This document shows positions 1 to 64,000 of a DNA stretch of 64,000 bases, piece by piece; position 1 is the stretch's first letter, and each line of letters starts with the position of its first letter. The notes under the pieces are model-generated. The model did not search any database and was not told the DNA's origin. It was given only the letters and a program-made list of their open reading frames with translations. Position numbers and translations under genes: made by a program. Source of the stretch: Leisingera aquaemixtae (GTDB lineage: Bacteria > Pseudomonadota > Alphaproteobacteria > Rhodobacterales > Rhodobacteraceae); NCBI RefSeq assembly GCF_019801145.1, contig NZ_JAHVJQ010000013.1:1-64000 (forward strand). Reading direction: 5' to 3'.

Positions 1-116
1 TTGTCATGGCCGTAGGGCAGCAGGTCGCTGTCCGAAATCCCGATCTTCGCGCCAATCTCCTGGATCGGCTTCTTCTGCGCCTCACGCGCAATCTCGATGT
101 CACTCTTGTAGCTCAT
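1..116 (-). CDS. fhs: formate-tetrahydrofolate ligase, N-terminal fragment (runs off window start)
   Basis: Only the first 38 codons are inside the window. The translation opens with [20 protein letters not shown] and continues through an IGAKIGI...LLPYGHD stretch, which matches the highly conserved N-terminus of formate-tetrahydrofolate ligase (10-formyl-THF synthetase, ATP-dependent, one-carbon metabolism in the cytoplasm). An AGGAA ribosome-binding site lies just upstream of the ATG at 116. The catalytic core and ATP site are outside the window, so identity rests on the N-terminus alone, but that segment is very characteristic of the family. Confidence 0.85.
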
Positions 117-271
117 GGCAAGGTTCCTGCTGAGTTTGCATACAATCGCCGGCACAGCGATGCCGGTTTCGCGATAGACTTAGCCAATATGCGGCAAATG
201 ACGCGCTTGATTTCCGACATTATCCCGCCTTGAAGCGGCGTGAGGTCTCTCGCAGGCCCCTCCTCGGTTCC

Positions 272-880
272 TTAAAGGAAACCCATTTCCCGGAAAGGGG
301 GCGCTTGCGGCACCCAGGCGCGCTGATCCGGAACAAACAGAGCCAACTCGCTGTCCAGCTCAAGGCTGCCGGGACGTTCCACCCAGGCGGTGATTCCCCG
401 CCGATTCTGTGCCGCAGGCTTGAAGCGGGCGCCAAAGCCTGCGCGGTCCTTCTCGATTTCCCGCCCGGGCAGCACGCAAGGGCGGTTTTCCATGTCCACC
501 GTCAGCGTCACCCCGTCCGGCCCCTGCAGGCGCGAGGACGGCGGCACAAAGGTAAGGTCCGGGATGCCGCGAAGCACGATGGTGGCGCCGAGATGTGCAG
601 GGTTCACGGTCTCCATCCCCATGTCCGCGGCAATCAGCGCCAGCTCCTCTTCCGACAGGATGGTCAACTGGCGCACATTGCGGATTTCGGTGCCCTCGGG
701 ATAGAGATTGCGCACCCGCACGCAGGAGGCGCGGTTTTCGCCTTGGTGGCGTTCCCCGGCAATGCCGCCAAAGCCCAGATCCAGCCGTTCCGACGGCACT
801 GCCTGCAGGCCGCTGCCTGCGGGAACATGGCCCAGCCAGGTAATTTGCCCTGTGTATTCCGTTTTCCGCAGCACCGGCAT
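272..880 (-). CDS. MOSC domain-containing protein
   Basis: A 202-residue protein. It carries the MOSC (molybdenum cofactor sulfurase C-terminal) signature: a Gly-Glu-Arg-His-Gln-Gly-Glu-Asn segment near residue 45, an N-R-P-C motif with the family cysteine near residue 133, and the R-R-G-I-T-A-W-V region near residue 160. MOSC proteins are thought to bind sulfur or the molybdenum cofactor and to act in metal-sulfur transfer. It is a stand-alone MOSC without the N-terminal beta-barrel or ferredoxin parts seen in YiiM/YcbX types. The ATG at 880 is the obvious start. It sits between fhs and ftsH with its own upstream gap, so it is probably a single-gene unit. The exact substrate is unknown. Confidence 0.8.
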   Translation of the reverse strand: MPVLRKTEYTGQITWLGHVPAGSGLQAVPSERLDLGFGGIAGERHQGENRASCVRVRNLYPEGTEIRNVRQLTILSEEELALIAADMGMETVNPAHLGATIVLRGIPDLTFVPPSSRLQGPDGVTLTVDMENRPCVLPGREIEKDRAGFGARFKPAAQNRRGITAWVERPGSLELDSELALFVPDQRAWVPQAPPFREMGFL

Positions 881-987
881 GTCAGCTCTCCCTCGCCAAT
901 AAGTCGTTGTGACGGGCGAGCATACAGGCAGAGCAGGCCGGGGCCAGACCGGTTGCGATGCTTTTTTGTGATCCAGGACAGCAAGAC

Positions 988-1027
988 TGCAAATAATAAC
1001 CCCCGGAGGCCAGCGGCTACCGGGGGC
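988..1027 (-). terminator. rho-independent terminator after ftsH
   Basis: A CCCCCGG / CCGGGGG stem (1000-1006 and 1020-1026) reads on the minus strand as a GC-rich hairpin followed by TTATTATTT. It lies 15 bases beyond the ftsH stop codon, as expected for the end of the tol-tilS-ftsH transcript. Confidence 0.75.
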
Positions 1028-1041
1028 AAATTCTTGGGAGA

Positions 1042-2955
<1,914 letters not shown>

Positions 2956-3009
2956 GGAAAGTTCTCCCTATCAGTAAGGCGCACCTCTCAGGCCGCCTGC
3001 GTTGTGCTT

Positions 3010-3037
3010 AAAATAAGGATCATTCGAGCAGGTTCAA
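3010..3037 (-). promoter_or_regulatory. candidate sigma-70 type promoter for ftsH
   Basis: On the minus strand TTGAAC (3037-3032) is followed after 16 bases by TATTTT (3015-3010), about 55 bases before the ftsH start. The -35 box overlaps the tilS stop codon. This is a sequence match only; it would let ftsH be transcribed apart from tol-tilS, for example under stress. Confidence 0.4.
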
Positions 3038-4287
3038 TGCGATAAAAGGGACGCAAAGAACTCTTCTTCGTTTGCCGCCGGTTCCGCCGCCCAGCCGTTG
3101 GCCATTCCGGCAACCGGCGCAGCGATCAGCTCGGGCCCGCGCCACACCGCCGGGCTGGTCTCCAGAACGGTGCCTGGCACGCCGGTTGCGCGCCAGGAAG
3201 GGCAGTTGAACAGCCCGTCGCGCCCCAGGGCGCGCACTTCGCAACCCTTTGCATCGCCTCCGAAAACCTTCCACCGGTCATCCCAGACCTGGCCGGGCAG
3301 CGCCGTGATGCGCTCGACCGCCTTGGCCTCCCGGCAGATCCAGATCTGCTTGGTGGTTGTCAGCAGATGGCAGCCCGAAACGGTGGCCGCGCCGCCGCCG
3401 CGCGCCGCCAGGACCGCGATCTCCATCGGCACCCGGCGCGGCGGATAGGGGGTGCCCGCCACCCATTGAATCGCCTTGACCAGCAGTCGGTAGCCGGTCT
3501 CGCTGGGCAGGGTGCGGAACTTGCGCTGGCACAGAACCACTGCGCCGGCCTGCACATGCGCCATGTCGCGGGCGGCCAGGAACACATACCAGTCCAGCGC
3601 CTCGCGCGCCTTGCTCATGTTTTCCGCAACCCGGGACAGAACCGTCGGCGTCAGCCCCAACGGCGCCAGCTCCGCCAGTGCGCGGCGCGCCCTCACCCGC
3701 TCATACCGGATATCGCTGTTGCTGGGGTCATCGCACCATTCGATGCCGCGCTCCTGCAGGTACTGGCGCAATTCGCGGCGGGTCACTTCCAGCAGCGGCC
3801 GCAGCAGGGTGACGCCCTTGTGGACACGGCGCGGCGCCATGCCGGACAGGCCCGCAACACCCGCCGCCCGCGCCATCCGCATCAGCAGGGTTTCCGCCTG
3901 ATCATCCGCAGTATGGGCGACACAGAGGATGGGAATGCTGTTGCGCTTGGCCCAGCTGCACAGCAGTTCATAGCGCGCCTCGCGGGCCTGGCTTTGCAGG
4001 TTGCCCTTGCCGGGGCCGTCCTCCCAGCGGATCACCTCATGGGCAATCCCCAGCGCTTCAGCCGCCTCGCCTGCCCAGCGGGCTTCAGCCGCCGCTTCCG
4101 GCCGCAGCCCGTGGTCGATGGTGGCAGCAAAAAGCTCAACCGGCTCATCCTTGAAGGCCTCGTGCATCAGATGCATCAGCGCCATCGAATCGCTGCCGCC
4201 GGACAGCGCAATGCCCAGCCTTCCGGTCTGCGCCGATTGGAACTGACTGCGAAGCAGTCCCAGGATATCGCGCCGCACGCCTGTCAA
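3034..4287 (-). CDS. tilS: tRNA(Ile)-lysidine synthetase TilS
   Basis: A 417-residue cytoplasmic N-type ATP pyrophosphatase that adds lysine to C34 of tRNA-Ile(CAU), giving AUA decoding. The PP-loop SGGSDS is at residues 29-34 and is followed by an ATIDHGLRPEAAAEA segment and a CVAHTADDQAETLLMR segment, both diagnostic for the TilS family. The start is a TTG at 4287 whose bases overlap the stop codon of the upstream ybgF gene (TTGA), so translation is probably coupled. Placement between the tol operon and ftsH is the usual alphaproteobacterial order. Confidence 0.95.
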   Translation of the reverse strand: MTGVRRDILGLLRSQFQSAQTGRLGIALSGGSDSMALMHLMHEAFKDEPVELFAATIDHGLRPEAAAEARWAGEAAEALGIAHEVIRWEDGPGKGNLQSQAREARYELLCSWAKRNSIPILCVAHTADDQAETLLMRMARAAGVAGLSGMAPRRVHKGVTLLRPLLEVTRRELRQYLQERGIEWCDDPSNSDIRYERVRARRALAELAPLGLTPTVLSRVAENMSKAREALDWYVFLAARDMAHVQAGAVVLCQRKFRTLPSETGYRLLVKAIQWVAGTPYPPRRVPMEIAVLAARGGGAATVSGCHLLTTTKQIWICREAKAVERITALPGQVWDDRWKVFGGDAKGCEVRALGRDGLFNCPSWRATGVPGTVLETSPAVWRGPELIAAPVAGMANGWAAEPAANEEEFFASLLSH

Positions 4288-5138
4288 GAACAGCCCAGCT
4301 TGGCCATTTCTGCAGTGGCGTCAGCTTCCTGCGCAACACCCGGAAAACGCACGCCGACTTCGGACAGCGTGACACAGGCCTGGTCGGTCTGGCCAAGGCG
4401 GCCCAGGGCGGCGCCCAGTTCGAACAAGGCCCTGGGGGCCACCGGGCCGGCAGAATTGCCGGTGAAGGCCGCCAGATAGGCCCGTGCCGCTTCGCGGGTG
4501 TCGCCCAGCCCGTCCAGCGCCTTGCCGCGGCTGAATTCAGCTGCGGGCGCCAGCGGGCTGCCCGGATAGGCCTGGTTGAAGGCCGCGAATTTCTCCGCAG
4601 CGTCCTGATACAAACCTTCGGCCAGCAGCGTTTCAGCAGCGTCAAAGTCGGCCTGCTCGCCAACCGCCAGCTCACCGCCTGCCGCCCCGCCGCCAACGGC
4701 GCCCGTGCCAGGCACGCCCGCACCGTCCAGGGCGGCCGGTCCGCCAATCGAGGGCAGCTCACCGCCGCCCAAAGTGGTGGTTTCCTTCAGCGCGCCGACA
4801 TCGCCGCCTTCCAGCTCGACCAAGCGGAACTCCAGATCGCCGATCCGGTTGGTGCCATCGGTCACGATCCGGTCGATCCGGTGCCCCAGCTCCTCGGTCT
4901 GCAGGGTCAGGCGCTGCAATTCGCTCTCAATCGCGGCAACCCGGTCCAGAACCGTATCGCCAGACACATCCACCGATGGCGCAGCAGTCGTCGACATCTC
5001 ACGCTTCAGCCGCTGGATCTCGACATGCAGAACGGTCAGCTCCTGGCGGACGTCTGCCAGCGTCTGCTGGTCCTGCGCTGCCAGCGGCAGCGGCAGCAGA
5101 ATCACGGAGGCCAAAAGAACAGTGCGCAGGCGTCTCAT
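4284..5138 (-). CDS. ybgF: Tol-Pal system protein YbgF/CpoB
   Basis: A 284-residue periplasmic protein. Residues 1-21 are a signal peptide (cleavage after a leucine-rich core and AAQ). Residues about 25-100 have heptad-like spacing typical of the trimeric coiled coil of CpoB, then a Gly/Ala-rich linker with GTGAVGGGAAGG, then three tetratricopeptide-like repeats (about 160-284) such as ADFDAAETLLAEGLYQDAAE. CpoB coordinates peptidoglycan synthesis with outer-membrane constriction through TolA in Escherichia coli. It starts 4 bases after pal ends and overlaps tilS by 4 bases, consistent with co-transcription with the Tol-Pal genes. Confidence 0.92.
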   Translation of the reverse strand: MRRLRTVLLASVILLPLPLAAQDQQTLADVRQELTVLHVEIQRLKREMSTTAAPSVDVSGDTVLDRVAAIESELQRLTLQTEELGHRIDRIVTDGTNRIGDLEFRLVELEGGDVGALKETTTLGGGELPSIGGPAALDGAGVPGTGAVGGGAAGGELAVGEQADFDAAETLLAEGLYQDAAEKFAAFNQAYPGSPLAPAAEFSRGKALDGLGDTREAARAYLAAFTGNSAGPVAPRALFELGAALGRLGQTDQACVTLSEVGVRFPGVAQEADATAEMAKLGCS

Positions 5139-5142
5139 GGCT

Positions 5143-5646
5143 TTACCCCGTCAGGCCGCCGGCCAGCACGGTGACCGCACGGCGGTTCTTGGCATAGCAG
5201 GCCTCTTCCGAGCAGATTTCCAGCGGGCGCTCCTTGCCGTAGCTGACCACCTTCATCCGGTGCCCCGCAACCCCTTGCGAAATCAGGTATTCCCGCGCGG
5301 CATTAGCGCGCCGGGCACCCAGTGCCAGGTTGTACTCGCGGGTGCCCTGCTCATCCGCGTGGCCTTCGATGGTGACCACATAGTCGGCGTTCTGGGTCAG
5401 CCAGCGCGCCTGGCCCTGCAGAATGCCCTGCGCCGCGGGCGACAGGGTCGACTGGTCCACTGCAAACAGCACGCGGTCGCCAATGGTCTGCTGGAAATAG
5501 GCCGGGCTTGCCGGATCCAGCGCCCCCGCCCCCAGTCCGGCGCCTGCGCCGGCACCGCCGTTTGCCGTGTCATCCCACCGGTTGTTGCTGCAGGCCGCCA
5601 GGCCCAGAACGGCAACAGCCGCTACTGCCAATTTCAAACCGCTCAT
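5143..5646 (-). CDS. pal: peptidoglycan-associated lipoprotein Pal
   Basis: A 167-residue outer-membrane lipoprotein. The signal peptide ends in the lipobox LAAC with the acylated cysteine at residue 19. The C-terminal half is an OmpA-like peptidoglycan-binding domain with the segments IEGHADEQGTREYNLALG and ARRANAAREYL, which include the diaminopimelate-binding Asp and Arg. Pal tethers the outer membrane to the wall and binds TolB. It lies 92 bases after tolB and 4 bases before ybgF. Confidence 0.96.
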   Translation of the reverse strand: MSGLKLAVAAVAVLGLAACSNNRWDDTANGGAGAGAGLGAGALDPASPAYFQQTIGDRVLFAVDQSTLSPAAQGILQGQARWLTQNADYVVTIEGHADEQGTREYNLALGARRANAAREYLISQGVAGHRMKVVSYGKERPLEICSEEACYAKNRRAVTVLAGGLTG

Positions 5647-5738
5647 ATCGTCTGCCTATTCCTTTTGCGTTTCTTGACCGGAAGTTAACACATGCCCGGA
5701 TCAGGTTCTATGCGGGTATCCCCGCCAAATTAATACTT

Positions 5739-7064
5739 TCAATTCTGCAGCGGCGACCAGGCCGGATCCGACGCCCCGTCCGGCGTCTTCACCGGTTTCA
5801 GGTTGCGCCCGGTGATGTCCACCGAATACAGCAGCGCCCGCCCGGCGCTGCCCTGGCTTTCACGGGTGAACATGATCACCCGGCCGTTCGGCGCCCAGGT
5901 CGGCCCCTCGTCCAGGAAGGAAGCGGTCAGCAGCCGTTCCTCGCTGCCGTCGGTGCGCATGACGCCAATGTGGAACCGGCCCTTGTTCTGCTTGGTAAAG
6001 GCGATCATGTCGCCGCGCGGCGACCACACCGGCGTGCCGTAGCGCCCCTGGCCGAAACTGATCCGCCGCGCCTCGCCGCCGCCTGCAGGCATCACATAGA
6101 GCTGCTGGCTGCCGGAACGGTCACTTTCGAACACGATCTGGCTGCCATCCGGCGAAAACGACGGCGCCGTCTCGATCGAGGGTGCAGAGGTCAGCCGGGT
6201 CTTAGCGCCGGTGTTGATATCCATCGAAAACAGGTCGGTGTTGCCGCCCTGGGTCTGCGAGTAGACAATAGTGCGACCGTCCGGTGCAAACCGCGGCGCA
6301 AAGCTCATGGTGCCGTCGCCGCTGGACAGCACCTTGCGCTGCACTTGGCCCACATCCAGCACATGGATCTGCGGAAACCCGCTCTCATAGCTTGTGTAGA
6401 GCACCCGGTCGCCGGTGGGCGAGAACCGCGGCGCCAGCACGATCGAAGCGCTGTTGGTCAGGTACTGCACATTGGCGCCGTCGTAATCCATCACCGCCAG
6501 CCGCTTGCGGCGGTCGTTCTTTGGGCCGCTTTCGGAGACATAAACCACGCGGCTGTCGAAATAGCCGCTTTCGCCGGTGATCCGGCTGTAGATCGCATCT
6601 GCCACTTTATGCGCCATCCGCCGCCAGCCGTCGGTGGTGCCGGTGAACTGAAGGCCGGTGCCCAGCTCCTTTTCGGCAAAAACGTCGTGGCCGCGGAAGC
6701 GCACTGTCAGCTGGTTGCCGTTCACGCTGACCGCGCCGGTGATCAGCGCCTGCGCGTTCACCGCCTTCCAGTCGGCATATTTCACCGGGCTGTCGAACCC
6801 TGTGACCTTGGAGATATGGGCGCTGGCCGGCACTTCCCGGAACAGGCCGGTGCCGCTCAGGTCCGCCGCGATCACCCGCGCGATCTGGGCGGCATATTCC
6901 GACGCCGCCGGGGTTTCGGGCACGAAATCCGGCACCGCATAGGGCAAGGGTTCGATCACGCCCTGGTCGATCTCGATTCGGAGCGGGCCATCCTGAGCCA
7001 TGGCCGCGCCTGCCCCTGCCGCCGCCGCGGCACCGATCAGAAGAGCTGCCAGTATTTTCCTCAT
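5739..7064 (-). CDS. tolB: Tol-Pal system protein TolB
   Basis: A 441-residue periplasmic protein. Residues 1-23 form an alanine-rich signal peptide ending AMAQ. The N-terminal alpha/beta domain (about 25-160) is followed by a beta-propeller of WD40-like repeats, seen as recurring F-S-P-D-G or F-S-P-T-G blocks (for example [30 protein letters not shown] and [15 protein letters not shown]). TolB binds Pal and is released by TolA. Its ATG overlaps the tolA stop by 4 bases, so the two are translationally coupled. Confidence 0.96.
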
Positions 7065-8206
7065 TTGATCCGCATCCTTTCAGGATTGAATGTCATCTCA
7101 ATATCACGCCATTGCGCGTATTTTTCAGGGGGAAGCTGAAACCCCCTCACCCCGCAGCGGATAATCGCCCGCCGGGCGGCCTCATAAGCCTGTTTCGCCG
7201 CCGAGGAAGATCCGCCGGTGCTCGACAGCATCCGGATGGAGCCGGTGTCAGGCTTGCCGTCCTGCGCCAGCGACACGCTGACGACAACCGTGGTCTTCAA
7301 CGCGTCCGTCGACAGCGATCCCACGTTCCAGCAGCGCGAGACTTCGACCCGCAGCGCATCCTTCTCGCCCAGGGTCAGCGGCGGGCCCGAGGGTTCCGGC
7401 GCCACAACATCGGCGCCGCCGGCCAGCGCTTCGGCGAGCGCATCCGCCACCGCAGAAGAGGTGTCAGACTGCTGCGTCTTCGCGGGCTGCTCCGGTTCCG
7501 CGGACTGCGCCGCTTCGGTCACCTGCGGCTCCGGCTCCGGCTTGGGCCGGGCGGGCCGGGTCTTGGGGCGCTTGGACACGGCCGGCGCAGCAGAGGCCGC
7601 GACATCCTCGCCCTCGTTCTCCTCGGTCACGATCCGGTCATTGGCCGCTTCCCGCGCGGTGGCTTCCTGTACGTCCTGCTCGGTCTCGGCACCTTCCTCC
7701 GGCGCGACCTCAGGCTGGACAATATCGTCGATCTTCGTGTCCGGCTCCGGCGGTGCCACCGGCTCCGGCGCCACACGGTCAACCGGGCGCGGCGCCGTTT
7801 CGGGGCGCAACTGCGGCACCAGCGAGGCCACTTCCGGCTCTTCCGCGGCAGAAGGCAGTTCAACAGGCACGTCCGGCTCCGGCTGCGGTTCCGGGCGATC
7901 TGTCACCTGCGGGTCCGGCGCCGCCGGGGCAACCGGTTCGGGCCGGGCAATCTCCGGTTCCGGATCGGCCTGCGGCTCCGGATCCGGCGCGGGCTGCACC
8001 GCGGCGGGCTCATTTAGCGGCGCAGGCTCCGGCGCCACTTGCGGCGCCTGGCGCTGCTGGCTCAGCTTCTCGAACTGCTCGGCGGAAATCAGCGCCACCT
8101 GCTGCACGTTGGACGGCAGGGGTTCGGACGGGAACCAGGCGCCGAAGACAACCCATCCCATCAGCAATCCGTGCCCGGCAAGAGAGATCTTGGTTCCGGT
8201 CTGCAC
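7061..8206 (-). CDS. tolA: TolA, envelope-spanning energy transducer
   Basis: A 381-residue protein with one N-terminal transmembrane helix (about residues 8-26), a long Pro/Glu/Ala-rich middle (about 50-270, many PEP and PEPQ units) and a folded C-terminal TonB/TolA-type domain (about 280-381, with [20 protein letters not shown]). The middle is low-complexity and probably extended across the periplasm rather than the helical domain of E. coli TolA. It couples proton-motive force from TolQR to TolB-Pal. The start is GTG at 8206. The gene follows tolR by 15 bases and overlaps tolB. Confidence 0.9.
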
Positions 8207-8221
8207 CGTCCGCGTCCCCGC

Positions 8222-8713
8222 CTACTGCCCCGTGCTGTCAGCTTGCCGCCCGTCCAAGGCCGGGCCGCCGGTATCAGTGACCAGCCCGACGTTGGAAAAA
8301 CCGCCCGCGTTCAGCGCACCCATCACCTGCATCACGTCGGCATAGGCAATCCGCCCGTCAGCGCGCAGGAACACCCGGTCCGAGGTCCGCTCTGCCGCAA
8401 TCGCCCGCAGCTTGGGCAACAGTTCGTCGCGCGCCACCGGCGTGGTCTGGATTTCCACTCCGCCCCCGGCGGTCATGGTGACGGTCAGCGGCTCCTCCTC
8501 ATCCCCGGGCAAGGCTCCGGCTGCGGTCTTGGGCAGCTCCACTGGCACGCCCACGGTCATCAGCGGTGCGGCCACCATGAAGATGATCAGAAGCACCAGC
8601 ATGACGTCCACAAAGGGCGTCACGTTGATCTCGGACATCGGCCGGCCGCGCCCGCGGCGGCGGCCCCGGCGGCGGTTGCCGCCGCCTGAAGGCTGCTGGA
8701 CAGCGGCACCCAT
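8222..8713 (-). CDS. tolR: TolR/ExbD biopolymer transport protein
   Basis: A 163-residue inner-membrane protein. Residues 13-24 form a strongly basic cytoplasmic patch of alternating Arg and Gly, then one transmembrane helix from about residue 34 with the conserved proton-pathway Asp at D36 (in NVTPFVDVMLVLL), and a periplasmic dimerisation domain to the end. The ATG at 8713 was preferred over an upstream in-frame ATG at 8773 because the latter lies inside tolQ and adds no family-like sequence. It starts 4 bases after tolQ stops. Confidence 0.94.
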   Translation of the reverse strand: MGAAVQQPSGGGNRRRGRRRGRGRPMSEINVTPFVDVMLVLLIIFMVAAPLMTVGVPVELPKTAAGALPGDEEEPLTVTMTAGGGVEIQTTPVARDELLPKLRAIAAERTSDRVFLRADGRIAYADVMQVMGALNAGGFSNVGLVTDTGGPALDGRQADSTGQ

Positions 8714-8717
8714 GGCG

Positions 8718-9413
8718 TCAGGAGTCCAGCTGGCGGCTGAGGATGGTGGCGAACTCATCGGCAAAGGCCTCATAGCCGCCGATGATGCGGTCGCTGTCCG
8801 CGCTCAGCTTGTTGTAGAAAACCACCGCCGGGATTGCCGCCAGCAGCCCCAGGCCGGTTGCCATCAGCGCCTCTGCAATACCGGGCGCCACCACCGCAAG
8901 GTTGGTGTTCTGCTGCTCCGCAATCTCGATGAAGGCGGTCATAATGCCCCAGACGGTGCCGAACAGGCCCACAAACGGCGCCGTGGAACCCACAGTTGCC
9001 AGCACCGACAGCCCGCCCTGCAGGCCCTCGGTCTCCTTGGCGATGGCGACATCCATCGACCGGTCGATGCGCGCCTGCGCGCCGGGGATCAGGCCGCCGT
9101 CGCTGCGGTGGCTGCGGCGCCACTCGCTCATGCCGGCCGAGAAGATCCGCGCTGCCTGGCCGGAGGGTTCGGCCCCCAGCCGTTCAAACAGCTCATCCAG
9201 CGGATTGCCGGACCAGAACGCCCGGTCAAAGGCATCCGCTTCCCTGCGGGCAAGACGGTAGTTGATGGTCTTCTGGATGATGATCGCCCAGGACCAGATC
9301 GAGGCCCCCACCAGCATCAGCATCACAAGTTTCACGGTTACGGTGGCCCGCGCGAAAAGGCCCCACATGGAGAAATCAATCTCCTGCGCCAGCGCCAGAG
9401 TTTCTGCTTCCAT
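8718..9413 (-). CDS. tolQ: TolQ/ExbB proton channel protein
   Basis: A 231-residue inner-membrane protein of the MotA/TolQ/ExbB family with three predicted transmembrane helices (about 18-40, 130-155 and 170-195). The segments LSVLATVGSTAPFVGLFGTV and GIAEALMATGLGLLAAIPAV are family hallmarks and form the ion channel with TolR. It leads the tolQRAB block, 106 bases downstream of ybgC. Length and hallmark residues are normal. Confidence 0.96.
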   Translation of the reverse strand: MEAETLALAQEIDFSMWGLFARATVTVKLVMLMLVGASIWSWAIIIQKTINYRLARREADAFDRAFWSGNPLDELFERLGAEPSGQAARIFSAGMSEWRRSHRSDGGLIPGAQARIDRSMDVAIAKETEGLQGGLSVLATVGSTAPFVGLFGTVWGIMTAFIEIAEQQNTNLAVVAPGIAEALMATGLGLLAAIPAVVFYNKLSADSDRIIGGYEAFADEFATILSRQLDS

Positions 9414-9519
9414 TCGCCTGCTCTACGGTTTTCCCGGCCGTTTATCCGGCCTTATTTGGCAAGACGCTAGCGCAGTTCAATGGCAAAGGCCAATAAAACA
9501 GGCGGGCAGGCGCCAATTG

Positions 9520-9903
9520 TTACCGCAATGCGCGAATCTCTGCCGGAAGCCGGGCCGGTTTGCCGCCCGCGGTGATGCATACGATGGTGACCTGGGCGCG
9601 GAACAACGGCTGGCCGTCGCGCGTGACTTCCTGATTCAGGATCATCCGCGCCGGTGTGACGTTGTGCATCGTGGTGGTGACCAGCAGCTCCTCGTCGAAC
9701 TTGGCAGGCGCCAGGTAATCCGCCTCGATCCGGCGCACCACATAGATCAGGCCGGCCTCGCGCATGGCGTTCTGATCCACTCCGATACCGCGCACCCAGT
9801 CGCTGCGGGCCCGTTCAATGAACCGCAGGTAATTGGCGTGATAGACGATCCCGCCCATGTCAGTGTCCTCGTAATAGACCCGGACGGGGAATTGGTGGTT
9901 CAT
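9520..9903 (-). CDS. ybgC: acyl-CoA thioesterase YbgC, tol-pal associated
   Basis: A 127-residue hot-dog-fold thioesterase. The motif YYEDTDMGGIVYHANY spans residues 10-25, with the catalytic Asp at D15 and the partner His at H22. YbgC proteins hydrolyse short- or long-chain acyl-CoA or acyl-ACP and are usually the first gene of the tol-pal operon, as here. The ATG at 9903 opens straight into the conserved domain. A 189-base gap separates it from thpR upstream, so a tol operon promoter may lie at 9904-10092. Confidence 0.93.
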   Translation of the reverse strand: MNHQFPVRVYYEDTDMGGIVYHANYLRFIERARSDWVRGIGVDQNAMREAGLIYVVRRIEADYLAPAKFDEELLVTTTMHNVTPARMILNQEVTRDGQPLFRAQVTIVCITAGGKPARLPAEIRALR

Positions 9904-10054
9904 TGCCTGCTCCTGTTTTCCGGCGGGAACTTATTGCAACTGGCAGAAAACCAACAGCGGTTTGTGCGCCAGCAACCGCCCGGCTGCAGCCCGGGCCGCG
10001 TCATGCTGCAAGCATGCCTCCGGCATGACCCGCCTCTATGGGGCGGCGCGATTG

Positions 10055-10064
10055 CCCCCCCCCC
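10055..10064. repeat. homopolymer tract of ten C
   Basis: Ten consecutive C in the ybgC upstream region, the longest homopolymer I noticed between genes. It could be prone to slippage, or be an assembly artefact. It lies about 150 bases upstream of the ybgC start. Confidence 0.6.
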
Positions 10065-10092
10065 GCGAGACTATGCGGCCCTAATCGCGCAA

Positions 10093-10635
10093 TCAGCGCC
10101 TCAGCGCATACTCCGCCAGCACATCATAGCGCGCACCACTTGGCGCCAGCGTGGACTGGAACAGGGCAAATGCCTCTGCTGCGCACTCCAGCCGGAAATC
10201 CGCCGCCTCTGCCAGATACCGTGCGATCTTTTCCACCTGCCCCGCCTCCAGATGCCGGGGAAAGCGTGCCAGCGTCACATGCGGACGGAACCGTTCGCGG
10301 GGCAGCTCAATCCCGGCCTGCCGGCAGGCGCCGCGGATCTGGCCGCGCAGCCCGGTCAGCTCAGGCGTCTTCTGCACCTCAGCCGCCAGCACCCGCGGCA
10401 GCTTGCCGCCAAAGGTGTCCAGCCCACGGAAGGTCAGCGTCAAAGGCGGCACGCTGATCTCCGCCAGCATCTGATGCAGAGCCTGCAGCGCTGCCTCCGG
10501 CTGGTCATCCAGGAAGGCCAGCGTCAGGTGCATGTTCTCTGCCGGCACATGCCGCCCGGCGGTCAACCCTTCTTGCACACGTTCCAGCGCGTCCAGGGCT
10601 GCATCAGGCAGGGGCAGGCCAACGAAGGCCCGCAT
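10093..10635 (-). CDS. thpR: RNA 2',3'-cyclic phosphodiesterase (2'-5' RNA ligase family)
   Basis: A 180-residue 2H phosphoesterase. Both catalytic H-x-T motifs are present: MHLTLAFLDD with H36, and RPHVTLARF at about residue 120. ThpR opens 2',3'-cyclic phosphates on RNA and was first known as a 2'-5' RNA ligase; its role in the cell is not settled. The ATG at 10635 shares one base with the stop codon of the upstream gene (TGATG), so the two are coupled. Length is typical for the family. Confidence 0.92.
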   Translation of the reverse strand: MRAFVGLPLPDAALDALERVQEGLTAGRHVPAENMHLTLAFLDDQPEAALQALHQMLAEISVPPLTLTFRGLDTFGGKLPRVLAAEVQKTPELTGLRGQIRGACRQAGIELPRERFRPHVTLARFPRHLEAGQVEKIARYLAEAADFRLECAAEAFALFQSTLAPSGARYDVLAEYALRR

Positions 10636-11303
10636 CAGGACTGAGGCTGCTCCGCCGCCGGCGCCTGCAGGCGCGCAAACAGGCGCAGGGCGTGGGATTT
10701 GTCCTGTGCCGCCACCGGCATCATTCGGTCGTAAGCCGCCGCGATCACGCCGGCGATCTCAGGGCGCAGGATGGTGGCGCCGGTTTCTGGCAGCACCGCC
10801 AAGGGCGAGGCCTCCGCAAAGGCGGCATCGCCCCACATCAGCGCCACCTGCACTGCCTGGGTCAGTGCCAGCGTCTCGGCCGGCATCTGCGCCATCGTGC
10901 CCTTCATCCGCAGGAATACAAACGCCGCCTTGATGCCGCCTTGTTCGTCAAAGCGGAAGGCGCGGTACTGGCTGGCGTCCGATTCCTTCAGCCGGGCGAC
11001 CAGCGGCTCAAGCCCAGGTATCAGCCGGTCCAGATCCGGCACTTCCAGCAGCTCGTCCCATTCGCGGAAGAAGAAGAACATCAGGTTCGAGCCCAGCTCC
11101 GGATCGGTTTCGGCCATCTGGTGGCCCGCTAGCGTCATAACCGCCTCCAGAGCGCCCTTGATGGTTTTGAGGGTCTCGTCCTGCACCCCGAACACGATCG
11201 GCGCCACCGGCCGCCCCCAGCGGGCAAAGGCGTAAGAGCCGTCATTGCGGGTGAACAGGGCTTCGATCTGCTCCGGCGTCAGGTCTGGCAGCTGGGCGGT
11301 CAT
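10635..11303 (-). CDS. conserved hypothetical protein, probable thpR partner
   Basis: I do not recognise this 222-residue protein. It has no signal peptide or membrane helix and is rich in Ala, Leu and Met, with an odd FFFFREWDELLEVPDL stretch near residue 90. The sequence before the ATG at 11303 (on the minus strand AGGAGACCCAT) has a good ribosome-binding site, and extending further upstream gives only Arg-rich low-quality sequence, so I use 11303. The stop overlaps the thpR start by one base, so it is likely co-translated with thpR. A soluble cytoplasmic role is likely but unknown. Confidence 0.75.
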   Translation of the reverse strand: MTAQLPDLTPEQIEALFTRNDGSYAFARWGRPVAPIVFGVQDETLKTIKGALEAVMTLAGHQMAETDPELGSNLMFFFFREWDELLEVPDLDRLIPGLEPLVARLKESDASQYRAFRFDEQGGIKAAFVFLRMKGTMAQMPAETLALTQAVQVALMWGDAAFAEASPLAVLPETGATILRPEIAGVIAAAYDRMMPVAAQDKSHALRLFARLQAPAAEQPQS

Positions 11304-11474
11304 ATGGGTCTCCTTGATCCTGCCCCGTCTATGCCGCCTGCGCCGCGCGGCGGCAAGGGGTCGGCTCCCGCGCGTGTCCGGCCGCCTGGTTGCGCCAGGC
11401 CGCCGGAACCAGCCTTGGGCCCGACGCCGCTGGCGCGGCGCGGCCCACTTCCTCTTGCCCAAAATATCCCCGCC

Positions 11475-11505
11475 GGGTGCCGCGCCGCACAGCGGCGCGG
11501 CACCC
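11475..11505 (-). terminator. perfect 14-bp hairpin downstream of ruvB
   Basis: GGGTGCCGCGCCGC (11475-11488), a 3-base loop and GCGGCGCGGCACCC (11492-11505). On the minus strand it lies about 43 bases after the ruvB stop and is followed by GGCGGGGATATTTT, which could act as a weak T-rich release segment. The stem is unusually long and perfect. It fits a terminator for ruvCAB or a member of a repeat family. Confidence 0.6.
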
Positions 11506-11547
11506 ACACGTATAGGGCACCACCACTTATTGCAGTGCCCGCCGGTG

Positions 11548-12567
11548 TTACCCGAACAAGTCGTTCTGGCCGCGCGGCGGCGCCATTCCCAGGTGGGTCC
11601 AGGCTTTTTGCGCCAGCATCCGCCCGCGCGGGGTGCGCTGGATCAACCCCTGCTGCAAGAGGTATGGCTCGATCACCTCCTCCAGCGCGTCGCGGCTTTC
11701 GCTGAGGGCTGCCGAGATCGTCTCGATCCCCACTGGGCCACCGCCGTAGTTTTCTGCAATCAACTTCAAATAACGACGGTCGGCGCCGTCCAGACCCAGC
11801 TGGTCCACCCCCAGCCGCGTCAAGGCGCCGTCGGCCAGCTCCCGGGTGATGGTTCCATCGCCCTCGACCACCGCAAAATCCACCACGCGGCGCAGGAGCC
11901 GCCCGGCGATCCTGGGGGTGCCGCGGGCGCGCCGCGCGATCTCGCGGGCACCGGCGTCATCTGCCGGCGCGCCCAGCTTGCGGGCGTTGCGGCTGACAAT
12001 CTCAAAGAGCTCATCAATGGTGTAGAACTGCAGCCGGGTCGGGATGCCGAAGCGGTCGCGCAGCGGCGTGGTCAGCAGGCCCATGCGGGTTGTGGCGCCG
12101 ACCAGGGTGAAGGGCTGCAATTCGATGCGAACCGTGCGGGCCGCCGGGCCTTCGCCAATCACCAGGTCCAGCTCGAAATCCTCCATCGCCGGATAAAGCA
12201 CTTCCTCCACCGCCGGGTTCAGCCGGTGGATCTCGTCGATGAACAGCACGTCGCGGGCCTCAAGATTGGTGAGGATCGCCGCCAGATCGCCCGCCTTGGC
12301 CAGCACCGGACCGGAGGTCATGCGGAAGTTCACCCCCAGCTCGCGCGCCACGATCTGCGCTAAGGTGGTCTTGCCGAGGCCCGGGGGCCCGTGGAACAGC
12401 GTGTGGTCCATCGCCTCGCCGCGGCGCCGGGCGGACTCAATGAAGACGCGCAGGTTGGCGCGGGCTTCGGCCTGGCCGATGAATTCGCTGAGGCCCTGCG
12501 GGCGCAGGGCGCGGTCGTTGTCTTCCGGCAGCGGCTCGGGGCGCAGGGCGGGGTCGGCGTCAATCAT
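11548..12567 (-). CDS. ruvB: Holliday junction branch migration helicase RuvB
   Basis: A 339-residue AAA+ ATPase that drives branch migration with RuvA. The Walker A motif GPPGLGKT is at residues 60-67, the [12 protein letters not shown] Walker B region follows, and the sensor and arginine-finger region [19 protein letters not shown] is intact. The C-terminal winged helix ends in [13 protein letters not shown]. The ATG at 12567 gives the usual N-terminus. It is separated from ruvA by 175 bases that hold a long inverted repeat, so ruvB may have its own expression level. Confidence 0.97.
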
Positions 12568-12601
12568 GTCAGTGTTTCCGCAACTAGAGGGAACGCGGTA
12601 A

Positions 12602-12698
12602 GGGCAGCGCCCGTCCCGGCGGGGCAGGAAGCGATGCGCCCGCCCGTTTTGCCGGAGGCAAACCTTCGGTTTGACGGGGGGCGGGAAGGGCGCTGCCC
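12602..12698. repeat. REP-like structured inverted repeat between ruvA and ruvB
   Basis: The outer arms GGGCAGCGCCC (12602-12612) and GGGCGCTGCCC (12688-12698) are perfect 11-base complements enclosing 75 bases that contain further hairpins, including CAAACC-TTC-GGTTTG near 12658. The layout, a large GC-rich cruciform between two genes of one operon, resembles repetitive extragenic palindromes. Function unknown; it may buffer ruvB mRNA. Confidence 0.65.
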
Positions 12699-12742
12699 GG
12701 TCTCTCGGTCGGGCGTGACATCCGATATCCGCAACAACTTAG

Positions 12743-13432
12743 TCACCCCTTCGGCGCGAGCAGGCGCAGCGCAGCGCGGATCAGTTCCGGCTCATCCGCA
12801 TCCGGATAGGTCGCGGCGGCTTCGGCCACTGCGGCAGCGGCATCCGACGGCCCGTAGCCCAGATTGCCCAAAGCCGACAGCGCCCCGGCAGAGGCAGCGG
12901 CTGCCCCTGAGGGCTTCTTCGGAGGCGCCTTGCGGGCCGGTTTGGCGGCGGGTCCGGGATCGGCGTCATCAACCACCTCCAGCCCCGGGCCGTCCATCGC
13001 ATCCACAACCGTGCCGCCCATTGCCATCACGCCGGGCGCCTTGTCCTTGAGGTCCAGCACGATGCGCTGCGCGGTCTTGGGACCGACGCCCTTGGCCGCC
13101 TTGACCGAGGCCCAGTCGCCCAGCGCAATTGCGCGGCTCACCCCGTCCGGCCCCAGCGCGCCGAGGATGGCCAGCGACACCTTGGCACCCACGCCTTGCA
13201 CCGAGGTCAGCAGGCGGTGCCATTCCTTCTCCACCAGCGAGGTGAAGCCGTATAGCTGCATCAGGTCCTCGCGCACAACCATGTCGGTGTAAAGCGCGAT
13301 GGCCCCCCCCACCCCGGGCAGCGCGGCCATCGTGCGGTCGGAGCAATAGACGATATAGCCGACGCCGCGCACGTCGATCAGCACGTGATCCTGCGCCCGG
13401 TAGTCGAGGCGGCCCGTCAGTTTGCCGATCAT
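12743..13432 (-). CDS. ruvA: Holliday junction DNA helicase subunit RuvA
   Basis: A 229-residue DNA-junction-binding protein. Domain I ([11 protein letters not shown] and following OB-fold) and the two helix-hairpin-helix motifs of domain II ([18 protein letters not shown], then [17 protein letters not shown]) are complete. Domain III, which contacts RuvB, is at the C-terminus (about 180-229). The linker between domains II and III is about 55 residues and rich in Ala, Pro and Lys, longer than the flexible linker of E. coli RuvA (203 residues total). The ATG overlaps the ruvC stop by 4 bases. Confidence 0.96.
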
Positions 13433-13926
13433 GCGCGTTTCTCCCTCAATTGGCGCTGCTGGGTGCCTCCGTAATAGGCGTGGCAGATCGCAATCGCCAG
13501 CGCATCCGCCGCATCGGCGTTTTTCGGCAGGCAGCCCGGCAGCTGCAGCTTGACCATGTGAATGATCTGCTCCTTCTCGGCATGGCCGACACCCACGACC
13601 GTCTTCTTGACCCGGTTCGGGGCGTATTCCCCCACCGGCAGGCCGGCCTTGGCCAGCGTCAGCAGCGCCACGCCGCGCGCCTGGCCCAGCTTCAGCGTGC
13701 CGGCTCCGTCCTTGTTCACGAAGGTCTGTTCGATCGCCGCCTGATCCGGAGCGAACTCTTCGATGATCTCGGATACCTGATTGTGCAGCGACAGCAGACG
13801 CTCGCCCAGATCATCGCCGTCGGAGGTGCAGACGCCATTAGCAATATGGCTGAGCCGGGTGCCGCGCGATTCGATCACGCCCCATCCGAGGTTCCGCAAC
13901 CCCGGATCAATTCCCAAAATCCGCAT
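13429..13926 (-). CDS. ruvC: crossover junction endodeoxyribonuclease RuvC
   Basis: A 165-residue Holliday-junction resolvase. The first catalytic Asp is in [16 protein letters not shown] (D7), the Glu in the [11 protein letters not shown] segment, and the final acidic pair in [17 protein letters not shown], which completes the RNase-H-like active site. An open frame extends upstream of 13926, but its extra 72 residues do not resemble RuvC, so I use the ATG at 13926. It is the first gene of ruvC-ruvA-ruvB and overlaps ruvA by 4 bases. Confidence 0.97.
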
Positions 13927-14253
13927 GATGTGCCCGGTCCCTGCCCGCTGGTTCAGAATTATTTTTTCCACGATTAGCACAAAACGCGAACATGTCCAAT
14001 TGCTTTCGCCGCTGGTCCGATACCGCACAGGCCGCAATTCCGGCCTGGAAACGACCCATTGCAGAGGCAGGAGCGACATTTTCGCGTCAGTTCCGGCAGC
14101 CGCCGCAAAGCCCTTGTTTACATAGAAAATAGCTATGCACACAGCGCATATGACACATGCAATTTCATGCCTTGCCGCGCAAAAATTTCGCCACTAGATG
14201 CCGGCCATCGCAACACCGCGACGGATGCTAACAGCTAATCAGAGGACACGGAT
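13927..14253. other. intergenic region between ruvC and the DUF1127 gene
   Basis: A 327-base divergent spacer. The ruvC-proximal part is open in the ruvC frame but does not look coding. The part near 14120-14200 is AT-richer than its surroundings (AGAAAATAGCTATG and CATATGACACATGC) and probably holds the promoters of both genes. I see no RNA gene. Confidence 0.5.
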
Positions 14254-14472
14254 ATGGCCGCATTTGATACCACCCGCACCACCTATGGTTCCACCGGCCT
14301 GTTTGGCCGTTTCGGCGACCTGTTTGCCGCTGCTGCAGGCGCATTCGCCGCCTGGAACGACGCGCGCGCAACCCGCAACGCCCTGTCCGGCCTGTCCGAC
14401 CGCGAGCTGGCCGACATCGGCATGTGCCGCGGCGACATCGAGAACGTTGCCACCGGCAAAACCGTCCTCTGA
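14254..14472 (+). CDS. DUF1127 domain protein
   Basis: A 72-residue protein. The C-terminal 45 residues carry the DUF1127 signature: an Ala/Trp/Arg-rich helix, L-S-G-L-S-D-R-E-L-A-D-I-G and M-C-R-G-D-I-E, ending in KTVL. These small basic proteins are widespread in alphaproteobacteria, often stress or sRNA controlled, and affect phosphate uptake or RNA turnover in some species; the exact role here is unknown. The ATG at 14254 follows an AGAGGACACGGAT ribosome-binding region. It is closely followed by a strong terminator, so it is probably a monocistronic gene. Confidence 0.88.
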   Translation: MAAFDTTRTTYGSTGLFGRFGDLFAAAAGAFAAWNDARATRNALSGLSDRELADIGMCRGDIENVATGKTVL

Positions 14473-14517
14473 GCTTCTCCCCTTTACCGCCCTGCCTCCT
14501 CCCTCGGGGCGCATAGG

Positions 14518-14555
14518 GAAACGCCGCGGACCCTGCAGGGCCGCGGCGTTTTTTA
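14518..14555 (+). terminator. rho-independent terminator after the DUF1127 gene
   Basis: Stem ACGCCGCGG (14521-14529) and CCGCGGCGT (14541-14549) followed by a run of T. It lies about 50 bases after the stop codon of the upstream gene. Confidence 0.9.
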
Positions 14556-14586
14556 TTGCCTGGCCGCCGCCGGTTTGGCGCGGGCA

Positions 14587-14620
14587 CGAAAAAGGCCGCT
14601 GCCCCCCGCAGCGGCCTTTT
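14587..14620 (-). terminator. bidirectional rho-independent terminator
   Basis: AAAAGGCCGCTGC and GCAGCGGCCTTTT around a C-rich loop, with A and T flanks on both sides, so it works in both directions. It lies about 25 bases beyond the stop codon of the minus-strand gene that ends at 14645 and backs up the terminator of the DUF1127 gene. Confidence 0.85.
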
Positions 14621-14644
14621 CCAGCCCCGGTAACCGCCCCTTGC

Positions 14645-14989
14645 TCAGCGCAGAACCGGCCCGATGTTCTGGGCGATAAAGACAGAAACAGGATCCGCCT
14701 GCATGATGTAGGCGCCGGCACGCTCAACCACGCTGCCGGCGGCGAGCGTCCTGACGCGCTCGTCATAGCTGCCAAAGCCAAGCGCAGCCATCAGGAACCC
14801 TTTGAACAGCAGAAAGAATGCCGCCAGGAACACCAGCGTGCGCGCCGAAATCCGGGATTGCACCCGGTGCGGCTTGATTACCAAAAGCCCGTCCGGCCGC
14901 ATCTTTGCGGAATAGCCTCCGGACATGGCCATATGCTTGCGGTTGATCTGCTGCAAGCGCGACTGGAACTGATCACGATGTTCGCCCAT
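14645..14989 (-). CDS. hypothetical protein with one membrane helix
   Basis: A 114-residue protein that I do not assign to a named family. The first 45 residues are charged and polar, then one hydrophobic helix at about 50-68 (TLVFLAAFFLLFKGFLMAAL), then a 45-residue tail that should be periplasmic (a GSYDERVRTLAAGSVVERAG segment). Composition and codon use match the neighbours. The ATG at 14989 has GGAGGCTCGTAATGGGC-like upstream sequence. It is a stand-alone gene ending in a bidirectional terminator. Probably a small membrane protein conserved in related bacteria. Confidence 0.7.
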   Translation of the reverse strand: MGEHRDQFQSRLQQINRKHMAMSGGYSAKMRPDGLLVIKPHRVQSRISARTLVFLAAFFLLFKGFLMAALGFGSYDERVRTLAAGSVVERAGAYIMQADPVSVFIAQNIGPVLR

Positions 14990-15092
14990 TACGAGCCTCC
15001 GAACTGGCCCCCACCAGCGGGTAGCCCATCATTGGCTAAAAATGGGGCGAAATTGCGGCAAGCCCCTCAAATTTGCCGCAAACTTGATTCAA

Positions 15093-15965
15093 TCAGCCCG
15101 CTTTACGGAGAAGTAACGTTGTCCATTCACCAATTTCCTCCCGGCGCGCAAGATTGGCGTCGTTCTGTGCATAAACACTGACCACGTCGTCGGCCTGCTC
15201 ATTCAGGATTCCGGAGAGAATCGCATAGCCGCCGGGACGCAGATTCGCGGTCAGGTCAGGAGCCAGGGCAACCAGCGGCCCTTTCAGGATGTTGGCAAAA
15301 ATCAGGTCGTAGGGCGCCTGCGCCTGCAACTCTGGGTTGTCAAAACCCGCCGCCTCCAGACACGCGACCTGGCCTTCCATGCCATTGGCCTTGAGGTTGG
15401 CCTCGGCCACCTCGACCGCAACCTCGTCGATGTCGCTGGCCAGGATGGCGCCATCCCAGACCCGGGCGGCAGCCATCGCCAGCACCGCGGTGCCGCAGCC
15501 GATGTCGGCCACCTTTTCGCCGCGGAAGCCCTGATCCAGCAGATGGTCCAGCGCCTTGAGGCAGCCGAGCGTGGTGCCGTGGTGGCCGGTGCCAAAGGCC
15601 ATCGCCGCCTCGATCAGCAGCGGGATCTTGTCCGTCGGCACCTTGTCGGCGTCATGCGAGCCGTAGACAAAGAACCGGCCCGCCTCGACCGGCGCCAGCT
15701 CGCGGCGCACATGGGCGACCCAGTCGGTTTCCGGCACCTCGGAGACAACAAAGGGCTTGGCGTCATGCATCGCGGCCAGCAGTGCGAGGCCTGCCTCGTC
15801 GGGCGCTTCAGTGAAATAACCGCCAACCTCCCACAGGCCGGAGCCGTCCTCCATTTCAAAGACGCCGATGCCGGTGGGTTCCGGGATGAGCCGCTCCATG
15901 GCTTCGCCGAGCGCTTCGGCCTGAGCTTTTGCGGTGAGCGTGGTGAGGGCGGTGTATGTGGGCAT
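15093..15965 (-). CDS. prmA: ribosomal protein L11 methyltransferase PrmA
   Basis: A 290-residue class I SAM-dependent methyltransferase that trimethylates L11. Motif I is VADIGCGTAVLAMAAARVW (about residues 160-178), preceded by the MAFGTGHHGTTLGCLKAL segment and followed by NILKGPLVALAPDL, both characteristic of PrmA. The N-terminal substrate-recognition domain is somewhat diverged from E. coli but the length fits. The start at 15965 is an ATG after a GGAGCAACGCC spacer. It stands alone between a small membrane protein and a transporter. Confidence 0.93.
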   Translation of the reverse strand: MPTYTALTTLTAKAQAEALGEAMERLIPEPTGIGVFEMEDGSGLWEVGGYFTEAPDEAGLALLAAMHDAKPFVVSEVPETDWVAHVRRELAPVEAGRFFVYGSHDADKVPTDKIPLLIEAAMAFGTGHHGTTLGCLKALDHLLDQGFRGEKVADIGCGTAVLAMAAARVWDGAILASDIDEVAVEVAEANLKANGMEGQVACLEAAGFDNPELQAQAPYDLIFANILKGPLVALAPDLTANLRPGGYAILSGILNEQADDVVSVYAQNDANLARREEIGEWTTLLLRKAG

Positions 15966-16100
15966 GGCGTTGCTCCTGAAACTGTTGCCAAGCGCCTAGG
16001 CTGCCGCGGGCCCCGCGTCAAGCGCCCGGCTGGCGGCAAGCCAGGCAACGCCCACGCTCATCCTGTGCACAGAACCTCCCCCCTTGGCGGGGCGGCAGGG

Positions 16101-17336
16101 TCATTCTGCCGGCGCGGGGCGGGTGTATTTGCTGAAGATGGTCTCGTTGCCCGGTTCCGGGTGGCGCGGGATCAGCAGCGACAGAGACAGCGACACCAGC
16201 GCCATCGCGGCTGCCAGGGCAAAAACCAGGCCCGGTTCATAGACCCAGAGAAGGCCCAGCAGCACCGGCAGGAACACCGCGGCGATGTGATTGATGGTAA
16301 AGGCCACGGCGGCGGTGGGGGCAATGTCACCCGGGTCGGCGATCTTCTGGAAATAGGTCTTGAGCGCCAAGGCCAGGGCAAACAGCACATGGTCGACCAC
16401 ATAGAGCACAGCCGCAATCACCACGCCCCAGCCGAACCAGTAGATGCCGCCATAGGCCGCAAAGACGATGGCCAAGCCTGCGTATTCGAAGATCAGCGTG
16501 CGGCGCTCGCCAAAAGCGGCCACGGCCTTGCCCAGCACCGGCGCCACGGTCATGTTGATCACCAGGTTGACCAGGTAAAGCCCGGTCAGTTCATGCACCT
16601 CGAAGCCGAATTTCTCGACCATCATGAAGCCTGCGAAGACCACGAAGATCTGCCGCCGGGCGCCCGCCATGAACTGCAACGCGTAGTAGAGCCAGTAGCG
16701 CTTGCGCAGGATCAGCTTTTTGGTCTGCGGATGCGGCGCATCGAACTGCGGGTAGGCCAGAAGTGCGAACATCGCAATGGCCGCAGTCAGCCCGCCTGCG
16801 GCCAGGAACACGGTGTTGTAGCTGAGGCCCAGGCTTTCCCAAGTCAGCACGATCAATCCGTAAACCACCAGCGTTGCCGCCGATCCGGCCGCAACCAGCC
16901 AGCCCAGCGTCTGCGGTGCCCGGTCCTTGGGCAGCCATTGCAGCTGCAGCGACTGGTTCACCGTCTCGTAGTAGTGGAAACCGATGGAGCTGAGCAGAGT
17001 CACCATCAGGAGACCGCCAAGCGAAGGGAACCAGGCGGTGACGGCGGTGGCCACGCCCAAGAGCACCAGCGAGATCAGCCCCAGCACCTGCTCGCGCACG
17101 AACAGGATCACCGCGATCACACCGACGGCCAGAAAGCCCGGGATTTCCCGGACCGTGTGCAACAGGCCGATGTCGGCGCCGTCGAAATTGGCGGCTTCGA
17201 TCACGAAGTTGTTGAGCAGCGCGCTCCAGGTGTTGAAGGCAATCGGCATCGCCAGCGCCATCAGGAACAAAAGCGTCACCGGGCGGCGCCAGAACGGGAG
17301 GCCCTGGGCCTCGGAAAGGGGCATCGGTTTGAACAT
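16101..17336 (-). CDS. MFS transporter
   Basis: A 411-residue membrane protein with about twelve hydrophobic segments, the layout of the major facilitator superfamily. Several positive loops (for example KRYWLYYALQFMAGARRQ near residue 220) fit the inside-positive pattern. The substrate cannot be told from sequence; no partner gene points to one. I chose the ATG at 17336 over an upstream TTG because it begins with a more typical leader (MFKPMPLSEAQGL). The last residues (NETIFSKYTRPAPAE) are encoded within a copy of a short repeat-like motif. Downstream is prmA, 135 bases away. Confidence 0.85.
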   Translation of the reverse strand: MFKPMPLSEAQGLPFWRRPVTLLFLMALAMPIAFNTWSALLNNFVIEAANFDGADIGLLHTVREIPGFLAVGVIAVILFVREQVLGLISLVLLGVATAVTAWFPSLGGLLMVTLLSSIGFHYYETVNQSLQLQWLPKDRAPQTLGWLVAAGSAATLVVYGLIVLTWESLGLSYNTVFLAAGGLTAAIAMFALLAYPQFDAPHPQTKKLILRKRYWLYYALQFMAGARRQIFVVFAGFMMVEKFGFEVHELTGLYLVNLVINMTVAPVLGKAVAAFGERRTLIFEYAGLAIVFAAYGGIYWFGWGVVIAAVLYVVDHVLFALALALKTYFQKIADPGDIAPTAAVAFTINHIAAVFLPVLLGLLWVYEPGLVFALAAAMALVSLSLSLLIPRHPEPGNETIFSKYTRPAPAE

Positions 17337-17445
17337 GAGCAAGGGTTTACGCCTGTTCCGCCGGTCTGGCGAGGGGGAAAACCTGCCTGCACAATAAGCT
17401 CCGCATCAGCGCGCAGATGCGCCCCAAGCGAGGCTCCGCCTCACG

Positions 17446-17511
17446 CTCCGGGATATTTGCGGCCAGATGAACAAAGGTTTCGCTCTTCATCTGGCTAAAA
17501 GTATCCTGGGG
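17446..17511. repeat. inverted pair of a short Roseobacter-like motif
   Basis: CTCCGGGATATTTGCGGC followed by CAGATGAA (17446-17471), and its near reverse complement starting TTCATCTGGCTAAAAG (17486-17511). Together they form an imperfect stem of about 25 bases. They sit between priA and the MFS gene, both on the minus strand. It may act as a terminator or be a mobile short repeat. Confidence 0.6.
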
Positions 17512-17552
17512 TGAGCGCCGAGGGCGCGAGGGGCAAAGCCCCCTGTCTGTTT

Positions 17553-19748
17553 TCAGAAAAAGCTCTGCGGATCGATGTCGATGCTGAGGCGCAAGTCGCC
17601 CTTGAGGCGCAGCGGCGCGGTCCAGCGGGCCAGCGCCTCCTGCAGCGGCACGCCTTTCGGCGCCTTGACCAGCAGACGCACCCGGTGGCGGCCGCGGACC
17701 CGGGCGATGGGGGCGGGTGCGGGGCCGAACAGCTGGGCGCCGATCTGGCGCAGCGGGCCGTCGTTGCGAGCCATGGCGTTGCCAAGATCAAAGACCGCCG
17801 CCAGATCCGGCCCCGACAGGATGATCCCGGCCATCCGCCCGTAGGGCGGCACGCCTGCGGCTTGGCGCTCGGCAGCTTCGGCCTTCCAGAAGCTTTCCTC
17901 ATCGCCTGACAGAATGGCGCGGATCACCGGGTGCTCGGGCTGGAAGGTCTGCATCAGCGCCTCGCCCGGGCGTTCGGCGCGCCCTGCCCGGCCCGCCACC
18001 TGGCGCATCAGCTGAAAGGTCCGCTCCGCCGCGCGCAAGTCGGAGCCCTGCAGGCCCAGATCTGCGTCGATCACCCCCACCAGCGTCAGAAGCGGGAAGT
18101 TGTGGCCCTTGGCCACCAGCTGGGTGCCAAGGATGATGTCGGCTTCGCCGGCGGCGATCTCCTCGATCCTCTGCTTCAGCGCGCGGGCGGAGCCAAAGAG
18201 GTCGGAGCTGAGCACCGCGATGCGGGCCTCCGGAAACAGGGCGGTGGCTTCCTCCGCCAGCCGCTCGATGCCGGGGCCGACGGGGGCCATCTTGCCCTCT
18301 ACCTCGCAGGAAGGGCAGGCCTCCGGCACCGGTTTGGTCTCGCCGCACTGGTGGCACATCAGCCGCTTCATGAAACGGTGCTCGACCATCCGCGCGTCGC
18401 AATGGTCGCAAGCCACCTGCGCGCCGCAGGCGCGGCAGATGGTGACCGGGGCAAAGCCGCGCCGGTTGAGGAACAGGAGCGATTGCTCGCCGCGTTCCAG
18501 GCGCAGTTTCATGGCCTGTTTCAGGGTCGGCGAGATCCAGGTGGAGGGCAGCAGGTCTTCTGACCGCATATCCACCGCGCGCATCTCCGGCAGAACCGAA
18601 GCGCCGAAGCGGGAGGTGAGGTCCAGCCGGTTGTACTTGCCGGCCTCGGCATTGGCCCAGGTCTCGAGCGACGGCGTGGCCGAAGCCAGCACCACCTGCG
18701 CCGAGCACATGGCTGCGCGCAGCACCGCCATGTCGCGGGCGTTGTACAGGACCCCGTCCTCCTGTTTGTAGGAGGTGTCGTGCTCCTCATCGACGATGAT
18801 CAGGCCCAGATCGCGGAATGGAAGGAACAGCGCCGAGCGGGCGCCGATCACCAGCTGCGCCGCCCCCTGCCCGACCATTTTCCAGACCCGGCGGCGTTCG
18901 GTCATGGTGGCACCGGAGTGCCACTCGGCGGGTTTGGCACCGAACCGGGCCTCAACGCGGGTGAGGAATTCGGCGGTCAGGGCAATTTCAGGCAGCAGCA
19001 CCAGCGCCTGCCGCCCAGCGCGCAGGGCGGCGGCGACGGCCTCGAGGTACACCTCTGTCTTGCCGGAACCGGTGACGCCTTTCAGCAGCGTGGTGCCATA
19101 GCGGCCGCTGTGAACGGCCTCGGCCAGCACAGCGGCGGCCTTCGCCTGATCCTCGGTCAGCTGCTTGGAGGGCAGTTCCGGGTCGAGATGCGGATAGGGC
19201 AGATCGCGGGGCGCTTCCTCCTCGCGCAGGGCGCCTTGCTTGACCAGCCCCTTCACCACCGAGGGTGTCACACCGGCCATTTCGGCGAGCTCCTTGGGCG
19301 TGAAGGCGAGACCGCCATACTCCTCCAGCACCTCCAGCACACGGGTGCGGGCATCGGTCATCCGGTCCGGCACACCGTCGCCCCGGCGCAGGATCTTGCG
19401 CATTGAGGGCGGATCGGAAAGCCCCGGCGCGCGGGTTGCCAGCCGCAACATCGCGGGCATCGGGGTCAGTGTATAGTCGGCGGCCTTGCCCAGGAACTGG
19501 CGCATCTCTGTGCGCATCGGCGCCACGTCCAGCACCCGGATCACCGAGCGCAGCTTGGCCGAATCGAATTCTCCGGCACCCGGCCCCCAGACCACGCCCA
19601 GCACCTTGCGCGGGCCCAGCGGCACCTCGACATAGGCCCCCAGGTAACAGCCGCCCTCCGGCGCGCGGTAATCCAGCAGCCGGTCAAGGGGCTGCGTGGT
19701 CAGAACCCCGACCCTTTCGCCTGCCTGAAAGAACTCCTGCCCGCTCAT
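17553..19748 (-). CDS. priA: primosomal replication restart helicase PriA
   Basis: A 731-residue DNA helicase that reloads the replisome at stalled forks. The Walker A region is LLKGVTGSGKTEV, the Walker B box is LIIVDEEHD, and the cysteine-rich zinc region has CRACGAQVACDHC and HQCGETKPVPEACPSC, giving the eight zinc-binding cysteines. The helicase core continues through QLVAKGHNFPLLTLVG and QVAGRAGRAERPGEALMQ. The open frame continues far upstream with no PriA-like sequence, so I start at the ATG at 19748, with an alternative four codons earlier at 19760. It is divergent from the transaldolase gene. Confidence 0.95.
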   Translation of the reverse strand: MSGQEFFQAGERVGVLTTQPLDRLLDYRAPEGGCYLGAYVEVPLGPRKVLGVVWGPGAGEFDSAKLRSVIRVLDVAPMRTEMRQFLGKAADYTLTPMPAMLRLATRAPGLSDPPSMRKILRRGDGVPDRMTDARTRVLEVLEEYGGLAFTPKELAEMAGVTPSVVKGLVKQGALREEEAPRDLPYPHLDPELPSKQLTEDQAKAAAVLAEAVHSGRYGTTLLKGVTGSGKTEVYLEAVAAALRAGRQALVLLPEIALTAEFLTRVEARFGAKPAEWHSGATMTERRRVWKMVGQGAAQLVIGARSALFLPFRDLGLIIVDEEHDTSYKQEDGVLYNARDMAVLRAAMCSAQVVLASATPSLETWANAEAGKYNRLDLTSRFGASVLPEMRAVDMRSEDLLPSTWISPTLKQAMKLRLERGEQSLLFLNRRGFAPVTICRACGAQVACDHCDARMVEHRFMKRLMCHQCGETKPVPEACPSCEVEGKMAPVGPGIERLAEEATALFPEARIAVLSSDLFGSARALKQRIEEIAAGEADIILGTQLVAKGHNFPLLTLVGVIDADLGLQGSDLRAAERTFQLMRQVAGRAGRAERPGEALMQTFQPEHPVIRAILSGDEESFWKAEAAERQAAGVPPYGRMAGIILSGPDLAAVFDLGNAMARNDGPLRQIGAQLFGPAPAPIARVRGRHRVRLLVKAPKGVPLQEALARWTAPLRLKGDLRLSIDIDPQSFF

Positions 19749-19829
19749 ACTGCTGCCCATGTTGCCGCCCGTATTCCCATGAGGTAAAGGCTGTGGCGAC
19801 CGAGGCCAACCCATCCAAAGGACTGCCCC

Positions 19830-20483
19830 ATGAAATTCTTCGTAGATACCGCCGAGATCGACGCGATTGCCGAGCTCAATGATCTGGGCATGGTGGACGG
19901 TGTCACCACCAACCCGTCGCTGATCAAGAAATCCGGCCGCGACATCATCGAGGTCACCAAGGAGATCTGCGATCTGGTCGACGGCCCGGTGTCGGCGGAA
20001 GTGACCGCAACCGACGCGGAAACCATGATCGCCGAAGGCCGTAAGCTGGTGGAGATCGCCGAGAACATCGCGGTGAAAGTGCCGCTGACCTGGGACGGGC
20101 TGAAGGCGTGTAAAACCCTGACCGACGACGGCCACATGGTGAACGTGACCCTTTGCTTCTCCGCCAACCAGGCGCTGCTGGCAGCCAAGGCGGGCGCGAC
20201 CTTCATCTCCCCCTTCATCGGGCGTCTGGACGACATCAACCTGGATGGCATGGAGCTGATCGAGGACATCCGCACCATCTATGACAACTACGGGTTTGAG
20301 ACCCAGATCCTGGCCGCCTCGATCCGCTCGGTGAACCATGTGCTGGATTCGGCCCGCATCGGCGCCGACGTGATCACCGCGCCGCCCGCGGTGATCAAGG
20401 CGATGGTGAACCACCCGCTGACCGATAAGGGCCTGGATGCTTTCCTGGCCGACATCAAGGCGGCAGAGATCAAGATCCTCTGA
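19830..20483 (+). CDS. tal: transaldolase (short type, fructose-6-phosphate aldolase family)
   Basis: A 217-residue TIM-barrel enzyme. The catalytic Schiff-base lysine is K83 in [14 protein letters not shown], and the segments [14 protein letters not shown] and [15 protein letters not shown] are typical of the small transaldolase/FSA subfamily. It transfers dihydroxyacetone units in the pentose phosphate pathway; FSA and transaldolase activity cannot be separated from sequence alone, but this subfamily is normally annotated as transaldolase. The start has a CCAAAGGACTGCCCC ribosome-binding region. It is a single gene with a strong terminator. Confidence 0.93.
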
Positions 20484-20509
20484 TCCGCCCGCCAAACGGA
20501 AGACCACGA

Positions 20510-20536
20510 AAGGCGCCCTGTCCGGGCGCCTTTTTC
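20510..20536 (+). terminator. rho-independent terminator after tal
   Basis: AGGCGCCC - TGTCC - GGGCGCCT followed by TTTTCT, starting about 25 bases after the tal stop codon. Confidence 0.92.
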
Positions 20537-20703
20537 TGTTGCGGCCGGTGCAGGCGCGGAGCATGCAAATGCACCGGCAACAGGCGGGAGCACGCCCCGG
20601 CGGCAATTTCCGCTGCAGCCGCATTTTTCCTCAGCATTGCAAATTTCCCGTGTTATACACTTCACCAAACCCGCCAGAGGTCCGGAGCCGCAAGAGTTCA
20701 CCC

Positions 20704-21411
20704 ATGAGCAGTTCAAGCAATTCAGCCAGCCTGGAAGATCAGCTGCGCGAGGCGATCCTCGCCAAACCCGACGCAGTGCTGGAAGACCAGCACCTGATGA
20801 ACGCCCTGGTTGCCGCCAATGAGCGGGCGATGGGCTCCAACGTCGTTGACCTGCGCGGCATCGCGATGGAGCGGATGGCGGCGCGGCTGGACCGGCTGGA
20901 GGACACCCACCGCTCGGTGATCGCCGCAGCTTATGACAACCTGGCCGGCACCAACCTGATCCACCGCGCCGTGTTGCGGCTGTTGGAGCCGCAGGATTTC
21001 ACTACCTTCCTCGCCTGCCTGGAGCAGGAGATGCCGGAGATCCTGCGCGTTCACGCGCTGGCCTTGGTGCTGGAGACCGCCCAGCCCGGCGGTGCGGCGG
21101 TCGAGCGCAAATCCGGCGTGCTGAAGCTGGCTGGCCCCGGCTTTACCGAAAGCTATGCCGGCCAGACAGGCCACGAACGGGCCGTCACCCTGCGTCAGAC
21201 ACAGGGCGGCAGCCCGCGGGTTTACGGGCCGAAGGCCGAATGGATCCGCTCCGAGGCCTGCCTGATGCTGGATCTGGGCGAAGGCCGCCTGCCCGGCATG
21301 CTGGTGATGGGATCGGAAGACCCGCATCAGTTCTCGCCGATGCAGGGCAGCGATCTTCTGGCCTTCTTCGGCGGCGTTTTCGAACGTTCGATGCGCTACT
21401 GGCTGTCATGA
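20704..21411 (+). CDS. DUF484 family protein
   Basis: A 235-residue protein of the DUF484 family, a GAF-like fold that is often found directly before xerC. The N-terminal helix (MSSSSNSASLEDQLREAILA) is followed by KPDAVLEDQHLMNALVAANE, the standard DUF484 opening. The last residues RSMRYWLS match the family end. No catalytic motif is known. The ATG at 20704 was chosen because the upstream part of the frame is low-complexity. The stop codon overlaps the xerC start (ATGA), so the pair is translationally coupled. Confidence 0.9.
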   Translation: MSSSSNSASLEDQLREAILAKPDAVLEDQHLMNALVAANERAMGSNVVDLRGIAMERMAARLDRLEDTHRSVIAAAYDNLAGTNLIHRAVLRLLEPQDFTTFLACLEQEMPEILRVHALALVLETAQPGGAAVERKSGVLKLAGPGFTESYAGQTGHERAVTLRQTQGGSPRVYGPKAEWIRSEACLMLDLGEGRLPGMLVMGSEDPHQFSPMQGSDLLAFFGGVFERSMRYWLS

Positions 21412-22328
21412 CCCTGATGTCCTCCGCCTGCCGCGACGCGCTGCAGCTCTGGCTGGAGCGCTTAAGCGGGCTGGAGGATGCCTCGGCCAACACGCTGACA
21501 GCCTACCGCGGCGATGTAACCGCCTTCCTGTCCTTCATGACCCAGCACAGCGGCGGGCCGCAGGGTCTGGGGGCGCTGGCGCGGATCACCACCGCCGACA
21601 TGCGGGCCTGGATGGCGTCGGAGCGCACCTCCGGCACCGGTGCGCGGTCGCTGGCGCGCAAACTGTCAGCGGTCAAGAATTTCTACCGCTGGCTGGCGGA
21701 ACGCGAAGGGTTTGAGCCGGCCGCGGTGCTGCTGGCGCGCTCCCCCAAGTTCCAGAAGAAGCTGCCGCGGCCGCTGGCGCCGGAGGCTGCCAAGGCGGTG
21801 CTGGAAACCGTGGAGCTGCAATCGCAGCAGGACTGGGTTGCGGCACGGGATGTTGCGGTGGTGACGCTGCTTTACGGCTGCGGGCTGCGGATATCCGAGG
21901 CGCTGGGGCTGAAGGGTGCCGACGCTCCGCTGCCGCCGGTGCTGCGCATTCTCGGCAAGGGCCGGAAGGAACGGGTGGTGCCGGTGCTGCCCGCCGCCCG
22001 CGATGCGGTGGAGCGTTACCTGATCCTCTGCCCGCATCCGCAGGAGGCGGAGGCGCCGCTGTTCCGGGGCGTACGCGGCGGCGCGCTGAACCCGCGCCAG
22101 ATCCAGGGGGTGATGGCCAAGACCCGCGCCCAGCTGGGCCTGCCTGCGACCGCCACGCCGCACGCGCTGCGCCACAGTTTTGCCACCCACCTGCTGGAGG
22201 CCGGCGGCGACCTGCGCGCCATCCAGGAGCTCTTGGGCCATGCCTCGCTGTCGACCACCCAGGCCTATACGGCAGTGGACACCAGCCACCTTATGGAAGT
22301 CTACAACAAGGCCCACCCGAAGGCGTGA
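21408..22328 (+). CDS. xerC: tyrosine recombinase XerC
   Basis: A 306-residue site-specific recombinase that resolves chromosome dimers at dif with XerD. All catalytic residues are visible: R161 (YGCGLRISEAL), K184 (KGRKERVVP), H252 and R255 (HALRHSF), H278 (LLGHASL) and the nucleophile Y287 (TQAYTAV). The N-terminal SAM-like core-binding domain runs through about residue 110. The ATG start overlaps the DUF484 stop by 4 bases. XerC versus XerD cannot be fully settled from sequence, but the DUF484 neighbour favours XerC. Confidence 0.93.
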   Translation: MTLMSSACRDALQLWLERLSGLEDASANTLTAYRGDVTAFLSFMTQHSGGPQGLGALARITTADMRAWMASERTSGTGARSLARKLSAVKNFYRWLAEREGFEPAAVLLARSPKFQKKLPRPLAPEAAKAVLETVELQSQQDWVAARDVAVVTLLYGCGLRISEALGLKGADAPLPPVLRILGKGRKERVVPVLPAARDAVERYLILCPHPQEAEAPLFRGVRGGALNPRQIQGVMAKTRAQLGLPATATPHALRHSFATHLLEAGGDLRAIQELLGHASLSTTQAYTAVDTSHLMEVYNKAHPKA

Positions 22329-22378
22329 CTTGACCAGGGTGCCCGGTCTGGCCTTTGCTGTCAGCAGGAGGCCCGCCG

Positions 22379-22606
22379 ATGACCGAAACATCCCCTGCGC
22401 AAGTGATCCTGACCAGCGTTCTGACCTGTCCCGCCTGCGGGCACGAGGCTGAGGAGGAGATGCCGCAGGACGCCTGCCAATGGTTCCATGAATGCCCGTC
22501 CTGCCGCACGCTTCTGCGGCCGAAGCCGGGCGATTGCTGCGTTTTCTGCTCTTACGGAACTGTCCCCTGCCCGCCTGTGCAACAAGGCGATTGCTGCTGC
22601 GGCTGA
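22379..22606 (+). CDS. GDCCVxC domain protein (cysteine form of a selenoprotein family)
   Basis: A 75-residue Cys-rich protein. It has C-P-A-C near residue 20, C-P-S-C near 41, the GDCCVFCSYG motif near residue 52 and a Cys-rich end GDCCCG. This matches the small GDCCVxC family, in which some members carry selenocysteine. It probably binds metal or a thiol-reactive group. The ATG at 22379 sits after GCAGGAGGCCCGCCG, a good ribosome-binding site. It follows xerC by 50 bases and may be co-transcribed. Confidence 0.75.
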   Translation: MTETSPAQVILTSVLTCPACGHEAEEEMPQDACQWFHECPSCRTLLRPKPGDCCVFCSYGTVPCPPVQQGDCCCG

Positions 22607-22721
22607 CCCCGCGCCGCGGGCGGGTTGATTAAAATGCGCGCTATTTTTGCGGCCGGAGGAAAGCTGCCGTTAAGGCGGTGCAGGCTTGATGGCAAAAAAC
22701 CGATCCAGAAAGGATTCTGCC

Positions 22722-22934
22722 ATGACCTTCGCCGGCTTTGCCGATCTCATTGCCGATGGCGCCCCTGCCGCCCCTGCCCCGCCGCCCGGCATCCAGCAGC
22801 GGGAGCGCGACATGCCTCTGCGGCTGCCTTTTTCGTTTCCTGACGCCACCTGCCCAGGCCCCCAGGGCCGCCGCAGCCGCGTGACCCGCATTCAGTTGCC
22901 TGCAGGCACGGAATTCTGCTCAAAGCTGCACTGA
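22722..22934 (+). CDS. small hypothetical protein
   Basis: A 70-residue open frame that I do not recognise. It has a good ribosome-binding site (AGAAAGGATTCTGCC before the ATG at 22722) and codon use like its neighbours, which is the main support. It begins MTFAGFADLIADGAPAAP, has a Pro-rich middle and a basic centre (RRSRVTRIQ), and no membrane helix. An upstream ATG at 22686 lacks such a site. Could be a real small gene of unknown role or a chance frame. Confidence 0.45.
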   Translation: MTFAGFADLIADGAPAAPAPPPGIQQRERDMPLRLPFSFPDATCPGPQGRRSRVTRIQLPAGTEFCSKLH

Positions 22935-22973
22935 GCGCTTGCGGCCAAAGGGCAAATTCGCCATCAGGGACGG

Positions 22974-23666
22974 ATGACACCTCAACTGCGCGCCCTCTCC
23001 GTTCACTTGCTTACCGCAACCGGCGCCGTTTTCGCCATGCTGGCCATGCTGGCAGCAGCGGACGGCAAGTGGAGCCTGATGTTCCTGTGGCTGGTGGTGG
23101 CCTTTGCGGTGGATGGCATCGACGGCCCGCTGGCGCGGCATTACCACGTCAAGCGCTACTCGCCGGAGTTCGACGGGGTGCTGCTGGACCTGATCATCGA
23201 CTACCTAACCTATGTCTTCATTCCCGCCTTTGCCCTGTTTCAGTCGGGGCTGATGGCGGGCTGGACCGGCTGGTTTGCGATCATCGTGATCACCTTTGGC
23301 AGCGCGATGTATTACGCCGACACCCGGATGAAGACCAAGGACAACTCCTTTTCCGGCTATCCCGGGGTCTGGAACATGCCGGTGCTGGTGATCTTTGCGC
23401 TGGAACCCAGCCATTGGACCAGCCTGGTGCTGGTGACGCTCTTGTCCATCGCCATGTTCCTGCCGCTGAAGTTCATTCACCCGGTCCGCACGGTGCGCTG
23501 GCGCAAGGTGTCGCTGCCGATGGCTCTGGCCTGGACTTTCTTTGCCGGCTGGGCCGCCTGGGTTGATTTCCATCCGCAAAGTTGGGCGCATTGGGGGCTG
23601 GTGGTAACCTCCGTCTACCTGCTGTTTGTCGGCATTGCCCAGCAGATCGTGCCTGAACGGCGCTGA
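22974..23666 (+). CDS. pcs: phosphatidylcholine synthase (CDP-alcohol phosphatidyltransferase)
   Basis: A 230-residue membrane enzyme that makes phosphatidylcholine from CDP-diacylglycerol and free choline in one step. The CDP-alcohol motif is intact: D47-xx-D50-G-xx-A-R, then G68-xxx-D72-xxx-D76, with a 12-residue spacer between Arg55 and Gly68 as in the Pcs type. The following DYLTYVFIPAFALFQSG is very close to the rhizobial Pcs consensus. About seven hydrophobic helices surround it. Phosphatidylcholine is abundant in Roseobacter membranes. It ends in a rho-independent terminator at 23693-23722. Confidence 0.93.
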   Translation: MTPQLRALSVHLLTATGAVFAMLAMLAAADGKWSLMFLWLVVAFAVDGIDGPLARHYHVKRYSPEFDGVLLDLIIDYLTYVFIPAFALFQSGLMAGWTGWFAIIVITFGSAMYYADTRMKTKDNSFSGYPGVWNMPVLVIFALEPSHWTSLVLVTLLSIAMFLPLKFIHPVRTVRWRKVSLPMALAWTFFAGWAAWVDFHPQSWAHWGLVVTSVYLLFVGIAQQIVPERR

Positions 23667-23692
23667 GCACCCCTGATCCTGCGGAAAACTGC

Positions 23693-23722
23693 AAACGCTG
23701 CCCGAAACCAGCGGCGTTTTTT
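23693..23722 (+). terminator. rho-independent terminator after pcs
   Basis: AAACGCTGC and GCGGCGTTT (one G-T pair) around a 9-base loop, followed by T. It begins about 27 bases after the pcs stop codon. Confidence 0.8.
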
Positions 23723-23872
23723 CACGTTTGCCCAACCGGCTTTGGCAATTCGCGACAAGTTTGAATGGATTTTGCAGCAGAATGCAGCGTAGCGGGAAAG
23801 CAGGTTTTAACAGCCCGCGGGGCAACACTGGCCCTGGATTTGCCTTGCGGCAGTTGAATACAGGAGAAAGCC

Positions 23873-24244
23873 ATGCATTCCGTTTCCGCCCCCGGCGCCG
23901 CTTCTGGCGGGCTGAGTAATGCCCTGAACGCCGTGACCGGCAACAAGCAGCCCGGGCCGCCCGATCATGCCAAGGCCTGGGGCTGGCGCGCCAAACAGGC
24001 CGAGGCCGCGGCGGCAGCCCAGCCGCCGGCAGATGCAACTGACACCGCCTCGCAAGCCGGCGCGGCGGATGCGGCAGTTGGCCCTGAAGCCGTCGAGGAG
24101 ACGGCAGGTGCACCGGTGCCGCCGGAAGCCCCGTCGGAAGCCGACATGGAATCAGTGATCCTGGCGATGATCAGCGATTTCTCCGAATCCTCCGGCGCGG
24201 ACACCACGCCGCTGTACGACCAGGTGAAGGCGCTGTTCGCCTGA
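23873..24244 (+). CDS. hypothetical Ala-rich protein
   Basis: A 123-residue protein I do not recognise. It has a clear ribosome-binding site (ACAGGAGAAAGCC before the ATG). Residues 40-90 are very rich in Ala, Pro and Glu (low complexity), between an N-terminal segment with KAWGWRAKQ and a better-ordered C-terminal segment (EADMESVILAMISDFSES and DTTPLYDQVKALFA). No signal peptide or transmembrane helix. It is a single gene in a row of small unknown genes; no CtrA-type box was found upstream of it, unlike its neighbours. Confidence 0.65.
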   Translation: MHSVSAPGAASGGLSNALNAVTGNKQPGPPDHAKAWGWRAKQAEAAAAAQPPADATDTASQAGAADAAVGPEAVEETAGAPVPPEAPSEADMESVILAMISDFSESSGADTTPLYDQVKALFA

Positions 24245-24288
24245 GTGCTGCCCCCTCTGGCACCGGATGGCGCCCGCGGCCAGGCTGA

Positions 24289-24744
24289 TCAGATCAGCAG
24301 GCTGGCGGCGCCTTCGTGTTTCAGCAGCGCCACCTTGGTCTCCACTCCACCCTGCCCCGAAAAGCCGCCCAGGCCGGTGGCGCCCAGCACCCGGTGGCAG
24401 GGGATAATCACCGGGATCGGATTGGCACCGCAGGCGTTGCCCACCGGCTGCGGCGGTGCACCCAGTTCCTTGGCGATGCTGCCGTAGGTGCGGGTTTCGC
24501 CAAAGGGGATTGCAAGCATCGCGTCGCAAACCGCCCGCTGGAAATCCGACCCCTCCACCTGCAGCGGCAGGTCGAACTCAGTCAGCTCCCCCGCGAAATA
24601 GGCGCGCAGCTGGTCCAGCGCCCGCGCGAGCAGCGCCGAGTTGCCGCCGCCCTCAGACGTCCAGCCCAGGCGCACGATGGCCCCGTCGCGCTCAGCCACG
24701 CTGAGCGGCCCGACAGGGGTTTCAAGACTGGCTGAAATCATCAT
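24289..24744 (-). CDS. ogt: methylated-DNA--protein-cysteine methyltransferase
   Basis: A 151-residue suicide enzyme that removes O6-methylguanine damage. The active-site motif PVIIPCHRVLGATG has the acceptor cysteine at C116, with the upstream helix-turn-helix (FGETRTYGSIAKELG) and the asparagine hinge PVGNACGANP. There is no N-terminal Ada zinc domain, so it is the Ogt type and not an Ada regulator. The ATG at 24744 gives a normal length. Downstream T-rich sequence is absent. Confidence 0.94.
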   Translation of the reverse strand: MMISASLETPVGPLSVAERDGAIVRLGWTSEGGGNSALLARALDQLRAYFAGELTEFDLPLQVEGSDFQRAVCDAMLAIPFGETRTYGSIAKELGAPPQPVGNACGANPIPVIIPCHRVLGATGLGGFSGQGGVETKVALLKHEGAASLLI

Positions 24745-24834
24745 CTCTCCCCGGCTTGCTGCGGCAGCATCCTCGGACTGATGCCGCCAAATGGCAAGCT
24801 GAGGTTTCTCCGCGCGCGCGCTGGCAGGTCGCTG

Positions 24835-24850
24835 TTAACACTCTGTTAAC
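24835..24850. promoter_or_regulatory. candidate CtrA box upstream of the 24929 gene
   Basis: TTAA at 24835-24838, a 7-base spacer and TTAAC at 24846-24850, which is the CtrA consensus TTAA-N7-TTAA(C). A further TTAA half-site follows at 24856. It lies about 79 bases upstream of the start codon. Match by eye, not by scored search. Confidence 0.6.
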
Positions 24851-24928
24851 CACCGTTAAGGTTTCACCGCCGGATTGGGTCAAATTGTATTAAAAGGAGT
24901 CTCAACAGTGTTTTAAAGGGCCAGCAAA

Positions 24929-25306
24929 ATGATCAGTTCTGTTTCCAGCACCGCCAGCCTTTACCGCAGCCAGATGCACCTGCGGGCCGCAAACCGGCAG
25001 GACCCGGCCCTCGGCACCCAGCCGGACGGTACACTTCTGATCCATGGCGCCAGCCAGGGTATCCCGCATGGCCCAGCACGCGGCGAGACGCTGCCCGCAA
25101 ATCAAACCCTGGCCGCGAACGCCCAGTATGTCGGCCCCGCCCGCGCCGCCGCCCGTGCCGAGGCGCTGGATACCCGCCCGGTCAAGCGCGTCGACATGAC
25201 TGCCTTCTACCAGGATCTGATGAACGGCTGCCAGGCCGGCCCCAAGCCGGTCAGAGTTCTGTCCGCAGAAGCGAACTATGCCAAGGCCCGCGGCATCCTT
25301 GGCTGA
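24929..25306 (+). CDS. hypothetical protein, possible CtrA target
   Basis: A 125-residue protein I do not recognise. It starts at an ATG at 24929 after an AAAGGG ribosome-binding site, itself preceded by a second AAGGAG site that leads a 2-codon GTG-TTT-TAA frame at 24908-24916. The N-terminal half is rich in Gln, Asn and Ala; the C-terminal segment (RPVKRVDMTAFYQDLMNGC) looks more folded. No signal peptide or membrane segment. The upstream region carries a TTAA-N7-TTAAC box, so it may be under the cell-cycle regulator CtrA. Function unknown. Confidence 0.65.
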   Translation: MISSVSSTASLYRSQMHLRAANRQDPALGTQPDGTLLIHGASQGIPHGPARGETLPANQTLAANAQYVGPARAAARAEALDTRPVKRVDMTAFYQDLMNGCQAGPKPVRVLSAEANYAKARGILG

Positions 25307-25324
25307 GCGCGGCAGCGCGGCGCG

Positions 25325-25340
25325 TTAACCGCCTGTTAAG
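25325..25340. promoter_or_regulatory. candidate CtrA box (first of two) upstream of the 25400 gene
   Basis: TTAA at 25325-25328, 7 bases, then TTAAG at 25336-25340. Sequence match by eye to TTAA-N7-TTAA. Confidence 0.6.
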
Positions 25341-25349
25341 CGTGTTGTG

Positions 25350-25365
25350 TTAATCCTCCCTTAAG
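25350..25365. promoter_or_regulatory. candidate CtrA box (second of two) upstream of the 25400 gene
   Basis: TTAA at 25350-25353, 7 bases (TCCTCCC), then TTAAG at 25361-25365. It lies about 35 bases before the start codon, so it may overlap the promoter. Confidence 0.6.
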
Positions 25366-25399
25366 AACGGTTCAATGCCACCGCGAAGGACCCTCTGTT

Positions 25400-25750
25400 A
25401 TGTTTATACCAGTTGCAGGACGTGTAGATCCTATCAAGCCGAACCGCGGTCATCTGACCGCGCGGCCTGTTGTCCGCTCAGATGACCCGGACCAGAGCGA
25501 ATCTGCCGATAACACGCCGCGTGAGCGGGACGGAAACCCGCGGGACAGCCGCCAGCCGCTCGGCGCCGGCTCCCTCTCGCATGCTTCGGACACCGCCGCT
25601 GCCGCAGATGACGGCGAACTGCTGAACGAAAATGCAGTGCTGGCGCAGCACCTGCTGCTGCAATGCGCCTGCCAGCGTAACATCGGCACGGTGCTGGCGG
25701 CAGGAACCGCCTTTCACGGGTACGAGGCGGCCAGGACCCTTTCAGCCTGA
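25400..25750 (+). CDS. hypothetical protein, possible CtrA target
   Basis: A 116-residue protein I do not recognise. An AAGGA ribosome-binding site lies 9 bases before the ATG. The first 75 residues are polar, charged and probably disordered, with an S-D-D-P-D-Q-S-E run. The last 40 hold a helix-like segment (LNENAVLAQHLLLQCACQRN) with two close cysteines, then GTVLAAGTAFHGYEAARTL. No membrane segment. Two TTAA-N7-TTAA boxes lie just upstream. It converges with the minus-strand LysM gene. Function unknown. Confidence 0.65.
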   Translation: MFIPVAGRVDPIKPNRGHLTARPVVRSDDPDQSESADNTPRERDGNPRDSRQPLGAGSLSHASDTAAAADDGELLNENAVLAQHLLLQCACQRNIGTVLAAGTAFHGYEAARTLSA

Positions 25751-25766
25751 ACCGCCGCCCTGTCCC

Positions 25767-26789
25767 TTACTGCAGCTGCGCCCAGAACAATTCCAGATGG
25801 CGCGACATGATCTCCTCAAACCGGCCGCTGTCCCGCAGCTTCTGCAGCCCCGCGTTGATCCGGTACAGATGCGTGGTGCCCCGCCAATGGCGCTTGGAGA
25901 TCACCACATGCAGGCCTTCTTCTGACAGCGGTTTTTCCAGCGGCACCACAGTGTCGCGCAGGTTTCCTGCCACGATGGTGTTGGCGCCCAGGAACAGGTT
26001 CACTGCCGCTGCGTCAACCTGCCCCTCCGCCACCATGCGGAAACAGTCCGCCGGGGTGGCGGGCTGCACCAGGGTGATTTTGCCGTCGTCCAGCCAGCGC
26101 CGGTCAGCGCGGTTCAGATCGTGGGTGAAATAGCCCGCCGGCCGGCACAGGGTCTTGCCCTCGATGTCGACGTCGGAGCTGTAGTCAAAGCCGCCGCCTG
26201 CCCGCACGAAAAGCATGATGGGCATGGTCATCACCGGCTCGGAGAAGTGGAAATTGGCGCAGCGCTCGTTGCTCGGCTCGGCCGCGCAGTCGGGCTTGAG
26301 CCAGGGGAACCCCATGTCGAATTCCTTTTTGTCCAGCATCGGGAACAGGTGCTTGGACCAGTCGTCCTCCCAACTGACAGAATAGCTGACCGGCGCCGGC
26401 GCAAGCTCCAGCGCGGCGTTGATCAGCTCCGTCACCATGCCCTGCCCCGGCAGGGTGCGGTCGGTAAACGGCGCATAGCCGCTGCCGGTGAGCAATGTCA
26501 GCTCCGCCTTCTCCTGGCGCAGTGGGGTGGCATCCGGTGCAGTGGCGCCGGTGATGCAAGGGATGAACAGCTTGCGGCCCGGCAATACGGTGGCGCCCGC
26601 CAGCAGTTTCTGGTTGCGGTAATAGACCATGGTCCAGCGGTTGCGGTCGCCGTAGTGGGTTTCCGCGATGGAGAACAGCGTGTCTCCCGGCTGGGCCACA
26701 TAGTCCACATCGCAGATCGCCCAGGCCGCGGCCGGCGCCATGGTGAACAGAGCCGCCAGCTGGAAGAGGCGCGAGAAAAGCCGTTTCAT
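25767..26789 (-). CDS. LysM plus solute-binding-domain periplasmic protein (copy 1)
   Basis: A 340-residue secreted protein. Residues 1-24 are a signal peptide. Residues about 27-75 form a LysM wall-binding domain (YVAQPGDTLFSIAETHYGD). Residues about 95-340 resemble family-3 solute-binding proteins (GSGYAPFTDRTLPGQGMVTE, FDMGFPWLKPDC, VDIEGKTLCRPAGYFTHDL). Cysteines in this domain are shared with the neighbouring copy. No permease or ATPase is nearby, so it may sense or bind a wall-linked ligand rather than feed a transporter. A good GGGAGGAGG ribosome-binding site precedes the ATG. It is tandem with a paralogue, 13 bases after it. Confidence 0.85.
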   Translation of the reverse strand: MKRLFSRLFQLAALFTMAPAAAWAICDVDYVAQPGDTLFSIAETHYGDRNRWTMVYYRNQKLLAGATVLPGRKLFIPCITGATAPDATPLRQEKAELTLLTGSGYAPFTDRTLPGQGMVTELINAALELAPAPVSYSVSWEDDWSKHLFPMLDKKEFDMGFPWLKPDCAAEPSNERCANFHFSEPVMTMPIMLFVRAGGGFDYSSDVDIEGKTLCRPAGYFTHDLNRADRRWLDDGKITLVQPATPADCFRMVAEGQVDAAAVNLFLGANTIVAGNLRDTVVPLEKPLSEEGLHVVISKRHWRGTTHLYRINAGLQKLRDSGRFEEIMSRHLELFWAQLQ

Positions 26790-26802
26790 GCTGCCTCCTC
26801 CC

Positions 26803-27882
26803 TCAGAACCCGGCCCAGATCCGGGCCATGTGGTCCTCGACGATGGCCTGGTAGCTGCCGTCTTCCTGGATCGATCGCAGGCCCTTGTTGATCATCGCCA
26901 GCATTTCATCGGCGCGCGGGTGGGTCTTGTGCACCACCACATAGATGCCCAGCACCGACAGGGGCTGCGGCAGCACTGTGAACTGGTCGGCGATGCCGGC
27001 TTCCTTCATCACGCTGCGGCCGGTGAATTCGTTGATTGCCACCGCATCCGCCTCGCCCGCGGCCACCATGTCAAAACAGTCCTTCACCTTGTGCGGCTGC
27101 TTCAGGGTAATCTTCTTTTCCGCGATCCAGTTGCGGCCGCGCTCGTCCAGGTCAAAAGTCAGGTAACCGGAAGGGCGGCACAGGGTCTTTCCTTCTATGT
27201 CGCTGTCGCTGGTGAACGCAAACGGCCGGTCCTTATGCGCAAACAACAGCATCAGGGTCTCGAACATCGGCTCGGAGAAGTGGAAGTTCTGGCAGCGGTA
27301 ACTGCCCGGCATCGTCTCGCAGTCAGGCTTGTACCAGGGAAAGCCCAGATCCAGCAGCGCGTTCGACAGCAGTGGGTCGAAATGCGACGACCAGTCGTTC
27401 ACCCAGTGGATGGCATAGCCTTCGGCCGGGGCGGCCTGGGTCATTGCTGCATTCACCACCTCGGTGATCAGACCGCCGTTGTGCGACGCCTTGGAGGTGA
27501 ATGGCGCGTAATCGTCGCCGGTCAGCAGGTTGATCTTCTTGCGCACCGCCGCGTTGCCCGGCGCCACCTTGACGGGCACCGCGGCGGCGGGGGCGGCAGC
27601 TCTGATTTCCTTGCCGCCCGGCAGGCCCAGCGGCAGCCCTTCGAGGCAGGCCAGCGAGAGTTTCATGCCGACCCGGATCGCCCCCGGCTTGGGGCCGATC
27701 TGGTCAATGTTGCGGTTGTGGATGGCGCTCCACTTGCCCGCGTCCTTGTATAGCTTGTCAGCAATCACCGACAGGCTGTCGCCGGACTGCACGGTATAGA
27801 TGCCACCGCAGGTTTCGGCAGCAGCGGAAGTGGCCGCCAAGGCAAACAGCCCCATGGCAGCAGCAGCGATATAGTTTTTCAT
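26803..27882 (-). CDS. LysM plus solute-binding-domain periplasmic protein (copy 2)
   Basis: A 359-residue secreted protein with the same architecture as its neighbour. Residues 1-22 are a signal peptide, then a LysM domain (GIYTVQSGDSLSVIADKLY), then a family-3 solute-binding domain from about residue 110 (GDDYAPFTSKASHNGGLITE, LDLGFPWYKPDC, SDIEGKTLCRPSGYLTFDL). The two proteins are clearly paralogous but well diverged. The ATG at 27882 is preceded by a G-rich sequence. It is the upstream gene of the pair and probably co-transcribed with copy 1. Ligand unknown. Confidence 0.85.
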   Translation of the reverse strand: MKNYIAAAAMGLFALAATSAAAETCGGIYTVQSGDSLSVIADKLYKDAGKWSAIHNRNIDQIGPKPGAIRVGMKLSLACLEGLPLGLPGGKEIRAAAPAAAVPVKVAPGNAAVRKKINLLTGDDYAPFTSKASHNGGLITEVVNAAMTQAAPAEGYAIHWVNDWSSHFDPLLSNALLDLGFPWYKPDCETMPGSYRCQNFHFSEPMFETLMLLFAHKDRPFAFTSDSDIEGKTLCRPSGYLTFDLDERGRNWIAEKKITLKQPHKVKDCFDMVAAGEADAVAINEFTGRSVMKEAGIADQFTVLPQPLSVLGIYVVVHKTHPRADEMLAMINKGLRSIQEDGSYQAIVEDHMARIWAGF

Positions 27883-28033
27883 GGTCCCCCCGGGAAATGG
27901 CTGGCACCGGAGCCGGAGCCGGCCGCCGGTGCCTTTTCACATTATTGTTTTTGCAATTGTTCCAGCCCTGCTCCATCGGCGGCACAGACCAGTTCCGGAA
28001 ATCGGTGCTGCACATGCGCGCGCAGCCCGGTTG

Positions 28034-28777
28034 TCAGTTGCCGGTGAACAGCGCCAGAAGCGTTGCCGTATCAACCCGCCCGCCAGCGCCGATCAGGCCC
28101 GCAGGCACGGTGATTTCACCGCGCTCGTAAGCGCTGTTCACCAGCTGATCGATATAGGCCTCGGACTGGCCCTGCGCAGCGGCGCTGCGCACCATCTTGT
28201 AGAGCGCGGACCCATCAACAGTGGCAGGCGCGGCAGACCCGGCAGCCTGTTTGCTGCGCAGCGCTGCCAGCGTGCCTTCGGTAATGCGTGCGACCAGGGC
28301 CTCTTCACCGCTGGCAGGCGAGCCTTCCAAACCTGCTGCTGCTGCAGCCCCGGCCGGCACCTCTGCGGCGAAGGAGTCCGGCAGAAGCGCTGCCGTTTGC
28401 GCATCCTCAGCAGTCACGCTGCCGCCGAACTGGAAATAGAGCAGCATGGCTGAGGCCACAGCCAGACCGGCAGCCGCCAGCCCCAGCTTGGCCAGGGCAC
28501 CGCCTTTGTCCGCTTGAACCGGTGCAAAGGGCTGCGGCTCCGGAGATTGTTCGCTTTGGGCTTGCGGCCGTTCGACCATGGAGGGCACTGCGGTTTTGGC
28601 AGGCTTGCCAGCCGTTCCGGCAGCAGTTTCCGGCTGCCTCCGGCTGGTTGCGGGGCCGCCCGCCACCAGACCGATCTTGATGTTCTTCGGGGCTGACACC
28701 CCGTCAATCCGGATTTGCGCGCTGCGCGCCCTGCCCGGCGCACCCGCCGGTTGCGCGTCCGCTTTCAACTTCAGCAT
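28034..28777 (-). CDS. hypothetical single-pass membrane protein, possible CtrA target
   Basis: A 247-residue protein that I do not assign to a family. Residues 1-95 are Pro, Ala, Gln and Glu rich and probably cytoplasmic and disordered. One hydrophobic helix lies at about 96-116 (AKLGLAAAGLAVASAMLLYF), with a periplasmic C-terminal part that is Ala-rich, then ordered (SALYKMVRSAAAQGQSEAY and YIDQLVNSAYERGEITVP). The ATG at 28777 follows a G-rich ribosome-binding region. A TTAA-N7-TTAAC box lies about 62 bases upstream. It is the gene just upstream of the LysM pair, with a 151-base gap. Confidence 0.65.
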   Translation of the reverse strand: MLKLKADAQPAGAPGRARSAQIRIDGVSAPKNIKIGLVAGGPATSRRQPETAAGTAGKPAKTAVPSMVERPQAQSEQSPEPQPFAPVQADKGGALAKLGLAAAGLAVASAMLLYFQFGGSVTAEDAQTAALLPDSFAAEVPAGAAAAAGLEGSPASGEEALVARITEGTLAALRSKQAAGSAAPATVDGSALYKMVRSAAAQGQSEAYIDQLVNSAYERGEITVPAGLIGAGGRVDTATLLALFTGN

Positions 28778-28838
28778 AGAATACTGCCCCCCTGCCCCAT
28801 GCCATATTTTGAAATGACGGTTTAAAATCTACATGGAA

Positions 28839-28854
28839 TTAACGTTTTCTTAAC
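28839..28854. promoter_or_regulatory. candidate CtrA box upstream of the 28777-28034 gene
   Basis: TTAA at 28839-28842, 7 bases (CGTTTTC), then TTAAC at 28850-28854. Match by eye to TTAA-N7-TTAAC. Confidence 0.6.
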
Positions 28855-28948
28855 CAATTGAGGGAAACGGGTCAACATTTGGGGGAATCCAATCAGACAG
28901 CACACAATGCATTTCCCGGAAAAAGTGTGGAAAATGCCGCAATAGCAG

Positions 28949-28984
28949 CGTAAAAATGACAACGCCCGGCCTTAAGACCGGGCG
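28949..28984 (-). terminator. rho-independent terminator after ileS
   Basis: CGCCCGG (28963-28969) and CCGGGCG (28978-28984) form a stem with an 8-base loop. On the minus strand it is followed by TTGTCATTTTTA. It lies 30 bases beyond the ileS stop codon. Confidence 0.65.
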
Positions 28985-29013
28985 CTGCGCACAATTCAGA
29001 GGTGAGGTCTGGC

Positions 29014-32000
29014 TTAGCCCAGCGCGCTGTCGCAACGGCCGCAGACGCCGTCGTGGCTGTGGCTGCCGACATCCGGCAGGATCTTCCAGCAGCGCTGGCA
29101 CTTGCCGCCGTCGGCCTTTTCAAACACCACCGACACACCGTCGACTTCCGGCATGCGGAAGGCTTCGGCGGGGGCCGGGTCGTTGGTCAGCTGAATGCCG
29201 GAGGTGATGCAGATATCGGCGAAGTTCACCGACTTCAGCGCCGCCAGCGCCTCGCCGTCGCGCACATGCACCACAGGTGCTGCCTCCAGCGAGGCGCCAA
29301 TCACCTTGTCGGTGCGCTGCACCTCCAGCGCTGCGGTCACCACCCGGCGGGCCTGGCGGATCTTGGACCACTTGGCGGCCAGCGGCTCGTTCAGCCAGTC
29401 TGCAGGCGTGTTCGGGATATCCTGCAGGTGCACGGAGCTTCCCTCGCCCGGGTATTTCTCCAGCCAGACCTCTTCCATGGTGAAGACCAGGATCGGCGCC
29501 AGCCAGGTGGTCAGGCGGTGGAACAGTATGTCCAGCACGGTGCGCGCGGCGCGGGCGTTCAACGTGTCGCCGTCGCAATAGAGCGCATCCTTGCGGATGT
29601 CGAAGTAGAAGGCCGACAGGTCCACGGTAGCAAAGTTGAACACCGCCGAGAACACGCCCTGGAAGTCAAACGACTGGTAGCCGCTGCGCACCTTCTGGTC
29701 GAGTTCGGCCAGGCGGTGCAGCACCCACCGTTCCAGCTCCGGCATATCCGCCGGGTCAACCCGCTGATCCTCGCTGAAGTCGCCCAGGGAGCCCAGCATG
29801 AACCGCATGGTGTTGCGCAGGCGGCGGTAGCTGTCGGCAGTGCCTTTCAGGATCTCCGGACCGATCCGTTGGTCGGCGGTGTAATCGGTCTGCGCCACCC
29901 ACAGGCGCAGGATGTCAGCGCCGTACTGCTTGACCACCTCCTCCGGCACGATGGTGTTGCCGAGCGACTTGGACATTTTCATGCCCTTCTCGTCCAGTGT
30001 GAAGCCGTGGGTCACAACATTGCGGTAAGGTGCGCGGCCCTTGGTGCCGCAGGCCTGCAAGAGCGAGGAGTGGAACCAGCCGCGGTGCTGGTCGGTGCCT
30101 TCCATGTAGACGTCGGCGATGCCGTCCTCGGTACCGTCCTCGCGGTCGCGCAGCACAAAGGCATGGGTCGAGCCGGAGTCGAACCACACGTCCAGCACGT
30201 CGAACACCTGGTCATAGGCATCCGCATCGACGATGCCGTCCAGCACCTTGGCCTTGAAGCCTTCTTCGTACCAGACATCGGCGCCGTGCGCCTCGAACTC
30301 GGCGACAATGCGCTTGTTGACCTCTTCATTGCGCAGCAGGAACTCCGCATCGGTCGGCAGCGCGCCCTTCTTGGTGAAGCAGGTCAGCGGCACACCCCAG
30401 GCGCGCTGGCGCGACAGCACCCAGTCTGGGCGGCTTTCGATCATCGAATGCAGGCGGTTGCGGCCGGTCTGCGGCCACCATTTCACCAGCTCGTCGATCG
30501 AGCGCAGCGCCCGTTCGCGGATGCTGTTGCCCATTTCGCCCATGCCGTCGTCCAGCTTGCGGTCGACGGAAGCAAACCACTGCGGCGTGTTGCGGTAGAT
30601 GATCGGCGCCTTGGAGCGCCAGGAATGCGGATAGCTGTGCTTGATCTTGCCGCGCGCCAGCAGGCCGCCGACTTCCACCAGCTTGTCGATGATGGTCTTG
30701 TTGGCATCGCCCTCGCCGCCCTTGCGATTGAGGATGTAGGTGCCGCCGAAGAAGGGCAGATCGGCGCGGAAGCCGCCGTCGTCCATCACGTTGTAGGTGA
30801 TCATCTGCTCCAGCATGTTCAGATCGCGGTAGAGCTCGAATTCCTCCATACCGTGGCTCGGCGCGCAGTGGACAAAGCCGGTGCCTTCGGTGTCGGTCAC
30901 AAAGGGGGCTGCGCGGAAGTCGCGGATACCGTCCCATTCGCCGTTCGAGCCTTCGGCGCCGTGCAGCGGGTGGTGCAGCGACAGGCTGGACAGTTCGTCC
31001 GCCGATACGCCGCGCAGGCGCTTGTACTGGTCCTCAGCCAGACGGGCGCGCTTGAACACCTCTGCCGCCAGGTTGTCGGCCAGCAGGAAGCGGTCGCCGG
31101 TATTGGCCCAGCATTCGTCCGGGGTGCCGGTCACCTCATAGAGGCCATAGGCAATGTCCGCGCCGTAAACCACCGCCTTGTTCGACGGGATGGTCCAGGG
31201 TGTGGTGGTCCAGATCACCACATGGGCGCCTTCCAGATCCTGCGCCACGATCGCAGAGTCAGCGCCAGCGAAATCCGCATCCTCGCCGTCTGCAGCCACG
31301 AACCCGCCGGCCTCGGCCACTTTGAACTTCACCCAGATGGTGAAGCTTTCCTTGTCGTGGTATTCGACCTCGGCCTCGGCCAGCGCGGTCTTCTCGACCG
31401 GCGACCACATCACCGGCTTGGAGCCCTGGTAGAGGGTGCCGTTCATCAGGAATTTCATGAACTCATCCGCGATCACCGCCTCGGCATGGTAGTTCATGGT
31501 CAGATACGGGTCATCCCAGTTGCCGGTGATACCCAGACGCTTGAACTCCTCGCGCTGGATGTCGACCCAGCTGTCGGCAAAAGCGCGGCATTCCTGGCGG
31601 AATTCGACAACCGGCACCGCATCCTTGTTCTTGCCCTTCTTGCGGTACTGCTCCTCGATCTTCCATTCGATCGGCAGGCCGTGGCAGTCCCAGCCCGGCA
31701 CATAGCGCGCATCAAAGCCCATCATCTGGTGCGAGCGCACAATCATGTCCTTGATGGTCTTGTTCAAAGCGTGGCCGATGTGCAGGTGGCCGTTGGCATA
31801 AGGAGGGCCGTCATGCAGGGTGAAGGGCTTGCGCTCCGCATCCGTGCCCTTGGCCGCGGCAGCTTTGTCCCGCAGGCGGTCGTAGACGCCGATCTCAGCC
31901 CAGCGCTCCAGCCAGGCGGGTTCGCGCTTGGGCAGGCCCGCGCGCATCGGGAAATCGGTTTTCGGCAGATTCAGGGTGTCTTTGTAGTCAGGCGTCTGAG

Positions 32001-32016
32001 GCGTGTCGGCGCACAT
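29014..32016 (-). CDS. ileS: isoleucine--tRNA ligase
   Basis: A 1000-residue class I aminoacyl-tRNA synthetase. The HIGH motif is in PYANGHLHIGHALN (HIGH begins at residue 79), the KMSKS motif is GMKMSKSLGNT with K680, and the C-terminal zinc site is complete (KCQRCWKI and VCGRCDSALG). The editing domain is present between them. I chose the ATG at 32016 over an earlier one at 32040 because AAAGGA sits 8-14 bases before it and MCADTPQTPDYKDTLNLPKT matches family openings. It is a single gene with a terminator. Confidence 0.97.
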   Translation of the reverse strand: MCADTPQTPDYKDTLNLPKTDFPMRAGLPKREPAWLERWAEIGVYDRLRDKAAAAKGTDAERKPFTLHDGPPYANGHLHIGHALNKTIKDMIVRSHQMMGFDARYVPGWDCHGLPIEWKIEEQYRKKGKNKDAVPVVEFRQECRAFADSWVDIQREEFKRLGITGNWDDPYLTMNYHAEAVIADEFMKFLMNGTLYQGSKPVMWSPVEKTALAEAEVEYHDKESFTIWVKFKVAEAGGFVAADGEDADFAGADSAIVAQDLEGAHVVIWTTTPWTIPSNKAVVYGADIAYGLYEVTGTPDECWANTGDRFLLADNLAAEVFKRARLAEDQYKRLRGVSADELSSLSLHHPLHGAEGSNGEWDGIRDFRAAPFVTDTEGTGFVHCAPSHGMEEFELYRDLNMLEQMITYNVMDDGGFRADLPFFGGTYILNRKGGEGDANKTIIDKLVEVGGLLARGKIKHSYPHSWRSKAPIIYRNTPQWFASVDRKLDDGMGEMGNSIRERALRSIDELVKWWPQTGRNRLHSMIESRPDWVLSRQRAWGVPLTCFTKKGALPTDAEFLLRNEEVNKRIVAEFEAHGADVWYEEGFKAKVLDGIVDADAYDQVFDVLDVWFDSGSTHAFVLRDREDGTEDGIADVYMEGTDQHRGWFHSSLLQACGTKGRAPYRNVVTHGFTLDEKGMKMSKSLGNTIVPEEVVKQYGADILRLWVAQTDYTADQRIGPEILKGTADSYRRLRNTMRFMLGSLGDFSEDQRVDPADMPELERWVLHRLAELDQKVRSGYQSFDFQGVFSAVFNFATVDLSAFYFDIRKDALYCDGDTLNARAARTVLDILFHRLTTWLAPILVFTMEEVWLEKYPGEGSSVHLQDIPNTPADWLNEPLAAKWSKIRQARRVVTAALEVQRTDKVIGASLEAAPVVHVRDGEALAALKSVNFADICITSGIQLTNDPAPAEAFRMPEVDGVSVVFEKADGGKCQRCWKILPDVGSHSHDGVCGRCDSALG

Positions 32017-32241
32017 CGGGGGCGTCCTTTGGATGATCAAGGTCGGGAATTGGGATATTCGGTTCGGCGCGATGGCTCAAGCGCCTTTGCCCGGCGGCTC
32101 AACGGTTTCAGAGCGCCGGGGATATAATTCGAATAATGATGGCCGCGAATAGGGACATGAGAGGCCTTATAGGGCGGTCCCACCGGAGGGTAAAGCGGCA
32201 GATGCGCCGCATCACGCGAAGGGCAGCGACCGGCCCTGGGC

Positions 32242-32296
32242 GGGCGCAAAGCGCCCTCCCGTGGGGAGGGTCGGGCGTGCCCGGCCTCGCGGCCGG
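32242..32296. repeat. three tandem hairpins between ileS and DUF2269
   Basis: GGGCGC-AAA-GCGCCC (32242-32256), CCCTCCC-GTG-GGGAGGG (32254-32270) and CCGGCC-TCGC-GGCCGG (32281-32296). They lie about 15 bases after the DUF2269 stop codon on the minus strand, so they may serve as a terminator array; the GC-rich style also fits a REP element. Confidence 0.55.
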
Positions 32297-32310
32297 ACGG
32301 AAATTGTCAA

Positions 32311-32799
32311 TCAGCGCACCAGCCAAATACCCAGATCCGGCCGCGCCAGCATCAGCCAGATGATCATCAGCACCGCGGCAAAGGCGGGGACGCCGCAGGC
32401 AAACCAGACAGCAAACAGGTGGTGATAGCGCGCAGGCAGCGCCCGCCCTGCCTCCGCTGCTGCCCGCGCCAAGCCGCGCAGCCGCAGCTGGATCCAGACC
32501 ACTGGCAGCCAGAACGCCCCGGTCAGCACGTAAAGGAGCAGCGACAGCGCCAGCCAGCCCTCGCTGAATGGCCAGCCCAGCCGCCAGGCCAGCAACCCGC
32601 CGGTGATCGGCTGAACGATCACCGCAGTGGCGGTGAACAGGAGGTCTGCCAGCACCACCACGCCCGCAGTATGGGCAATCAGGCGCGCATCCTTTGTCCG
32701 GTGCGCCATCAGCATGAAAAAGGCGATACCCGCTCCGGTGCCCAAAAGCACGCAGGCGCCGATCACATGCAGCCAGCGCAGGATCAGGTCCACCTCCAT
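32311..32799 (-). CDS. DUF2269 family membrane protein
   Basis: A 162-residue membrane protein with four predicted helices. The first helix ends in HVIGACVLLGTGAGIAFFML, and the family pattern of a His near the N-terminus plus the PITGGLLAWRLGWPFS loop matches DUF2269, which is often encoded next to SDR-DoxX proteins. It starts 1 base after the upstream gene stops, so it is coupled to it. Function is not known; heme or redox roles have been suggested for related proteins but nothing here proves this. Confidence 0.8.
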   Translation of the reverse strand: MEVDLILRWLHVIGACVLLGTGAGIAFFMLMAHRTKDARLIAHTAGVVVLADLLFTATAVIVQPITGGLLAWRLGWPFSEGWLALSLLLYVLTGAFWLPVVWIQLRLRGLARAAAEAGRALPARYHHLFAVWFACGVPAFAAVLMIIWLMLARPDLGIWLVR

Positions 32800-32800
32800 C

Positions 32801-34108
32801 TCAACGCTCCTGCAGCAGTTGATGAGTGATCAGCGCCAGCAGCAGGCCCGGCAGCACCTTGACCAGCGGCCCGAGCGGATCAGCCCACATCTGCGGCGTA
32901 ACCGCAGTGGCCGCGGCCAGGTAAATCAGCGAGACCGCCACCATCCCCAGACAGGCGCGCACCGCCCAGGGCCGCCACAGGATTGCCAGCCCCAGGGCGA
33001 TGTCGGCAAATGACCAGAACCCGACACTGGCTTTTGCAAGCAGGCCGCTCCAGCCCTCATCCGTCAGCACCTTCGCCGCAGTATCCAGCTGCCACAGGCC
33101 GATCAGCCCTGAAGCCAGCCAGAACAAGCTCAGCACGGCGGCCGCAACCGGCATCAGCAGCGCCATCCGCGCATCCAGCCGCTGCGCACGCCCGGAAGGC
33201 AGCGATTGATAGACGGTGCTCAGGGGCGCCACCTCGCGCCCCGTGGCTCCCCGGTACGGGGCGGGATCGCCGCGCACGCCGCTCTGGATTTCGGCAATCG
33301 CCGTCGAGCGCAGCGGCGAGCGCCAGCCCAGCCGCCCCAGCGCATCGGCGCAGGCCGCCAGCGGCGGCAGCAGCCAGCCCGGGAACCGCAGCACCATGCG
33401 GGGCGGTGCAAACCCCAGCCATTTACGTGTCTCCGCCAGAACCTCTTCCAGCGTGTGCACTTGCTCTTCGACCAGATCATAGGTCCCCTGCGGCAGGCCG
33501 CCCTGCAGCGCGGCAGCTACCGCCTCTGCCAGATCTGCCATGCCGATGCACTGCACCGGCGCATCTGCCAGCGCCACCGGCTGCACCAGCGGCACCGCCG
33601 CCAGCATCCGCAAGAGCCGGGTGCCGCCATAGGCGCCCTGCCCGATCACCAGCCCCGGCTTCAGGATCCAGGCCGCAGCGCCAGAGGCCCGCAAGGCCGC
33701 GTCGCCCCGTCCCTTGCTGCGCATGAACTCCGTCCCGGCGTCTGGTCCTGCCCCGGCAGCTGAAATCTGCACAACCGTGATGCCCCGCTCTGCACAGGCC
33801 GCCCCCAAGGCTGCAATGGCTGTGTGGTGCACCGCCTCCAGCTCCCCTGGCGCCATATCCTGCAGAACCCCCGCGCAGTTCACCACGACGTCCGCACCCT
33901 GCAGCAGCGGCGCCCAGTCCGCAGGCCGCAGCAGCTGCAGCAGGTCGCCCTGCACAAACGGCACGCCCGGCAGCACCCGCGCCGCCTGCGCCGCACTGCG
34001 GCCCAGCCCCGCTGCCTCGTATCCGGCGGCCCGAAGGGCGCGCACCACCTCAGCCCCGATAAACCCGTAGGCGCCCAGAACCAGCACCCGCCTTGTGTTC
34101 TCCGCCAT
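32801..34108 (-). CDS. SDR-like NAD(P)-binding protein fused to DoxX-like membrane domain
   Basis: A 435-residue fusion. The N-terminal half (about 1-290) is an atypical short-chain dehydrogenase, with a Rossmann motif VLVLGAYGFIGAEVVRAL and the second-strand segment GADVVVNCAGVLQD. It has no clear YxxxK pair, so it may bind a nucleotide without normal SDR chemistry. The C-terminal quarter (about 315-435) has four hydrophobic helices like DoxX. It is followed at once by the DUF2269 gene. I use the ATG at 34108 (MAENTRRVLVLGAYG) rather than one seven codons upstream. It is divergent from the truncated haemoglobin. Confidence 0.85.
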   Translation of the reverse strand: MAENTRRVLVLGAYGFIGAEVVRALRAAGYEAAGLGRSAAQAARVLPGVPFVQGDLLQLLRPADWAPLLQGADVVVNCAGVLQDMAPGELEAVHHTAIAALGAACAERGITVVQISAAGAGPDAGTEFMRSKGRGDAALRASGAAAWILKPGLVIGQGAYGGTRLLRMLAAVPLVQPVALADAPVQCIGMADLAEAVAAALQGGLPQGTYDLVEEQVHTLEEVLAETRKWLGFAPPRMVLRFPGWLLPPLAACADALGRLGWRSPLRSTAIAEIQSGVRGDPAPYRGATGREVAPLSTVYQSLPSGRAQRLDARMALLMPVAAAVLSLFWLASGLIGLWQLDTAAKVLTDEGWSGLLAKASVGFWSFADIALGLAILWRPWAVRACLGMVAVSLIYLAAATAVTPQMWADPLGPLVKVLPGLLLALITHQLLQER

Positions 34109-34265
34109 CAATGAATGCCTTTTTGACAAATCTCCCGCTCACCATAACGGCAGCGGCGCCAGGCGCCAGCGCTGCCGCGGTCCGGCACTGCAGCAGATGC
34201 GCCTTCCCTCTTCCGCTGGCTGTGGCTTCGACTTATCTACAGGCGAAAGCAGGCCGGAGCAGATT

Positions 34266-34688
34266 ATGATTGAGACCGAAACGCAGAACCCGCTGGCGCG
34301 GTTCGACATCACCGCAGAGGAAATATCCCGCGTGGTTGCCGTGTTCTATATGCAGGTGCGTGCGGACGATGTGCTGGGACCGGTATTTGCCGCCCATGTC
34401 ACCGACTGGCCGGAGCATGAGGAGAAGATCGCTGGCTTCTGGCGCAATGCGATCCTGCGCGAGCGCAGCTACAGCGGCAATCCGATGCGGGTGCACGTCT
34501 CGCGCCCCGATGTGAAGGCAGAGCATTTCCCGCTGTGGCTGGGCCTGTTCCACCAGGTGCTGCGGGCTGAGCTGCCGGAGCGCACCGCGTTGCAATGGGG
34601 CGCCCTGGCCGACCGCATCGGCGAAGGCTTCCGCACCGGCATCGTGGCCATGCGCCAGCCCAAGGACCAGCCGCCGAAACTGTTCTGA
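34266..34688 (+). CDS. group III truncated haemoglobin
   Basis: A 140-residue haem protein. The group III signatures are EHFPLWLGLFHQVLR with the proximal His just before F-x-L-W-L, and the segment FYMQVRADDVLGPVFA in the A/B helices. Such proteins bind oxygen or nitric oxide and may act as NO dioxygenases in aerobic bacteria. The ATG at 34266 begins a well-ordered MIETETQNPLARFDITAEEI. Upstream extension has no family match. It is a single gene, divergent from the SDR-DoxX gene. Confidence 0.88.
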   Translation: MIETETQNPLARFDITAEEISRVVAVFYMQVRADDVLGPVFAAHVTDWPEHEEKIAGFWRNAILRERSYSGNPMRVHVSRPDVKAEHFPLWLGLFHQVLRAELPERTALQWGALADRIGEGFRTGIVAMRQPKDQPPKLF

Positions 34689-34766
34689 CACCCTCAGCCG
34701 GGGCACTCCCGCGCCTGCCGGTGTTCTGGCTGCGCCAGACCACCTCTGCAGCCTGGGGCGCGCGAT

Positions 34767-35756
34767 CTACTTCTCCTTGGAAAACAGGCCTGTCAGCGCC
34801 CGCTGCACCACCTTGCGCGTGCTCGGCTTGTGCTGCGGCGAAAACGGCATCGGGCGGCAGACCTCCATTGCGGCAACGCCGACACGCGCCGACAAGGCGC
34901 CGTTGACCAGCCCTTCGCCGAACCGGCGGGAGAGCTTGGAGAGCACCGATCCGCCCAGCACCGGTTCCAAGAGGTCATCGCCCGCGGCCACCGCGCCGGT
35001 GGCGGCCAGATGCGCCAGCACTGCACGGGTCAGCCGCCAGGAACTGAAGAACCCGGGCCGGCCGCCATAAATCCCTGCCACCCGTCGTATCATCCTGAGC
35101 GAGGAGACCAGCGCCGTCAGAATATCCGCCAGCGCCATCGGCACCAGCGCCGTTACCGTCGCGACCTGCCGGGCCGCGGCCTCCACCTCGCACAGGGCCA
35201 GCGCGTCCAGCGGCACCAGCAGCTCTTCCTCTGCCAGCAGCAGGAGTGCATCGCCGTCCATCACCTCGTCCTGGCGCTCCGCCAGCCGGGCCTGATGCCA
35301 GCTGAGTTCCTCGCGCCCGCTATAGAAGGCCTCCAGCCGGGTGGTGAAGGCGCGGGCCGCAGCCAGATCCGTGGCCTCTCCGGCCTGATGGCGCAACGCA
35401 TCGACACGCCGCAGCCGCGAAAGCGCCGCCAGTTCGCGCAGGGCCATGGCAAGCGCCAGCAACAGCAGCAGCGCCAGCCCGGCCGTGACGGCCCAGCCCA
35501 GCAGCGGCACCCGGTCAATCAGCCCGGCGGCGAAGTCCCAGGCCGCGACAGAGGCCATGGCGCCGATGACCGCCACCGGCAGCGCCCAGAACCAGCGCGC
35601 CAGCCGCGACGGGTGGCGGGCGGCGATCCGGGCAGCCTGCTCCATCGCCGGGGGCTGCACCGCCAGCGGGGCCGGGTCGGGAACCGGCGGCGCTTCCGCC
35701 ACTGGCGGCGCCCTCTCTTCATCCTCCAGGTCAAACAGAACCGGCTTCTTGGTCAT
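34767..35756 (-). CDS. ycjF: DUF697/YcjF family membrane protein
   Basis: A 329-residue inner-membrane protein. A short Pro-rich, acidic cytoplasmic start is followed by two membrane helices at about 60-80 and 87-108, then a long soluble domain of the DUF697 family (LVPMALADILTALVSSLRMIRR and GGRPGFFSSWRLTRAVLAHLA). It is usually paired with YcjX and linked to stress or phage-shock envelope protection in enterobacteria; the role here is inferred. The ATG overlaps the GNAT stop codon by 4 bases. Confidence 0.87.
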   Translation of the reverse strand: MTKKPVLFDLEDEERAPPVAEAPPVPDPAPLAVQPPAMEQAARIAARHPSRLARWFWALPVAVIGAMASVAAWDFAAGLIDRVPLLGWAVTAGLALLLLLALAMALRELAALSRLRRVDALRHQAGEATDLAAARAFTTRLEAFYSGREELSWHQARLAERQDEVMDGDALLLLAEEELLVPLDALALCEVEAAARQVATVTALVPMALADILTALVSSLRMIRRVAGIYGGRPGFFSSWRLTRAVLAHLAATGAVAAGDDLLEPVLGGSVLSKLSRRFGEGLVNGALSARVGVAAMEVCRPMPFSPQHKPSTRKVVQRALTGLFSKEK

Positions 35757-36208
35757 GCGGCCGCCCCCTGTGCTGCGCGCCATTCAAAAGCGATGTCGGG
35801 CAGACCTTCCTCATTGCCGGAGCCATCCCCGCGGCCGGTTTCGGCAAAACCCTCGCGCCGGTAAAACTTTTGCGCCCCTGCGTTGGCGGCAAAGGTGCGC
35901 AGAGTCAGACGCAGCGCGGCGGCTTTGGCCGCATCCAGAAGCATCTTGCCTGTGCCCAGTCCGCACGCCTCTGGCGCGAGATAGAGCGCGCAGACCTCCT
36001 CGCCGTCGCGGGCCAGGAAACCTTCAACGCACCCGGCCCTTTCCGCCACCGTGACCCAGCCGCGGTCGATCATAGTGCCGCAAAAGGAAATCACCTCAGC
36101 CGAGGTGTAGAGCTTGGGCATCCACTCCGTCTTCTGCTGGAAATGGTAGAGGATATCGCCAACCGTGCCGGCATCCAAAGGCGCGGCGGGGCGCAGGAAC
36201 AGGGTCAC
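35753..36208 (-). CDS. GNAT family N-acetyltransferase
   Basis: A 151-residue protein. The acetyl-CoA binding region is ALYLAPEACGLGTGKMLLDAA, with the GNAT motif A R/Q-x-x-G-x-G/A in diverged form (C-G-L-G-T-G), and the C-terminal NAGAQKFYRREGF segment that is typical of the fold. The substrate is unknown. The start is GTG at 36208, which overlaps the ycjX stop codon, and the stop overlaps the ycjF start, so it is sandwiched in a single translational unit. It may modify an amine linked to envelope stress. Confidence 0.85.
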   Translation of the reverse strand: MTLFLRPAAPLDAGTVGDILYHFQQKTEWMPKLYTSAEVISFCGTMIDRGWVTVAERAGCVEGFLARDGEEVCALYLAPEACGLGTGKMLLDAAKAAALRLTLRTFAANAGAQKFYRREGFAETGRGDGSGNEEGLPDIAFEWRAAQGAAA

Positions 36209-37617
36209 AGGGCATCTCCGATCAGGAATTCGGCGGCGCGGTCGAGGCGGATATGCGGCGGGCCGCTGCCGTGTTTCAGGGTAAGCGGCGCAGGGCCAAA
36301 GGCCATCGACTGATAATCGCCTTCCAGCCAGCGCTCCGCGCCCTGACGCGCCGGGGTCAGCAGCTGGGCCGGGTCCTGCGGCAAAGCACCTGGGTAGAAG
36401 GCCGCCTGCTTGCCGCTGTCCAATAGCGTGCCGCGCACGCAGGGCAGCTCAGCGCCGTTGTGCGGGCGCATCTCCTCCGTGGTGGTGCGCAGGGAGGCCA
36501 GCGCCAGCGCCGCAGTATCCGCCCCGGCAAAGCGGGCGCGGTCCTGCGCCTCGCGGGTGAGCGCCTCGATAATGGCGGTCATCTGCGGGTGCTGGGCGTG
36601 GTGCAAATGGTCGGCCTTGGTGGCGGCGAACAGGATTTTCTCCACTCGCTTGCCGCCCAGAAGCCGGGTCAGGAAATGGTTGCGCCCCGGCTTGAAGGCG
36701 CTGAGGATATCGGCCATCGCATGGCGCAGATCCTCCACCGCCTGCGGCCCGGAATGGATCGCCGAGAGCGCATCCACCAGCACCACCTGCCGGTCGATGC
36801 GGGCAAAGTGGTCACGGAAAAACGGTTTCACGACCTTGGATTTATAGGCCTCATACCGCCGCTCCATCTCCCGCCACAGGCTGCCGCGCGGCGGGTTGCC
36901 GACCTGCGGCAGCGGCGCAAAGGTCAGCACCGGCGAGCCTTCCAGGTCGCCGGGCAACAGGAAGCGCCCCGGGGTGCAGTCGTAGAAACCGGCGGCGCGG
37001 GCGCCGGCCAGGTATTGCGTGAAAGCCGCGGCGAGGGCCTGGGCCTGCGGCTCATCGTGTGCCCCGGCAGGAACCGCCTTGGATTGTTCTTCCAGAAAAT
37101 GTTCCGCCTGCGGGCGGGAGGCAATGCGGGACAGAACATCCGCGGACCACTCGGCGTAGGTTTTGTCCAGCAACGCCAGGTCCAGCAGCCATTCACCGGG
37201 GTAGTCGACAATATCCAGATGCAGCGTGCGCGGCCCCTGCAGGCCTGCCAAGAGCCCCGCGGGCCGCACCTTCAGGCTGAGGCGCAGCTCAGACACCGCA
37301 CGGGTGCTGTCCGGCCAATGGGGTGACGGCCCGGTCAGCGCCGCAAGGTGGTTTTCATAATCGAACCGCGGTACGGTGTCGTCCGGCTGAGGCTGCAGGA
37401 AGGCGGCCTCGATCCGGCCTTCGCGCGCGGCGCTCAGCTGCAGCATCCGGCCCCGGTCCATCAGGTTGGCGACCAGCGAGGTGATGAACACCGTCTTGCC
37501 GGAGCGCGCCAGCCCGGTGACCCCCAGCCGGATGGGCCGGTCGAACAGCGCCGCGGAGAGGCCGCTGGTCACGCTCTCCACCCCGCTCATCACCCCGTCT
37601 GCAAGGGAGGTTATCAC
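36205..37617 (-). CDS. ycjX: YcjX-like P-loop ATPase
   Basis: A 470-residue protein of the YcjX/DUF463 family. The P-loop is GVTGLARSGKTVFITSLVAN with K41 and T42. The RPIRLGVTG segment is typical of the family. The gene is encoded upstream of ycjF, as in many proteobacteria, but here a GNAT gene is inserted. The start was set at a GTG at 37617 because the family usually begins about 30-35 residues before the P-loop; an ATG at 37590 is an alternative. Related to stress response and the phage-shock system by gene context in other species. Confidence 0.85.
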   Translation of the reverse strand: MITSLADGVMSGVESVTSGLSAALFDRPIRLGVTGLARSGKTVFITSLVANLMDRGRMLQLSAAREGRIEAAFLQPQPDDTVPRFDYENHLAALTGPSPHWPDSTRAVSELRLSLKVRPAGLLAGLQGPRTLHLDIVDYPGEWLLDLALLDKTYAEWSADVLSRIASRPQAEHFLEEQSKAVPAGAHDEPQAQALAAAFTQYLAGARAAGFYDCTPGRFLLPGDLEGSPVLTFAPLPQVGNPPRGSLWREMERRYEAYKSKVVKPFFRDHFARIDRQVVLVDALSAIHSGPQAVEDLRHAMADILSAFKPGRNHFLTRLLGGKRVEKILFAATKADHLHHAQHPQMTAIIEALTREAQDRARFAGADTAALALASLRTTTEEMRPHNGAELPCVRGTLLDSGKQAAFYPGALPQDPAQLLTPARQGAERWLEGDYQSMAFGPAPLTLKHGSGPPHIRLDRAAEFLIGDAL

Positions 37618-37732
37618 CAAGGCCCTGATCCTGCTCTGTTCTTGCTGCTGACAAGATAGGCAGCATCCCGCCGGGATACCAGACCACACGCAGGGCTTGC
37701 CCCGGCCCGGCCCTGTTGCTAGTTGCCCGGCC

Positions 37733-38500
37733 ATGCCGCGTTTTGCTTTGAAAGTCGAATACCACGGGAAGCCTTTTGCCGGCTGGCAAAGGCAGAAGGA
37801 CCTGCCGTCCGTGCAGGGCGCGATCGAGGCTGCGCTGGCGCGGCTGGAGCCGGGGGAGCACACCATCGCCGCCGCCGGGCGCACCGACACCGGCGTGCAT
37901 GCGCTGGGACAGGTCGCGCATTGCGATATGGCCAAGGATTGGGACCCGTTCCGCCTGTCGGAAGCGCTGAATTACCACCTGAAGCCCGATCCGGTCGCCA
38001 TTGTGGACTGCGCCCGGGTGGAGAGTGACTGGCATGCGCGCTTTTCCGCGGTGGAGCGACAGTATCTGTTCCGCATCCTGATCCGCCGCGCGCCTGCCAC
38101 CCATGACGCGGGCCAGGTCTGGCAGCTGAGCCATGATCTGGATGCGGACGCCATGCAGGAAGCAGCCAACCACCTGATCGGAAACCACGATTTCACCACC
38201 TTCCGGTCATCCATCTGCCAGTCGGCCAGCCCGGTCAAGACCCTGGATGAGCTGCGGGTGGAGCGGGTGCAGGGCTTCTCCGGGCCGGAAATCCATTTCC
38301 ATGTCCGCGCCCGCAGCTTCCTGCACAACCAGGTCCGCAGCTTTGTCGGCACGCTGGAGCGGGTCGGCGCCGGCGCCTGGGAGCCTGCGGACGTGAAAGC
38401 CGCGCTGGAGGCCTGCGACCGGGCGGCCTGCGGGCCGGTCTGCCCGGGCCACGGCCTGTATCTGGCGCGAGTGGGCTACCCGGACGATCCCTTCGCCTGA
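37733..38500 (+). CDS. truA: tRNA pseudouridine(38-40) synthase TruA
   Basis: A 255-residue pseudouridine synthase that modifies U38, U39 and U40 of tRNA anticodon stems. The catalytic Asp is D52 in [15 protein letters not shown], the family motif. The C-terminal segments [18 protein letters not shown] and [15 protein letters not shown] match TruA. I start at the ATG at 37733, since the twelve residues before it are Pro-rich and out of family. It is a single gene, divergent from ycjX. Confidence 0.96.
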
Positions 38501-38524
38501 GCCGATAAACGGGGGGTGACACCC

Positions 38525-38553
38525 GTACACCTCCTGTGCACCCTCTGTGCACC
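38525..38553. repeat. three phased GTRCACC repeats at 11-bp spacing
   Basis: GTACACC at 38525, GTGCACC at 38536 and GTGCACC at 38547, exactly 11 bases apart. They lie after truA and about 130 bases before the NYN gene. An 11-base period puts each copy on the same helix face, so they may be an operator array. The first copy deviates by one base. Confidence 0.45.
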
Positions 38554-38683
38554 GCCCCGCCCTTGCATCACGGCGGCGGCTGTCCATACTCAACCGCAGC
38601 ATTCCGGATCACACCGGCCGTTTCCCCCGCGGCGCCCGCCCCGCGCCGCTGCCCTGAGCAATAACAAGAAGAAGAGACCCGCA

Positions 38684-39418
38684 ATGGCAGCCACCACCAA
38701 ACCGCCGCTTTTGGCCGTCCTGATCGACGCCGACAATATCTCCGCCAAATACGCCGAGGCGATGTTCGAGGAGATCGCCTCCTTCGGCGAGGCCAGCATC
38801 CGGCGCATCTATGGCGATTTTGCCGGCGGCGGCCCTCAGGGCTGGAACAAGGAGAAGCTGGCGGCGCTGGCGATCGTGCCGCACCAGCAGTTTGCCAATA
38901 CCACCGGCAAGAATGCCTCGGATATCGCGTTGGTGATCGACGCGATGGACATCCTGCATTCCGGCCGCTTTGACGGTTTTGTGCTGATTTCCTCGGACAG
39001 CGATTTCACCCGGCTGGCCAGCCGCATCCGAGAACAGGGGGTGGACGTTTTCGGCATGGGGATGCGCAAGACACCCGCCGCCTTTGTGAAAGCCTGCAAG
39101 CGGTTCATCTACGTGGAGAACCTCCTGGAAGAGCCGGCCAAGGCCAAGACAAAGCCCAAGAAGGATGACGTCGACGGCAATCCGCCCTCAGAACTGCCGG
39201 ACCCGGCCAAGCTGGTGGTGCGGGCAATGGATGCGATCGGCCAGGAGGACGAATGGTTCACGCTGGGCCAGATCGGCCAGTATATCACCGCCGCCTTCCC
39301 GGATTTCGACACCCGCAGCTATGGCAAGCGCAAGCTGAGCGACCTGATTGCCTCGTTGAAACTGTTCGAGACCAAGCGCGGCGAGGGCAACCAGATCCTG
39401 GTGCGGCGGCTGGACTGA
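38684..39418 (+). CDS. NYN-domain protein with C-terminal OST-HTH/LOTUS domain
   Basis: A 244-residue protein. The N-terminal NYN (PIN-like RNase, LabA/DUF88) domain has D15-A-D17 in AVLIDADNIS, the GKNASDIALVIDAMD segment and SSDSDFTRLASRIRE, giving the acidic metal site. Residues about 150-172 are a Lys-rich linker, and the last 70 (VVRAMDAIGQEDEWFTLGQI to IASLKLFETKR) match the OST-HTH/LOTUS RNA-binding fold. It probably binds and cuts RNA. The ATG at 38684 is preceded by AAGAAGAGACCCGCA. Single gene. Confidence 0.85.
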   Translation: MAATTKPPLLAVLIDADNISAKYAEAMFEEIASFGEASIRRIYGDFAGGGPQGWNKEKLAALAIVPHQQFANTTGKNASDIALVIDAMDILHSGRFDGFVLISSDSDFTRLASRIREQGVDVFGMGMRKTPAAFVKACKRFIYVENLLEEPAKAKTKPKKDDVDGNPPSELPDPAKLVVRAMDAIGQEDEWFTLGQIGQYITAAFPDFDTRSYGKRKLSDLIASLKLFETKRGEGNQILVRRLD

Positions 39419-39497
39419 GCAGCGGAAACAGCCTTTCGCTTGCGCGCGAACCGTGGCTTAGTCCCGCAAAAGGGACGCGTCAAAGGGAGGAACGCGC

Positions 39498-40433
39498 ATG
39501 GCAATGCTGATCAGCATCGGTCACGACGGCTGGTATACCGAGGAACAGATGGCGGAACAGCTGCAGGCGATGGCGCCCGGCGCCGATATCCGCCCGATCT
39601 CCGCTCCCGGCAATCTGGACGATATCACGGTGCTGGCGGTTTCCGCGCTGAAGGGCGATCTGCCCGCGCAGCTGCCGAACCTGAAACTGGTGCAGAAACT
39701 GGGCGCCGGGGTGGATACCATCGTGGCGCACCCCAGCCTGGCACCGCATGTGCGCGTGGCCCGGCTGAGACCGCTGGAACCTGCGCATGAGATCGCCGAG
39801 TTCTGTCTGGCCTATGTGCTGCGCGGCCAGCGCAACATGCTGGCGCACGCAGCCTCGCAATCCCGCAGCGCCTGGGAACCGCTGGCGCCAAGGCGTCCGC
39901 AGGAGACCACCGTCGGCATTCTGGGCCTCGGCCATATCGGCGGCATGACAGCACGCCTGATGCGGGACATGCGGCTCCGGGTACTGGGCTGGAGCCGCTC
40001 GCCCAAGGAGATCGAGGGCGTGGACTGCCGCCACGGCGCGGCGGCGCTGCCGCAGATGCTGGGGGAATGCGATTATGTCTGTTCGATCCTGCCCTCCACC
40101 CCCGCCACCCGCGGGCTGATGAACATTGAAACACTGGCGGCGATGAAGCCGGGTGCGATGCTGATCAATGCAGGCCGCGGCGACCTGGTGGATGAACCGG
40201 CCCTGCTGGCGGCGCTGGACAAGGGCACGCCCGGCCATGCGGTGCTGGATGTGGTGAGCAAGGAGCCCTTGCCCGCGGACAACCCGCTGTGGGCGCATCC
40301 GCAGGTCACGATCACCCCGCATGTCTCAGGCTGGCATCTGGGCGACGCGCTGAAAGACGTGGTGGAGAACCTGCGGCGGCTGGAGGCCGGGGAAGAGCTG
40401 CTGCATGAGGTGGACCGGCAGCGGGGGTACTGA
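39498..40433 (+). CDS. glyoxylate/hydroxypyruvate reductase (GhrA-like)
   Basis: A 311-residue D-2-hydroxyacid dehydrogenase. The Rossmann motif is TVGILGLGHIGGMTAR and the catalytic Arg, Glu and His are in NAGRGDLVDE, DVVSKEPLP and TPHVSGW. The N-terminal region is the GhrA type (KLGAGVDTIVAHPSL). It reduces glyoxylate or hydroxypyruvate with NAD(P)H; other 2-oxoacids are possible. The start ATG follows GGGAGGAACGCGC, a strong ribosome-binding site. Single gene. Confidence 0.88.
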   Translation: MAMLISIGHDGWYTEEQMAEQLQAMAPGADIRPISAPGNLDDITVLAVSALKGDLPAQLPNLKLVQKLGAGVDTIVAHPSLAPHVRVARLRPLEPAHEIAEFCLAYVLRGQRNMLAHAASQSRSAWEPLAPRRPQETTVGILGLGHIGGMTARLMRDMRLRVLGWSRSPKEIEGVDCRHGAAALPQMLGECDYVCSILPSTPATRGLMNIETLAAMKPGAMLINAGRGDLVDEPALLAALDKGTPGHAVLDVVSKEPLPADNPLWAHPQVTITPHVSGWHLGDALKDVVENLRRLEAGEELLHEVDRQRGY

Positions 40434-40458
40434 GCCCCTGCCCCGCGCAATTTACCCG

Positions 40459-41355
40459 CTAGAGCGCAAGACTCGAAAGATATGCGATTATGGCAACCCG
40501 CGCAGCGCGGTCCGGCTGGCTGCCGCGGGTCATGTCTGTTCCGGGAACGGCATTGAAAGGATCGGCAAGGAAAACATTAAGCTCGTCGGGCGTCCACCGC
40601 CCCGTCTGCGCTTTCATCTCCCCGGAATACGGGAATCCTTCGACCGATGCCTTGGCTCGACCAACGACGCCTGCAAGGCTGGGGCCAGGGTGCTGCCCCG
40701 TGTTAATTTCACCGGGTGTCAGACCGTGGCACCCGCCGCATTCAAATGCCAGAATGCGTCCTTCCTCGGGGTCGGCAGCTTCCAGCTCCCCAGGCTGCAG
40801 GGGCTCGACCGGCGCCGGGCCGGCACCCATTTCCCGCAGGAACCCGACCATCTCAGTCCGGCCCTTCCGCTGAGCATAGTGAACCGCTGGCCATCCAAAG
40901 CGAACCGCCGCCGCATTCACGTCGGCACCATTATCGAGCAGCAGGCGGGCCGCCTCGACAGCGCCGCGCTCCGCTGCCTGATGCAGCGGCATCAGCAAAT
41001 CTTCACCGCCAGGCAGGTTCGGATCAGCACCAGCATCCAGCAGGATAGAGACGATGCCGGTGTGGTTGTTGCGGGCGGCAATGCCAAGTGCTGTGCCGAA
41101 GTCTGTCGCGGAGTCAGGAAACGCTCCAGCAGACAGCAGGTAGCGCACAGCCTCCTCCTGCCCGCGCTGGGCCGCGAAGTAGAGGGGCTTGGCCAGCGTT
41201 TCCGGGTCAGGGCTGGAGCCTTCGGGCAAAGCCGCCTTCAAGGCCGGCATATCGCCCGAGGCAGCCAAGGGAGCCAGTGCCTGCGGCGCAGCCGCGCTGG
41301 GAAGAATAAAAAGCAGGAACAGTAAGCGGGTTGGCCGGAAGAAGCGCAGCGGCAT
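40459..41355 (-). CDS. secreted ankyrin-repeat protein fused to a cytochrome c domain
   Basis: A 298-residue periplasmic protein. Residues 1-22 are a signal peptide (LLFLLFILPSAAAPQA region). Residues about 30-185 carry four or five ankyrin repeats, visible as repeating blocks such as TALGIAARNNHTGIVSILLD and PLHQAAERGAVEAARLLLD. Residues about 195-298 are a class I cytochrome c: CGGCH haem site with C206, C209 and H210, and a PGTDM segment with the Met ligand near 275. The combination is unusual. The ATG at 41355 was chosen as the start of the signal peptide. Confidence 0.85.
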   Translation of the reverse strand: MPLRFFRPTRLLFLLFILPSAAAPQALAPLAASGDMPALKAALPEGSSPDPETLAKPLYFAAQRGQEEAVRYLLSAGAFPDSATDFGTALGIAARNNHTGIVSILLDAGADPNLPGGEDLLMPLHQAAERGAVEAARLLLDNGADVNAAAVRFGWPAVHYAQRKGRTEMVGFLREMGAGPAPVEPLQPGELEAADPEEGRILAFECGGCHGLTPGEINTGQHPGPSLAGVVGRAKASVEGFPYSGEMKAQTGRWTPDELNVFLADPFNAVPGTDMTRGSQPDRAARVAIIAYLSSLAL

Positions 41356-41526
41356 TTTGCGTCCTCCTTCAGAAGGTCTGACGGACGCAGTGTAACATGG
41401 CAGGCGCATTGCGCCAAAACACTCCGAGACTGGCACTTTACCGGTTCTGCAGCATCAGCGCCGCTGCCCCCTGCTTGCTCAAACCGGCCGGAGGCACAGG
41501 TGCTGTCTGCACCTGGGGATTGCGTG

Positions 41527-41546
41527 GCGGCCCCGAGCGGGGCCGC
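41527..41546 (-). terminator. hairpin after gcvH (no T-run)
   Basis: GCGGCCCC-GAGC-GGGGCCGC, perfect 8-base stem. It begins 8 bases beyond the gcvH stop codon on the minus strand but has no T-run, so it may be a weak terminator or an RNA-stability element. Confidence 0.4.
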
Positions 41547-41553
41547 AGCCGGA

Positions 41554-41913
41554 TCAGCCGATGAAGTCCTTGTAGCCGGCCTCATCCATGTAATCGTCCA
41601 TCGGTGACAGGTCCGACGGCTTGATCTTGAAGAACCAAGCGTCGCCCTCGGCGTCCTCGTTCACCTTGCCGGGGTCGTCGGCCAGCGCCTCGTTCACCTC
41701 GACGATCTCGCCGTCCAGCGGCGCGAGGATGTCGGACGCCGCCTTGACCGATTCAATCACCACGATCTCGTCGTCCTTGGAGACCTCGGTGCCCGGCTCG
41801 GGCAGCTCGACATAGACCACCTCGCCCAGCTGTTCGGCGGCGTGGGCGGTGATGCCGACGGTGATCAGGTCGCCCTCGGGCAGCAGCCACTCGTGTTCCT
41901 CGGTGTATTTCAT
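41554..41913 (-). CDS. gcvH: glycine cleavage system protein H
   Basis: A 119-residue lipoyl carrier of the glycine cleavage system. The lipoylation lysine is K57 in VIESVKAASD. The N-terminal MKYTEEHEWLLPEGD is the family opening, so I use the ATG at 41913 rather than one 30 codons upstream. Neither gcvT nor gcvP is in the window, so it may work with distant copies or be a second, lipoyl-relay form as in some bacteria. The stop is followed by a hairpin. Confidence 0.94.
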   Translation of the reverse strand: MKYTEEHEWLLPEGDLITVGITAHAAEQLGEVVYVELPEPGTEVSKDDEIVVIESVKAASDILAPLDGEIVEVNEALADDPGKVNEDAEGDAWFFKIKPSDLSPMDDYMDEAGYKDFIG

Positions 41914-42102
41914 GGGGGTGTTATCCTTCGAAGAGGCGTGGGTTTTCAAATGTCTCAGGCCGCCGGAAATGGCGCCGCAGATGGCAGGGAACAACCCCTG
42001 CATACGCGGGCATACGGTATCAACGGGCGGGGCTGGCGATCAAGACGGCAAATTCCGGGGCGGCTGAGTTTTTTGCCCGTCGCTCAGCTGTTCCTCGGCG
42101 GC

Positions 42103-43551
42103 TCAGAACAGGTTGAAATATTCCGCCTGCTCCCATTCGCTGACGGTATCCAGATAGCGCTCCCATTCGAAAGTCTTGAGCTGCAGCAGATAGTCCACCG
42201 TGCCGGCGCCCAGCGCATCGCGGCAGAGCGCCGAGCCTGCGAACCCTTCCAGTGCCTGCCCCAGCGAACGCGGCAGGCGTTCGGCGTCTTCGCTGTAGGG
42301 CGACAGGGTGGGTTTCGGGGCCTCCAGACCCTCCCGGATGCCGGCCGCGCCCGCGATGATCTGGGCGGCCAGCGCGTAATAGGGGTTGGCGGAACTGTCC
42401 GGCGCGCGGTTCTCGATCCGGCTGGCGGGGTCATGGGGCTGCATCAGCGCCCGCAGCATGGCGCCGCGGTTGTCCTCGCCCCAGCCGATGCGGCTGGGGG
42501 CCAGCTGGAACGGCAGGTAGCGCTTGTAGCTGTTCACCGTCGGCGCGATCAGCAGCGAGGTTTCGGACGCGTATTTCAAGAGGCCGGCCATCCAAGCGCT
42601 GGCCGGCGGGCTGAGCATACCGGCGGTTTCCGGCATGAACAGGTTGCGGCCCGTGGCCAGGTCCTGCAGCGACTGGTGGACGTGCCAGCCGTTGGCCATC
42701 GCGTTGTCCAGCCGCGGCTTGGCCATGAAGCTGGCGTGCAGGCCATTGCGGGCGCAGACCTCCTTGACCATGGTGCGGAACATCACCATCGCGTCGGCCT
42801 GGGCCATGGCGCCGTCGGGGGCAAAAGTGAACTCGACCTGGCTGGGACCCATTTCGATTTCCACCGACCGCACCGGCAGGCCGAGCTTCTGGGCGTTGCG
42901 GCGCAGCAGGTCGAGGATGCCCTCCGCCTCGCCATAGCGGGTTTCGGTGAGGTATTGATACCCCTGCGTCAGGTTGCGGGTCTGCACCGGGGCGCCGGGG
43001 CGGGTGGCCTGGGTGTGGGCCGCGGATTTGTCCGCCAGCTCAAACAGGTGGAACTCCACCTCCAGCCCGAAGGTGGCCGCCATCCCCTGCTCCGCCAAGG
43101 CCTCCACCTGCTGCCGCAATACCGCGCAAGAGGCAAAGGGGATGGGCCGGCCGTCCGGGTAGACCGGGGTGCAGAAGATCCAGGCGGAATGACCGGACCA
43201 GGGCAGCGCGCGCCAGGTCTCCGGGCGCGGCACCAGGAGCACATCGCCCGCGCCCTGCATCGGGCCGTCCAGCCCGGAGCCGTCCTCCCAAACCGGAAAG
43301 GCCGTGCGGTGGGAGGTGTCCTTGAGCAGCAGGGTTGCGGGCACGTTCAGGCCGCGGTCGAAAACACCGGCAAAACCCTCTGCCATCACCGTCTTGCCGC
43401 GCAGCAGCCCATGCTGATCGGGGAACAGCACCCGCACCGTCTCGATCCCGTCAAACTGCGCCCGGGAAGTGATCTCGGCCGCCTTGCGGCAGTCCTCTGG
43501 GGTCAGCAGCCCCAGGCGGGCCAATTTGCCGGATGTGAAATCTTGTGCCAT
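42103..43551 (-). CDS. glutamine synthetase-like protein (GS/gamma-glutamylamide synthetase family)
   Basis: A 482-residue type I-like GS superfamily enzyme. The beta-grasp domain ends at about residue 110. Motifs include FGLEVEFHLFE, EIEMGPSQVEFTF, MANGWHVHQSL (metal His), NSYKRYLPFQLAPSRIGWG and RIENRAPDSSANPY, which form the ATP and metal sites. It is too divergent to be the main glutamine synthetase; gamma-glutamylpolyamine or methylamine activity is likely. The ATG at 43551 has an AAGAGG site. It is divergent from an IclR gene, which may control it. Confidence 0.82.
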   Translation of the reverse strand: MAQDFTSGKLARLGLLTPEDCRKAAEITSRAQFDGIETVRVLFPDQHGLLRGKTVMAEGFAGVFDRGLNVPATLLLKDTSHRTAFPVWEDGSGLDGPMQGAGDVLLVPRPETWRALPWSGHSAWIFCTPVYPDGRPIPFASCAVLRQQVEALAEQGMAATFGLEVEFHLFELADKSAAHTQATRPGAPVQTRNLTQGYQYLTETRYGEAEGILDLLRRNAQKLGLPVRSVEIEMGPSQVEFTFAPDGAMAQADAMVMFRTMVKEVCARNGLHASFMAKPRLDNAMANGWHVHQSLQDLATGRNLFMPETAGMLSPPASAWMAGLLKYASETSLLIAPTVNSYKRYLPFQLAPSRIGWGEDNRGAMLRALMQPHDPASRIENRAPDSSANPYYALAAQIIAGAAGIREGLEAPKPTLSPYSEDAERLPRSLGQALEGFAGSALCRDALGAGTVDYLLQLKTFEWERYLDTVSEWEQAEYFNLF

Positions 43552-43670
43552 GGGCGGCCTCTTGGCTAGCGAGCTAATTGAAATTGCACCGGAAATGGCC
43601 ACACGTCCAGCCGACGGCGGGAATTGCTGCAACCCGTTGCGCAATCTGGATATTGCGGAGGGTTTGCGCC

Positions 43671-43699
43671 TTGACAGCGTTCGCAAAGCGAACATTCAT
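43671..43699 (+). promoter_or_regulatory. candidate IclR-family operator and promoter between GS-like gene and regulator
   Basis: A 15-base palindrome GTTCGCAAAGCGAAC at 43679-43693, just downstream of TTGACA (43671-43676). The palindrome would sit between -35 and -10 boxes of the regulator's promoter. IclR proteins often bind such palindromes. The -10 box is weak. Confidence 0.5.
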
Positions 43700-43764
43700 T
43701 CGAGCATTCGCACAAATCGCTGCAGCCAGCGGTGTTTTTGGGATCAGGACAGGGCGGCATCGGG

Positions 43765-44541
43765 ATGACAGCAGCAGAACAGGACAGGAATATTTCGTCG
43801 AGCTTTGCCAAGGGGCTGGCGGTTCTGGCGGTGTTTGATGCCGAGACTCCCAGCATGACTCTGGCCGAGATCGCCCGGCGCAGCGGCCAGGACCGCGCCA
43901 CCGCCCGGCGCGGGGCGCTGACGCTGGTGCAGGCGGGGTACCTGCGCCAGGACGGGCGGATGCTGTCCCTGACCCCGCGGGTGCTGGTGCTGGCAGGCGG
44001 GTTTCTGCAGGCCAACCAGTTCGGCCGCCGGGTGCAGCCGGTCCTGAACCGCCATGCCCGGCAGATGCAGATCGAGGTGACGCTGGCGATGCTGGACCAG
44101 GGCCGGGTTCTGCTGCTGGCGCAATCCACGGTGGACCACGGCCATATCACCTATGGCTTCACCGCCGGCTCGCACATTCCGCTGGCGCATACCAGCCTGG
44201 GGCGGATGCTGCTGGCCGGGCTGCCGGAGGAAGAGGCCGCAGCGGTGCTGGCAGAGGCGGAGATCCCGCGCCATACCGGCCAATCCCTGACGGAGCCCGG
44301 CTCCATCCTGGAACGCGTCGCACAAGCGCGGCAGCAGGGTTACTGCCTGACGGACAGCGAGTTCGAGGCCGGAATCACCGGCTATGCGGTACCGGTGTCG
44401 CGGCCCGGCCAGACGCCGATCGTGGCGGGGTGCTCTGCCCCGCGGGGATCGCAGCCGGAGGCGGATGCCGAGCGGCTGCTGCGCGGCCTGCAACTGTGCG
44501 CCGCGGAGCTGCGCCAGGCGGAAGCGGTGGACCACTTGTAA
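43765..44541 (+). CDS. IclR family transcriptional regulator
   Basis: A 258-residue regulator. The N-terminal winged HTH (TLAEIARRSGQDRATARRGA) is followed by the IclR effector domain (GSHIPLAHTSLGRMLLAGLP and GYCLTDSEFEAGITGYAVPV). Effector unknown. The ATG at 43765 was chosen; an upstream in-frame ATG at 43732 lies too near the palindrome. It is transcribed divergently from the GS-like gene, so it probably controls it. The stop is followed by a 66-base gap. Confidence 0.92.
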   Translation: MTAAEQDRNISSSFAKGLAVLAVFDAETPSMTLAEIARRSGQDRATARRGALTLVQAGYLRQDGRMLSLTPRVLVLAGGFLQANQFGRRVQPVLNRHARQMQIEVTLAMLDQGRVLLLAQSTVDHGHITYGFTAGSHIPLAHTSLGRMLLAGLPEEEAAAVLAEAEIPRHTGQSLTEPGSILERVAQARQQGYCLTDSEFEAGITGYAVPVSRPGQTPIVAGCSAPRGSQPEADAERLLRGLQLCAAELRQAEAVDHL

Positions 44542-44607
44542 GCTGCATCTTGCTTTGCACCGGGCCTGCGCTAGGCTGAAGCCAGTGATTTCCGCAGGAG
44601 CATTTTG

Positions 44608-44922
44608 ATGATGAAACAGACTGCATTGGCCGCGGCCCTCTGCGCCGCGCTGACCCCGGCTGCAGGAGCGAAGGGCGTGGAAGGCAAGCAGGTCACTGTG
44701 CTGGGCCGCGACTGGGTGGTGGCCCCGGTCGAGGACGCCCCAGGCCGCTACAGCGCCACCCGGATGAACCTGGAGCATCTGGCGTTCCGCCCGCCCGCGG
44801 TGCTGACTGCGCGCCAGGCGGTGCGGGCCCTGCGCACCGCCACCGGCTGCAGCGTCAACCTGGACACGATGGTGCGCAGCATCACCGGCACCTACTACGC
44901 GCAGGTGATCTGCCGCAAATAG
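44608..44922 (+). CDS. small secreted protein of unknown function
   Basis: A 104-residue protein with an N-terminal signal peptide (about 1-20, ending in AAGA) and a small periplasmic domain containing two cysteines at positions near 86 and 102 (TATGCSVNLDTMV and VICRK), which may form a disulfide. It follows a GCAGGAGC ribosome-binding site; an upstream TTG one codon before is possible. I do not recognise a named family, although the GRDWVVAPVEDAPGRYSATR layout looks conserved in related bacteria. Single gene. Confidence 0.7.
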   Translation: MMKQTALAAALCAALTPAAGAKGVEGKQVTVLGRDWVVAPVEDAPGRYSATRMNLEHLAFRPPAVLTARQAVRALRTATGCSVNLDTMVRSITGTYYAQVICRK

Positions 44923-45043
44923 GGACGCGCCTGACGCATGCGCGGTTTTGCAGTGTTTTTCTGAAACATCCTCTTGGGAAATGTGATCATTTTCCCGGGA
45001 GCGACGGATTGAGCGGCGCCGGCGCGCCTGCCATAGATTGCGC

Positions 45044-46027
45044 ATGAAACTTGCTATCAACGGATTCGGCCGCATCGGCCGCGCCATCCTGCGCCAGATT
45101 CTGACCACCCCGCGCGGAGACGGCATCGACGTGGTGCGGATCAATGATATAGCGCCTTTGGACATGTGCGCCTATCTGTTCCAGTACGACAGCACCTTTG
45201 GCCCCTTTGCCCATCCGGTAGAGCATGGCGGTGATGCGCTGCAGGTGATGGGCCGGTCCATTCCGGTCAGCCATGAGTCCGATCTGACCAAGGTGGACCT
45301 CAGCGGCGTTGACCTGGTGCTGGAATGCACCGGCATCGCCCGCACCTCTGACGTGGCAGAGCGCGGGCTGAAGGCGGGCGCCGCAAAGGTGCTAATCTCC
45401 GGCCCCTCCCCCGCCGCTGAGCTGACCGTTGTGCTGGGTGCAAATGAGGAAACGCTGGGCGATGCGCGGATTGTCTCCAATGCCTCCTGCACCACCAACG
45501 CGCTGACGCCGCTGGTCAAGCTGCTGGACGGCATCGCCGGCATCGACAGCGCCCATATGACCACCATTCACTGCTACACCAATTCGCAGCCGATGGTGGA
45601 CGCACCGCGCGGTGATTTCGCCCGCTCGCGCGGCGGCGCGCAGTCGATGGTGCCGACCACCACTTCGGCGATGCATCTGATCGACGAGGTGCTGCCGCAT
45701 CTGAAAGGGCGCGTGAGCGGTGCCGCGGTGCGGGTGCCGACGGCCAGCGTCTCTGCCATCGACATGGTGGCGCAGCTGAAAACGCCGATGAGCGAAGCCC
45801 GGTTCACCGCCGCCCTGCGCGAAGGGGTTGCGGCCTCGCAGGTACTGGGCTGGACCGATATGCCGCTGGTCTCCTCCGACCTGCGGGCGCGGCCCGAGTC
45901 GCTGGTGATTGCGGGGCCGGAAACCCGCATGGCCGGAGAGCAGCAGGTGCGGGTGTTCGGCTGGTACGACAACGAATGGGGCTTTTCGGCCCGGATGCTG
46001 GATGTGGCCCGGATGATGGCCGGATAG
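45044..46027 (+). CDS. gap: glyceraldehyde-3-phosphate dehydrogenase (type I)
   Basis: A 327-residue glycolytic or gluconeogenic enzyme. The catalytic cysteine is C149 in NASCTTNAL. The Rossmann part starts MKLAINGFGRIGRA and has the NAD-specific Asp in RINDIAPLD. The C-terminus has YDNEWGFSARMLDVA. It is one of possibly several gap genes in such genomes, as it is not next to pgk or tkt. The ATG at 45044 was chosen over a TTG two codons before. It ends in a hairpin. Confidence 0.93.
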   Translation: MKLAINGFGRIGRAILRQILTTPRGDGIDVVRINDIAPLDMCAYLFQYDSTFGPFAHPVEHGGDALQVMGRSIPVSHESDLTKVDLSGVDLVLECTGIARTSDVAERGLKAGAAKVLISGPSPAAELTVVLGANEETLGDARIVSNASCTTNALTPLVKLLDGIAGIDSAHMTTIHCYTNSQPMVDAPRGDFARSRGGAQSMVPTTTSAMHLIDEVLPHLKGRVSGAAVRVPTASVSAIDMVAQLKTPMSEARFTAALREGVAASQVLGWTDMPLVSSDLRARPESLVIAGPETRMAGEQQVRVFGWYDNEWGFSARMLDVARMMAG

Positions 46028-46061
46028 GCCCTGCGCCTGACCCTGACCGCTGCCCTCTCTG

Positions 46062-46084
46062 CAAGCCCGCCGCCGGCGGGCTTG
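46062..46084 (+). terminator. hairpin between gap and the convergent membrane-protein gene
   Basis: CAAGCCCGCC - GCC - GGCGGGCTTG, a perfect 10-base stem about 35 bases after gap and directly at the end of the minus-strand gene. It has no long T-run. It probably ends both transcripts. Confidence 0.6.
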
Positions 46085-46085
46085 G

Positions 46086-46694
46086 CTATTCCTGCGGGCG
46101 GCGCCCGTTGCCAGCCAGGCGCAGCCAGCGGAAGATCAGCGTCAGCAACAGCATGCAGACCGCCAGGCCGATCAGGTCGCCTGCGGCATAGACTGCCATC
46201 ACCGGCAGCTGGTCGCCGGGAAAGATCAGGCCGGAGAACACCAGCGACTGCCCGGCGGAATTAATGACCGAAGCCAGGGCGCCAACGGCCAGCAGCCCGG
46301 TCCAGGACACCCGGCGCGACTGGCCCGCATAGAGGTTCCAGCCGAACAGCCAGGCAATCTCGAAGGCGGCAAAGGCCGCGGCCGCGCCAACCGCAATGGA
46401 CTCCAGCAGCACCGGTTCCATCAGCTGGCGCACGCCTGCATCGGTGAACATCAGCTCCGACAGGAAGGCGCCTGCGGCTAGCGGCAGAACAGCCCGCCAG
46501 CCGAACAGCCAGACCGCCAGCACCCGCACCCCGTGCGGCAAGTAGACCAGGCTGGCAAAGACCGTCACTTCTGGCAGGAACAGGCCCTGCACAGGTGTGA
46601 CCACCCAGGCGGTCAGCCCGTGGCAGATCACGTAAACCGCGGTAATCACCGCAAAACTTTGAAGGCCAGCCAACTGCTGAAAAACTCGCATCAT
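46086..46694 (-). CDS. MASE1-like integral membrane protein
   Basis: A 202-residue membrane protein with six predicted helices and no soluble output domain. A segment with LPHGVRVLAVWLFGWRAVLP resembles the MASE1-type sensor core found in some diguanylate cyclases and kinases, but here it stands alone. The ATG at 46694 was chosen (an ATG follows at 46691). The gene lies downstream of a small winged-helix regulator with a 66-base gap. The role is unknown; a small-molecule sensor is a guess. Confidence 0.55.
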   Translation of the reverse strand: MMRVFQQLAGLQSFAVITAVYVICHGLTAWVVTPVQGLFLPEVTVFASLVYLPHGVRVLAVWLFGWRAVLPLAAGAFLSELMFTDAGVRQLMEPVLLESIAVGAAAAFAAFEIAWLFGWNLYAGQSRRVSWTGLLAVGALASVINSAGQSLVFSGLIFPGDQLPVMAVYAAGDLIGLAVCMLLLTLIFRWLRLAGNGRRPQE

Positions 46695-46760
46695 ACAGTC
46701 CCGTTTAAACGGGAGCGGCGAAACCTGCAATCATTGGAATGTATTGCTAAAGCGGCGCAG

Positions 46761-47063
46761 TCACTTTGCCGCAGGATCGAAACAGACCACGTAATGCTTG
46801 GCCTTGCTGCCGCCGGCCCGCTTGATCAGCCCCAGGTCCAGCAAGGATTTCAGGGTGCGGTGAAAGGTGGCCTGGGCGATCCCCTTGACCAGACGATGGC
46901 TGCGGATCTGCTCTGATTTCACCGCTTCACCCGGCGCTTCGGTCAGCGCATTGGCGGCCAGCAGCACGTCCCGCTCTGCCCGGCTCAGCCGGTCCAGCCC
47001 CATGTCGCGCTCCATCTGGTGGAGCATATCGCGAAGCTCAAAAATTGGTTTCAACCGGTCCAA
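46761..47063 (-). CDS. small winged-helix regulator (MarR-like)
   Basis: A 100-residue DNA-binding protein. The HTH is about residues 47-80 (SEQIRSHRLVKGIAQATFHR and TLKSLLDLGLIKR), and the end is a beta wing (GSKAKHYVVCFDP). A TTG start at 47063 has a GGGAG site 8 bases before it. An inverted repeat of 13-base arms is centred about 80 bases upstream and could be its operator. It may regulate itself and the membrane protein downstream. Confidence 0.7.
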   Translation of the reverse strand: MDRLKPIFELRDMLHQMERDMGLDRLSRAERDVLLAANALTEAPGEAVKSEQIRSHRLVKGIAQATFHRTLKSLLDLGLIKRAGGSKAKHYVVCFDPAAK

Positions 47064-47114
47064 AACCCATCTCCCGGATCATCAAATCTGCTGCCCCGGC
47101 AGGGCCAAGGCGAA

Positions 47115-47178
47115 ATGATACCACGCAACTTTATCAAACTGACAATTATATGGACAGTAAAATCATGCGTGGTATCAT
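47115..47178. promoter_or_regulatory. long inverted repeat upstream of the wHTH gene
   Basis: ATGATACCACGCA at 47115-47127 and TGCGTGGTATCAT at 47166-47178, perfect 13-base arms with a 38-base AT-rich spacer. The centre-to-centre spacing is 51 bases, near five helical turns. It may bind two dimers of the winged-helix protein and flank its promoter. Confidence 0.6.
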
Positions 47179-47251
47179 CCCGGTCAGGCTGGCTGCTTTG
47201 TGAGTGGTGGCTGCGCCTGACGTTACTTATGTGCTTTGGTTAAACAGTGAC

Positions 47252-47279
47252 AGCTCCGGCGGATGAATTCGCCGGAGCT
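47252..47279. other. orphan 10-bp hairpin
   Basis: AGCTCCGGCG - GATGAATT - CGCCGGAGCT, followed on the plus strand by GATTTAAAC. No gene ends here, so it could be the terminator of a small RNA or a structured leader of tamA. Confidence 0.4.
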
Positions 47280-47501
47280 GATTTAAACTAGTACATACTT
47301 TGCCAGCCTTTCCAATAGCCATTGCCCGCCGGATTTTCCCGGCTGGCCGATGCGCGGCAATCCGCCGCCGCGCGGCACCGGCGGAATGCCGCCGCTTTGC
47401 TGGTTCCATCCTGCAAATTTCCCGTGCTAGGCTTGCATCAAGCGCCGGATGCCTGCCGTGGTTCCGGGCCCGATATTTTAAGCCCGCTGCCGGGAGCAGA
47501 C

Positions 47502-49304
47502 ATGAATTTTTCCATCCGTCCAAACGGCTTGGCTTGTGCCATGGCCTTCAGCCTGATGGCGCTGCTGCCGCCTGCGGTATCCGCCGCCGAAGCGACGCTG
47601 CAGGCCCCCGGCGCGGACCCCACCCTTGCAGAGCGGCTGCGCGGTGCCTCTGCCTCGGTTGCCGCCAGCGGCGAGACCAATGTGCAAGAGTTGCTGGCCG
47701 CGGCGTTGTCGGATTACCGCACCCTAGTGCAGGTGCTGTATGACGCCGGGCATTTCTCGCCAGTGGTGAACATCCGCCTGGACGGGCAGGAAGCGGCGCA
47801 GATCCAGCCGCTGAACCCGCCGAAAAGCGTCCGCAAGGTGGAGATCACCGTAAAACCCGGCCCGCGGTTCGCCTTTGGCAAGGCTGAACTGGCGCCGTAT
47901 CCGCAAAACAGCGATGTGGAGATTCCTGAAGGCTTTGCCACCGGCAAACCGGCTGGCACCGGGGTGATCCGAGATGCCGCCATTGCCGGCGTGCGGGCCT
48001 GGCGCCGCAGCGGCCATGCCAAGGCCGAGGTGGCGGATCAGAACATCACCGCCAATCACCTGCAGGCGCGGCTGGACGCGGAACTGCGGCTGGCTCCGGG
48101 ACCGAAGCTGCGGTTCGGGCAGATGCGGATCACCGGCGACACCAGGGTGCGCAAGGGGGCCATCCGCCGCATTGCCGGCTTTCCGGAAGGCGAGGAATTC
48201 CACCCCGACCTGGTCTCCAAATCCGCCACCCGGCTGCGGCGCACCGGCACCTTTTCCTCTGTGGTGCTGCGCGAGGCGGAGCAGCCGAACCCGGACGGCA
48301 CCCTCGATTTCGTGGCGCAGTTCGAGGACCTGCCGCCGCGCCGCCTGACCTTCGGCGCCGAGATCAGCTCCTCCGACGGGCTGGAGCTGTCGGGCAGCTG
48401 GATGCACCGCAACCTGTTCGGCAACGCCGAGAAGCTGCGGATCGAGGCCCGGCTCAGCGGCATCGGCAGCAGCAATGACATCGACGGCCGCATCGCGGTG
48501 CGGCTGGACCGGCCCGCCAAGCTGGGGCCGGATGACAGCATCTTCTATCTGGCAGAGGCGGAGCGGCTGGACGAAGAGCATTACACCGCCACCCGGGTCT
48601 TTGGCGCCATCGGCGCGCGGCGGACGTTTTCGGACACCTTCTTTGTGGAGGCCGCGCTGGGAGTATCCTCGACCCTGGCAGAGGACGTGTTCGGCAAGCG
48701 CCGCTTCAAATACGTGGCTGGCAGGTTCCGCGCCGAGTACGACGCCCGCGACAGCCGCGTGAATCCCGCCAGCGGTTATTTCCTGCAAGGCAGCGCATCG
48801 CCCTTCATCGGATTTGACGGCAGCGAGTCCGGCCTGCAGCTAAAGGGTGACGGGCGCACCTATTACGGGCTGGGCGCCGATGACCGGATCGTGCTGGCCG
48901 GGCGGCTGCAGCTCGGCTCCGTGGTCGGGCCATCGCTCAGCGAAATCTCCCCGACGCTACTGTTCTTCTCCGGCGGCGCGGGCACCGTGCGCGGGCATGA
49001 ATACCAGTCGCTGGGCGTGCCCGCGGGCGGCGGCACCGCGGGCGGGCGCAGCTTTGCGGCCCTGTCCGCCGAGGTGCGGGGCAAGGTCACCGACAAGATC
49101 TCGCTGGTGGGCTTTTACGACCTTGGCTTTGTCGACGCGGACAGTTTCGTCTCCGGCTCCTCGTCGCGCCATGCCGGTGCCGGCATCGGCCTGCGCTATG
49201 ACGTGGCAGGCATCGGCCCGATCCGGCTCGACCTCGCCTACCCGGTGGACGGCGGCAGCGAGGACGGGCTGCAATTCTATATCGGGATAGGACAGGCGTT
49301 TTGA
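47502..49304 (+). CDS. tamA: TamA-like outer membrane assembly protein (BamA/Omp85 family)
   Basis: A 600-residue Omp85 protein. Residues 1-26 are a signal peptide. Three POTRA domains span about 70-300 (for example KVEITVKPGPRFAFGKAEL and RFGQMRITGDTRVRKGAIRR). The beta-barrel follows, with repeating aromatic strand ends and the conserved GGAGTVRGHEY loop, ending in QFYIGIGQAF. With TamB it inserts outer-membrane proteins or moves phospholipids. The ATG at 47502 has a GGGAG site. It overlaps tamB by 4 bases. Confidence 0.93.
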   Translation: MNFSIRPNGLACAMAFSLMALLPPAVSAAEATLQAPGADPTLAERLRGASASVAASGETNVQELLAAALSDYRTLVQVLYDAGHFSPVVNIRLDGQEAAQIQPLNPPKSVRKVEITVKPGPRFAFGKAELAPYPQNSDVEIPEGFATGKPAGTGVIRDAAIAGVRAWRRSGHAKAEVADQNITANHLQARLDAELRLAPGPKLRFGQMRITGDTRVRKGAIRRIAGFPEGEEFHPDLVSKSATRLRRTGTFSSVVLREAEQPNPDGTLDFVAQFEDLPPRRLTFGAEISSSDGLELSGSWMHRNLFGNAEKLRIEARLSGIGSSNDIDGRIAVRLDRPAKLGPDDSIFYLAEAERLDEEHYTATRVFGAIGARRTFSDTFFVEAALGVSSTLAEDVFGKRRFKYVAGRFRAEYDARDSRVNPASGYFLQGSASPFIGFDGSESGLQLKGDGRTYYGLGADDRIVLAGRLQLGSVVGPSLSEISPTLLFFSGGAGTVRGHEYQSLGVPAGGGTAGGRSFAALSAEVRGKVTDKISLVGFYDLGFVDADSFVSGSSSRHAGAGIGLRYDVAGIGPIRLDLAYPVDGGSEDGLQFYIGIGQAF

Positions 49305-52300
49305 GACAGCATCTTGCCTTTTTCCTAGCCGCTGGCCTGACGGCACTTCCAGCTGCGGCGCAAGAGACCGCCACGGAGGACGCCGGCGGGCTGCTGGTCG
49401 ATTTCCTGGAGGACACCCTGTCCGGCGACAGCCGCTATATCAGCGTGTCGGGGCTGGAGGGGGCGTTTTCCTCGCAAGCCAAGATCAAGAAGATCACCGT
49501 GGCCGACGAGGAAGGCATCTGGCTGACCGTCGAAGGCGCGGTGCTGGACTGGAACCGGCTGGAGCTGTTGCGCGGGCGGTTCTCCGTCAATGAGCTGTCG
49601 GCGGAGCGCATCGAAGTGGCACGCGCGCCGGAGCCGCTGCCGCCGGACCCGGAGCTGCCAGAGGCGGAGACCACACCCTTTGCCCTGCCTGAACTGCCGG
49701 TGGCCATCGAACTCGGCCAGATCAAGGCAGCCCGGATCGAGCTGGGCGAGGCGCTGGCCGGCACCGCGGCAAGCCTGCGGGTCGAGGGTTCGCTGAAACT
49801 GGCGGACGGTGCGCTGGACACAAAGCTGGAAGCCGCGCGGCTGGACAAGCCCGGCGACCACCTGCGGCTGGAGGCGGGCTATGCCAATGAAACCCAGCAG
49901 ATCACCCTCGACCTGTCGGCAGACGAAGCGCCAGGCGGGCTGATCTCCCGCGGCCTGGACCTGCCCGGCAACCCCGACCTGCAGCTGACCGCCAAGGGCA
50001 GCGGCCCGGTGACGGATTTCACCGCCGATATCACCTTCAGCACCAATGGCACCGAGCGGCTGGGCGGCCAGGTGGTGCTGGCGGCCCGGCCCCTGCCCCA
50101 GGACGCCGCGCTGGAGACGCCGCGCGACATCGGGTTTTCCGCCGACCTCGGCGGCAATATCGACGTGCTGCTGCCGCCGGTGCACCGGCCGTTCTTCGGC
50201 CCCGGCCTGCGGCTCAACGTGAAAGGGGTGCGGGAAGGCAGCGGCGCAATGACACTGGACACGCTGGTGCTGCACACCAACGCCCTGCGGATCACCGGCG
50301 CCGCGGCGCTAGATGCGGGCGGCAAGCTGGCTACCGCCAACCTGAAAACCGCAATCACCCCGCCCGCAGGCCAGGCCGCTGCCGCGCTGCCCTTTGGCGG
50401 CGGGCAGACCACCCTGGCCAAGGCGGACCTGCAGCTGCAGAAAACCCTTGAAGGCCGCTGGGTGCTGGACGGGGTTGTGAACCAGCTGAGCCATCCCGGC
50501 GCGCTGGTGGATACCGCCGGGATCTCCGGCCGCGGCACATTGGACCAGACCAGCGGCTTTAAGCTGGAAGGGCGGATCGCAGCAAGCCTCAGCGGTTTCC
50601 AGCCCCGTGATCCGGCGATGGCCAAGGCCACCGGCAACGAAATCCGCTTTGAAGGTACGCTCAGCACCGATGGGCCCGGCGCGCTGCACATCACGGACAT
50701 GGAGCTGCGCGGCAGCGATTACCAGGCCGCGGGCGATGTGGCCTTCGACGGGCTGGAAGAGGGGCTGAAAGTCACCGCAGACCTGACGGCGGGCGCTGCG
50801 GATCTGGGCCGGTTTTCCGATCTGGCGGGCCGTCCGCTGGGCGGCGCGGTGCAGGCCGCGGTCAAGGGATCTTTCACCCCACTGACCGGCGGGTTTGACA
50901 CTGATCTTTCGCTGCAGGCGCAGGATCTGTCGGCGGGCATTGCCCAGGCGGATGAGCTTTTGGCGGGCACAACCACGCTTGACCTCAAGGCCGCGCGGGA
51001 TGAAAACGGCATTGCCATCGACCGGTTTGCGCTGGCGGGCAGTGCGCTGGAGGCCGAGGCGGCCGGCACGCTCAGCAACCAGTCCGGGCAGATGGACATC
51101 ACTGCCCGGCTCACCCGGCTGGAGGTGCTGCTGCCGCAGGCGCCCGGCACGCTGGAGCTGGCCACCACCCTTGGCCGGGCCGGCGATACCTTCAGCGGCG
51201 TCGCGGAATTGAAGGGGCCGCACACCTCCAGCGCCAAGCTGGACGGGTCTGTCACGCTGGCAGGGGACGCCGACTTCACCTTTGCCGCCGCCTGGAATGA
51301 GCTGGAACGCTTCGTGCCGCAGCTGGCGGGCAGGCTGAGCGCCGAAGGCACGGCAGAGCGGCGCAACGGCGAGTGGCAGGTTGCCGGCACGGCCGCCGGC
51401 CCTGCCGGGATTGCGGTCGAGACCGAGGCCCGCTTTACCGAAAGCAACGGCAGCACCGATTTGCGCTTTGATGCGGTGATGGCAGAACTGCAGCAGCTGG
51501 TGCCCGACCTGCCCGGACGGCTGGCCGCCACCGGCACTGCCGCCCGGCGCGACGGGACCTGGACCGTGGACAGCACCGCCAGCGGCCCGGCGGGCATCGA
51601 CAGCCGCATCGAAGGCAGCTGGAACGAAGCCGAGGGCACCGCCGACGTGACCGCCAGGGGCACCCTGCGGCTGGAGGGGCTCAATCCCTTTCTCTCGCCC
51701 AACCTGATGCAGGGGCCCGCGAATTTCGACATGGCCTTGCGCGGGGTCCCGGCACTGGACGGGGTCAGCGGCACCATCTCGGTCCCCGGCGCCTCGCTGG
51801 CGATTCCGGCGGCCGCCCAGCGGGTGGATGACATCAACGCCACGGTTTCCATCGCCAGCTCCAGCGCCCAACTGCAGCTTTCCGCCCGCCCGCGCGACGG
51901 CGGCACGGTGCGGATCAGCGGCCCGGTGGGGCTGCTGCCGCCGTTCAACGGCAACCTGCAGATTGCCATCGGCGATGTGGTGGTCACCGACCACCTGTCC
52001 TACGAAACCCTGCTGAACGGCAGCCTGGCAATGTCCGGCGCCATGGCCGGCGACAAAAAGCTGGCCGGCCGGATCAATGTCGGTGAGACGAATATCAACC
52101 TGAACACAGCGGGCGGCTCGGTCTCTTCCGCACCGATCCCGCCGGTCCGCCACGCCGGCGCGCCGCGCGAGGTGCGCCAGACCCTGGCCCGTGCCGGGCT
52201 GACCGGCAACAACGGCGGCGGCGGCGGCGGCTCCGGCAGGACGGCGCTGGACATCCTGATCGACGCGCCGTCCAGGATCTTTGCCCGCGGCCGCGGCCTG

Positions 52301-52930
52301 CGCGCAGAGCTGGGCGGCCAGATCCGCGTGCGCGGGTCCACCGCGAGCCCCTCGCCCTCCGGCCAGATCAGCCTGATCCGCGGCACCTTCGACATCCTGG
52401 GCCGGCGGCTGGAGCTAGATGAGGGACGGATCACCCTTTTGGGCGACCTGAAACCCTATCTGGAGTTCAAATCCACTGCCGCCACCGGCCAGGGCACGGC
52501 GACGCTGGAAATTTCCGGCCGGGTCGACGCGCCGGAGATCAAGGTGACCTCGGACCCGCCGCGGCCCAGCGAGGAAGCCCTGGCGCTGCTGCTGTTCGGC
52601 GACAACATCGGCGACCTGTCGCCGCTGGCGCTGGCCCGGCTTGCAGGCTCGGCCCTGACCCTCAGCGGCCGCGGCGGCGGCGCCCAAAGCAAGGTGCGCC
52701 AGGCCACCGGCGCCGATACCGTCGATATCGGCACCGACAACCTGGGCACCGGGCAGCTGGGGCTGGGCGGTTATGTGGCGGAAAACGTCTACACCGATTT
52801 CAACGTCAACACCCAGGGCGACAGCGAGCTGAGCATCAACCTGGATATCACCAAGAGCCTGACGGTTCAGGGAACGGTGGACAGCGAGGGGGAAACCGGG
52901 CTGGGCCTGTTCTTCAAGCGCGATTACTGA
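49301..52930 (+). CDS. tamB: TamB-like envelope-spanning translocation protein
   Basis: A 1209-residue AsmA/TamB (DUF490) protein. The N-terminal helix (residues 1-20) is a signal-anchor. The body is a long series of beta-rich repeats, seen as recurring hydrophobic-alternating patterns, and the C-terminal DUF490 domain begins about residue 900 and ends in FFKRDY. It bridges inner and outer membranes with TamA. The start is TTG at 49301, which overlaps the tamA stop codon (TTGA), so translation is coupled. Confidence 0.92.
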   Translation: MRQHLAFFLAAGLTALPAAAQETATEDAGGLLVDFLEDTLSGDSRYISVSGLEGAFSSQAKIKKITVADEEGIWLTVEGAVLDWNRLELLRGRFSVNELSAERIEVARAPEPLPPDPELPEAETTPFALPELPVAIELGQIKAARIELGEALAGTAASLRVEGSLKLADGALDTKLEAARLDKPGDHLRLEAGYANETQQITLDLSADEAPGGLISRGLDLPGNPDLQLTAKGSGPVTDFTADITFSTNGTERLGGQVVLAARPLPQDAALETPRDIGFSADLGGNIDVLLPPVHRPFFGPGLRLNVKGVREGSGAMTLDTLVLHTNALRITGAAALDAGGKLATANLKTAITPPAGQAAAALPFGGGQTTLAKADLQLQKTLEGRWVLDGVVNQLSHPGALVDTAGISGRGTLDQTSGFKLEGRIAASLSGFQPRDPAMAKATGNEIRFEGTLSTDGPGALHITDMELRGSDYQAAGDVAFDGLEEGLKVTADLTAGAADLGRFSDLAGRPLGGAVQAAVKGSFTPLTGGFDTDLSLQAQDLSAGIAQADELLAGTTTLDLKAARDENGIAIDRFALAGSALEAEAAGTLSNQSGQMDITARLTRLEVLLPQAPGTLELATTLGRAGDTFSGVAELKGPHTSSAKLDGSVTLAGDADFTFAAAWNELERFVPQLAGRLSAEGTAERRNGEWQVAGTAAGPAGIAVETEARFTESNGSTDLRFDAVMAELQQLVPDLPGRLAATGTAARRDGTWTVDSTASGPAGIDSRIEGSWNEAEGTADVTARGTLRLEGLNPFLSPNLMQGPANFDMALRGVPALDGVSGTISVPGASLAIPAAAQRVDDINATVSIASSSAQLQLSARPRDGGTVRISGPVGLLPPFNGNLQIAIGDVVVTDHLSYETLLNGSLAMSGAMAGDKKLAGRINVGETNINLNTAGGSVSSAPIPPVRHAGAPREVRQTLARAGLTGNNGGGGGGSGRTALDILIDAPSRIFARGRGLRAELGGQIRVRGSTASPSPSGQISLIRGTFDILGRRLELDEGRITLLGDLKPYLEFKSTAATGQGTATLEISGRVDAPEIKVTSDPPRPSEEALALLLFGDNIGDLSPLALARLAGSALTLSGRGGGAQSKVRQATGADTVDIGTDNLGTGQLGLGGYVAENVYTDFNVNTQGDSELSINLDITKSLTVQGTVDSEGETGLGLFFKRDY

Positions 52931-53022
52931 CCGGCCCGGCTTGTGCAGGCAGGACTTGCGGCTGGCGCAATAAGCCGCCAAGCTGCCTGCAGAAATCCGG
53001 GCAACCACAGATCAGGGGAACG

Positions 53023-54060
53023 GTGGGCAGATCAATCACCCGAAGGCTGGCAGACCGCGCCAGCCGCGCAGCACACCGCGCCAGATTCCGCGCCTCGCTG
53101 CGCCATCTGCACGGGCCTGCGCGCCGCTTTGCCGCGCCGGACCAGGTGGTGCTGATTGCCCTGGTGCGTGACGGCACCTATTACCTCGACGCGTTTTTCG
53201 ACCACTACCGGCGGCTGGGGGTCTCGGCCTTCGTGTTCTTCGACAACGGCTCTGCCGACGGCACAATCGAGCGCATCCGGCAGGAGCCGGGCACTGCGGT
53301 GCTGCAGTCCCCCCTGCCCTGGCTGGAGTTTGAGAACACCTTCCGCGCCTACGCCGCAGACCGTTACGGACAGGACCGCTGGTGCCTGTTTGCCGACATG
53401 GATGAGCTGTTTGATTTCGAAGGCAGCGAAACCGCCGGCCTGGCCGGGCTGACCCGCTACCTGACGCAGCAGGGCTATACTGCCTTGCAAGCCGAGATGC
53501 TGGAAATGTTCCCCAAGGGGCCGCTGTCCGCGGCTACCGGGCTTTCCTATGCCGAAGCGGTGCGCAGCTTCCGCTTTTCCGACATCAGCGCAGTGCGGGC
53601 GGCCGATTACACGTCTGAAGACACCGGCTTTGCCTATTACCTGCGCCAGAACAGCCTGCCGCCCGGCGGCGCGCAGATGCTGTTCGGCGGCGTGCGCGGC
53701 AAGGTGTTTGGCGAAAACTGCTGCCTCAGCAAGCACCCGCTGGTGTTCAACGGTCCGGGGGTGCAAGCGGCGGTGCATCCGCATGCCTCAGCCGGGGTGC
53801 GGGTCGCGGACATGGAAGGGCTGATCCGCCATTACAAATTCGCCGGCGACAGCCTGGCGCGGGATCTGCAGATCCAGGCGGAAGCGGTATCGGAGCACGG
53901 CGAGGACCGCCGGCGCAGCAACGCGATGCGGGCGCGGCCGGACCTCAGCCTGTGGTCCGAGGACGCTGTTGAAGATGCAGGTATGGCAGAGCTGCAGCAC
54001 CGGGGCTTTCTGCGCCCGTCGCCGCAGTACCGTGCCTATCTTGCCGGGGACGCCGCATGA
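53023..54060 (+). CDS. family-2-like glycosyltransferase
   Basis: A 345-residue protein of the Glyco_tranf_2_4 type. The GT-A fold begins at about residue 42 (VVLIALVRDGTYYLDAFFDH and FVFFDNGSADGTIERI), with the acidic metal site DMDELFDFEG. It has no transmembrane helix. Substrate unknown. The GTG start at 53023 has an AGGGGAA site. The stop overlaps the next glycosyltransferase start (ATGA). It follows tamB by 92 bases and probably belongs to the polysaccharide block. Confidence 0.82.
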   Translation: MGRSITRRLADRASRAAHRARFRASLRHLHGPARRFAAPDQVVLIALVRDGTYYLDAFFDHYRRLGVSAFVFFDNGSADGTIERIRQEPGTAVLQSPLPWLEFENTFRAYAADRYGQDRWCLFADMDELFDFEGSETAGLAGLTRYLTQQGYTALQAEMLEMFPKGPLSAATGLSYAEAVRSFRFSDISAVRAADYTSEDTGFAYYLRQNSLPPGGAQMLFGGVRGKVFGENCCLSKHPLVFNGPGVQAAVHPHASAGVRVADMEGLIRHYKFAGDSLARDLQIQAEAVSEHGEDRRRSNAMRARPDLSLWSEDAVEDAGMAELQHRGFLRPSPQYRAYLAGDAA

Positions 54061-55007
54061 GTGCCCCTCCCATCGCCGCCGTGGTCATCGGCCGCAACGA
54101 AGGGGAGCGGCTGATCCGCTGCCTGCGCTCCTTGCAAGGCCAGGTGCAGCAGCTGGTCTATGTCGACAGCGGGTCAAGCGACGGATCGGCAGCGGCGGCG
54201 CGGGATCTGGGCGCCACGGTGGTGAATTTGGACCTCAGCCAGCGGTTCACCGCCGCCCGCGCCCGCAACGCCGGGCTGGCTGTGCTGGAGAACGGGATCG
54301 AGTTTGTGCAATTCGTGGATGGCGACTGCGAGGTGGACCCGGACTGGATCGCCACCGCCGCGGATTTCATGCAGGCACATCCCAAGGCCGCGGTGGCCTG
54401 CGGGCGGCGGCGGGAGCGGTTTCCTGAGGTGTCGGTCTACAACCGGCTGTGCGATGCGGAATGGGACACGCCCGTTGGCGAGGCCAAGGCCTGCGGCGGT
54501 GACGCGCTGATGCGGGTGGTGGCGGTCTATACCGCTGGCGGCTACCGCGAGGGGCTGATCGCCGGAGAGGAGCCGGAACTGTGCCTGCGCCTGCGTCGAG
54601 CGGGCTGGCAGATCTGGCGGCTGGAGGCAGAGATGACCCTGCATGACGCGCAGATTCTGCGTTTCGGCCAATGGTGGAACCGCAGCCGCCGCGCAGGCCA
54701 TGCCTTTGCCGAAGGCGCGGCGCTGCATGGGGCGGGGGTGGAGCGCCACTGGGTAGCGGAGACCCGCCGCGCCCTGCTGTGGGGCGCCGCCCTGCCTGTC
54801 GCCATTGCGCTGGCAGCCCTGGCACATCCCTTGCTGATGCTCGCGTCGCTCATCTACCCGGCCCAGGTACTGCGGCTGTCCCGCCGCATGGGATTTGAAC
54901 GGGCGCTGTTTTCGGTGCTTGGGAAATTTGCCGAGGCCGCGGGCGCGCTGGAGTTTTACTGGCACCGCTGGCGCGGCAGCGCGCGCGGCATATTGGAATA
55001 CAAGTAG
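54057..55007 (+). CDS. family 2 glycosyltransferase
   Basis: A 316-residue GT2 enzyme. The nucleotide-sugar site is in IAAVVIGRNEGERLIRCL and QLVYVDSGSSDGSAAAARD; the metal-binding DxD is FVDGDCEVDPDW. One or two hydrophobic helices lie near 235-270 in the C-terminal part, so it may attach to the inner membrane. Sugar unknown. Its ATG overlaps the upstream glycosyltransferase stop. It ends 7 bases before the convergent WecG gene. Confidence 0.87.
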   Translation: MSAPPIAAVVIGRNEGERLIRCLRSLQGQVQQLVYVDSGSSDGSAAAARDLGATVVNLDLSQRFTAARARNAGLAVLENGIEFVQFVDGDCEVDPDWIATAADFMQAHPKAAVACGRRRERFPEVSVYNRLCDAEWDTPVGEAKACGGDALMRVVAVYTAGGYREGLIAGEEPELCLRLRRAGWQIWRLEAEMTLHDAQILRFGQWWNRSRRAGHAFAEGAALHGAGVERHWVAETRRALLWGAALPVAIALAALAHPLLMLASLIYPAQVLRLSRRMGFERALFSVLGKFAEAAGALEFYWHRWRGSARGILEYK

Positions 55008-55014
55008 CCCGCCG

Positions 55015-55767
55015 TCAGCGGTCCCGGATACGCCAGGCTGCGAGGGTATGCCCGGGCAGGATCGCTATACATTTCAAGTAGCGCGGCAGCAGACGGCCGG
55101 GACTGGACAGAGCCCGCCACAGCCATTCCATCGCAATGGCCCGGACCCAGGACGGGGCGCGCTTCTGGTGGCCGCCGAGAAAATCCAGCCCGGCCCCGAC
55201 AGAGGCAAAGCCGGCCGCAGGCGCCAGCTTGCGCCCGCGCTGGGCAAATTGCTCCTGCTTGGGGGCGCCCAGCGCCAGGAAACACAGGCAGGGGCCGGTT
55301 TCGTCCAGCCGGTGCAGGATCTGGTCCGCCTCTCCTCCTTCGGGGTCAAAGCGGCCCGAGGGGGCATGGATCCAGGCGATCTTCAAACCCGGCACCGCTG
55401 CTGTCAGAGCGGCCTCAGCATCCTTAAGCGCTTCCTCTGTGCTGCCCGCCAGCACCAACGGCACCCCGGCCTCAGCCGCTAGGCGGGACAGCGGCAGCAC
55501 CATGTCGGAGCCCGGCATCAGCTCCACCGGGCGGCGGGCAAGGCGTGACAGCCAAACAATAGGGCGCCCGTCCGCCACCACCAGGTCCTGCGCCTGATAG
55601 GCAGACAGGAACGCCGCCGACGCTTCCATCTTGACCAGGTGATCCAGGTTCAGCGTCGCCAGCGCAAAGCCCTGCCCCGCGCTGAAGCGGGCGCTGATTT
55701 CAGCCTCCAGCCGGGCGCGGGCGGGTGTGTTCACCGCAATCCGGCGGCCTTGGCATTCGAAATACAT
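55015..55767 (-). CDS. WecG/TagA/CpsF family glycosyltransferase
   Basis: A 250-residue GT26 enzyme. The hallmarks are NLDHLVKMEASAAFLSAY, LVVADGRPIVWLSRL, LALGAPKQEQFAQRG and the C-terminal KRAPSWVRAIAMEWLWRAL with PGRLLPRYLKC. Such enzymes transfer N-acetylmannosaminuronic acid or a similar sugar to a lipid carrier in early polysaccharide synthesis. I use the ATG at 55767 (MYFECQGRRIAVN); an upstream start adds an unmatched leader. It is convergent with the GT2 gene and divergent from the polymerase. Confidence 0.9.
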   Translation of the reverse strand: MYFECQGRRIAVNTPARARLEAEISARFSAGQGFALATLNLDHLVKMEASAAFLSAYQAQDLVVADGRPIVWLSRLARRPVELMPGSDMVLPLSRLAAEAGVPLVLAGSTEEALKDAEAALTAAVPGLKIAWIHAPSGRFDPEGGEADQILHRLDETGPCLCFLALGAPKQEQFAQRGRKLAPAAGFASVGAGLDFLGGHQKRAPSWVRAIAMEWLWRALSSPGRLLPRYLKCIAILPGHTLAAWRIRDR

Positions 55768-55959
55768 GTGGCTCCCCGGTTGCGTTCCGCCCCGTGATAC
55801 CGCCGCCGGTGCCGCCAGGCCAGCCCGCCGGACGCGGCGCCCCTGCTGGCGTGGCAAAGCTGCACACCGTTAACCCGTTGTTGCAAATCCGCGCGACAGC
55901 GCCGCGCGCAACAGGTAAAGTTTGACGCAAATACCGGGGAATTGAGGGAGCACGGGGCT

Positions 55960-57423
55960 TTGCCCAACGCTTTGGCCTATCTGATGCTGCTGGCCTGGCC
56001 GCTGGCCAGCCTGATCCTGTTCCGGCGCCTGCCGCTGGAGCGGGCGATCCTGTGGTGCATCATTGCGGGCTACCTGCTGCTGCCGCCGCTGGCCGAGTTC
56101 GACCTGCCGCTGGTGCCGGACATGGACAAGTTCGCGATCCCCTCGGTGATGGCCTTTGTGCTGTGTGCCTTCCTGCTGCGCAGGCCGGTGCCGCTGCTGC
56201 CGCGCCATCCCGCAGTGCGGGTGCTGGTGCTGTTGTTCGTGTTCGGGGTCATCCCCACCGTGCTGACCAATGGCGAGCCGATCCTGTTCCGCCAAATCGC
56301 CAATTCCGACCCGATCATCTTTCTGACCGATCAGCTGCCGGGGCTGCGCTGGCGCGACCTGGGCTCGGTGATCATCAACCAGGTGATCGTGCTGATCCCC
56401 TTCCTGCTGGCGCGCCGTTACCTGTCCACCCCCGAGGCCCAGCGCGAACTGCTGCTGGCGCTGATGATCGGCGCGCTGGCCTATACCGTCCCGTCGCTGA
56501 TCGAGATCCGCTTCAGCCCGCAGATCAATGTCTGGATCTACGGCTTTTTCCAGCATGATTTCAGCCAGATGATCCGCCAGGGCGGCTTCCGCCCCATCGT
56601 GTTCCTGCCGCATGCGCTGTGGCTGGCCTTTTTCATGATGTCGGCGCTGCTGGCAGCCACCGCGCTGGCCCGCACCGCCGCAGGCGGGGCGCGCATCCGG
56701 CTGGCGCTGGCCGCGGCCTACCTGTTTGCGGTGCTGGTGCTGTGCAAGAGCCTCGCCTCGCTGGCTTATGCGCTGGCCTTTGTGCCGGTGGTGGCGCTGG
56801 CGCCCGTGCGCTGGCAGCTGCGCACGGCCCTGCTGCTGGCACTGATCGCAGTGGTCTACCCGATGCTGCGCAACACCGGGCTGGTGCCGACAGAGGAGCT
56901 GGTGGCTCAGGCAAGCACCATCAGCGCCGAGCGGGCGCATTCGCTGAACTACCGCTTTGAGAACGAGGCGCAGCTGTTGGCCCGCGCTGCTGAAAAGCCC
57001 TGGTTCGGATGGGGCGGCTGGGGCCGCAACCTGGTGCGGCACGCGGAAACCGGGCAGATCCTGTCGATCCCGGACGGCCGCTGGATCATCGTCTTCGGCA
57101 CCTTCGGCTGGCTGGGCTATATCGCCGAGATGGGCCTTCTGGCGGCGCCGCTGGTGCTGCTGGCCTATGCTGCCGGCCGTGCGCCGCGCGGCAGCCTGTC
57201 GCCCTATGCCGCTCCGATTGCGCTGATCCTGGCCGCCACCATGATGGACATGCTGCTGAATGCCACTCTGATTCCAATCACCTGGATGTGCGCCGGATCG
57301 GTGCTGGGCTACGCCGAACGGCTGCTTTATCCGGACTTGTTCCGCGCAAAACCGGCACTATTTGGCGGGACGCAGGCGCTGATGCCTGACACCGCCGGGC
57401 CAGAGCGGCGCAGCATCTTGTGA
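55960..57423 (+). CDS. O-antigen/exopolysaccharide polymerase-like membrane protein
   Basis: A 487-residue membrane protein with about twelve hydrophobic helices. It has a large loop (about residues 315-360, with NYRFENEAQLLARAAEKPWFGWGG) that is the typical periplasmic loop of O-antigen polymerases/ligases (Wzy/WaaL-like). The TTG start at 55960 is favoured by GAGGGAG 9 bases upstream; a TTG at 55942 is an alternative. Probably polymerises or ligates the repeat units made by the neighbouring transferases. Substrate unknown. Confidence 0.75.
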   Translation: MPNALAYLMLLAWPLASLILFRRLPLERAILWCIIAGYLLLPPLAEFDLPLVPDMDKFAIPSVMAFVLCAFLLRRPVPLLPRHPAVRVLVLLFVFGVIPTVLTNGEPILFRQIANSDPIIFLTDQLPGLRWRDLGSVIINQVIVLIPFLLARRYLSTPEAQRELLLALMIGALAYTVPSLIEIRFSPQINVWIYGFFQHDFSQMIRQGGFRPIVFLPHALWLAFFMMSALLAATALARTAAGGARIRLALAAAYLFAVLVLCKSLASLAYALAFVPVVALAPVRWQLRTALLLALIAVVYPMLRNTGLVPTEELVAQASTISAERAHSLNYRFENEAQLLARAAEKPWFGWGGWGRNLVRHAETGQILSIPDGRWIIVFGTFGWLGYIAEMGLLAAPLVLLAYAAGRAPRGSLSPYAAPIALILAATMMDMLLNATLIPITWMCAGSVLGYAERLLYPDLFRAKPALFGGTQALMPDTAGPERRSIL

Positions 57424-57684
57424 TGCCGCAATCTTTCCGCTTTTCCGGCCGAAATTGACACAATGCGTCCTTAGGACAGCCGCATGGATTGACGAAAGTA
57501 AATTTGAGTTCACCCGGCCCCGCGGAACAGATGGGGATCCATGCCGCCAGGCCGGGCCAACCGCCGGGGAGAACCCTGGCAGCCGAAAATACACCTGTCC
57601 GGCAGGCCCTGCCAATTTCGCTAAGCGGACTGGCTGCGGCGTGCCGGGCTGTTTGCGAAAGGCCAGTGGGGTCAGATATTGACG
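57424..57684. other. 261-base region upstream of the polyketide synthase
   Basis: Probable promoter region. There are two TTGAC motifs (57447-57451 region and 57490-57500 region) but neither has a good -10 box at normal spacing. No other gene is supported here. Confidence 0.4.
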
Positions 57685-60600
57685 ATGCAGGATCGGACAT
57701 CCGCAGCGGGGGGCGCTGCCGCGAGCAAATCAGCCGGCGACATTGCAATTGTCGGGCTGTCGGTAACGGTTCCGGGCGCTGCTTCTGCCGAAGCGTTCTG
57801 GCAGAACCTGCGCGCAGGCATCGAATCCATCGAGGTTCTGGACCGCGAGGCGCTGCTGGCAAATGGCGAACGCGCCTCTGTGCTGGCCGACCCGAACTAT
57901 GTGCCCGCATCCGCCCGGCTGCAGGGATTTGACGTGTTTGATGCCGAGTTCTTCGGCTTCAGCCCCAAGGAAGCGGCGATCCTCGACCCACAGCACCGCA
58001 AGTTCCTGGAGGTTGCCTGGGGCGCGATGGAAAACGCAGGCCACCCGCCGGAAAGCATAAATGGCCCCATCGGCGTCTACGCGGGCTGCGGCATGGGCAG
58101 CTATTTCTACTTCAACATCTGTTCCAATCCTGCGCTGGTCGATGACGTGGGCATGTTCCTGCTGCGCCATACCGGCAACGACAAGGATTTCCTGTCGACC
58201 CGCGTCAGCCATGTGTTCGATCTGCATGGGCCGTCGGTCAACGTGCAGACCGCCTGCTCCACCTCGCTGGTGGCGGTCCATTACGCCTGTAGAGCCCTGC
58301 GCGAAGGCGAGTGCGATTTGGCGCTGGCGGGCGGTGTCACCATCGAGCTGCCGCAGGGGCGCGGCTACCTCTACAAGGAAAACGAGATCCTCTCCCCCGA
58401 CGGCCATTGCCACGCCTTCGACCATAGGGCGCAGGGCACTGTGTTTGGATCCGGCGCAGGCGCCGTGGCGCTCAGGCGGCTGGAGGATGCGATAGCCGAC
58501 GGCGACCACATCTGGGCCGTCATCAAGGGCTCTGCGATCAACAACGACGGCGCCGACAAGGCGGGCTATCTCGCTCCTTCCGTCGGCGGCCAGTCGGCAG
58601 CGGTGCAAAAGGCACTGGCGGCCGCAGGCACCCCGGCGGAGACCATCGACTATGTGGAATGCCACGGCACCGGCACCTATCTGGGCGACCCGATTGAGGT
58701 TTCCGCCCTGACCGATGCCTACCGCACCACCACGCAGGACACCGGGTTTTGCCGCATCGGTTCGGTCAAGAGCAACATCGGCCATCTGGACACCGCGGCC
58801 GGCGTTGCCAGCCTGACCAAGACCGCGCTGGCGCTGCACCACAAGGAAATCCCGCCCTCACTGGGGTTTGAGGCGCCGAACCCGGCGATTGACTTCGAAA
58901 CCTCGCCGTTCCGCGTGAACGCCGCCCTCACCCCGTGGACACCGCACAAGGGGCCGCGCCGTGCCGGCATCAACTCGCTGGGGGTCGGCGGCACCAATGC
59001 GCATGTGATCCTGGAAGAGGCCCCCGAACGGGCGCCGTCCGAGGAAAGCGATTTCCCGTTCCAGATCCTCTGCGTCTCAGGCCAGTCCAAGGCGGCGCTG
59101 GAGGCCAACAGCCAGGCCCTTGCGGACTATCTGAAAGCCAACCCCGAGGCCGATCTGGCCGACGTCGCTTACACCCTCAAAGAAGGCCGCCGCGGCTTTG
59201 CCAAGCGGCGGGTACTGGTGGCGGAGACAGCTGCCGAAGCCATTGACCTGATTGAAGAAAACGATCCCCGCAAGGTATTCACTCATGACCGCCTCGGCGG
59301 CAGCCCTGAGGTGGTGTTCATGTTCCCCGGCGGCGGCGCGCAATACGCGGGCATGGCGCGTGACCTGTATGAGACCGAGCCGGTCTTTGCCGAGTGGATG
59401 GACCGCGGGCTGGAGCACCTGCAAAAGAGCCTCGACTACGACATCCGCGCGATCTGGCTGCCGGAAGAGGGTGGAGACGACGCTGCCAATGCCAAGCTCC
59501 AGCAGCCCTCTGTGCAGCTGCCGCTGATCATGATCGTCGAATACGCGCTGGCGCAGCTGTGGATCAGCTGGGGCGTGAAACCCGCCGCGCTGGTCGGCCA
59601 CTCGATGGGCGAAAACACCGCCGCCTGCCTGGCCGGTGTTATCTCCTTTGAGGACTGCATCGATCTGGTCCTCTTGCGCGGGCGGCTGTTCGACACCGTG
59701 CCTGCGGGCGGCATGCTTTCGATTGCCCTGCCCCTGGCCGAGGTTGAGGCCATCATCGGTGAAGACCTGGACATCGCCAGCGTGAACGCGCCTGCGCTCA
59801 CCGCCGTCTCCGGCCCGCAAGAGGCGCTGGACCGCCTTTCCGCGGTCCTGGCCGCCCGCGAGGTCGAACACCAGCGCATTCAGATCGACATTGCCGCCCA
59901 TTCCCGAATGCTGGACGGCATCCTGCAGAAGTATGGCGATTTCATCCGCTCCCTGAAGCTGTCGGCCCCCAAACTGCCGGTGATCTCCAACCGCACCGGC
60001 ACGGCCTTGACCGCTGAACAGGCCACCGATGCCGAATACTGGGTCGGCCAGCTGCGCAACACCGTGCGCTTTGCCGATTGCATCGGCACCCTCGCCAAGA
60101 CCCCGGACCGGGTGTTCCTGGAGGTCGGCCCCGGCAAGGCACTGAGCGCGTTGGCGCAAATGTCGCCCGCGGTGAAGCCCGGCCAAGTGCTCAGCTCCCT
60201 GCGGCACCCGGATCAGCAGGTGATGGATGACAGCTACTTCTTCGGCGTCATAGGCCGGCTCTGGGCCTGCGGGGTGGAGGCTGACTGGGAACAGATCTGG
60301 GGCGAGGCGCGCCGCAACCGCTTGCCGCTGCCGGGCTACGCCTTTCAGCGCAGCCGCTATTTCATCGAGCCCGGCAAACCTGCTGCCGCGGAAGAGGCCG
60401 AGACCCCTGCCCGCCATGAGGACCTGAGCAACTGGGGCTACCGCCCCGCCTGGCGCCCGCGGCTGGCCGATTGTGCGCTGGACGTGACGCAAGAGCTGAA
60501 TCAGGAGCCGCATACCTGGCTGATCTTCGAGGATGACTGCGGCCGCGCCGCCCAAGTGGCCGAGCGCCTGGAGGCCGCGGGCCACAGCGTCGCGCGGGTC

Positions 60601-63600
60601 TGCGCAGGCGACACCTATGCTCAGCTTGCGCCCAACGCCTATGTGCTGCCGCCGGAACAGGGCCGCGCGGCCTATGGCGCGCTGCTGGCTGATCTGGCAG
60701 AGGCCGGGCTGCTGCCGGACCGCATCGCGCATTTCTGGCTGGTGACGGAACAGGAGAGCTTCCGCCCCGGCTCCTCCTTCTTTGACCGCAATCTGGAGAT
60801 GGGCTTCCATTCCCTGACCGCGCTGGCGCAGGAACTTGGCAATGCCGACCTGCCCGCTCCTGCGCATCTTACGGTCTTTACCACCGGCGCCGCGCAGGTG
60901 CGCGGCGAGGCGCTGCCCTACCCGGAAAAGGCCATGATCGCAGGCCCCCTGGGCGTCATCCCGCGGGAGCTGCCGGGGCTGACCTGCGCTGCCGTGGACA
61001 TCGAACTGCCGCAGGCGCCGCGCGGTCTCTTTGCCCGCCTCAATCCCGAGCAGGCCGATATCACCTGCCGCCTGCTGGAAGAGCTGATGGCCGATCCCGC
61101 CAGCACTTCAGCCGCCTGGCGCGGGGAGAAACGGTTCGAGCTCAGCTGGCGCCCGCAGCCGCTGCCTGAGCCGGAAACCCCGCCCTTCAAACAGGGCGGC
61201 CATTACATGATCACCGGCGGCTATGGCGGCATCGGCCTGACCATCGCGGGCCATCTGATGCGCTATTATGACGCCAGGGTGTCGCTGATCTCCCGCGGCG
61301 GCTTGCCGCCGCGCGCGGCCTGGGAGCGTTATCTGGCCAGCCACAGCCCGGCGAACCGCACCGCCCAGCGCATCCGCGCTGTCATGGCGCTGGAGGCGGA
61401 TGGCAAGGGCCAGGTGCTGCCGCTGGCTGCCGATGTCTGCAACAGCGGCGACTTGCGCAAGGCGCGCGCGCAGGCCGAGGACGCCTTCGGTCCCGTCACC
61501 GGCGTGATCCACGGCGCCGGTGTCATCAATGACGGCCCGCTGCTGGCCAAGGACGAGGACCAGATCGCCCAGGTCCTGGCACCCAAGGTCAGCGGCCTGC
61601 GCGCGCTCGACGCGGTGTTCCCCGACGGCAGCCTGGAACTGATGGTGCTGTTCTCCTCCTCCTCAACCGTGACCCGGCCCGCGGGCCAGGTGGATTACAT
61701 CGCCGCCAACGAATACCTCAATGCCTGGGCCAAGCACCGCGCGGGCGGCCGGACCCAGGTGATTGCCGTGGACTGGGGCGTCTGGGCGGACACCGGCATG
61801 GCCGCCGACGCCATGGCCAGCCGCAACGCAAACGCGGGTGCCAGCACGCCCGAGCCCTGCCCGCAGCCGCTGCTGCAGCAGCAGGGCTATGACGCGTCCG
61901 GCAACCGCATCTTCACCCCCCGTTTCAGCACCGCAGACTGGCTGCTGGATGAGCACCGGACCAAGGATGGCACCGCCCTGGTGCCCGGCACCGGCTATAT
62001 CGAGATGGCCGCCGAGGCGCTGGCGGCAACCGGCGCCGACGGCCCGTTCGAAATCCGCGGCCTCTATTTCCTGCGCCCTCTGATTGCGGACGAAAACAGC
62101 CCGCGCGATGCGCTGATTAAGCTCGAAGCTAATGAAAATGGTTATGAACTCTTTGTTTACTCGAAGTTTACAAATGGTTACCGTCTGAACTGTCAGGCTA
62201 TGCTGGCCTTTGCGGCGGCGGCAGAACGCCCCGTCGCGCTCAACCTCCAGAAGATTTTCACCCAATGCCCGGAGGAGCAGGTGCCTGAAGACGGGCGCCT
62301 GCGTTCCCCGCAGGAGGCGCATCTGAATTTCGGGCCGCGCTGGCAGGTGCTGGACCGCGCCGCGCTTGGCGATGGCGAGGGGGTGGCGTCGCTGTCGCTG
62401 CCAGAAGCTGCGGCGCAGGACGGCTGCCTGCTGCACCCCGGCCTGCTGGACCTGGCCACCGGCTGGGCCATGAAGCTGATCCCCGGATACGAGGGCAAGG
62501 CGCTTTGGGTGCCGGTGTCCTATGGCACCATCCGGGTATTTGCGCCGCTGACCCGATCCATCTTCAGCCATGTGCGCCTGTCCGGCACCCCGGACAGCGC
62601 CTCCGCGGCGTTCGACGTCACCCTGACGGACCCGGACGGTACCGTGCTGGTGGAGATCGAGGGCTTCCGGATGCAGCGCCTGGCCGGCGGGTTCGACGCC
62701 GCCGGGGAACCGGGCAAAGCGGACGCGACCGCGGCCCAGCTGGGCCTGGAGCCTGCCGCCGGCCCGCAGCCGCTGTCGCCGGAGGAACGCCGCCTGCAGC
62801 TGAACATCTCAAACGGCATCAAGGCCAGCGAGGGTGGCGCGGCGCTGGCCCGCGCCCTAGGGACCGGCCTGCCGCAGGTGGTGGTCTCCTCGCTCGACCT
62901 GCCCGCGCTGATCGCGCAGGCGGATCAAAGCGCACCTGCCCAGGCAGAGGCGCAGACGTTTGACCGGCCGCAGCTCGACACCGATTACGTGGCACCGCGC
63001 AACCCGGTGGAGGAACAGCTGGCCGCGCTGTTTGCCTCCCTCCTCGGTGTCCGCCAGGTGGGGATCGAGGACAGCTTCTTTGACCTCGGCGGCCATTCCC
63101 TGATTGCAGTGCGGCTGTTTGCCCAGGTGAAACGCGCCTTTGATGTGGAATTCCCGCTGTCGGTGCTGTTCGAGGCCCCCAGCGCCGCCGCACTGGCCGA
63201 ACGGATCATCGAACGCACCGGCGGCGGCGTTGCGGCAGAGCCGGGGGACACCCCGCAGACGGCGGAGGAACAGCCGAAATTCACCCACCTGGTGCAGCTG
63301 CACCCCGGCGACGGCACCGGACGGCGGCCCTTCTTCCTGGTTGCGGGCATGTTCGGCAACGTGCTGAACCTGCGGCACCTGGCGCTTTTGGTGGGCAAGG
63401 ACCGCCCGGTTTATGGCCTGCAGGCCAAGGGGCTGGTGGGCGGCGATGCGCCGCACGGCCGCATCAGCGATGCCGCCCGCAGCTGCCTGAGCGAAATCCG
63501 CCAGGTCCAGCCCGACGGCCCCTATCTGCTTGGCGGTTTCTCCGGCGGCGGCATCACTGCCTATGAGATGGCGCAACAGCTGAAGGACCAGGGCCAGGAC

Positions 63601-64000
63601 ACCGCGGCGCTGATCCTGCTGGACACCCCGCTGCCGGTGCGCCCGGCCCTGAACCGGCAGGACAAGGCGCTGATCAAGCTGGCAGAGCTGCGCTGCAAAG
63701 GGATAGGCTACCTTGGCGAATGGGCCAGGAACCGCATTGCCTGGGAGCTCGGGAAACGCCGCGCCAAACCCGCGGAAACCGGCGCCCTGCCGGAGTTCAA
63801 CAACCGCAAGATCGAACTGGCCTTCCGCGCCGCGGTCGCGGCCTATGCCCTTAGACCCTGGGACGGCCCGCTGACCCTGTTCCGCCCGCCGCTGGACCGC
63901 AAATGGCAGGTGAGCGGCGACAATTGGGTCAGCGGCGAACGCGAGTATGTGTTCCACGACAACGACTGGACCCGATGGGCGCCCGCCGTCGAGGTGGAAG
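57685..64000 (+). CDS. type I polyketide synthase, KS-AT-KR-DH-ACP-TE (cut by window end)
   Basis: At least 2105 residues and no stop in the window. KS (about 20-445): C191 in QTACSTSL, H327 in ECHGTGT, H367 in KSNIGHLD. AT (about 540-850): FPGGGAQ, S640 in VGHSMGE, H739 in AAHSRML. KR (about 880-1380, structural then catalytic half): GGYGGIG near 1177 and the DYIAANEYL tyrosine. DH (about 1400-1700): H1424 with HxxxGxxxxPG and D1589. ACP: S1805 in GGHSLIAV. TE: S1953 in GFSGGG. No ER or MT domain. I use the ATG at 57685; a TTG two codons earlier also fits. It should make a reduced, dehydrated polyketide released by TE; product unknown. Confidence 0.93.
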   Translation, partial: MQDRTSAAGGAAASKSAGDIAIVGLSVTVPGAASAEAFWQNLRAGIESIEVLDREALLANGERASVLADPNYVPASARLQGFDVFDAEFFGFSPKEAAILDPQHRKFLEVAWGAMENAGHPPESINGPIGVYAGCGMGSYFYFNICSNPALVDDVGMFLLRHTGNDKDFLSTRVSHVFDLHGPSVNVQTACSTSLVAVHYACRALREGECDLALAGGVTIELPQGRGYLYKENEILSPDGHCHAFDHRAQGTVFGSGAGAVALRRLEDAIADGDHIWAVIKGSAINNDGADKAGYLAPSVGGQSAAVQKALAAAGTPAETIDYVECHGTGTYLGDPIEVSALTDAYRTTTQDTGFCRIGSVKSNIGHLDTAAGVASLTKTALALHHKEIPPSLGFEAPNPAIDFETSPFRVNAALTPWTPHKGPRRAGINSLGVGGTNAHVILEEAPERAPSEESDFPFQILCVSGQSKAALEANSQALADYLKANPEADLADVAYTLKEGRRGFAKRRVLVAETAAEAIDLIEENDPRKVFTHDRLGGSPEVVFMFPGGGAQYAGMARDLYETEPVFAEWMDRGLEHLQKSLDYDIRAIWLPEEGGDDAANAKLQQPSVQLPLIMIVEYALAQLWISWGVKPAALVGHSMGENTAACLAGVISFEDCIDLVLLRGRLFDTVPAGGMLSIALPLAEVEAIIGEDLDIASVNAPALTAVSGPQEALDRLSAVLAAREVEHQRIQIDIAAHSRMLDGILQKYGDFIRSLKLSAPKLPVISNRTGTALTAEQATDAEYWVGQLRNTVRFADCIGTLAKTPDRVFLEVGPGKALSALAQMSPAVKPGQVLSSLRHPDQQVMDDSYFFGVIGRLWACGVEADWEQIWGEARRNRLPLPGYAFQRSRYFIEPGKPAAAEEAETPARHEDLSNWGYRPAWRPRLADCALDVTQELNQEPHTWLIFEDDCGRAAQVAERLEAAGHSVARVCAGDTYAQLAPNAYVLPPEQGRAAYGALLADLAEAGLLPDRIAHFWLVTEQESFRPGSSFFDRNLEMGFHSLTALAQELGNADLPAPAHLTVFTTGAAQVRGEALPYPEKAMIAGPLGVIPRELPGLTCAAVDIELPQAPRGLFARLNPEQADITCRLLEELMADPASTSAAWRGEKRFELSWRPQPLPEPETPPFKQGGHYMITGGYGGIGLTIAGHLMRYYDARVSLISRGGLPPRAAWERYLASHSPANRTAQRIRAVMALEADGKGQVLPLAADVCNSGDLRKARAQAEDAFGPVTGVIHGAGVINDGPLLAKDEDQIAQVLAPKVSGLRALDAVFPDGSLELMVLFSSSSTVTRPAGQVDYIAANEYLNAWAKHRAGGRTQVIAVDWGVWADTGMAADAMASRNANAGASTPEPCPQPLLQQQGYDASGNRIFTPRFSTADWLLDEHRTKDGTALVPGTGYIEMAAEALAATGADGPFEIRGLYFLRPLIADENSPRDALIKLEANENGYELFVYSKFTNGYRLNCQAMLAFAAAAERPVALNLQKIFTQCPEEQVPEDGRLRSPQEAHLNFGPRWQVLDRAALGDGEGVASLSLPEAAAQDGCLLHPGLLDLATGWAMKLIPGYEGKALWVPVSYGTIRVFAPLTRSIFSHVRLSGTPDSASAAFDVTLTDPDGTVLVEIEGFRMQRLAGGFDAAGEPGKADATAAQLGLEPAAGPQPLSPEERRLQLNISNGIKASEGGAALARALGTGLPQVVVSSLDLPALIAQADQSAPAQAEAQTFDRPQLDTDYVAPRNPVEEQLAALFASLLGVRQVGIEDSFFDLGGHSLIAVRLFAQVKRAFDVEFPLSVLFEAPSAAALAERIIERTGGGVAAEPGDTPQTAEEQPKFTHLVQLHPGDGTGRRPFFLVAGMFGNVLNLRHLALLVGKDRPVYGLQAKGLVGGDAPHGRISDAARSCLSEIRQVQPDGPYLLGGFSGGGITAYEMAQQLKDQGQDTAALILLDTPLPVRPALNRQDKALIKLAELRCKGIGYLGEWARNRIAWELGKRRAKPAETGALPEFNNRKIELAFRAAVAAYALRPWDGPLTLFRPPLDRKWQVSGDNWVSGEREYVFHDNDWTRWAPAVEVE

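Follow-up and report, generated by a model that had tools for sequence, protein, structure and literature searches.

A reducing polyketide synthase and its glycine-type peptide synthetase partner in a Rhodobacteraceae exopolysaccharide locus: a possible route to a decorated glycan

In Leisingera aquaemixtae, a type I polyketide synthase (PKS) and the nonribosomal peptide synthetase (NRPS) encoded downstream of it may form one short hybrid assembly line of a Wzx/Wzy exopolysaccharide locus, with a product that decorates the glycan. We put the probability of this reading at about 0.55. The PKS gene lies at the end of the window (the whole stretch of 64,000 nucleotides that was analyzed), and it was followed through a sample of 295 Rhodobacteraceae genomes, about one per genus. 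The pair was found in about a third of the sampled genera and is scattered in Hyphomicrobiales. That it travels together, nearly always inside a polysaccharide gene set, suggests that it provides a small group decorating the polysaccharide.

Antibiotics, toxins, and siderophores are the products usually expected from such assembly lines. Should this one serve the matrix of bacteria that live on surfaces, some of the roseobacter hybrid NRPS-T1PKS clusters that lack a product would be polysaccharide genes; clusters of that description, candidate examples of the pair, appear in PMC11595833. There would then be a new class of glycan modification, open to testing in common laboratory strains, and the pair could serve to recognize one particular exopolysaccharide by sequence throughout Rhodobacteraceae.

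The polyketide synthase

The PKS gene starts on the forward strand with the ATG at 57685 that the first-pass annotation had chosen (a frame check agrees; the same frame opens at TTG 57679), and it extends 137 bases beyond the window, to a stop at position 64137 of contig C13. Pfam places the domains in the order KS-AT-KR-DH-ACP-TE, each above its curated cut-off, and at E 0.001 lists no PKS-type enoylreductase (ER) family in the protein. The pattern GGVGxA is missing from residues 900-1750 in all 101 rows of the PKS alignment. The earlier picture of a single-module reducing PKS with KR before DH, no ER, and a terminal TE is thus borne out. DH before KR is the usual cis-AT order, though not class-defining, and KR precedes DH also in loci L122 and L258. 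A single chain carries KS, AT, ACP, and the reducing domains, all with intact active sites, which makes the protein a type I cis-AT reducing PKS.

All of the domains are on the forward strand. KS (residues 21-397; 57739..58869; PF00109/PF02801) has C193, H329, and H369, invariant in the 101 rows, and the motif DPQHR in 101 of 101. AT (546-823; 59314..60147; PF00698) has GHSMGE, an Arg, and AAHS replacing HAFH, its Ser and Arg invariant. A structural region, the KR prefix, occupies 60430..60852 (NF047870, 84.9 bits; PF21394, 32.1 bits), ahead of KR (1174-1371; 61198..61791; PF08659), in which Ser, Tyr, and Asn are invariant. C-terminal to KR come DH (1397-1669; 61867..62685; PF21089 and PF14765; H1426 and D1591 invariant), ACP (1779-1843; 63013..63207; PF00550; S1807 invariant), and TE (PF00975), which begins at residue 1910, takes up 63406..64000, and has its end part outside the window. 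In TE, S1955 and D1982 are invariant, and the catalytic His is found in 100 of 101 rows, the remaining row having a gap. This His, numbered 2113 when the TTG is taken as the first codon, falls near base 64015, so the claim that all catalytic residues are visible holds for all but one, which is present in the full gene. The DH motif had been read as H-x3-G-x4-P and needs correcting: 98 of the 101 rows show H-x4-G-x4-P, one has x3, and two do not match the pattern. Three rows (QUERY, L012, and L009) repeat the protein of the window itself, L009 ending at base 63999, just short of the TE His; the other 98 are homologues, and across these the tested catalytic residues are invariant. A promoter scan 5' of the gene gave nothing on the forward strand.

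The partner synthetase and the neighboring genes

The first-pass annotation had supposed that one module might act alone or iteratively. As a full account of the system, a PKS acting alone was rejected: past the window end it has a constant NRPS partner, usually with a PPTase. Every one of the 94 genomes whose PKS is near full length also matches the NRPS (a few through contig-end fragments only). It lies just downstream of the PKS in 90 of 95 copies, counting the 95 PKS rows judged near full length and omitting short NRPS fragments; in five of the 90, the gap is under 300 bases, too short for a GT2 glycosyltransferase gene.

The NRPS consists of a formyltransferase, a glycine-type adenylation (A) domain with an embedded flavin monooxygenase (MOX), and a carrier domain. 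The catalytic residues of Formyl_trans_N are N, H, and D, and here N87, H89, and D125 are present in 83 of 83 aligned rows (two of them the window's own protein) and in 12 of 13 rows from wider sources; in L253, a distant homologue, F replaces the His. The condensation motif HHxxxDG is absent ahead of the A domain in all 83 rows, so the NRPS looks like a loading module. Its best PDB sequence match is LgrA of linear gramicidin, which likewise begins with a formyltransferase and continues with A and carrier domains. LgrA is not known to carry an embedded monooxygenase and, unlike the NRPS here, goes on to further peptide modules. The NRPS ends in an MSKRRAMR-like tail (72 of 83 rows fit the pattern strictly) and the PKS in -AAE (16 of the 17 rows printed), and both tails look like candidate docking motifs.

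With positions mapped by motif anchors and GrsA numbering, the pocket letters of the A domain are DILQ(L/M)GMIWK; the fifth letter is L or M in 80 of 83 rows, the eighth is I in 81, and the remaining eight never vary. The 13 wider rows give DILQ[LMFA]GM[IV]WK. The luciferase-like monooxygenase insert (TIGR04020, 471 bits, 764-1114) is flanked by A4 (722-730) and A5 (1195-1204). An embedded monooxygenase is shared with the A domains of myxothiazol and melithiazol and with Gly A domains of corallorazine-like clusters that bear one, and four Gly domains with a monooxygenase have an identical pocket, DILQLGMIWK, as reported in PMC12283262. Monooxygenases embedded in Gly A domains are described as carrying out glycine alpha-hydroxylation (PMC10204066, PMC11342130), and those of the MtaG/MelG kind, from myxothiazol and melithiazol, as inserted between a4 and a5 (PMC10204066), the site seen here. 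In those two systems the MOX-bearing domain ends a chain; its counterpart here comes after a formyltransferase, and no condensation domain is present.

Upstream of the PKS, the two glycosyltransferases and the CpsF-type transferase named earlier are confirmed: a Glyco_tranf_2_4 protein (53023..54060, forward, 64.1 bits) and a GT2 protein (54057..55007, forward, 59.9 bits), both GT2-type, and a WecG/TagA/CpsF glycosyltransferase on the reverse strand (55015..55857, 148 bits). The Wzy-like polymerase (55942..57423, forward) does match Wzy_C, though weakly, at 18.8 bits under a cut-off of 31.7; homologues occur in 112 of 295 genomes. Beyond position 64000, where it had been proposed to look for a PPTase, an NRPS, or a flippase, the NRPS gene sits just past the window end, the PPTase follows, and a flippase gene lies further downstream. 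The order is PKS, glycosyltransferase, NRPS, PPTase, SGNH-like, SGNH/glycosidase-like, glycosyltransferase, and six 4-base stop/start overlaps (ATGA/GTGA) link these genes from first to last, provided that translation really begins at the starts within the overlaps. For the 312-aa and 834-aa proteins, Pfam gave no significant match and folds were predicted instead; with the 312-aa model, Foldseek placed a Ras-like GTPase (E 1.5e-3) second, leaving the first match as the sole firm one. SGNH-like neighbors would fit acyl-group chemistry.

Distance-matrix correlations, calculated for the 45 of 79 loci with all eight families, are 0.89 for PKS and NRPS and 0.72-0.87 for PKS and the other locus genes, while NRPS and the Wzc-like gene reach 0.92, above NRPS and PKS; the values thus indicate no more than joint evolution of the whole locus.

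Occurrence and polysaccharide context

A near full-length PKS was found in 94 of the 295 genomes (95 copies). Judging from the orthologues, 51-80% identical, in the 93 genomes besides the window's own, its occurrence is not a matter of chance. Of the alignment loci, 68 in the PKS set and 75 in the NRPS set came from a search keeping the best 80 hits, which leans to close relatives.

The first-pass annotation had left a choice between decoration of a surface glycan and a chance neighborhood. Chance is ruled out by two comparisons; decoration is the part that we infer. In the flanks of 40 clusters, from genera hand-picked out of the 94 for long contigs and spread of identity, Wzx was found in 33, WecG in 36, an initiating sugar transferase in 32, Wzy in 36, Wzc in 38, and PPTase in 36, while 40 control stretches gave 0, 0, 0, 0, 1, and 0, respectively. 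Each cluster offered two flanks of 20 kb (two were shorter, at contig ends) and each control a single 20 kb, and the seeds of the iterated profiles were drawn from the same kind of loci; counted per single flank, the core families occur in 32-38 of 80. All five core families are present in 28 of 40 clusters, at least two in 39, and none in one, so that the set of a Wzx/Wzy-dependent locus (flippase, polymerase, chain-length protein, initiating sugar transferase, glycosyltransferases) is found together. The profiles for PKS and NRPS gave flank hits at 1 and 5 of the 40 clusters, as against 1 and 4 of the 40 controls. An O-antigen ligase seed of the Rhizobiales type found nothing in the 40 clusters. 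OPX/Wza is annotated in L122 and L123, was found in L257, and with a two-sequence Rhizobiales seed was found in one of the 40 Rhodobacteraceae clusters.

The second comparison is the co-occurrence of the Wzy homologue, present in 93 of those 94 PKS-bearing genomes and in 101 of 109 NRPS-bearing genomes but only 11 of 186 lacking the NRPS, a contrast whose Fisher value overstates independence, as genera share ancestry. The homologues in those eleven score 217-315 bits, a range that takes in some NRPS-bearing genomes too. In six genomes, the Wzy homologue is on the same contig as the PKS at a distance of 56-421 kb.

There are exceptions. In genome G217, none of the five core families lies within 20 kb and the Wzy homologue is absent. 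In Aliiroseovarius (L258), the pair has nos genes on one side and an exosortase on the other; a search of its 40 kb for ten locus families (polysaccharide, PPTase, glycosyltransferase, SGNH, GH) gave no match, though the annotation places one GT2 at the far end. There the NRPS gene precedes a gene for KS-AT-KR-DH-ACP-C-A-PCP-TE. The NRPS gene also precedes the PKS gene in Methylobacterium. In Shinella and Aminobacter the two are divergent. G217, the setting of L258, and the divergent pairs count against the decorating assembly line, as do the eleven genomes with a Wzy homologue but no NRPS, the counts from the ligase and OPX seeds, the lost His of L253, and the five short PKS-NRPS gaps.

A proposed pathway and its rivals

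The chemistry of the pair, and the attachment of its product to the polysaccharide, would run as follows. The PPTase would arm both carrier domains; the A domain would load glycine, the formyltransferase would cap it to N-formylglycine, and the embedded monooxygenase would hydroxylate its alpha carbon. The NRPS carrier would pass the unit to KS, an order supported by the gene order in Aliiroseovarius and Methylobacterium. AT would add one malonyl unit, and KR and DH would bring it to a C4 enoyl thioester resembling 4-formamidocrotonyl. TE would then attach the acyl group to one of the sugars in the lipid-linked repeat unit, or free the acid for such transfer, after which Wzx would flip the repeat unit, Wzy would polymerize it, and the SGNH and SGNH-glycosidase proteins would edit the acylated polymer. 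The fuller claim, that a dedicated NRPS/PKS line starting from N-formyl-(alpha-hydroxy)glycine for acyl decoration of a Wzx/Wzy repeat unit is standard in about a third of Rhodobacteraceae genera, is tentative, with the odds leaning against it. Under this claim, the 4-formamido-4-hydroxycrotonyl unit might break down into a reactive aldehyde able to crosslink the matrix. Separately, TE could equally release a free acid.

Perhaps the pair instead makes a small diffusible metabolite (a signal, an antibiotic, or a metal binder) and shares the locus since both are made during surface life. We consider this unlikely, though the strongest of the rivals. A TE gives a free product in principle, such roseobacter genes are treated as putative secondary metabolism in PMC9769649 and PMC4062626, and the Aliiroseovarius copy, with its extra C-A-PCP-TE, stands outside any recognizable polysaccharide locus. 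However, among the 25 families listed of 66 matched (by 104 of 155 neighboring ORFs, in nine of 12 genomes, with ORFs that were very large and some small ones omitted), there is no dedicated small-molecule exporter. The assembly-line genes also have overlapping junctions with genes for glycosyltransferase, SGNH, and glycosidase-like proteins, and the Wzy homologue tracks the pair even at a distance of at least 56 kb, as in the six genomes above.

Two further readings are improbable, each well below the last. RkpA and WcbR of K-antigen loci are accompanied by rkpG/rkpH-type genes. By their published description, these mono-modular type I PKSs sit, like the PKS here, among genes for synthesis and export of capsular polysaccharide (PMC3908369), an arrangement which invites the idea that the PKS iterates to make a lipid carrier or anchor of the polysaccharide. 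But the PKS here has no ER, without which no saturated chain results; in each of the 94 genomes it is accompanied by the glycine-type NRPS, a formyltransferase-A(MOX)-carrier protein usually joined by a PPTase; and its KS keeps DPQHR in 101 of 101 rows, not the DPQQR kept by RkpA/WcbR in the same source, on which ground it was not assigned to that group. KR before DH and the terminal TE would set it further apart. The other reading is that the monooxygenase cleaves glycine as in myxothiazol, leaving a glyoxylyl group on the carrier and losing formamide, so that the PKS would start from glyoxylate or the NRPS would merely release an amide. Pocket letters and insertion site are those of the cleaving class, and cleavage of hydroxylated glycine, as in myxothiazol-type systems, would destroy the formylglycine starter and so counts against the decorating assembly line. 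Yet there is no upstream chain to release, only a formyl cap, with neither a condensation family match nor a motif, and alpha-hydroxyglycine survives in solanimycin B, according to PMC10204066.

No title or opening abstract found, in a search mostly outside subscription papers, describes this NRPS-PKS pair in a polysaccharide locus. For the locus tags of Phaeobacter inhibens, the genome paper was the only literature found. PMC4062626 classes Inhi_1972 and Inhi_1974 of this species, a PKS and an NRPS, as secondary metabolism, its passages on them naming no product; they are two locus numbers apart, as expected for PKS-GT-NRPS, and by their locus tags are probably the same pair.

The polyketide synthase gene and its neighbours

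The PKS gene at the end of the window lies on contig C13 (112042 bases, in a 4.88-Mb genome), whose bases 1-64000 form the window and whose numbering continues here past 64000. Its frame opens at 57679, has its ATG at 57685, and ends at 64137, so the final 137 bases, those encoding the catalytic His of the TE domain included, lie beyond the window. To that extent the first-pass annotation was mistaken in considering all catalytic residues visible, but those tested are indeed unchanged across 101 aligned rows (98 other homologues and three rows of the window's own protein). The TE His is found in 100 of the 101, the single gap being consistent with L009, a copy cut at the window end. Apart from small corrections, the description of a module with KR before DH and no ER was right: Pfam gives the order KS-AT-KR-DH-ACP-TE, with ER absent. 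Since the other KS matches in the genome come from frames of 395-472 amino acids, this is the genome's only large PKS frame found by the KS family.

Extending the sequence past 64000, as had been proposed, uncovered an NRPS-like protein, a PPTase and a Wzx-type flippase. Directly after the PKS gene, all on the forward strand, come genes for a GT2 glycosyltransferase (64134-65159), the 1521-aa NRPS-like protein (65156-69721), an Sfp/EntD-type PPTase (69718-70407; 85.5 and 52.6 bits), a 312-aa SGNH-like protein (70404-71342), an 834-aa SGNH/glycosidase-like protein (71339-73843), and a second GT2 (73840-74676; 69.1 bits). Each of the six junctions from the PKS through the second GT2 can be read as a 4-base stop/start overlap, some of the genes having alternative starts. 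There follow a GT4 gene (74814-75935, reverse strand; 131.7 bits), the flippase gene (76242-77630, forward; 143 bits), and a Wzz/Wzc-like gene (77795-79159, reverse), a weak match at 17.4 bits, below the cut-off. Just upstream of the polysaccharide locus, at 47322-52930, lie Omp85/TamA-like and TamB genes.

The NRPS and the probable direction of assembly

Along the NRPS come a formyltransferase, a poorly conserved stretch (for which a family search gave no significant match), an A domain into which a luciferase-like monooxygenase (TIGR04020) is inserted between A4 and A5, and a carrier domain. The monooxygenases of myxothiazol and melithiazol are also placed between a4 and a5, according to PMC10204066. 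All 83 rows, of which two are copies of the window's protein, keep the N, H and D of the formyltransferase and the Ser of the carrier; within a wider set, F replaces the H in one of 13 (L253, a distant homologue). Motif anchors give the pocket letters of the A domain as DILQ(L/M)GMIWK, with L or M in 80 of the 83 rows, I in 81, and the other positions invariant. DILQLGMIWK is reported as common to four glycine A domains with monooxygenase (PMC12283262), the similar DILQVGLIWK has been predicted to specify glycine (PMC4169593), and monooxygenase domains of this kind are described as alpha-hydroxylating glycine (PMC10204066, PMC11342130). Given the pocket code and these accounts of monooxygenase-bearing glycine domains, loading of glycine is a well-supported prediction, and its N-formylation by the formyltransferase and alpha-hydroxylation by the embedded monooxygenase are likely. 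Among its best 80 matches, the NRPS gene has its closest named relatives mainly in Leisingera species, with identity up to 89%.

A survey of Rhodobacteraceae at roughly one genome per genus, 295 in all, gave PKS matches at 1e-100 in 130 (part of them through other PKS types) and NRPS matches in 109. All 94 genomes with a near full-length PKS (95 copies) also match the NRPS, which for 90 copies comes immediately downstream in the same orientation (gap 28-1954, median about 1056), for four is on another contig, and for one lies upstream. PKS and NRPS are divergent in Shinella and Aminobacter, the NRPS precedes the PKS in Methylobacterium, and on an Aliiroseovarius plasmid it precedes a single protein, KS-AT-KR-DH-ACP-C-A-PCP-TE. 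No condensation motif stands ahead of the NRPS A domain in any of 83 rows. The NRPS-first gene orders and the absent motif favour an assembly that would run from NRPS to PKS to TE.

At the C-terminus of the NRPS (in locus L010, 7557-12122) a variable linker leads to a conserved MSKRRAMRANR-like tail, and at that of the PKS (L010:80-6538) a final -AAE stands in 16 of the 17 sequences compared. Perhaps these are docking motifs. A Paracoccus marcusii locus (L125:674-4552) carries an additional C-A-PCP-TE NRPS amid polysaccharide genes.

The polysaccharide locus

Both 20-kb flanks of the cluster in 40 genera were compared with 40 control stretches, each with half the length of a flank pair; 38 of these came from 38 of the tested genomes and the other two from the genome of the window. 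Flanks (controls in brackets, each of 40) held Wzx in 33 (0), WecG in 36 (0), a sugar transferase in 32 (0), Wzy in 36 (0), and Wzc in 38 (1). Besides these five core families, PPTase was found in 36 (0), the 312-aa family in 32 (1), the 834-aa family in 34 (0), GT2 in 37 (1), GT4 in 37 (3), the tyrosine-kinase seed in 38 (2), and OPX in one (0); a Rhizobiales seed for O-antigen ligase matched in no flank and no control. The full set of five core families is found in 28 clusters, four of them in six, three in one, two in four, and none in one, as against none in 39 controls and one family in the other.

Plasmids present a similar picture. In all five annotated loci (Parasedimentitalea, Shinella, Aminobacter, Ruegeria and Paracoccus) the pair sits among glycosyltransferases, with a flippase and a sugar-phosphate transferase each annotated in four and an export protein in two. 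On a second Shinella plasmid, lacking annotation, profiles detect Wzx, WecG, sugar transferase, Wzc and OPX, and on a second Ruegeria plasmid the pair lies amid glycosyl-, sugar- and acyltransferases. Among 79 named-genome loci, the fetched stretch includes the PKS in 76 and a homologue of the window's Wzy-like polymerase in 65. The exceptions to polysaccharide context are genome G217 and Aliiroseovarius, where the variant assembly line with added C-A-PCP-TE (L258:17989-31728) lies beside nos genes and exosortase XrtD, outside any recognisable polysaccharide locus; BamA/TamA-family and TamB genes are likewise present there, 10-15 kb from the NRPS. On a Ruegeria plasmid (L259:22662-23448), the NRPS is followed by a short frame with a weak PPTase match only, then a transposase gene; the PPTase looks truncated.

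The Wzy homologue occurs in 112 of the 295 genomes: in 93 of the 94 with full PKS, and in 101 of 109 bearing the NRPS vs 11 of 186 lacking it. The 834-aa family (113 genomes at 1e-20) is found in 104 of the former and nine of the latter. Fisher values, which ignore shared ancestry, are about 1e-55 and 1e-61, respectively. In six genomes (G072, G088, G279, G250, G243 and G153) the Wzy homologue shares a contig with the PKS but is 56-421 kb distant from it, so close linkage by itself is insufficient to explain the pattern.

There is a strong case that the pair is linked to a Wzx/Wzy polysaccharide locus. The earlier interpretation is supported in part, and can be sharpened to one in which the PKS does not stand alone but pairs with the NRPS in a formyl-glycine/polyketide assembly line, which belongs regularly to one exopolysaccharide locus. 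Its product would be covalently attached to the polysaccharide, and which acyl group this is can only be guessed from the logic of the domains. A literature search covering few subscription journals found no title or opening abstract that describes such a pair within a polysaccharide locus.

The SGNH-like proteins and spread beyond the family

The predicted structure of an orthologue of the 312-aa protein (pLDDT 92.6) finds its best match in a DUF4886 protein (E 1.4e-5). Further down the ranking, at E values over 0.001 and interspersed with unrelated folds, come GDSL hydrolases, carbohydrate esterases and PatB. G48-H49-S50, D238 and H241 are unchanged in 27 sequences. In the 834-aa protein the N half is SGNH-like and the C half weakly matches GH44 and GH10 barrels (E about 1e-3); N554-E555 and E750, unchanged in 30 sequences, are the putative acid/base and nucleophile of clan GH-A. 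The adjoining proteins (L010:12805-16244) have in common an SGNH-like domain, for which Pfam gave no significant match, fused in the second to a glycosidase-like half.

A class-wide draw of 385 genomes gave seven matches, two outside Rhodobacteraceae, and a phylum-wide draw of 299 gave 11, four outside, of which one lacks the formyltransferase part. Plasmid copies with at least 80% query coverage number 16 records, including Shinella, Aminobacter, Rhizobium, Neorhizobium and Methylobacterium. One record titled Nocardioides marinus (L050, JAHVJD010000005.1) has a cluster position identical to that in G238:C5, a genome listed under the window's genus, and is probably mislabelled.
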